DNA of 25,167 nt from a virus. The notes beneath the pieces were generated by a model. That model ran no database searches and was not told the origin of the DNA. It saw only the letters and a list, made by a program, of their open reading frames with translations. This document shows, in pieces, positions 1-25,167 of this stretch. Location of the stretch: positions 1 through 25,167 of IMG/VR virus record IMGVR_UViG_3300025274_001926. One strand, written 5' to 3'. Position 1 is the stretch's first letter. Each line of letters starts with the position of its first letter. The position numbers and the translations under genes were made by a program.

Positions 1-87
1 GGGTCATACCCCCCTCTGTCGGCAATCCCCTGTGGTCTAGGGTAGGATTTGGGAACTGGGTGTGCGATTTCTCTGAGGGGAGATTGG

Positions 88-309
88 ATGGCACGCGACT
101 ACAAGAGGGAATACCGGACGTATCATGGGACGGCGGCGCAGCGGGCGCGGCGGAATGCGCGCAACAAGGCGCGGCGGGCGGCGGGGTTGAAAAAGGGGAA
201 TCCGAACGAGGTGGATCACCGCAGGCCGTTGAGCAAGGGCGGGACGAACGCGCGGAAGAATCTCCGGGTGGTGTCTCGCAAGACGAATCGCAAGAAGGGA
301 TCGAAGTAA
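88..309 (+). CDS. Small HNH-type endonuclease-like protein
   Basis: A 73-residue, very basic protein. Residues 1-35 are an Arg/Lys/Ala-rich helix. Residues 42-70 have the core of an HNH fold: VDHRRPLSKGG (D43, H44), then NARKNL (N58) and a trailing N67 followed by RKKG. This spacing of H, N and N is typical of small phage HNH proteins, which nick or cut DNA and in many phages sit beside the terminase and assist packaging. The start at 88 is preferred over an in-frame ATG at 49 because a purine-rich AGGGGAGA lies just upstream and the extra 13 residues look unlike the family. The stop overlaps the next start (TAATG). The protein is short and no Cys pair is visible, so it may be a minimal nuclease or only a DNA-binding relative. 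Confidence 0.75.
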   Translation: MARDYKREYRTYHGTAAQRARRNARNKARRAAGLKKGNPNEVDHRRPLSKGGTNARKNLRVVSRKTNRKKGSK

Positions 310-446
310 TGGCCGGCAGGCGAACGGACAGGCGCGGCGCGAAGACGAAAGAACGGGGAGTGCCGGACCAAGCGGATCGCATGTTGGACGCGAGCACGTG
401 GGCGGATGTCCTGGCCCAGTGGAAAAAAGAGAAGGAGTCGAAGTAA
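309..446 (+). CDS. Hypothetical 45-aa protein
   Basis: A small ORF that starts inside the stop of the HNH-like gene (TAATG) and ends in the same way on the next gene, so the three are probably translated in a coupled series. The N-terminal 20 residues are rich in Arg, Lys and Gly. The C-terminal part, from about residue 24, looks helical and amphipathic, with LDASTWADVLAQWKKEKE. I do not recognise a family. The coupling, and a downstream partner that is clearly a small basic protein, argue that it is real. Confidence 0.55.
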   Translation: MAGRRTDRRGAKTKERGVPDQADRMLDASTWADVLAQWKKEKESK

Positions 447-556
447 TGCCGATGGTGCGTGGCAAGAAATATCCGTACACGAAGAAGGGTCGGCGCGCGG
501 CCGCGAAGGCCAAGGCCAAGAAGGTGGAAAAGAAAAACGCAGCACGGAAGCGGTAA
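446..556 (+). CDS. Very basic 36-aa peptide
   Basis: Starts at the ATG overlapping the previous stop (TAATG). The product begins MPMVRGKKYPYTKKG and then runs into an Ala/Lys/Arg repeat such as AAAKAKAKK. The N-terminal pattern (MPMV-x-GKK-x-PYT-x-KG) is, from memory, a recurrent small protein in tailed-phage contigs near packaging or head genes; no function is established. The charge suggests nucleic-acid binding, which is inference. The gene is followed by a 154-bp non-coding gap. Confidence 0.6.
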   Translation: MPMVRGKKYPYTKKGRRAAAKAKAKKVEKKNAARKR

Positions 557-710
557 CAGCCCTGCGTATCTCTCGTACTATCCAGCCTGGGAATAGGTGT
601 GGATGGTGTACATCGGTGTACGCGGGTGATCATTTCGGCGTTTCGATAGAAATTGGTTCGATTTCCGAGTAGGATCGGTCCACCATCTCGATCGGTGCAA
701 GGAGTGTGCG
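557..710 (+). other. Non-coding gap with short repeats before the packaging genes
   Basis: No convincing ORF lies in these 154 bases. Three kinds of short repeat are visible. GGTGTAC occurs at 605-611 and 615-621, ten bases apart (one helical turn). TTCGAT occurs at 642-647 and 657-662. GATCGGT occurs at 673-679 and 690-696. An inverted repeat GAAAT/ATTTC (649-653 and 661-665) encloses a 7-base loop. The gap lies just upstream of the candidate small terminase, where many phages keep the packaging recognition site. A cos or pac site, or an operator or promoter region, are all possible. I see no clear sigma70-type promoter. Confidence 0.35.
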
Positions 711-944
711 ATGGCGAAGCAAACCAAGGCCAACGCCCAGACGCAGGAGCTGGTGGCGTTGCGACAAGAGAACGCCCGTCTGCGTGCCCAACTGGACGCG
801 ACCAAACTCCCCGTGGCGCCCCAGCAAACCGCCAACCCCCTGAACCCCTTGGCTGCCCGCCCGGTGGCCCCCGGACCGCCGGCCAATGCCATCCTGCCGG
901 GCGCGGGTCGCATGGCGCGACGGATGCCGCCACGGTTGCAGTGA
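711..944 (+). CDS. Small coiled-coil/Pro-rich protein
   Basis: A 77-residue protein with a strong ribosome-binding site (AAGGAG at 699-704). Residues 5-30 form a short coiled coil (QELVALRQENARLRAQLDA). The rest is Pro/Ala-rich and ends in a basic tail (GRMARRMPPRLQ). The stop TGA is followed directly by the ATG of the next gene, so translation is probably coupled. The function is unknown. Its position immediately before the terminase genes makes a packaging accessory or DNA-binding role possible, but this is context only. Confidence 0.6.
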   Translation: MAKQTKANAQTQELVALRQENARLRAQLDATKLPVAPQQTANPLNPLAARPVAPGPPANAILPGAGRMARRMPPRLQ

Positions 945-1517
945 ATGCCGCGCGTTGGAGCGACGGAATCCGCGATCGGACGCTGGCATGCGGCCCATCC
1001 CCGTGGGACGACGCGTCGGTTTCGCGGACCGCGGTCGGCACGCCGCTATGCCCACGCACGCCAGAACGGCTGGTACGCCCTCAATAACGCGGTCCGGGAG
1101 GTAGCGATGGCAAACGGTGTCCCTGAGAGTCGCCTTCCGGCGAAGCTGCCCGACCCCGACCCCCAGTATCCCATCGTGCTGCCTAACGGCCAGCAGTACG
1201 ACCAGGCCATGATGCGCAAGGCGATGCAATCGCGGCTGCCCCAGATCCTGGAAGCGATCGATGAAGGGATGAAGGGCGATCCCATCTATGAATGGCAGAC
1301 GAACGACGACGGCACCAAGGTCAAGCAACTCGTCGGCCGCAAACCCAATGCCAAGATCGTCGAACTGGCCCTGATCCACGGGTATGGCAAACCGTCAGAA
1401 AACCGGGCAAACCCCAGCACCCGCAGTTTGAAGGCGCTCTTCGCGCGTCGGGACGATGGCAGCTCCGCCCTCTACCAGACCGTGGAATACGACATCGTGG
1501 ACGAGGACTACGAGTGA
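945..1517 (+). CDS. Candidate terminase small subunit
   Basis: A 190-residue protein directly upstream of, and overlapping by 4 bp (GTGA), the large terminase gene. The N-terminal ~54 residues are Arg-rich and could bind DNA. The central and C-terminal parts include helices and the motif ALIHGYGKPSE, which recalls the ALxxxYGKP-like segment of small phage proteins found just before terL. The small subunit would recognise phage DNA and load the packaging motor. The assignment rests mainly on synteny. The start is uncertain: ATG 945 abuts the previous stop, while an in-frame ATG at 1107 has a much better ribosome-binding site and would give a 136-aa protein. I keep 945 because the upstream frame has protein-like codon use (RRYAHARQNGWYALNNAV). 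Confidence 0.6.
   Translation: MPRVGATESAIGRWHAAHPRGTTRRFRGPRSARRYAHARQNGWYALNNAVREVAMANGVPESRLPAKLPDPDPQYPIVLPNGQQYDQAMMRKAMQSRLPQILEAIDEGMKGDPIYEWQTNDDGTKVKQLVGRKPNAKIVELALIHGYGKPSENRANPSTRSLKALFARRDDGSSALYQTVEYDIVDEDYE
1096..1101 (+). promoter_or_regulatory. Shine-Dalgarno supporting an internal start at 1107
   Basis: GGGAGG lies 5 bases before the in-frame ATG at 1107 inside the candidate small-terminase gene. It is one of the best ribosome-binding sites nearby, so either 1107 is the true start or two products are made, one lacking the Arg-rich N-terminus. Confidence 0.45.
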
Positions 1518-2887
1518 CGAAGCAGGCCGTCCTTCGGAGCTTCGCCTGGGACGTGCTCAACCGCGGCGAGCCGTACCAACCGTTCAACTGGCAGTTGAAA
1601 CATGTCCACGCGCGGCAGGAGAAGCGGGTCATCCTGCCCTGTGGGCGTCGCTCGGGCAAGTCCACCGCCGGCGTCACCGCGACGTGGGACGAATTGCTCC
1701 AACCGCCGAAAACCGTCCACGGCAAGGAACAGAACCCGCTCGTCTACGTGCTGGCGCCGACCCAGGAATTGGCCATGAAGATCTGGGAGCCGTTCTGGGA
1801 GTCCACCTTCATCCCGGAACTGGACGAGCTGGTGCGCGACCGCAACAAGAAGCGCATGTTTGTCGATCTGAAGACGGGTGCTCGTGCGCAGGCCAAGTCG
1901 GCCGATAACGCCATCAGCGTGCAGGGCGATCGGGTCACCGCGGTGCTGGCCGACGAGGCACAGGACATCATCGAGGAGGCCTGGAACCGGCTCATCCCCT
2001 CGCTGCTGGACTCCCAGGGGCGCCTGATCGCGTTCGGCATCCCGAAGGGCAAGGGGCGCTTCCGCTCCTATTACGCCCTCGGACAGCAAGCCGAGAACCG
2101 CGACGCCGAGGAGATTGATTACTACTCCGCCTGCGTCCCCTCCCAGGCCAACCCGACGATCAGCACGGCGCAGATCGAGGCAATGCGCAAGGAGCTGACT
2201 GAGGACGAATTTCAACAGCAGATCATGGCGGCGTGGATCGATATCGAGGGGACCGTCTTCCGCAACGTGGATGAGTGCTTCGATGGGGAGTTCCGTGACT
2301 ACCAGCCGGGGCACCGCTATTACATGGGCCTCGACCTTGCCAAGGAACACGACTTCACCGTCGCCTACATCTTTGACGTGACGGACCAGATGTTGGTCTA
2401 CCGTTACCGCGTCAACAAGTTGGACTACCCGGACGTGGAAGAACACGTCGCCCGGATCTACCGCGACTACCACTGCCGCGTCTTGCACATGGATGTGACC
2501 GGCGTCGGCGCAGGACCGGCCGGCCACTTGCGGCGTATGGGCTGCCATGTCGTGGAGTTCAAATACACGAACGAATCCAAAGCGCGCCTGTTGGGCTCAC
2601 TCAACGCGGAGATGCAACACCACCGTGTGCATTTCGCCGCCGAGGACGATCAGTTGCGTAAGGAACTGAAAATGGTGGAGGCATCCATCCTACCGGGGGG
2701 TGGGGTGCGGTACGACCACCCCGCGGGGTACTACGATGACTGCGTGCAAGCTGCTGCGTTAGCGATCTACCTCGGCATCCAACGGGTGACGACGAATACG
2801 CCGACGAAGAGTTATGCGACATTTACCGGCAAGAACCGCCGCCGCCGTCGGCGCGTCTTGCGGGGAGGGAAGATGGTCCGTGCCTGA
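1514..2887 (+). CDS. terL: Terminase large subunit
   Basis: The 457-residue DNA-packaging motor, which combines an ATPase that pumps DNA into the procapsid with a nuclease that cuts the concatemer. Walker A is GRRSGKST (residues 44-51). Walker B is VLADE (144-148, with the catalytic E148). APTQELAMKIWEPF (81-94) fits the region after Walker A. The C-terminal RNase H-like nuclease shows the three expected acidic sites: D274 (GLDLAKEHDF), D327 (HMDVTG) and D408/D409 (YYDDCVQA). The GTG start at 1514 overlaps the preceding stop. An apparent upstream extension in this frame is only open reading frame, without family features. The Arg-rich end (NRRRRRRVLRGGK) may contact the portal or DNA. Length is normal for the family. 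Confidence 0.95.
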   Translation: MTKQAVLRSFAWDVLNRGEPYQPFNWQLKHVHARQEKRVILPCGRRSGKSTAGVTATWDELLQPPKTVHGKEQNPLVYVLAPTQELAMKIWEPFWESTFIPELDELVRDRNKKRMFVDLKTGARAQAKSADNAISVQGDRVTAVLADEAQDIIEEAWNRLIPSLLDSQGRLIAFGIPKGKGRFRSYYALGQQAENRDAEEIDYYSACVPSQANPTISTAQIEAMRKELTEDEFQQQIMAAWIDIEGTVFRNVDECFDGEFRDYQPGHRYYMGLDLAKEHDFTVAYIFDVTDQMLVYRYRVNKLDYPDVEEHVARIYRDYHCRVLHMDVTGVGAGPAGHLRRMGCHVVEFKYTNESKARLLGSLNAEMQHHRVHFAAEDDQLRKELKMVEASILPGGGVRYDHPAGYYDDCVQAAALAIYLGIQRVTTNTPTKSYATFTGKNRRRRRRVLRGGKMVRA

Positions 2888-4700
2888 ACTCGATGACCTG
2901 TTGCAGTTGTTCGAGAGCACGAAGGCGCTCTATAGCGATTTGCGGACGGAGATGGAGAAGGACGAGCGGTACGTGACCGGGGACTACGGCGACACGTTCC
3001 TGCCCGACGATTGGGACGATGAGGGGCTAGAGGCGATTATCACCTCCACCGCCTACGACGCCGTGGAGAACGCCGCCAACCACATTCTCACCACGCCGCT
3101 TATCTCGGTCCCGGCGCGCCCGATGAAGGACTCCAAGGAGGCCGCGGAGGAACTGGCGGAACGCTTCCGCATTTTCCTCGACCTCTGGTGGCGGCGCGTG
3201 GAAGAGGACCAGGGCGACCCCTTCGGGAAGGGGCGCAAACACATCATCAAAGGGCGGCTCATCCTCAAGAAGACGATCAACTGGGAGTTGCTGCCCGATC
3301 CCCCGCCGGCCGATGCCGACCGACGTGACCGCGACCAGTGGCGGCGCGCGGTCGAACGGGTGGGGCGTGAGCACTTCATCTGGAACTACCAGCTCGTGCC
3401 ACCGCTCACAGTCTACGAGGATCTGGAGACGCCCTGGAATCCCGCCTACGTCTTTGAAGAGAAGACGGTGCTGGCACAATCGTGTGCCCGCATGTTCCCC
3501 GACGATGCCGACCTGGCCGCAAAAGACCCGACCAGTGAAGTGCAACTGATCGAGTACTACTCGCGTCCCGGTCGCGACGATCCGGGCAAGCACTGCATCT
3601 GGATCGAGCACGAGCTGAAATTGGATCAGGACAACCCCTACTCCTGGATCGACCCCGACGGCAACTGGTCGGGCTACGTGCCGTACTTCATCGCCGACCC
3701 CGACTGGGGCTGGAACACCACGGCGAACATGGAGCCGCGGCCGGAGGACCGCTACGTCGGCTTGCTCCGTCCGCTGCGCACCATGATCACGGCGAAGGAC
3801 CGGCAGTTGACCGCGATGGAGTCCTGGCTGCGGATGCACGTCTGGCCGCTGATCCTGACGACGGGGATGGACAACGAAGACGAAGACCCGCTCGAGTTCG
3901 GCCCCGGCAAGCAGAAGGATCTCAAAGAGGGCCAGACGATCAATTACGCCGCCGCCGGCGAGGCGCCGCTCACGGTGCTCCAATTCGTCGGCCGCATGAT
4001 TGACGACCTCGACCGCAGCACGAAGTTCGGTGCCCTCGGCGGGATGGCGCAACGCGGGGTGGATACGGCGACCGAGGCCGACAACAACATGCGCAACGCG
4101 GCGACGAAACTGTCGGGGCCGGTCAATGCCATGCGCCGGATCGTGATGCGCACCAACCAGACGATCTTGCAGGACATTGAACACGTCTTCGAGGTGCCGG
4201 TCACGGTCTACGCCGCGACGTCCACCGACGTCTCGGAAGTGACGATCAAGCCGAGCGAGATCAAGGGCTACCACCACACGTTCGTGGAACTGTCCACGAG
4301 CGACGAGCGGGCGATTCAAGCGCGGGATGCGCGGCTCTGGTCCGACCTCTTCCGCTCCCTCCCGATCAGTGCCAAGACGGCAATGATCCAGGCCGGGATT
4401 CCGAACCCGCAGGAGGAGATGGATGAACGCGCGGTGGAGAACACGACCAACGCGCCGCAGATGCAAATGGCGCGCTTGATGATGGCGCTGACCGGCATGG
4501 GCGAAGTCGGGCAGATGCTCGCTGCGAATGCGATGCGCGAGATGCAGGGAGGGGGCGGCGTGCCGACACCACCGCCGTCCACGGAGGGGGACGCGGCCAT
4601 GCTCACGAGCGTGGACGGCTTGGGGAATCCCGCCGCCGCGGCCGTCACCGAGGGCCGTATGAACGCGCTCCAAGATCAGCGTGCGGCGGCGTTCCGGTGA
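2880..4700 (+). CDS. Portal (head-tail connector) protein
   Basis: A 606-residue protein directly after terL, overlapping it by 8 bp, with a GTG start preceded by GGGAGGGA (2864-2870). Portal rings form the DNA-entry vertex and dock the terminase. Features that fit are a helical N-terminus, a mixed middle region, a long segment resembling the portal stem and crown (DRQLTAMESWLRMHVWPLI, then GALGGMAQRGVDTATEADNN), and a Met/Ala/Gly-rich tail. The Gly-xxx-RGV-xTATE segment with following helices is typical of portal C-terminal halves. The length suits podovirus-like portals, which are usually larger than those of siphoviruses. An earlier in-frame ATG at 2814 lies inside terL and is unlikely. 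A 574-aa open frame on the opposite strand here is a GC-rich shadow. Confidence 0.85.
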   Translation: MPELDDLLQLFESTKALYSDLRTEMEKDERYVTGDYGDTFLPDDWDDEGLEAIITSTAYDAVENAANHILTTPLISVPARPMKDSKEAAEELAERFRIFLDLWWRRVEEDQGDPFGKGRKHIIKGRLILKKTINWELLPDPPPADADRRDRDQWRRAVERVGREHFIWNYQLVPPLTVYEDLETPWNPAYVFEEKTVLAQSCARMFPDDADLAAKDPTSEVQLIEYYSRPGRDDPGKHCIWIEHELKLDQDNPYSWIDPDGNWSGYVPYFIADPDWGWNTTANMEPRPEDRYVGLLRPLRTMITAKDRQLTAMESWLRMHVWPLILTTGMDNEDEDPLEFGPGKQKDLKEGQTINYAAAGEAPLTVLQFVGRMIDDLDRSTKFGALGGMAQRGVDTATEADNNMRNAATKLSGPVNAMRRIVMRTNQTILQDIEHVFEVPVTVYAATSTDVSEVTIKPSEIKGYHHTFVELSTSDERAIQARDARLWSDLFRSLPISAKTAMIQAGIPNPQEEMDERAVENTTNAPQMQMARLMMALTGMGEVGQMLAANAMREMQGGGGVPTPPPSTEGDAAMLTSVDGLGNPAAAAVTEGRMNALQDQRAAAFR

Positions 4701-5110
4701 GTGGCGAGCTGAGCGAACGGCAGATCGGGGTGGCGGCGCGGGCGGCGGCACGGCAAGCGCGGGTCTTGGGACGGATCGCCGATGCGTACGACCGGCGCAC
4801 GACGCCGGGCCAACAGCGTGCCAAGCTCCTCGCCGATATCCAAGCCGGGCTGGACAGCGGGCAGCATGATTCGGTGATGGCGAATCAGATGCAGCAAGTC
4901 GCCCAACGCTTGATTACGGAATTGCAGCAACCGCAAGGGCAACCCGGTGGAGCGCCGGGGGGTCCACGACCGGGTGGCGCACCGGGCCGTCCCCGAACGG
5001 CTGCCCCTCGACCAGAGGGTGCTCGGCCGGCTGGCCCGCGCCCTGGGGGTCCGCAAGCAGGCAGCCCGCGGCCACTGGGGCCACCACCGCCGACGGCGCT
5101 GAGAGGCTAA
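4697..5110 (+). CDS. Pro/Gly-rich protein with helical N-terminus
   Basis: A 137-residue protein starting at GTG 4697, overlapping the portal stop by 4 bp. Residues 1-75 look alpha-helical and Gln/Ala-rich (ARAAARQARVLGRIADAYDR). Residues 79-137 are a low-complexity Gly-Pro-Arg-Ala tail with collagen-like spacing (PGGAPGGPRPGGAPGRP). No family was recognised. Its position after the portal suggests a minor head or connector protein, or an accessory of the large protein that follows. The disordered tail could be a flexible linker. A collagen-like structural role is possible, but the G-x-y periodicity is imperfect. Confidence 0.65.
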   Translation: MSGELSERQIGVAARAAARQARVLGRIADAYDRRTTPGQQRAKLLADIQAGLDSGQHDSVMANQMQQVAQRLITELQQPQGQPGGAPGGPRPGGAPGRPRTAAPRPEGARPAGPRPGGPQAGSPRPLGPPPPTALRG

Positions 5111-5114
5111 TCCG

Positions 5115-8100
5115 ATGGTGACGCCAAATCTCTATACCGGGCCGTCGGGCTTCAGTCTCGGGGCTGACGCGCCAAATCAATTAAACCAGACGCTGGCGGA
5201 GATTTTAGCGATCAGACGTGAAAATCTTCGGCGTTCAGGAGATTGGGAAACGATCCAGCGCGAGGGTTTTGCTACACGTCAACGCGATCAGCGGACGCAG
5301 TTGCGGAGACTGGCTGAGCGAGATCGAGAGGCGGGACAGTTGGCGATGTCGGTATCGCCTGGGGTGCGTTTTGGCGGGACCATCGAGGCATACCAGCAGC
5401 AGCAACGCCGACAGTTGCAGAACCGACGAGACGAACAGGCGCGCGGTTGGCAACGAGCGGCGATGGGGGCGCAGCCGGGGGTGGGGATTATTGGGTTTGA
5501 AGATGCACAAAGGCAGAAGCAGCAACGCGACCAAGCCCAAGAAGAAGTGCGTCGGCAGGCGCTCCAACCGGAATTGGAACGCCAGGCCGGATTTTGGTCG
5601 CAGGTGCGGTCACAATACCCTCGTCAGAGGCTACTCCAAGATTTTGAGCGGTACGCGGAACGGGCACAGGACCGGAAGCGAACGGCATTCGCGGCACAAC
5701 CCGGCGTGGGGTTTATGGGGGCCGCTGAGGGGCAGGCGGTGCAACGGCGACGGAACGCTGCGGAACTGGAACGCCAAGAGCGACTGCGGGTCGCAGCGCC
5801 ATTCAATCTACAACAAGGGCTGTCCTTAGACGCGCCGCAGCGAGAGCTGGGTGAGTGGAGTGCTATTGAGAGTCAGCTCCGGGGAGCCATTGAGGCGACA
5901 CTAGGCAGCGAGCGGACGGTTCAGACGAATGTGGGGTTCGAGCGCGTTAGCGTTCCCCCGCAACCCGACGCGATGAAACAGTTCATCATCGGCCTACAGG
6001 CGGCAGATCCAGCGACACAATACCGTGTAGGGACCATCCTCCAGAACGACCCAGCCCTGCGGATTGACATGCAGGAGGCGGCGTCCTTCAACATCGCAGA
6101 CAATTACTTCAAGGAGTACTTCGACCCGGCGACTGGGGTTTTCGATGTACTGGGGGCAGTGACGAGCGAAATTTGGCAATTTGCCAAAGAGTCTGCGGTC
6201 GAGACGGTTCGGGCGGTGACGCAGCCTGTAGTGGATGTGAATACCGGGGATGAACTTGTTGATACCACCCTCGATGTTGTTCTGGCTCCTATTACATGGC
6301 TCACAGGAGGCGCCGCTCCAGGGATCGTGCTTGGCAGCAAACTTGTGGGGAAACCTGTTCTACGGCGCGTTGTGGCAATCATCGCGGAGACATTGATTGG
6401 GACTGCCGGTATCACAGCGGGTGAGAAAACGGGCAGCCTCCCGGCAGGTCTTGGGGTGGCCGCCGGTACGGCGTTGGTGGTTTTGAATCCCAAATCGTTC
6501 ATGCGAGCCCTGGTACGACTCGGAGTAACACCCGTCGTGGCGGCGCGATTCGCGTACGCCGCTGCCGCCGAAGGCATCCCCGCGGCACTCCAGCGCCTAG
6601 ACCCCGCTTCCACTCTCCGGCCGCCACAATTACTCGGTGAGGTACCGACGCGCTCCTGGGCAGCGGACGCGCCCGGTCCTTTCGCCTTTAGCCCTGCGCA
6701 ACAGCGGGCGCTTGCGGAGGCAGCAGCAGACCAGCCGTGGCCGGGTGGGCCTGGGGGGTACGCGAGCGATTTGGCGACGGCGACCCCGATTCGCGACCCT
6801 CTTGCGATTTCTCGCGTGGACCCACCCCGTCTCTCGCCGGCGGAGCGCGTGGCTGAAGCTGCTGCTGCTGCCCGCGCACAGGCAGAAAGTGCCGTGCAGG
6901 GCCTGCAAGGCGTGGGCCTTCACCCAGGGAGCATCTCTGTTGACCTTGGCCTTGGCAGTGCGGCGGTAACAGCGAAAACGGCGATCGACGATGCGGTGGA
7001 GGCCGCACTTACGGCCGCGGCGCGCAAGACGGCTCCCTACGCGAGGGACGTGGAGTTGGCTGACAGCCCTCTCTTGGGGCGGCTTGCGTACGCGGGGCAA
7101 TTCGCGATCGAAAAGGTTCCGATAATCCGTAGCGTTGTACCAAAAACTGTTAGTGACTTCAGGATTTCTAACCGGCTCACTCCCGAGATGGTCGAAACGC
7201 TGAAGCCGATCACCCCGGAGGTTGCCGAGGTGATTGTGGCTGCGCGCGCGACCACAATGCCTCTCGCGGTCGCTAGATTCCAGACGATGCTGGATACGGT
7301 TGAACCCGAGGAGCTACGCGCTCTGGCCAATTTAGCGAGGTCAAGGAGCGTCGGTGAGAAACGGGCACTTGCGGAACCGTTTCAAGAACTGGGCACCGCC
7401 GCAGGGGCGAAAGAGGTAAGAGCGGCATTCAAAGGTCGGGACATTCCTGAAGAAATGCTTGAGCTGCCGGATGGGGCTCTCATCAAGGTGATGGATGAGG
7501 GGGATTACGAAGATCTTGTCGCGCATATTCAGAGTGGCGAGTTCTGGGATTCATTCCACGCGATGGAGGCCCTGAATGATCTGGTGTTGCGTGGCCGGGT
7601 GCCGGGGAAGCGACGCCTCGAAGATCTACGGAAGGCGCTTGGGGATGAAACAGTAAACGTGCTTGTTGCGAAGTTCACAAGCCTTGGGCGGGAACTGTGG
7701 CTTACCCTTATGGACGCGGTGAACTTCCCTCGCGCCATCATGGCATCCACGGATATCAGCATGTTGATGCGCCAGGGGCTCCCGCTGATCTCGCGAAACT
7801 TCTATCGGGAGCACCTCTCTTCGTTGCTGCCAGTCATGCGAAGCGATGATGTGGCACGACAGCTTGATGCGGAGTTGCGCATAGCACCTGAGTGGATGGA
7901 TGAGGCTGCAATAGCGGCTCGCGGGCAGCTTGACCTGCTGGATAATCCAGGGATGTCCACATCAAGGACACATACCCCGGAAGAATTCCGGAGCGAGTTA
8001 GCTGATGAATTCCCCTTCATTAAGGGCCTGCGGTTCATTCGGGCATCTAACCGGGCGTATGTCTATACGGGCAACTGGCTGCGAACGAAATACTTCGATC

Positions 8101-10040
8101 ACGTAGCAGAGATTTTCCGGGGTCTTCCAGATGTGACCGCGAATGACTATAAGAATCTCGCGCGCTGGGTGAACGTGATTACCGGTCGCGGGGAGACGCG
8201 CTTGCCGATCTTTGGCGAAATACCTCCGGGCCTGATGAATTTCGCTTCCGACACAATGTTCTCTCCGCGATTCCTCGCATCACGACTTCAGATGTTGTTC
8301 GCGCCGCTCCATCCTACGTTTTCCCCGGCGGGGCTCTTGGTTCCTGGCAGGTCGGCTGCAAGCAGGCAGCTCCGGAAGGAAGTAGCGAAGGATCTTGTGA
8401 CCTACTACGTGGCGTGGGGCACGGGGCTCGGCCTGGCAAAACTGTCTGGGTTTGAGGTGCAACTCGATCCCGGCCATGCAAATTTCGGGGTGATGAAGCT
8501 GGGCAATCTTCGGCTGGATATGTCAGCGGGCCAGGCGGGGCTGATGAGAACGATCCACGCCCTCGTCACAGGGGAAAGCATCCGGACCGGCACCGGCGAA
8601 ATAATGGAACGCCCCCTAGAAAAAACAGTCGCCGGATTTGCGCGGGCGAAGCTCTCTCCACAGGCGGCATTCCTTATTGATGTTGTTACCGGGGAAACCT
8701 TTAGCGGGGAGCAGATAACTGCGGCGAGGTTGGCGCAGTCCAATCTCTTGCCGATCACCGTGCAGGAATTGTGGGAGGTCATCAAGCAAGAGGGGCTGCT
8801 TACCGGCCTAGCCACGGCGCCGTTCGTGGTCGCCGGCGTCGGGGTGGGCGTGTACACGGCGCTGGGTGACGTGCTGGAGGAAGAAGCGAATAAGTTGGTG
8901 AAGGACGACGGGACACCGTTCCGCTTCGTCGAGCTGAATGTCGACCAGAGGAAAGAGGTCTTTGCATCTGAGGCCGTTCAAGAGATATTTGGGGATGTAG
9001 GCGACGAGATACCACTCGATGTACAAACGACTGCTTCCTTCAACCTTGTCAATAACAAGATGGCCCTGGCAGAGCAGGAGGTAGCAGACAAACTTCTGAA
9101 AGCCGGGTTCATAGGCCCAGACGGCACAGCGTTCACCACGGATGAGGTCGCTGCGATGCCCGGTGGGATCGTAGCGACCACCCTGGACCTTAGCATGTCT
9201 TTAGAGAGCCAAGCCACACTCTTGCGCGGCCTGATGCAGGAAAAGGCGCTGCTCTATGCAGCTATCTTTGCTAACCCCGACATCCTGGCGCAGTCCGAGG
9301 AACGTGCGGAGGACTATTTCGTTGAGGATCGATATGCGCTGGAGTGGCATAGCCAAGAGGTGCTTAAAGATCCGGTTACCGAGATCGTTGATTACTACAC
9401 ACGCGACCTCCAGCGTGATCGCATCGTGGCGGAGGGCGTGGCGGCTATTGAGGGTGACCCGGCGGCGATGGAACGCCTTCGTGAACGAGGGTCGACCCCA
9501 GAGGAGTACATCACAGGCCGCGGTCAAGGCACGTTCGTGGGGGTGCAGTGGGACAACCAGGTGGTTGCCAACGCGATGTACGACTACCGCGAGGTGACCG
9601 ATGCGCTTGGCGACACGGACTACTATCGGAAAACTCGGGATAAGCCGTGGGAAAATTTGCTGTTGGCCCACCCCGGCCTTGAGGAGCAAGCACTTCGTAT
9701 CAAGCAGTTGTATGAGGATTTCCACGAGGATGTTCCAGACGCCGTGCCGTGGCGGAATACATTCGTACATTGGGTCTGGGGGAGAACGCAAAAGCGACTT
9801 CTGGATGTGCAGGGAGAATCTGCGTGGTCAGGGTTCAGCCGGGATACACAACTGGAAGAGGCGAGGAATCGGGTGATGAGTTCCCCCGACGCGGCGGCGT
9901 ATTCTCGGAGGAAGAATGCTAAAGAGAGTGCTTGGGTCAAAGCAAATCCTGATTTGGCGCAGCGCGCATACAATTATGGCCTGCTCGATCTCACTGGCCC
10001 AGAACTCGAAGAGATCTATAGGACATTGGGAACGGAGTAA
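5115..10040 (+). CDS. Giant 1641-aa protein, probable internal/ejected virion protein
   Basis: The largest gene in the window. Residues 1-240 are Gln/Arg-rich helices with three degenerate copies of a unit based on (A/S)xPGVxFxG (near 78, 117 and 192). Residues ~385-460 are hydrophobic (VVAIIAETLIGTAGITAG; LGVAAGTALVVL) and could associate with membrane. Residues ~859-1225 resemble a conserved domain I recall from large phage 'polyvalent' or structural proteins. Its landmarks are NFPRAIMASTDISMLMRQGL, FIRASNRAYVYTGNWLR, ITGRG, FSPRFLASRLQML and ITVQELWEVI. A further hydrophobic stretch lies near 1233-1252 (APFVVAGVGVGVYTALG). The C-terminus is charged and helical. No protease, glycosidase or nucleotidyltransferase motif was seen. 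Position between portal and scaffold and the absence of a tape measure suggest a virion-internal protein delivered with the DNA. That role is inference. Confidence 0.8.
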   Translation: MVTPNLYTGPSGFSLGADAPNQLNQTLAEILAIRRENLRRSGDWETIQREGFATRQRDQRTQLRRLAERDREAGQLAMSVSPGVRFGGTIEAYQQQQRRQLQNRRDEQARGWQRAAMGAQPGVGIIGFEDAQRQKQQRDQAQEEVRRQALQPELERQAGFWSQVRSQYPRQRLLQDFERYAERAQDRKRTAFAAQPGVGFMGAAEGQAVQRRRNAAELERQERLRVAAPFNLQQGLSLDAPQRELGEWSAIESQLRGAIEATLGSERTVQTNVGFERVSVPPQPDAMKQFIIGLQAADPATQYRVGTILQNDPALRIDMQEAASFNIADNYFKEYFDPATGVFDVLGAVTSEIWQFAKESAVETVRAVTQPVVDVNTGDELVDTTLDVVLAPITWLTGGAAPGIVLGSKLVGKPVLRRVVAIIAETLIGTAGITAGEKTGSLPAGLGVAAGTALVVLNPKSFMRALVRLGVTPVVAARFAYAAAAEGIPAALQRLDPASTLRPPQLLGEVPTRSWAADAPGPFAFSPAQQRALAEAAADQPWPGGPGGYASDLATATPIRDPLAISRVDPPRLSPAERVAEAAAAARAQAESAVQGLQGVGLHPGSISVDLGLGSAAVTAKTAIDDAVEAALTAAARKTAPYARDVELADSPLLGRLAYAGQFAIEKVPIIRSVVPKTVSDFRISNRLTPEMVETLKPITPEVAEVIVAARATTMPLAVARFQTMLDTVEPEELRALANLARSRSVGEKRALAEPFQELGTAAGAKEVRAAFKGRDIPEEMLELPDGALIKVMDEGDYEDLVAHIQSGEFWDSFHAMEALNDLVLRGRVPGKRRLEDLRKALGDETVNVLVAKFTSLGRELWLTLMDAVNFPRAIMASTDISMLMRQGLPLISRNFYREHLSSLLPVMRSDDVARQLDAELRIAPEWMDEAAIAARGQLDLLDNPGMSTSRTHTPEEFRSELADEFPFIKGLRFIRASNRAYVYTGNWLRTKYFDHVAEIFRGLPDVTANDYKNLARWVNVITGRGETRLPIFGEIPPGLMNFASDTMFSPRFLASRLQMLFAPLHPTFSPAGLLVPGRSAASRQLRKEVAKDLVTYYVAWGTGLGLAKLSGFEVQLDPGHANFGVMKLGNLRLDMSAGQAGLMRTIHALVTGESIRTGTGEIMERPLEKTVAGFARAKLSPQAAFLIDVVTGETFSGEQITAARLAQSNLLPITVQELWEVIKQEGLLTGLATAPFVVAGVGVGVYTALGDVLEEEANKLVKDDGTPFRFVELNVDQRKEVFASEAVQEIFGDVGDEIPLDVQTTASFNLVNNKMALAEQEVADKLLKAGFIGPDGTAFTTDEVAAMPGGIVATTLDLSMSLESQATLLRGLMQEKALLYAAIFANPDILAQSEERAEDYFVEDRYALEWHSQEVLKDPVTEIVDYYTRDLQRDRIVAEGVAAIEGDPAAMERLRERGSTPEEYITGRGQGTFVGVQWDNQVVANAMYDYREVTDALGDTDYYRKTRDKPWENLLLAHPGLEEQALRIKQLYEDFHEDVPDAVPWRNTFVHWVWGRTQKRLLDVQGESAWSGFSRDTQLEEARNRVMSSPDAAAYSRRKNAKESAWVKANPDLAQRAYNYGLLDLTGPELEEIYRTLGTE
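5346..5783 (+). repeat. Three degenerate PGV-centred repeats inside the 1641-aa protein
   Basis: Residues 78-223 contain three related units. Each begins with Ala/Met/Ser, a short turn with PGV and Gly (SVSPGVRFGG, GAQPGVGIIG, AAQPGVGFMG), followed by a Gln/Arg-rich helix of 20-30 residues (EAYQQQQRRQLQNRR, EDAQRQKQQRDQAQEE, EGQAVQRRRNAAELER). Spacing between units is about 39 and 75 residues. Similarity is at protein level; the DNA has diverged. Confidence 0.6.
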
Positions 10041-10043
10041 CTG

Positions 10044-12743
10044 ATGGCCGGAGCCTGCGTAAGTGACCGACCCAAAGACCCGCAAACCTTCTTGCCACCC
10101 GCGGACGAGGTTGGCGGCATCCAAGATGAAGACGCGAGATGCCAGGCCCGTCACGGAGACGGCTGGTATTACAGCCCCCTAGCCGTTCCCGACCAAGTCG
10201 ATTACGTCCAACGCGGCGCAGGTGCCGGAGCCATTTTTGATCCGGTGACCGGCAAAGAGTTGTTCGACTGGAAGGCCACGACCGTATGGGACGAAGCCGA
10301 GATTACCAAGCTTCGGCAGGCCCTCTATATAGCACGTCCTGAAACCAAAGCTATAGCGAATTTCCCCGCCCTCCTTACTCAAACGGTCGCGACGGGTACT
10401 ACGTCGTCCAATCTGGAGGGCTGGCTTGACCTCCTTACGGGTACGGCGGGTGAGCCTGGAACGTCGCCGCAAGACGCAGCGAACTATGCGGCCGGCATCA
10501 TCAACCGATTCCCGCAGATTCCCGGCCTTCTGCCCACAGGTGGGCAGGCGGCGGAGATGGGCGAGGTGGCGGGGTGGGTCGGCGATGCAGGCGTTGTAGA
10601 CCTCGAAACGCTGATCCGGGGCGTCTTTGGGCGTGATGGGAACCACGCCGAAGTTGCCCGGATGATCAAAAGCATGACTGGTGTTGACATTTCTGCCGCC
10701 GCGGGTCCGAGTGGTCCGAGCCGGGAGCAAACATCCGCATCGGCGTATGCAGCGGGACTCCTAGCTAGCAATCCAGGCCTGTCGGAAAAGACGAATCAGG
10801 CGGAATTGTCGGCGTTGGTGTACGCCGCCTTCGACCAGGGTGGTGATGCCGCAGAGGTTTCCCAGCGGATCTGGGATGTGTACAAGGTCAACGTATCGGA
10901 GTTCCTCCCTCCGGGTTCGCAGACGGAGGATGCCACGGCAGCGACCGAGGCGGTCCTCAATGCCCACCCAGAACTTCTCACTGATTACGGAAACGTGACA
11001 CTGGAATCGCTTACAACGGCGATCGGCGCTGCGTTGGCTCGCGGCGAGGGTTCCCAAGGTATTCGGGATGCCGTTCTGGGGGAGAGTGGTGGCAAGATCG
11101 ATATTTATAAGGCTGCCCCAACCCTGCACACGATCGCGCTCGGCGACCAAGACTTTCAGGTAGGGACAGAGACGGCGCTCGATTACGCCCTGACGCAGGC
11201 CGATCTCGTAGACATCACGATCGATGGGGTCACCTACAAAGTCCCCACGGTCGACGCGCTCGCCTGGTTGAAATCCGACCGCAACTTCACTCAGATGTCG
11301 GCGTACGAGAAGGGCTCACTTGCCAACTCGATGGCGCGTCACAACACGATGTCGGCGGCGGATATCGGCAATCTGGCTGCACGAAATGCAGAGCTGGCCG
11401 AGTCGGTGCGGTCGAGCATGGTGACCGAGGGGCAACGGGCGTGGGAGTTTGGGCAGGAATTCCCCGAAACGGTGCGCCAGTTTGACGTTACGCAGGCAGG
11501 GCTTGAGTCCCGGTTTGCACGGCAACTTCTTGAGGATCAGCGCCAGGCGAACATCCGGGCGGGTACTGAGCAGTTCGGGCAGCTCACAGGGTTGATCCCG
11601 CAGTTCGGTCAGTTGGCGTTGCAGCAGACGCAGCAGCAGGCCGAGCTTCTGCGGAACCCGGCCGATGTGGGATGGGGCATGGCGACGGCACGGGGAGAGA
11701 CGCCGTGGTGGCCGCAGACAACCCAGGCGGACCTGCTCAATCAATCGGCACAGCAGTTCGCCGACATTCAGGCATTCCTCGCTGATCAAGCGGCTGGGAT
11801 CTACCCGCCGGGAGCGGCGCCGCCTGTCTCCACCCCGCTGCCACAGATGCCACCGCCGTGGAGTCCGCCGCCGATTGACGAGCCGCCGATTGACGAGCCG
11901 CCGATTGACGAGCCGCCGATTGACGACGAAATACCTGACCCGGAAACAGAGTTTGACGAATCCCCTCCTCCACCCAGAGTTATTACGCCCGGTGGTCCGG
12001 GTTCAGGTTGGATTCAGCCAGATGGTGCTGGCGCAGATCTAGAAATATCTGACCCGGAAAGAATGTTTGACGACCCCTTTGATCCTTCTCAATACGGCAC
12101 ACCTGAAGCAGCAGCGTGGGCTCGAAACCGCTTTGATGCAGATACACTTCGGAGACTGCGCGACCAGGGGCTTTCGGGGTTTGATGCAGAACTCCCTGAA
12201 CTGCAATACGGGGGGCAGACGCGCGGAACGCGGGCGCTGATTACGGGAGATTCCTCGTTCGGCCGGCCCAACCCGGAACTCGTGCTCAACCCCACCGGCG
12301 CGCCACTGAAGGTCATCCCGATGAACCAGATGTCGCCACGCGCGGCACGGTTAGCACAGTTTGGGCGCCTACCACGTGCGGAGCATGGATACCCTCACCC
12401 GACGGCGCAGGGGTATAACGCGCTGACCGGGTTCAACTACACGATTCCCGACTTCCCCGTGCCGCCGATGTTTACCCAAGCGGGCATTGTCGAACGCAAG
12501 CGGGCGTTCCTCCCGCCGGGGCCGCGCGATGTCCTTGCTGGGCAGCGACCCGCCCCGCTGGAGTTTGGGTTCCGGATGCCGACGCCGGGATTGATGGGTT
12601 CCCTGACGCCGAATGAGCGTGCCGCGTTTGGTTCCCAACTCGCGTCGGAATACAACACATCGCTTGGGGAGGTGGAGTCTGGCATTCGGCAACGGTTTGG
12701 TCAGACACGTCGCGCACCACGGGCACGCCGTGCCCGGTACTAA
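10044..12743 (+). CDS. 899-aa modular structural protein of unknown function
   Basis: Follows the giant gene by 3 bases and has a plausible ribosome-binding site (ACGGAG). The N-terminus contains WYYSPLAVPDQVDYVQ and a FDPVTGKELFDW segment. Residues 144-354 hold three copies of a helical module. Residues ~430-560 are a long Gln/Arg/Ala-rich helical region (ESRFARQLLEDQRQANIRAG). A Pro-rich linker contains four PPIDE/PPIDD units (residues 609-628). Near 730-765, ALITGDSSFGRPNPELVLNP followed by KVIPMNQ recalls the 'GE-x-GPELV...VIP' signature seen at the ends of tape-measure and other phage structural proteins. The C-terminus is basic (RRAPRARRARY). With the preceding gene it is a candidate internal virion or injection-apparatus protein. 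No enzyme motif was seen. Confidence 0.75.
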   Translation: MAGACVSDRPKDPQTFLPPADEVGGIQDEDARCQARHGDGWYYSPLAVPDQVDYVQRGAGAGAIFDPVTGKELFDWKATTVWDEAEITKLRQALYIARPETKAIANFPALLTQTVATGTTSSNLEGWLDLLTGTAGEPGTSPQDAANYAAGIINRFPQIPGLLPTGGQAAEMGEVAGWVGDAGVVDLETLIRGVFGRDGNHAEVARMIKSMTGVDISAAAGPSGPSREQTSASAYAAGLLASNPGLSEKTNQAELSALVYAAFDQGGDAAEVSQRIWDVYKVNVSEFLPPGSQTEDATAATEAVLNAHPELLTDYGNVTLESLTTAIGAALARGEGSQGIRDAVLGESGGKIDIYKAAPTLHTIALGDQDFQVGTETALDYALTQADLVDITIDGVTYKVPTVDALAWLKSDRNFTQMSAYEKGSLANSMARHNTMSAADIGNLAARNAELAESVRSSMVTEGQRAWEFGQEFPETVRQFDVTQAGLESRFARQLLEDQRQANIRAGTEQFGQLTGLIPQFGQLALQQTQQQAELLRNPADVGWGMATARGETPWWPQTTQADLLNQSAQQFADIQAFLADQAAGIYPPGAAPPVSTPLPQMPPPWSPPPIDEPPIDEPPIDEPPIDDEIPDPETEFDESPPPPRVITPGGPGSGWIQPDGAGADLEISDPERMFDDPFDPSQYGTPEAAAWARNRFDADTLRRLRDQGLSGFDAELPELQYGGQTRGTRALITGDSSFGRPNPELVLNPTGAPLKVIPMNQMSPRAARLAQFGRLPRAEHGYPHPTAQGYNALTGFNYTIPDFPVPPMFTQAGIVERKRAFLPPGPRDVLAGQRPAPLEFGFRMPTPGLMGSLTPNERAAFGSQLASEYNTSLGEVESGIRQRFGQTRRAPRARRARY
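10473..11105 (+). repeat. Triplicated helical module in the 899-aa protein
   Basis: Residues 144-216, 231-284 and 297-354 align by eye. Each has an Ala-rich helix with AAxLLxxxP or similar (ANYAAGIINRFPQ, SAYAAGLLASNPG, TEAVLNAHPE). A second helix follows, LxxLxxxxF-like (LETLIRGVFGRDG, LSALVYAAFDQGG, LESLTTAIGAALARG). A third helix ends in a hydrophobic-Asp/Asn-hydrophobic triplet (VDI, VNV, IDI). The first copy carries a ~20-residue insertion after the Pro. A weaker related stretch may precede it near residues 88-130. Confidence 0.65.
11868..11927 (+). repeat. Four tandem 15-bp repeats encoding PPIDE
   Basis: The unit CCGCCGATTGACGAG is repeated at 11868-11882, 11883-11897, 11898-11912 and 11913-11927. 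The first three are identical and the fourth ends in GAC instead of GAG. The frame is kept, giving PPIDEPPIDEPPIDEPPIDD, an acidic Pro-rich linker. Perfect short repeats of this kind readily gain or lose units by slippage. Confidence 0.95.
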
Positions 12744-12798
12744 GTGGCGTGATCAATAAGGATTCCGTATAGTTTGAAAGGAATGGTGGAGAAAGACT

Positions 12799-13611
12799 AT
12801 GCCGCCAGAGAATGAAAACGCAGAGGCCACTGCGGAGTTTTCCCCGGAGCAAGTAGCGGATGCGCCGGTAGCCGATGAGGTTACCGAGGTAGACGCCCCT
12901 TCCTCTGAGCAAGACGATGCAGCCGCCTCTGAGGTAGTCGCCGACCCCGTGCAATCGCGGCTCGACGAACTCGGCCTGAATGCTGATCGGGTGATGCAAC
13001 TCCAGTCAGCGATGGGCCGGGTGGGTGGGTTACAGAGTGAAGTCGATAAGGGGTCCAAGCGGGTCGAGGAACTTCTCACTCGTATGGACAACCGCGACCA
13101 ACTCCTTGTAGCGCTCGCTCAGGGCATTTCCACCTCCGATGTATTGGACGAGCAGTCGAAGACCAGTGTCGCCTCCTTGATCGATACATTTCAGAGTCAA
13201 TCCGACCGCGCCGCCATGATGGATGAGTTGCGCTCGGAGATGCAGACCGCTCAGCAGCCGCCCTTGCCGCCGGAATGGCAGCAAGCACAGCAACGGATTG
13301 TGAGTTACGCCCAGTCACAGAACGTGGACCCGACGACGATTCCCGCCGAAATATGGCAAAAAGGGAGTCAGTCAGAAAACCCGTTCGAGGCCGTGGATAT
13401 TGCCCGTGACTGGGTTGACGATCAAGACGGACGCAATGGGCGCCTGGCTCGGCGGAAAGCAGCGGCTGGGGCCAATCCACCCGCTGCGGCAGTACCGGCA
13501 AAATCCAAAGACCCGTTGACCATTATCCGCGAATGGGGGGACGACCCTAATTCGCATTCGCTTGAAGAAGCGAAACAGGCGATGTTGGACACGGGGTACA
13601 TCCGGAGATAA
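12799..13611 (+). CDS. Capsid scaffolding protein
   Basis: A 270-residue protein immediately before the major capsid gene, the usual place for a scaffold. The first ~50 residues are strongly acidic and low in complexity (Glu/Asp/Ala). The middle is helical and coiled-coil-like (SRLDELGLNADRVMQLQSAM; VDKGSKRVEELLTRMDNRDQ). The C-terminal 25 residues form a mixed-charge helical segment (EWGDDPNSHSLEEAKQAML) that could be the coat-binding end. No protease motif is present. The start has GGAG 8 bases upstream. The 55-bp gap before it is the widest since position 710, but I see no firm promoter in it. Scaffolds diverge quickly, so the call rests on composition, length and order. Confidence 0.8.
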   Translation: MPPENENAEATAEFSPEQVADAPVADEVTEVDAPSSEQDDAAASEVVADPVQSRLDELGLNADRVMQLQSAMGRVGGLQSEVDKGSKRVEELLTRMDNRDQLLVALAQGISTSDVLDEQSKTSVASLIDTFQSQSDRAAMMDELRSEMQTAQQPPLPPEWQQAQQRIVSYAQSQNVDPTTIPAEIWQKGSQSENPFEAVDIARDWVDDQDGRNGRLARRKAAAGANPPAAAVPAKSKDPLTIIREWGDDPNSHSLEEAKQAMLDTGYIRR

Positions 13612-13614
13612 ATC

Positions 13615-14484
13615 ATGGCAGCAGGCGTTACTACCACTTCGTCTCTGGCTGATTCACTACCCGTCATCAAGGCGGCCGCCCGCATCGTGCGCGAGCAAGA
13701 GGGGCGTATGCCCCAGCTCGTGGACCGGCAGCGGCTCGCCGAGGGCACAGGGCTGACCTGGGAAGAGGTCGCGCTGAGCCGTCTGAATGACGCACAGCCA
13801 ATCAGCGAGGGTGAAGAGTTCAACGCGCCGCAGCAACTGGTCGATCAGCTTCTCCAAGCCACCCCACAAGAGGTGGGCTTTGAGATCATCATGACCGACC
13901 GGGTGCGGCGTCGCATTTCCCCCAACGTGTTTGCGCAGACTGGCAGCTTGGCTGGCAGCTCAATGGCGCGCACGAAGGGCAAAGACGGCATCACGCAACT
14001 CGATCAATTCAGCACGTCATTCGGCGGCGCGGGGACGACCTTCGCTGAGGGCTACATCGAAGCGGCTGTGGTGACGATCGAGGGCAACGCAACGGAGCAC
14101 GGCGTCGCGCCGTTCTTCTCCGTGCATCACCCCTTCCAGCGACGCGACCTGTCGGCCGAACTGGCGCCGATTGGCAACATCAGCATCTACGGTGGCCTCA
14201 CCGAAGACCTGATCAAGAATGGCGTCGTGGAGATGACGATGGGTGGCGCCGGCATTGTGTTCGATGCCGTTGTCGGTGCGGACAGCAGTGGAGACTTCAA
14301 GGGCGGCACCTTTGCCAAGATGGCGATCGTGCTGGTCGAAGGCCACGACCTGGAAACTGAGACAGAGCGACTTGTTGGTCGGCGTGCGGATGCGATCTTC
14401 ATGTTCGATGAGTACATTTACGCCGAACGATTCGATTCGGGCGGCGTGGAGCAGTACTTCGACGCCACTGCGCCAACGAGCTAA
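13615..14484 (+). CDS. Major capsid protein
   Basis: A 289-residue protein 3 bases after the scaffold gene, with GGAG 7 bases before ATG. The N-terminal arm is helical (SLADSLPVIKAAARIVREQE). The segment TGLTWEEVALSRLNDAQPIS and later strand-rich segments (EGYIEAAVVTIEGNATEHG; GIVFDAVVGADSSGDFKGG) fit a HK97-fold coat protein. FKGGTFAKMAIVLVEGHDLE near the end also fits coat-like beta regions. The length is on the short side for the fold. There is no proteolytic delta domain and no upstream protease, in keeping with a separate scaffold. The protein would assemble around the scaffold and the portal. The call rests on synteny and general character; a specific capsid family was not confirmed. 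Confidence 0.85.
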   Translation: MAAGVTTTSSLADSLPVIKAAARIVREQEGRMPQLVDRQRLAEGTGLTWEEVALSRLNDAQPISEGEEFNAPQQLVDQLLQATPQEVGFEIIMTDRVRRRISPNVFAQTGSLAGSSMARTKGKDGITQLDQFSTSFGGAGTTFAEGYIEAAVVTIEGNATEHGVAPFFSVHHPFQRRDLSAELAPIGNISIYGGLTEDLIKNGVVEMTMGGAGIVFDAVVGADSSGDFKGGTFAKMAIVLVEGHDLETETERLVGRRADAIFMFDEYIYAERFDSGGVEQYFDATAPTS

Positions 14485-14496
14485 GGGAGAAAAATC

Positions 14497-15213
14497 ATGG
14501 CTATGAATGATGGACTCCAGCTCACAGACCCATCGGACTTCGGTGGCACCTACGTCGACAACGGCCACATCGTGCACTACAACGTGCATATCGCCGGATC
14601 GGCTGGCGGTTCGATTGTTGATCCGGGGTTGCCCCGGCGCGGCCTGCAACTGGCCTGTGTAGCTGAAGAAGACGGCATCACCCAACTGATCGGCCCCCTC
14701 GCGTTTGAGGTGGACGAGAACGCGGGGTACTTCCTTGACTGTGAAGTGCGTGCCGTCACGGACGCGAGCGCGGCCGCGGCGTTGTTTATCGGGTTTACCG
14801 ATCAGAACGCCGCGGGCGAAGTGCCGATTGAAGACGAAGACGGCACGCTTCAGACGAACGCCACCAACGCGGTGGGGTTCATGATGGAGCGTCAGCAGGA
14901 TGCGACCTGGCAGGCTGTTAGCGTCAACGCAGACACGGATGGGGCGCAAACGGCCCTGACCGGCGCGAACGACATTTCCAACAATGTCTGGCAGCGCCTG
15001 CGGCTGACGAACAACAACAGCGACGGTGACTTCACGTTCGAGATTTGGGACATCGACTCCAGCGAGCACTACACCTACGCCGGCAACGGCGTGTTGCACA
15101 CGCGGTCTTCCGCGGTGGCAACGGGGACGGTGCTGGCACCGACGTTCTGTCTTGACTCTCGCAACGCGGTTGTGGCCGTGCAGATTCGCAAGCTCACCGC
15201 TGGCACCAACTAA
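14497..15213 (+). CDS. Jelly-roll-like head decoration or structural protein
   Basis: A 238-residue, beta-rich protein with no signal peptide, 12 bases after the capsid gene and with a good ribosome-binding site (AAGGGAG). Strand patterns such as YFLDCEVRAVTD, AAALFIGFTDQ, GFMMERQQDATWQAVSVNAD and QRLRLTNNNSDGDFTFEIWD recall concanavalin-like or LamG-like jelly rolls, which phages use for decoration or glycan contact. The segment DENAGYFLDCEV...LFIGFTD also resembles particle-exterior proteins encoded just downstream of capsid genes. It is probably exposed on the head. A minor capsid or fibre role is the alternative. Confidence 0.7.
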   Translation: MAMNDGLQLTDPSDFGGTYVDNGHIVHYNVHIAGSAGGSIVDPGLPRRGLQLACVAEEDGITQLIGPLAFEVDENAGYFLDCEVRAVTDASAAAALFIGFTDQNAAGEVPIEDEDGTLQTNATNAVGFMMERQQDATWQAVSVNADTDGAQTALTGANDISNNVWQRLRLTNNNSDGDFTFEIWDIDSSEHYTYAGNGVLHTRSSAVATGTVLAPTFCLDSRNAVVAVQIRKLTAGTN

Positions 15214-15222
15214 GGAGGAGTC

Positions 15223-15681
15223 ATGGCTGGACCAATTCCTCCCACGGCGTACGGCATGTGGCGTCCAACTGACGGCACCCTCCAGACGGTTGTTGCCGGC
15301 ACTGTGGCAGCGACGGTTGACACCTCGGGGAATCAAGATTTCCCAGGCGATGTCAAACTCAGCGATGGTGGGACCATCACACAGGCGTCGAGCAAGAGCA
15401 CGGGGGTTACCCTCAATACGCACACCGGGCAGATCACCATGAACGGTGCGGCCTTGGCTGCGGGGGTAGAGGTGACCTTCACGGTGACGAATTCCACGGT
15501 GGGTGCAGCCGATGTGGTTGTACTGAACCATGGTTCGGCCGGAACGGCGGGGTCGTACCTCGTCGGTGTTTCCGCTGTGGCCTCGGGCTCATTCAAGGCG
15601 ACGGTTTCAAACGCCTCCGGAGGCGCGCTCAGTGAGGCAATCGTGCTGCACTTTGCCGTCATCGGCGGCAGTGCGACCTAA
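15223..15681 (+). CDS. Small beta-rich decoration/fibre-like protein
   Basis: A 152-residue protein with a near-consensus ribosome-binding site (AAGGAGG at 15212-15218), suggesting high expression. The first 40 residues are a tag-like segment (MWRPTDGTLQTVVAG). The body (KSTGVTLNTHTGQITMNGAA; VTFTVTNSTVGAADVVVLNH; GSFKATVSNASGG; LSEAIVLHFAVIGG) matches, from memory, a small jelly-roll family that recurs in phage contigs as a capsid-decoration or fibre-tip domain. It overlaps the next gene by one base (TAATG). A structural role is likely; the exact location on the virion is unknown. Confidence 0.7.
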   Translation: MAGPIPPTAYGMWRPTDGTLQTVVAGTVAATVDTSGNQDFPGDVKLSDGGTITQASSKSTGVTLNTHTGQITMNGAALAAGVEVTFTVTNSTVGAADVVVLNHGSAGTAGSYLVGVSAVASGSFKATVSNASGGALSEAIVLHFAVIGGSAT

Positions 15682-16184
15682 TGGTCGCCGTAACCGGATT
15701 CGCGCAAACGGGGTCTGCGCAGGCGTTGGCCTGCTCCGACAGCACCTGTCAGGAGTTAGGTGCCTGCACAGACCCCCAAGCGCATCTGGCGCAAGTGCAC
15801 AACGCGACTCTCCTGCTCCGTCCCAACGATCCGGCACGGATCTACGCGGAACGGAACAAGGACGGTCGTCGCTGGCGCATCGTCAAGACCAATCGTGACG
15901 GCGTTCTCCGCGCCTATGTCGATGACATGGGTCCGGAGGACGCCTTTACGGCACACCCCTTTGATATTCCCAGCGTCGGGGACGACCCCAGCGAGTGGAA
16001 TACGGTGGGGGAGTGTTTCGATATTGCTCGGGAACGGCACCTGCTACCGGTTCGGCATAAAGCCCAGCCGGCGACGGGCGCCGCGTACCTGAACGAACTG
16101 ATGGAGCGCAACGCGTTGTTGCGTGCATGGAAAGCGGCACGAAGTCAATTCGGCCCGCTGGGAAAGGTCCAACGCAATGCCTAA
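15681..16184 (+). CDS. Hypothetical 167-aa protein with an N-terminal Cys/His cluster
   Basis: Starts at ATG 15681 inside the preceding stop (TAATG) and overlaps the next gene by 8 bp. The N-terminal 40 residues have Cys at 18, 23 and 29 and His at 35 and 40 (CSDSTCQELGACTDPQAHLAQVH). This could bind a metal, but the pattern fits no family I know. The rest is a mixed globular sequence (RRWRIVKTNRDGVLRAYVDD) with a helical C-terminus (LNELMERNALLRAWKAARSQ). Tight coupling to the following zinc-finger-like gene suggests the two act together during head completion or as virion components. The function is unknown. Confidence 0.65.
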   Translation: MVAVTGFAQTGSAQALACSDSTCQELGACTDPQAHLAQVHNATLLLRPNDPARIYAERNKDGRRWRIVKTNRDGVLRAYVDDMGPEDAFTAHPFDIPSVGDDPSEWNTVGECFDIARERHLLPVRHKAQPATGAAYLNELMERNALLRAWKAARSQFGPLGKVQRNA

Positions 16185-16773
16185 GGTCGACCTGTCGGAC
16201 ATGGACATCCAGGCCCTCATCGATGACGAGGATGGGGCACTCGATAACGGGCATCTCCCGATGCGTCCCATGCACGATGACGACGCCATCGATCGCGATC
16301 ACGCCGTGGTTTACGACCAGCGCACAGGCGTCTCCTCGCTGGTGCGCAAGTACAAGGGCAACGGCACGTTGGCCCACATGCTGAGCAAGCGCGACCAGGC
16401 GACCGGGGAGCGCATCTTTCGGACCTCGCCGCCATCGAGTGGCGTGGCGCCTGGGGAATGGCCGTGCTGGCTGCACCCGGACCATGCGCGCTACGAGGAG
16501 TTCGTGGGCCAGGGATTCCCGAAGTGTGGCAAGACCGGGTACTTCGCGACGGCGCAGGATGTCGAACAGCACGTCCGCGCCAAGCACACTCGAATTCACA
16601 CCTTTGTTCGCGAGCAGGATGCGGCACGCGAACGCGCCGCGGAGCGCGATGGCAACCAGCAAATGCTGGAAGCGATCATGGAGCTGGCGAAAAAGGGACA
16701 GATTGACGACGTACCGGCTGCCGTAAGCGCCAGTGCGTCGCGCGGGAAGAAAGTGGCTGATGACGCTCTATAA
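16177..16773 (+). CDS. Zinc-finger-like phage protein
   Basis: A 198-residue protein with a probable zinc site. C97 and H100 lie in PCWLHPDH. C117 follows in GFPKCGKTGYF, and H132 and H137 in VEQHVRAKHTR. The second half resembles a C2H2-type finger and a recurring phage motif (GxPxCxK...HxxxKH) that I remember from head-tail regions of uncultivated phages. The N-terminus is acidic (VDLSDMDIQALIDDEDGALD). The C-terminal ~55 residues are helical and charged. The ATG at 16177 is chosen over an in-frame ATG at 16123 because it overlaps the previous stop by 8 bp, as neighbouring genes do, and has AAAGG upstream. The role is unknown; DNA or protein binding is plausible. Confidence 0.75.
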   Translation: MPKVDLSDMDIQALIDDEDGALDNGHLPMRPMHDDDAIDRDHAVVYDQRTGVSSLVRKYKGNGTLAHMLSKRDQATGERIFRTSPPSSGVAPGEWPCWLHPDHARYEEFVGQGFPKCGKTGYFATAQDVEQHVRAKHTRIHTFVREQDAARERAAERDGNQQMLEAIMELAKKGQIDDVPAAVSASASRGKKVADDAL

Positions 16774-17119
16774 GACCACGATGCAGTTTGACGCCGACGG
16801 CGATAACACCGCCCAGGTTGCCTTCGCCGGGCCTGGTTGGCTGCTCTCAGTGGAGGCTAGCAACCCGAACGCCGCAGATGCGTACTTGCAGTTGTTCGAC
16901 GTGGCCTCCGGGAGCGTCACTGTGGGCTCGACCACGCCCAATCAGAGTCTCTTTGTCCCTGCTGGGGACGGGACGAAAGACGGGGCGATGGACAAGGATT
17001 TCGGGGCCGGAATCTTCTTTGAGAACGCCATCACCTACGCCTGCACAACGACATCCACAGGGAATACCGATCCCACGACCGGCCTCGTTGTCAACATGGT
17101 CTATCGGAACAGTCCGTAA
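16760..17119 (+). CDS. Hypothetical beta-rich 119-aa protein
   Basis: Overlaps the zinc-finger-like gene by 14 bp. The start at ATG 16760 (MTLYKTTMQFDADGDNTAQV) is more natural than an in-frame ATG at 16733, which would add a basic stretch encoded inside the previous gene. The sequence looks like one beta-sandwich (GPGWLLSVEASNPNAADAYL; LFDVASGSVTVGSTTPNQSL; GIFFENAITYACTTT). This pattern, in which a scalar quantity is wrapped in strands, recalls small phage accessory proteins of the head or tail. There is no enzymatic motif. It is probably a minor virion protein. Confidence 0.7.
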   Translation: MTLYKTTMQFDADGDNTAQVAFAGPGWLLSVEASNPNAADAYLQLFDVASGSVTVGSTTPNQSLFVPAGDGTKDGAMDKDFGAGIFFENAITYACTTTSTGNTDPTTGLVVNMVYRNSP

Positions 17120-17140
17120 CCCTGTTGCGAGGGAGATGCT

Positions 17141-18457
17141 GTGAGCCGTACGGGTGCCCAACTCCTATCCGCCCTATCGGATTTCCTCAATGACGACTGG
17201 TCGTCGACCACAACGTCGGCCGGCGCATCCAGCGGGGGCACCCTGATTGATACGGGGTTGCGCCGCTTTGGCAATGATGCGATTCGCGGGTGGTATTTGC
17301 GCCCAACCGGCGCGGCGAACCCCTATGCGATTCGGCGCATCACGAGCTTTGCGGATGCCACCGGCACCGCCACGGTATCGCCCCCCTTTGCCGCGCAGGC
17401 TCCATCGGGCCAGACGTACGATCTCCACCGCTTTGACCCGGCACGCAAGTTTGCGGCGCTCGACAAGGCCCGTCTACGTGGGTATCCCGACCTAGCGCAG
17501 ATCGTCTATGACGACACGGTTTTTAGCGACGGCAGCACGCAGACCTTTGCCATCCCGTCCACGATCCGCAAGGGACCGGCCTATGTGTTCCAAGAGAACG
17601 CGGTCCCCCCGGAACCAGCGTGGAACTTCATTCAAGACCCGCGCGGCGATGTCGTCACCAACTGGGCGGCAAGCAGCATCACGGCCAGCATCGTCAGTGA
17701 GAATGATGCCGATCTCGAGGTGCCCAAATACCGCGAGGACTGCACGAAGTTCGTTGTCGCGGCGTCGACCGCCGGGACGTACAGCCAGGTTGTCGGATCG
17801 ATGGCGAATGATGCGAGCGCCAGTGGGGCCGCGGGACGCAAGATGACCTTCGCGGCGTGGGTCTATTCCAACCTCGCCGACAAAATTCGCTTGCAGATCC
17901 TCGATGACGGCGGCGCGACGAGCGGGACGCAGCACCAGGGTCGCGGCTGGGAACTGTTGACGGTGGAAAAGACGATCCGTCAAAACAACAGTTCGACGCT
18001 GACGGCCGTCTTTGATGTGGACAACGATTCCAACCCCATTACGGCGTATTGGAACCGGGCGTGGCTCTACTACGGTTCGGCATCGCGCGTGCGGGACATC
18101 TACTTCGACCGCGTGCCGGAACGGATTCGCCGCGACGACACGACACAGACGTTTGAGACGCGCGCCACCCCGCCGCGGGGGATCAACCTGCGGCTGGTGG
18201 GACGCACCACCCTGAGCGCCCTGGGCGCGACGGCAAGCTCACAAGTGACCAACACGATGGAAGTGGATGACGCGAGCAGCCAGCTCCTCCTGGCGACGGC
18301 CGCACGCATCCTGCTGGAAGATGAGGGTCTACTGGTCGACGACCAGAACCCCGTATTGCAGCGGGTGGGCGTGGTGGAGGAGCGGCGCCGGGAGTACGCG
18401 GTGAAGTGGCCCTTTACCCTCCCGGCGACGCCACAGGCGCGGAGCGTGTGGGGGTAG
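17141..18457 (+). CDS. Neck/tail protein with carbohydrate-binding-like module
   Basis: A 438-residue protein with a GTG start and a good AGGGAGA site. Residues 1-110 (LLSALSDFLNDDWSSTTTSA; GWYLRPTGAANPYAIRRITS; YDLHRFDPARKF) resemble an N-terminal domain I know from phage connector/tail proteins lying between capsid and tail genes. Residues ~165-310 are a beta-sandwich with the look of a carbohydrate-binding module: FVVAASTAGTYSQVVGSMAN, KMTFAAWVYSNLADKIRLQI, AYWNRAWLYYGS. The C-terminal region (GINLRLVGRTTLSALG; RREYAVKWPFTLPATPQARS) fits an attachment or multimerisation part. The role is probably in the neck or tail, possibly with glycan contact. It is not a hydrolase by any motif seen. 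Confidence 0.7.
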   Translation: MSRTGAQLLSALSDFLNDDWSSTTTSAGASSGGTLIDTGLRRFGNDAIRGWYLRPTGAANPYAIRRITSFADATGTATVSPPFAAQAPSGQTYDLHRFDPARKFAALDKARLRGYPDLAQIVYDDTVFSDGSTQTFAIPSTIRKGPAYVFQENAVPPEPAWNFIQDPRGDVVTNWAASSITASIVSENDADLEVPKYREDCTKFVVAASTAGTYSQVVGSMANDASASGAAGRKMTFAAWVYSNLADKIRLQILDDGGATSGTQHQGRGWELLTVEKTIRQNNSSTLTAVFDVDNDSNPITAYWNRAWLYYGSASRVRDIYFDRVPERIRRDDTTQTFETRATPPRGINLRLVGRTTLSALGATASSQVTNTMEVDDASSQLLLATAARILLEDEGLLVDDQNPVLQRVGVVEERRREYAVKWPFTLPATPQARSVWG

Positions 18458-18460
18458 CGT

Positions 18461-20440
18461 ATGGTCAGTCCCACACTCGACAGCCGCACTGCTGATATCT
18501 ACCTCGAATGGGGCGGGGTGAAGATGGGCTACCGGCTCGTCAACAGCCCGGAGGGCAATATCGCGGGATATCGTCCGGGATTGGCTCCCGACCTGGCGCC
18601 ACAGCAGCGGACGACGCCGTTCTCCTACGAGCACGAAGACCCCCGTGTGGACATCCCCGTGGCCTTTGAGGATTTCCGTGGGGGTGCCGGGACGGAGCGT
18701 GCCGAGAGTGGGCTTGGTCCTGGTGAGACACCGATTGCCACCCTTCGCTACAACTACGCCAAGGGGCTGGATCTCAGTTGGCCCAACCGGCTCTACCTCT
18801 CGCCGGAGCAGCAGACGACCAGCGGGGTCGCCGCGGCGCCCTTCGCCTTCAGCGAAACCAGCTTGGGCATCTTCGTCACCGCCGGCCGCTACCTCTACGA
18901 GTTGAGCGCGACGACGTGGACGCAGCGACACGACCTGGGCGCGGATAAGGCGTTCACGGGTGGGGTGGTGGAGTTCAGTGAGTCGAATGATGCGGCCGTT
19001 TTAGTCGCCGCAACGGGCGCTTCGGACATTTACGTCTATTCCACTGATGGGATTACGTGGTCCGATTCCGGCGCCGACGACAAGAACTACATCGACTTCA
19101 CGGTGCGGGGGCAGAGCAGCAACACGCCGCAGCTCTGGGCGGTAGACACCGCTGGACAGATTCGCGTTACGCAAGCGCCCCGCAGCGGCGGGACTACATG
19201 GTCGGCGAGCACGCATTTGGGTGTGGCGGGTGAAACGGTGCAGCGCCTGCTGACGGCGGATGACCGCATTCATCTCTTCAAAGTCGAGGGCATCTGGGAT
19301 TTCGACGGCACCACTCCGCAGGACGTGTGGACCGGCGGGCGGCAGATGCAACGGACCGACAACGGGACCAACCCGTTCCTCTGGAATGATGGCCGGATCT
19401 ACGTGCCGTACGGCGATCGATTGATGCAGTTCGACCCGCAGGCCGCGGCGGGTGGCAATCCCTCCTTCACCTTCGTCTATCCGCGACTTCCGGTCGGGAA
19501 CCCGGTCGTCAACGGTCAGATCACGGCGATTACGGGCGATGGGGATTTTCTTTATATTGCGACGAAAAACAGCGATGGGGACACCTACCTCCAGAAATGG
19601 GACGGGAACCCCCAAACCGGCTGGCACCCCTTCGTGTACCTCGGCGCGAACGATTGCGGCGCAATGATCGTGCTGGGGCCGGGGACGCCGGAGACGAGCA
19701 ACCCGTGCTTGGTTTTTGGCTACGGGACTGCGGTGCGATACGTGATTCTGCCGCGATCGGGGATGCGGCCTGAGGACGACAGCAACTACCGCTTTGAAAT
19801 CAGCGACAGTGGGAACAAGGCGTACGGCCCGTGGATGACGGTCGGTGCGCAGCTCTTCAGCAAGTTCCTCAACGCGGGCCGCATCGTGTCCGAGAGCACG
19901 ACGGGTGGGCGGGCGATCGAACTGTCGTATGAGATCGACAACAACGGGACGGAAACGTCGCTGGTGGTCGCCAACGCGGCCGGCACGCAAAAAACGATCG
20001 TCACCGATGAGGTGGAGTTCAACCGTATCCGCTGGATTATCGAAGGGCGCAACACGGATAACACCCTCTCACCCCGCGCCTTGGGGTGGATCTTCAACAC
20101 GACGCTCAACCCTCCGCGCAAACGCAGTTGGCAGTTGGATCTGATGATCAGCAACCTGACCAACCAACGCGGCGGCGGCGGGGCACTGCGCGAAGCTGGG
20201 CGTTCAGCCGAGGAACACCTCTTTGGTGCCGCTGAGCAGCGCGTGACGTTCTATGATCGGGATAACCGGACGTTCATCGTTCGGATACTGGATATTGGCG
20301 GCGCCGGTGCCGCCCCCGCACAGTCAGGGGATGTGCGGTTCCATACGGTGAGCCTGATTGAGATTTCGGAGACGACGGAGAATCCTGACCCCCTAACCTG
20401 GGACGAGGACGCCTGGGACGAGAAGGGATGGGGCACCTAA
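18461..20440 (+). CDS. Propeller-like tail protein
   Basis: A 659-residue protein starting 3 bases after the previous stop, at ATG preceded by GGGGG. The middle contains repeated blade-like units: GIFVTAGRYLYEL, AVLVAATGASDIYVYSTDG, QLWAVDTAGQIRV, LLTADDRIHLFKVEGIWDFD, NDGRIYVPYGDRLMQFD and DGDFLYIATKNSDGDTYLQK. These fit a beta-propeller of about six or more blades. The C-terminal third (FNRIRWIIEGRNTDNTL) is beta-rich and ends in the Trp/Asp motif WDEDAWDEKGW, which is common at the ends of phage tail proteins. In podovirus-like tails a large protein here often forms the tail tube or hub. The role is assigned from fold-like pattern, size and order. Confidence 0.75.
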   Translation: MVSPTLDSRTADIYLEWGGVKMGYRLVNSPEGNIAGYRPGLAPDLAPQQRTTPFSYEHEDPRVDIPVAFEDFRGGAGTERAESGLGPGETPIATLRYNYAKGLDLSWPNRLYLSPEQQTTSGVAAAPFAFSETSLGIFVTAGRYLYELSATTWTQRHDLGADKAFTGGVVEFSESNDAAVLVAATGASDIYVYSTDGITWSDSGADDKNYIDFTVRGQSSNTPQLWAVDTAGQIRVTQAPRSGGTTWSASTHLGVAGETVQRLLTADDRIHLFKVEGIWDFDGTTPQDVWTGGRQMQRTDNGTNPFLWNDGRIYVPYGDRLMQFDPQAAAGGNPSFTFVYPRLPVGNPVVNGQITAITGDGDFLYIATKNSDGDTYLQKWDGNPQTGWHPFVYLGANDCGAMIVLGPGTPETSNPCLVFGYGTAVRYVILPRSGMRPEDDSNYRFEISDSGNKAYGPWMTVGAQLFSKFLNAGRIVSESTTGGRAIELSYEIDNNGTETSLVVANAAGTQKTIVTDEVEFNRIRWIIEGRNTDNTLSPRALGWIFNTTLNPPRKRSWQLDLMISNLTNQRGGGGALREAGRSAEEHLFGAAEQRVTFYDRDNRTFIVRILDIGGAGAAPAQSGDVRFHTVSLIEISETTENPDPLTWDEDAWDEKGWGT

Positions 20441-21397
20441 ATGGCAATTACACGAGCCGTTGCCAACGCGACGGCAACCAGTACGCAGTTCAATCAGATT
20501 ATTGACCATCTGGAGGGCGACAGCGGGTCCACGCTGGCCTACTTCCTTCGCGTGCTCAGCAGCAACAATTTCACGATTCGTTTGCCCGACGCCGGCGGGA
20601 CGCAGGAGTTCCGTATTCAGGACTCCGCTGGGGTCACTGTTGGCAGCATCGACTCAGACGGCAACGTGGCGTTTATCGGGGCCACCGCCCTGACCGGCAA
20701 TCTCGACGTGGGTGGCACGCTGGAGCTGGGGTCGTCCAACATCACAACCTCCACGGCGGCTGGGTTGCTCAAGCATGAAGCGGGCGGCCTGGAGTTCGAT
20801 GCCTCGGCGATCACGACCGGTGGCCTTTTCAAAGGTGCCTCTTCTGGCACCGCAGCCATCCTTGCCAAGGGTGCGGCGAACACCGTCCTCACGATGGCGG
20901 CTGACGCATCTGACTTCGCGTGGGCCGCGAGCACCGGGGCGCTGACGCACGAGGGTTCCCAGCTCACCGAGGCCTCGTCCAATGCGACCAGTGAGACGGA
21001 CCTGATCTCAGTCACTTCCCTCTCGATCGCCGCTACGAAACCGATTCTCATTCGGGCTTCGATTCGGAAGACATCCGGCACGAGTGACAATTACAGCTAT
21101 GGCCTCAAGTTGAATAGCACGGGTGTTGTGCAAGCCGGTGGGGCGACCGGGATCGCCACATTGTCAACGTCGAGCGCCCAGGCGGGGAGTACCACCATCT
21201 ACATTCCGCCACGGTCGGCCAATTACCTCCGGGCCGTGTCAGCCTTCGGTGGCTCTGGGAACCCCACGGTTCCCACCTACAGTGCTGACGCGCCAACGGC
21301 CGATATTACATCAATCACCTTGACGTACAATGGGGCGAATTCAGACACGACCTGCTCCTGCGACGATATGCATGTCTTTACGGTGGCGACATCATGA
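20441..21397 (+). CDS. Tail fibre/receptor-binding-like protein
   Basis: A 318-residue protein starting directly after the previous stop. The N-terminus includes a helix (FNQIIDHLEGDSG) that could dock to the tail. The middle has short Gly/Thr/Asp-rich strands typical of fibre shafts (VTVGSIDSDGNVAFIGATAL; TGNLDVGGTLELGSS; GTAAILAKGAANTVLTMAAD). The C-terminal ~140 residues form a globular beta domain with many Ser/Thr/Gly, near TCSCDDMHVFTV. This is the usual layout of a host-recognition fibre. No chaperone or depolymerase motif was seen. The call is based on composition and position. Confidence 0.7.
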   Translation: MAITRAVANATATSTQFNQIIDHLEGDSGSTLAYFLRVLSSNNFTIRLPDAGGTQEFRIQDSAGVTVGSIDSDGNVAFIGATALTGNLDVGGTLELGSSNITTSTAAGLLKHEAGGLEFDASAITTGGLFKGASSGTAAILAKGAANTVLTMAADASDFAWAASTGALTHEGSQLTEASSNATSETDLISVTSLSIAATKPILIRASIRKTSGTSDNYSYGLKLNSTGVVQAGGATGIATLSTSSAQAGSTTIYIPPRSANYLRAVSAFGGSGNPTVPTYSADAPTADITSITLTYNGANSDTTCSCDDMHVFTVATS

Positions 21398-21660
21398 CCA
21401 AGAAGCGATACATGCGAGTCAAGGCGACCGGCGCGTGGGTGAAGGATCTGGAGTGGGGCGGCAGCGCCCTGGAGATCCCCCCGGAGAACCACTGCGCCAA
21501 CATCGCGAAGGCCTTAGACATGGACCCGGCGGAGCTGGAGGCGGTCGATCGCGCGAGCGATCCAAGAAAAGGCACATTTGTTTCGCTTCCACCGAAAGAG
21601 CCATCAGAGGCTCCACTGAGCGAGGCTGAACTGAAACGGCTTCGTGCCCTACTCGATTAG
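21394..21660 (+). CDS. Hypothetical 88-aa protein
   Basis: Overlaps the fibre gene by 4 bp (ATGA), so expression is likely coupled. The first 40 residues are mixed (KKRYMRVKATGAWVKDLEWG). The C-terminus is helical and charged (PLSEAELKRLRALLD). No family was recognised. It could be a fibre assembly helper or accessory because of coupling and position; this is inference. Confidence 0.6.
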   Translation: MTKKRYMRVKATGAWVKDLEWGGSALEIPPENHCANIAKALDMDPAELEAVDRASDPRKGTFVSLPPKEPSEAPLSEAELKRLRALLD

Positions 21661-21673
21661 TTAGGAGAAACCC

Positions 21674-22141
21674 ATGCCGTTCTATGGACCCGCTGCTGCT
21701 GGTGGTGGTGCCACTTATCTCGTCAAAGAAGCTGACGAAACGGTCAATAATTCAGTCACGCTTCAAGACGACGACGATTTGACCTTCACCATGACGGCGG
21801 ACAAGATTTACGCCTTCACGATGGCGCTACTTGTCACTGGTAATTCCAGTGCGGACTTCAAGCTCAACATCGATGTGGCGTCGAGCGGCGCGGCTGATTA
21901 CATGCTGACGTATGCGAACACCGGGGGAACCTTCACGGGGGAGATGAAGTGGGAAGGGGAAGTCACGTCGGTGTTTACCGATGGGTCGTGGCATCGCACC
22001 GTTTCGGCAATCGCTACCGGCATGTTGATTTGCGATGGGACCAATCGTCTTGTGAAACTCCAGTGGGCGCAGGCTTCAGCACACGCCAGCGATACAAAGT
22101 TGCTAAAAGGATCATGGTTCGCCTACGAGGAGTTGGCCTGA
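21674..22141 (+). CDS. Beta-rich virion accessory protein
   Basis: A 155-residue protein with a clear ribosome-binding site (TAGGAG) upstream. Sequence segments ETVNNSVTLQDDDDLTFTMT, KIYAFTMALLVTGNSSADFK and EGEVTSVFTDGSWHRTVSAI fit a jelly-roll. The first, with 'TVNNS-x-TLQDDDDL', matches a small protein I recall from tail-fibre loci of uncultivated phages. A fibre tip, decoration or capping protein is likely. The next gene starts 1 base after its stop. Confidence 0.7.
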   Translation: MPFYGPAAAGGGATYLVKEADETVNNSVTLQDDDDLTFTMTADKIYAFTMALLVTGNSSADFKLNIDVASSGAADYMLTYANTGGTFTGEMKWEGEVTSVFTDGSWHRTVSAIATGMLICDGTNRLVKLQWAQASAHASDTKLLKGSWFAYEELA

Positions 22142-22142
22142 T

Positions 22143-22460
22143 ATGTCTACGCGCTATGCCAAAGTTGGGAAGAAATGGTTTGCCGCGAGCAAACATCGCG
22201 ACGGTGAGTTCAGGGTTGATCTCCAAGCGTGGGCGGACCAGATCGGTGCCGCGCACGACTATGCCCCTGGTGAGGTGGAGGGGGTTGAGGTCGCCGACGG
22301 CGAGAAAGACCCGCGTGGGCGCGCCAAGCGAATCACCGACCCGATCCCGCCGCCGCCACCCCCGACGCCGCGTGAAGTGGTCAAGGCAGCCCTGTCCCGC
22401 GCGGGCACCGTGGCGGAGATCAAGGGCGCACTGGCCGACTACTTCGATGGTCCCGGGTGA
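22143..22460 (+). CDS. Hypothetical 105-aa protein with Pro-rich linker
   Basis: Starts 1 base after the previous stop. It has a compact N-terminal domain (KVGKKWFAASKHRDGEFRVD), a polyproline linker of seven Pro (PIPPPPPPTP) and a C-terminal helical segment (REVVKAALSRAGTVAEIKGAL). The helical end could be a short interaction or DNA-binding element. It lies between fibre-type genes and the lysis module. The function is unknown. Confidence 0.6.
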   Translation: MSTRYAKVGKKWFAASKHRDGEFRVDLQAWADQIGAAHDYAPGEVEGVEVADGEKDPRGRAKRITDPIPPPPPPTPREVVKAALSRAGTVAEIKGALADYFDGPG

Positions 22461-22600
22461 TCCGCAAGCGCGGCGATAAGTTTGTCGTGACCGCCAAGAG
22501 CGGCCGCACGCTGGGGACGCACCGCACCCGGAAGGCCGCGGTCCGGCAACTGGGGGCCGTGGAGACGGCAAAGGTGCGCAAGACGAAGCGGAGGCGCTAG
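22457..22600 (+). CDS. Small basic 47-aa protein
   Basis: A GTG start at 22457 overlaps the previous stop by 4 bp (GTGA), and the stop TAG abuts the next start. The product is very basic. It contains LGTHRTRKAAVRQLGAVETA, which resembles a recurring short phage protein with a G-T-x-x-T-x-x-A-x-x-QL-x-A-x-E pattern whose function is unknown. It is similar in style to the tiny basic proteins at the left end. Genes this short are easily missed by annotation. Confidence 0.6.
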   Translation: MIRKRGDKFVVTAKSGRTLGTHRTRKAAVRQLGAVETAKVRKTKRRR

Positions 22601-22813
22601 ATGCCGAGACGCCCGGCCATGCCCGACGCCAATGGCGATACCTTTCGCGCGACGACGTGGGTCATGCTGGAGCACCTCGATGATGAAATTGACGCGCAGC
22701 GACGGTCGATCGAAATGCTGCGCGAGCGCCTCGACAAATTACTCCTGGCGATGTTCGGGGTCGGCGGGGCAGCGATTGCGAGCCTCATTGCCATTATCGC
22801 CACGGGAGCCTGA
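22601..22813 (+). CDS. Holin-like small membrane protein (coiled coil + TM)
   Basis: A 70-residue protein. Residues 22-46 form an amphipathic coiled coil (LEHLDDEIDAQRRSIEMLRE). Residues 47-68 are a single membrane helix (LLLAMFGVGGAAIASLIAII). It starts directly at the previous stop. The order coiled coil then one transmembrane segment fits small phage holin or haemolysin-XhlA-like proteins that permeabilise the inner membrane for the endolysin. Two more small membrane proteins and the amidase follow. Confidence 0.7.
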   Translation: MPRRPAMPDANGDTFRATTWVMLEHLDDEIDAQRRSIEMLRERLDKLLLAMFGVGGAAIASLIAIIATGA

Positions 22814-22815
22814 CC

Positions 22816-22908
22816 ATGACCACGCACATTCTCACAGCGATCGGTGTCGTCAGCGGCGCGATGATCGTCGTCACGATTTTCTTGAGCTGGCTCGGCACAG
22901 GAATTTAG
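22816..22908 (+). CDS. 30-aa single-pass membrane peptide
   Basis: Translation of 22816-22908 gives MTTHILTAIG followed by a hydrophobic run (VVSGAMIVVTIFLSWLGTG). It starts 2 bases after the stop of the holin-like gene, inside the lysis module. It could be a holin partner, antiholin or membrane-disrupting peptide. It is short enough to be a chance ORF, but the hydrophobic profile and tight spacing support it. Confidence 0.5.
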   Translation: MTTHILTAIGVVSGAMIVVTIFLSWLGTGI

Positions 22909-22919
22909 GGAGATAACCC

Positions 22920-23132
22920 ATGCCACGGAAACAGCGCACGTTCCTTCCGCAAACACAGGCCGCGATCGACAGCTTGCTGGCGCGCTTGCTTCGCACGGAG
23001 ACATTGGCCGTGATCGGCGTCGCCGCAATCGCCCTGGTCGGCGACCTGGAAGCCGAGGGTGTCATCAGCAGCGGCGCCGCCGGCGTGGCTCTCGTGCTCG
23101 GCCGCAGCCTCGTCAAACGGGGCGAGAAGTAG
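22920..23132 (+). CDS. Second holin-like small membrane protein
   Basis: A 70-residue protein with a clear GGGAGA site upstream. A basic/polar N-terminus is followed by a hydrophobic stretch (LAVIGVAAIALVGDL, about residues 29-43) and a second, weaker one (SSGAAGVALVLGRSL, about 50-64), then a basic C-terminus. Two hydrophobic segments and small size suit a class II-type holin. It precedes the amidase by 2 bases. Whether this or the 22601 gene is the main holin cannot be told from sequence. Confidence 0.65.
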   Translation: MPRKQRTFLPQTQAAIDSLLARLLRTETLAVIGVAAIALVGDLEAEGVISSGAAGVALVLGRSLVKRGEK

Positions 23133-23134
23133 CC

Positions 23135-23878
23135 GTGCGGGACGCGTACCCGATCGAGCAGTTTGAGTTCAAGAATTTCCCGGTGATCAATACCGGGATA
23201 CCAAGGGCGATCTGCCTGCACACGGACGGCAACCCCAACCCACACACGGCGCTCGACGCCCTGAAATGGGGCGACCGCACGGGTTCCTTCAGCATCCACT
23301 ACTACATCGATGCCGACGGCACGGTCTTTGACGGCGTACCGGACGAGCAGCTCGCCTTCCACGTCAAGGAATACCGGATGGCTGCCTCAAAAGCGTGGCC
23401 GACGACCCACCCGGACGTGGAGGGGAAACGCGGTGACATCGGGGTCATCGGCATCGAGAACGTGATGAATGCCTCGGCGCATTGGTCCCAGGAAACGCGC
23501 ATCTCGCTTCTCCTGCTCGTCGGCAATCTCGTGAAGCAGTGGCCCCACCTTGCGGACGCGATCGTTGAACACGCAGATTTAGACCGATGGACCCGGGCCG
23601 AGGACGTGGGGCCGGCATTGCACCTCGCCGATTTCCGTGCTGATATATCGGATCTGCTCAGTGGGGAATCGGCACCGTGGCGCACCGTCGGCGAAGTGGC
23701 GACCGGCACACGCATGCCCGAGTCGGCCCGGCCCAAGCTGACGATCGTGCCTGCGACTGCGGCGGCACCACAAACACAACTAGCGGCGCTGGAGTCTCGT
23801 GTTGACGAGCTGGAGGCGACCGCGATCACATTGTCGGCGAGCCTCTCCCGCCTCCGGGAGCACCTGCGCGAGTCGTGA
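23135..23878 (+). CDS. N-acetylmuramoyl-L-alanine amidase (endolysin)
   Basis: A 247-residue enzyme that would cut the bond between muramic acid and the peptide stem, releasing progeny phage. It resembles the Amidase_2/T7 lysozyme fold. H29 (CLHTDG) is the first likely zinc ligand. SFSIHYYIDADGTVFDGVPD (51-70) and the AFHVKEY site (H76) match family landmarks. GIENV (E108) matches the IGIE motif. VEHADLD (H146) and EDVGP (D157) sit where the second His and the K/D-PGP motif usually lie; the usual Lys before D-P-G-P is not obvious. Residues ~211-247 are a coiled coil instead of a classical wall-binding domain. The GTG start follows the previous stop by 2 bases, with a weak ribosome-binding site. 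Confidence 0.85.
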   Translation: MRDAYPIEQFEFKNFPVINTGIPRAICLHTDGNPNPHTALDALKWGDRTGSFSIHYYIDADGTVFDGVPDEQLAFHVKEYRMAASKAWPTTHPDVEGKRGDIGVIGIENVMNASAHWSQETRISLLLLVGNLVKQWPHLADAIVEHADLDRWTRAEDVGPALHLADFRADISDLLSGESAPWRTVGEVATGTRMPESARPKLTIVPATAAAPQTQLAALESRVDELEATAITLSASLSRLREHLRES

Positions 23879-23890
23879 TGTGAGCGGGTT

Positions 23891-24466
23891 TTAGAACAAG
23901 CGGCCCTGGTCGCTCGTCGTCGTGGGCACGACCGGCGCGGCGGTGAAGTCGTGCCGGTACGCCGCACGCTGCTGGGCGATGGCGAGGTAGTGCGGGTCGA
24001 GGTCGGAGCCGATGAAGCCGAAGCCTGCATCCAGCGCCGCCATCCCGGTTGAGCCGCTGCCGCAGAATGGATCGAGCACGGTCCCGCCGGGCGGCGTGAT
24101 CAGAAGACAGAGGTAGCGCATGAGGCCGATCGGCTTGACCGTGGGGTGATCGTTGCGGCGGGTGTCCGTCCGAAGGCACGGGTTCTCGATGTCCTTGGCA
24201 CGGCCATCGCTGCGGCGCTCTGGTGCGAACCCTGCTAACCCCGCCTCTCGCTCCGCCCGTCCGGCCTTTGAGCTGTAGAAGAAGCGGGAGGGACCGTCGT
24301 CATTCTCGGCATCCAGCAGCGCCCCGCCTCTTCGTCGAGGATCAGGTTGGCGGGCCATCGGCCAGTTGGTTTGTATTTGGTTAGATCGACTGTGTGTGTC
24401 GCATCCCCGTCGATCCCGTAGTTCTGTGGGGCTGCGGAGATATTCGTTGTGACGGGGCGATCCCAT
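23891..24466 (-). CDS. C-terminal part of frameshifted DNA methyltransferase
   Basis: The reverse-strand continuation of the methyltransferase begun at 25089. The frame stays open upstream to an ATG at 24466, but only the part downstream of about 24321 is homologous-looking. It contains GALLDAENDDGPSRFFYSSK, NDHPTVKPIGLMRYLCLL and TPPGGTVLDPFCGSGSTGMA. The last is the SAM-binding motif I (DPFxGSGxT) of beta-class amino-methyltransferases. The usual order in this class is motif IV (DPPY) before motif I, as here across the two frames. Read after the slip, the two parts form one enzyme of about 399 aa. The first ~47 residues of this open frame overlap the N-terminal part in another frame and are not expected to be native. 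It ends 12 bases from the convergent amidase gene. Confidence 0.7.
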   Translation of the reverse strand: MGSPRHNEYLRSPTELRDRRGCDTHSRSNQIQTNWPMARQPDPRRRGGALLDAENDDGPSRFFYSSKAGRAEREAGLAGFAPERRSDGRAKDIENPCLRTDTRRNDHPTVKPIGLMRYLCLLITPPGGTVLDPFCGSGSTGMAALDAGFGFIGSDLDPHYLAIAQQRAAYRHDFTAAPVVPTTTSDQGRLF

Positions 24467-25089
24467 GCCTTCTCAAATCCGTCTTCGCTCTCGATCCGCG
24501 TCCCGTCGATATTCAGCGCGCCCGTGCCGTACGCCATCACGTTCTGGGCGACGGTGCCGATGAGCGGCTTGCGGGCCAGCACGATCGGCTCGTAGGCGGG
24601 TTTCAGCGCGGTGCCCCAGCCCTCCCATTGGCGCGACCGCTCAGTTTGTCCCTGATAAGCGTGAAGGTCTTCGCCACTGAGTAATGCTTCACCGGTAGTG
24701 GGGTGCGTGTGGCTTGCGTGTGCGACGGCATGTCCGCGATTCGGTAATCCTTCGCCACGATCGATTGCTCCCGCGACGTTTTTTGATTTGGGGAAACCGC
24801 TACCGAACAGCCACATCAGCACGTCACGAATCTCCCAGCCCGCATCCTCCACCGCGACCATCAGCCGATGGTGGGTGCGGGTGCCGCCGAACGCGAGGAG
24901 GTGCGCGCCCGGCTTCGCCACGCGTAGAGCTTCTGCCCACGTCGCGCGGTCATAGGCGACCCCGGAGGCGTCCCAGGTTTTGGACATGAACCCCAACTCG
25001 TAGGGCGGGTCGGTCACGATTGCGTCGATGCTCTCGGGGGAAAGCGGAAGACAGCGGGCGTCAGCGTGGAGAAAGGTGCCGTCCGTCAT
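24235..25089 (-). CDS. N-terminal part of frameshifted site-specific DNA methyltransferase
   Basis: The reverse-strand ATG at 25089 (MTDGTFLHADARCLPLSPES) begins a beta-class DNA methyltransferase (N6-adenine or N4-cytosine). DPPY at residues 27-30 (TDPPYELGF) is the catalytic motif IV. The GRWPANLILDEEAG segment (243-256) normally continues into ALLDAxxG...RFFY. Here the frame breaks after G256 and the ORF runs on with 28 unrelated residues (RCWMPRMTTVPP...) to a stop at 24235. The real partner continues in the -1 frame. The start overlaps the stop of the upstream methyltransferase by ATGA. Such proteins protect phage DNA from restriction. The break could be a sequencing error, a true mutation, or programmed slippage at GGGG. 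Confidence 0.7.
   Translation of the reverse strand: MTDGTFLHADARCLPLSPESIDAIVTDPPYELGFMSKTWDASGVAYDRATWAEALRVAKPGAHLLAFGGTRTHHRLMVAVEDAGWEIRDVLMWLFGSGFPKSKNVAGAIDRGEGLPNRGHAVAHASHTHPTTGEALLSGEDLHAYQGQTERSRQWEGWGTALKPAYEPIVLARKPLIGTVAQNVMAYGTGALNIDGTRIESEDGFEKAWDRPVTTNISAAPQNYGIDGDATHTVDLTKYKPTGRWPANLILDEEAGRCWMPRMTTVPPASSTAQRPDGRSERRG
24322..24325 (-). other. Frameshift point in the methyltransferase (homopolymer)
   Basis: The plus strand reads CCCC at 24322-24325 (GGGG on the coding strand). The coding sequence is GAG GCG GGG CGC TGC. One extra G would give GAG GCG GGG GCG CTG CTG GAT, which is exactly the family continuation (E-A-G-A-L-L-D). A P-site tRNA on GGG could also slip one base back onto GGG and restore the frame without an insertion. 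This is a single-base deletion signature in a homopolymer run. Confidence 0.75.
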
Positions 25090-25167
25090 GCGAGCAGGCT
25101 ATCGACCCGTACCAGGCGGTGCCCAATCCATTCGGCGACCGGCGCCACCACCCCATTGCCGCACATG
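25086..25167 (-). CDS. C-terminal fragment of a probable cytosine-5 DNA methyltransferase
   Basis: On the reverse strand the last 81 bases read MCGNGVVAPVAEWIG, then HRLVRVDSLLA and a stop. The CGNxVxxPxxEWI pattern matches motif X at the end of C5 cytosine methyltransferases (usually GNxVxPxxxxxI). The rest of the gene, with the PC catalytic loop, lies beyond the window edge. The stop overlaps the start of the next methyltransferase by ATGA, so the two are co-transcribed and probably coupled. Confidence 0.65.
   Translation of the reverse strand, partial: MCGNGVVAPVAEWIGHRLVRVDSLLA

Follow-up and report, generated by a model that had tools for sequence, protein, structure and literature searches.

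Orphan DNA methyltransferases of the beta class (N6/N4; PF01555, PHROG 67) that are carried by phages share a domain order in which the catalytic DPPY motif is followed by a recognition region and then by HPTVKP and the SAM-binding DPFCGSGSTG motif. In the 936-type lactococcal phages, orphan methyltransferases are optional genes that vary between closely related phages, and they are homologues of enzymes shown to methylate phage DNA and to protect it against host restriction (PMC4190342, PMC4759559). Those genes belong to the packaging module, between terS and terL, and some of their products have been shown to be active, whereas the methyltransferase gene described here is broken and has an endolysin gene and a cytosine methyltransferase gene as its neighbors, although it is likewise present or absent among closely related phages. 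A further point of comparison is provided by bacteria, in which phase-variable methyltransferases exist; those of restriction-modification systems resemble our locus in that the reading frame of the methyltransferase breaks at a homopolymer.

Here, we describe a gene that has the domain order of the phage orphan enzymes but is divided in two where its frame changes by one base, a position at which none of the 151 other loci with both halves is split. It lies at the end of a 25,167-nucleotide stretch of viral DNA (IMGVR_UViG_3300025274_001926), which is called the window below. We consider it probable (roughly 0.7) that the split reflects a real and recent inactivating frameshift in an accessory, dispensable, cassette-like orphan DNA methyltransferase carried by an uncultured tailed phage.

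RESULTS

Two halves of one methyltransferase

Two overlapping open reading frames on the minus strand, 25089..24235 (284 aa) and 24466..23891 (191 aa), occupy a span (25089..23891) of 1,199 nt, which is 3n+2, and their frames differ by one base. Consecutive parts of the Pfam N6_N4_Mtase profile match the two halves, positions 1-90 the N half (E 4e-7, 30.6 bits) and positions 144-220 the C half (E 1e-17, 65.2 bits), each above the curated PF01555 cut-off of 26.7 bits. Specifically, the N half (24325..25089, minus strand; 255 aa up to the break) carries the catalytic DPPY (motif IV) and the target-recognition region and also matches PHROG 67 DNA methyltransferase, while the C half (23891..24319, minus strand; 142 aa and a stop, one base back in frame) carries HPTVKP and DPFCGSGSTG, such that the beta-class motif order is kept across both frames. 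These matches confirm the proposal made from the sequence alone that the two reverse-strand frames encode one beta-class methyltransferase of about 399 aa. In comparisons with solved structures, the C half matched the PDB sequences of the CcrM, RsrI, and DpnA methyltransferases, and the N half had no match; one relative (L002) shares 58% identity with the N half. A continuous frame that spans both the catalytic and the SAM-binding parts, as expected of a PF01555 enzyme, is absent here, where the frame shifts by one base at about 24320-24325.

The position of the break can be bounded in two ways. First, the N-half frame is open to codon 285 (24235) and the C-half frame from 24475 to 23893, so that stops alone would allow the switch anywhere in 24475..24235. 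Second, homology narrows this interval to 24320..24325 (minus strand), as the N-half alignment extends through residue 255 (24325) and that of the C half begins at LLDAEN (24319), with about 5 nt between, and the third-position pattern of the reading frame alters past about 24320. A GGGG at 24322-24325, one of 124 G4 runs in the window (with 68 C4 runs) and thus ordinary, falls within this interval. The sequence-only reading had put the join exactly at this run, after residue 256, and had explained the break by one missing G. The break does touch the run, but homology places it only to within about 5 nt, and the loss of a G, while possible, receives no support from the relatives. In the seven relatives that share the preceding residues EEA, these are followed by Ala in six cases (AA, AG, or AR) and by Gly in one (EEAAALLD, EEAAGLLD, EEAARMLD, EEAAAMLD, EEAGRLLD, and similar), which suggests that neither the Gly codon nor the GGGG of the window has to be ancestral. 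The base that was lost could equally have belonged to the G run or to the few bases flanking it.

Sequence quality and a second contig

Some sequencing platforms are known to drop single bases in short homopolymers, and a sequencing or assembly error, with the real phage carrying an intact methyltransferase, would agree with the intact state of every distant relative and with the retention of conserved residues in both halves. Against this, a second contig, IMGVR_UViG_3300008219_004387 (L001/L162), repeats window positions 23479-25167 (1,689 bp), break included, without a mismatch or gap, and its ends differ from those of the window. This contig, the one independent contig that covers the break, probably comes from a separate assembly, since contigs from a single assembly that shared 1.7 kb should have been joined, although it may share reads or a sampling site with the window. 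Further, G001-G004, four other contigs from this phage, cover positions 1-23872 except for a few bases around 13,030, and a comparison of these ~24 kb revealed no single-base indel in genes, the differences being a few SNPs, one copy of a 15-bp tandem repeat, and a C-run that precedes the first gene. The window's more than 190 other G4/C4 runs likewise did not fail. Given the exact second contig and the absence of other coding single-base indels in ~24 kb, we regard an error as unlikely, and less likely than a real change.

Two other sites in these alignments deserve mention. The tandem repeat (EPPID units; window ~11867-11925) lies within an 899-aa open reading frame and differs by one copy from contig 3300025282_004175. 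At 13012-13032, inside the open reading frame 12799..13611, three contigs of this phage terminate and a fourth begins within 20 bp, which may mark either an assembly break or a variable site.

An empty allele in a near-identical contig

The broken gene forms a one-gene cassette between two neighbors. On one side is a convergent endolysin/amidase gene (23135..23878, plus strand; PHROG 9611 endolysin, E 4e-10). On the other is the 3' end of an upstream cytosine-5 methyltransferase gene (25087..25167, minus strand), which continues beyond the window end at 25167 and is complete in the second contig as a 430-aa open reading frame (L001 1712..3004; PHROG 116, E 8e-86). The TGA of this gene and the ATG of the broken one overlap (ATGA), and the two genes were probably translated together.

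Another contig, IMGVR_UViG_3300025270_001933 (G001; L164 and L174 in our alignments), differs from window positions 13032-23872 by 3 mismatches in 10,841 bp. Past 23872, it continues with 5 bp and then with 25090-25167, with one mismatch at 25125. The segment 23873..25089 (no strand assigned) is thus replaced by 5 bp, the whole methyltransferase gene is missing, and the endolysin end runs straight into the cytosine methyltransferase gene, whose frame extends 17 residues past its usual stop. Two of the three mismatches (23863 and 23869) lie at the breakpoint and are synonymous, as are the differing last endolysin codons, which read CAT CTG CGG GAG AGT TAG in this contig and CAC CTG CGC GAG TCG TGA in the window. 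Because these synonymous differences cluster at the breakpoint, we infer that a segment exchange by recombination with a more distant phage is a better fit than simple deletion. Three contigs (the window, L162, and G001) cover the locus, and in them the gene is broken or absent and never intact; being absent from a near-identical variant and broken in the other, it is thus optional, or dispensable, in this population.

Beyond the shared 13 kb, G002 (25210-27799) and L162 (1-1408) are 85-89% alike in patches, indicating mosaic early regions. Among deposited phages, the terminase of this phage had only distant relatives, with less than 28% identity among the matches listed.

Relatives read in one frame

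Relatives of the methyltransferase were found in many phages and in some bacterial genomes. In a first survey, both halves lay in one frame at 147 of the 148 non-self loci that contained them, and in a second, with later loci added, this was so at 151 of 151 other loci (147 by an automatic check and four, L030, L067, L105, and L120, read by eye and found open, their automatic flag as not open having come from their C-terminal ends). This last count excludes L160, the one exception in the first survey, whose break is elsewhere and independent. We considered L160 as a second frame-split relative and rejected it, as its break lies upstream of the matching position and its protein is shorter and different; the locus itself (~2540-3300 of a 186-kb contig) holds a shorter methyltransferase relative with its own frame break. 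A GGGG conserved together with both intact frames in relatives had been proposed as the mark of programmed or phase-variable expression, and the outcome was negative, the two-frame arrangement occurring at 0 of the 151 other loci.

The surveyed loci yield 101 distinct full-length proteins, against which the split gene has 5 of 83 conserved columns altered in its N half (median of the 101 relatives, 3) and 2 of 37 in its C half (median, 1). The enzyme's conserved residues are intact in both halves. Since the split gene retains its conserved columns to about the same degree as the intact relatives do, we take the break to be recent and reject an old pseudogene, with the proviso that "recently intact" is judged from distant relatives with identity of at most ~60%. 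A frameshifted gene still in use would likewise keep its motifs fully conserved in both halves. We weighed three routes by which the split gene could remain in service.

Switches, frameshifting, and subunits

The first is a phase-variable switch through slippage in the G run, suggested by the contact between the break and the run. Four Gs are, however, far below the usual slippage tracts, the break has no long simple-repeat tract, and the run is not kept in relatives. Searches for other alleles, by exact flank pattern and by a pattern that allowed 2-10 bases at the break, returned nothing beyond the two contigs already known and, in the second case, one distant intact homologue, leaving a single tract-length allele in two contigs. 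Unlike the phase-variable restriction-modification methyltransferases, then, this gene has a short tract that is not conserved and for which no alternative lengths were seen, and a switch is highly improbable.

The second route is programmed -1 ribosomal frameshifting on G-GGG, which would give a low level of the full-length enzyme. Both frames are open across the site, and a Gly tRNA could in principle re-pair one base back on GGG. Yet the overlap (24475..24235) contains no slippery heptamer of the form X XXY YYZ, and the gene's two heptamers, TTTCCCC (24796) and AAAAAAC (24784), are both followed downstream by stops in the C frame. The downstream RNA folds no better than its shuffles (MFE -42.5 versus -41.0 +/- 3.6, z -0.41, in a test of folds other than pseudoknots). 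Together with the lack of any of the 151 other relatives in two frames, this makes programmed frameshifting very improbable indeed.

Third, the halves could be translated separately and then assemble as a two-subunit methyltransferase, and the break does separate the catalytic and recognition part from the SAM-binding part. The C frame has an ATG at 24466 with GAGAAGG just upstream, and a further ATG at 24358, but the spacing from GAGAAGG to the ATG is only 1 nt and there is no stop-start coupling. A C half that started at 24466 would carry 48 residues with no counterpart in relatives, as this stretch is N-half coding sequence in the other frame, and the N half would bear an unrelated 29-residue tail. 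None of the relatives is split likewise, and we give a two-subunit enzyme just as little credence as programmed frameshifting. More broadly, it is very unlikely that the methyltransferase is kept split or frameshift-expressed, whether by low-level read-through or by reassembling halves, as a tuned anti-restriction function.

DISCUSSION

The explanation that we favor, a recent inactivating frameshift in a dispensable cassette, can be followed from the gene to the population. Without a frame change, the ribosome would make the 284-aa protein (24235..25089), in which the catalytic DPPY and the recognition region are followed by the out-of-frame tail and a stop (24235..24324, minus strand; delimited by the 284-aa frame and the third-position pattern). 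This product presumably is inactive, as it has no SAM-binding region. By analogy with the 936-type enzymes, hiding the phage DNA from host restriction is the likely role of the intact gene. Flanked by the convergent endolysin gene and the cytosine-5 methyltransferase gene, this one-gene cassette would have been exchanged by recombination; it is broken in one phage variant and gone from an almost identical one.

The sequence-only reading had listed four options for the break. A decaying gene is the best supported of these, given the intact relatives, the absence allele in a clonal sibling, and the lack of frameshifting signals, while an error is unlikely and neither a phase-variable switch nor programmed frameshifting found support. 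Thus, the pattern resembles the loss of an optional gene more than a concealed switch.

This is ordinary biology, in that the gene is of the same kind as the known optional orphan methyltransferases, in a broken state; the new point is the near-clonal contig that lacks the whole gene. Relatives need to be consulted before a frame break next to a short run of Gs is taken for a switch. The locus provides a small, clear example of the turnover of phage anti-restriction genes, in which two near-identical phages differ by one gene-sized cassette and the one copy present is already broken.
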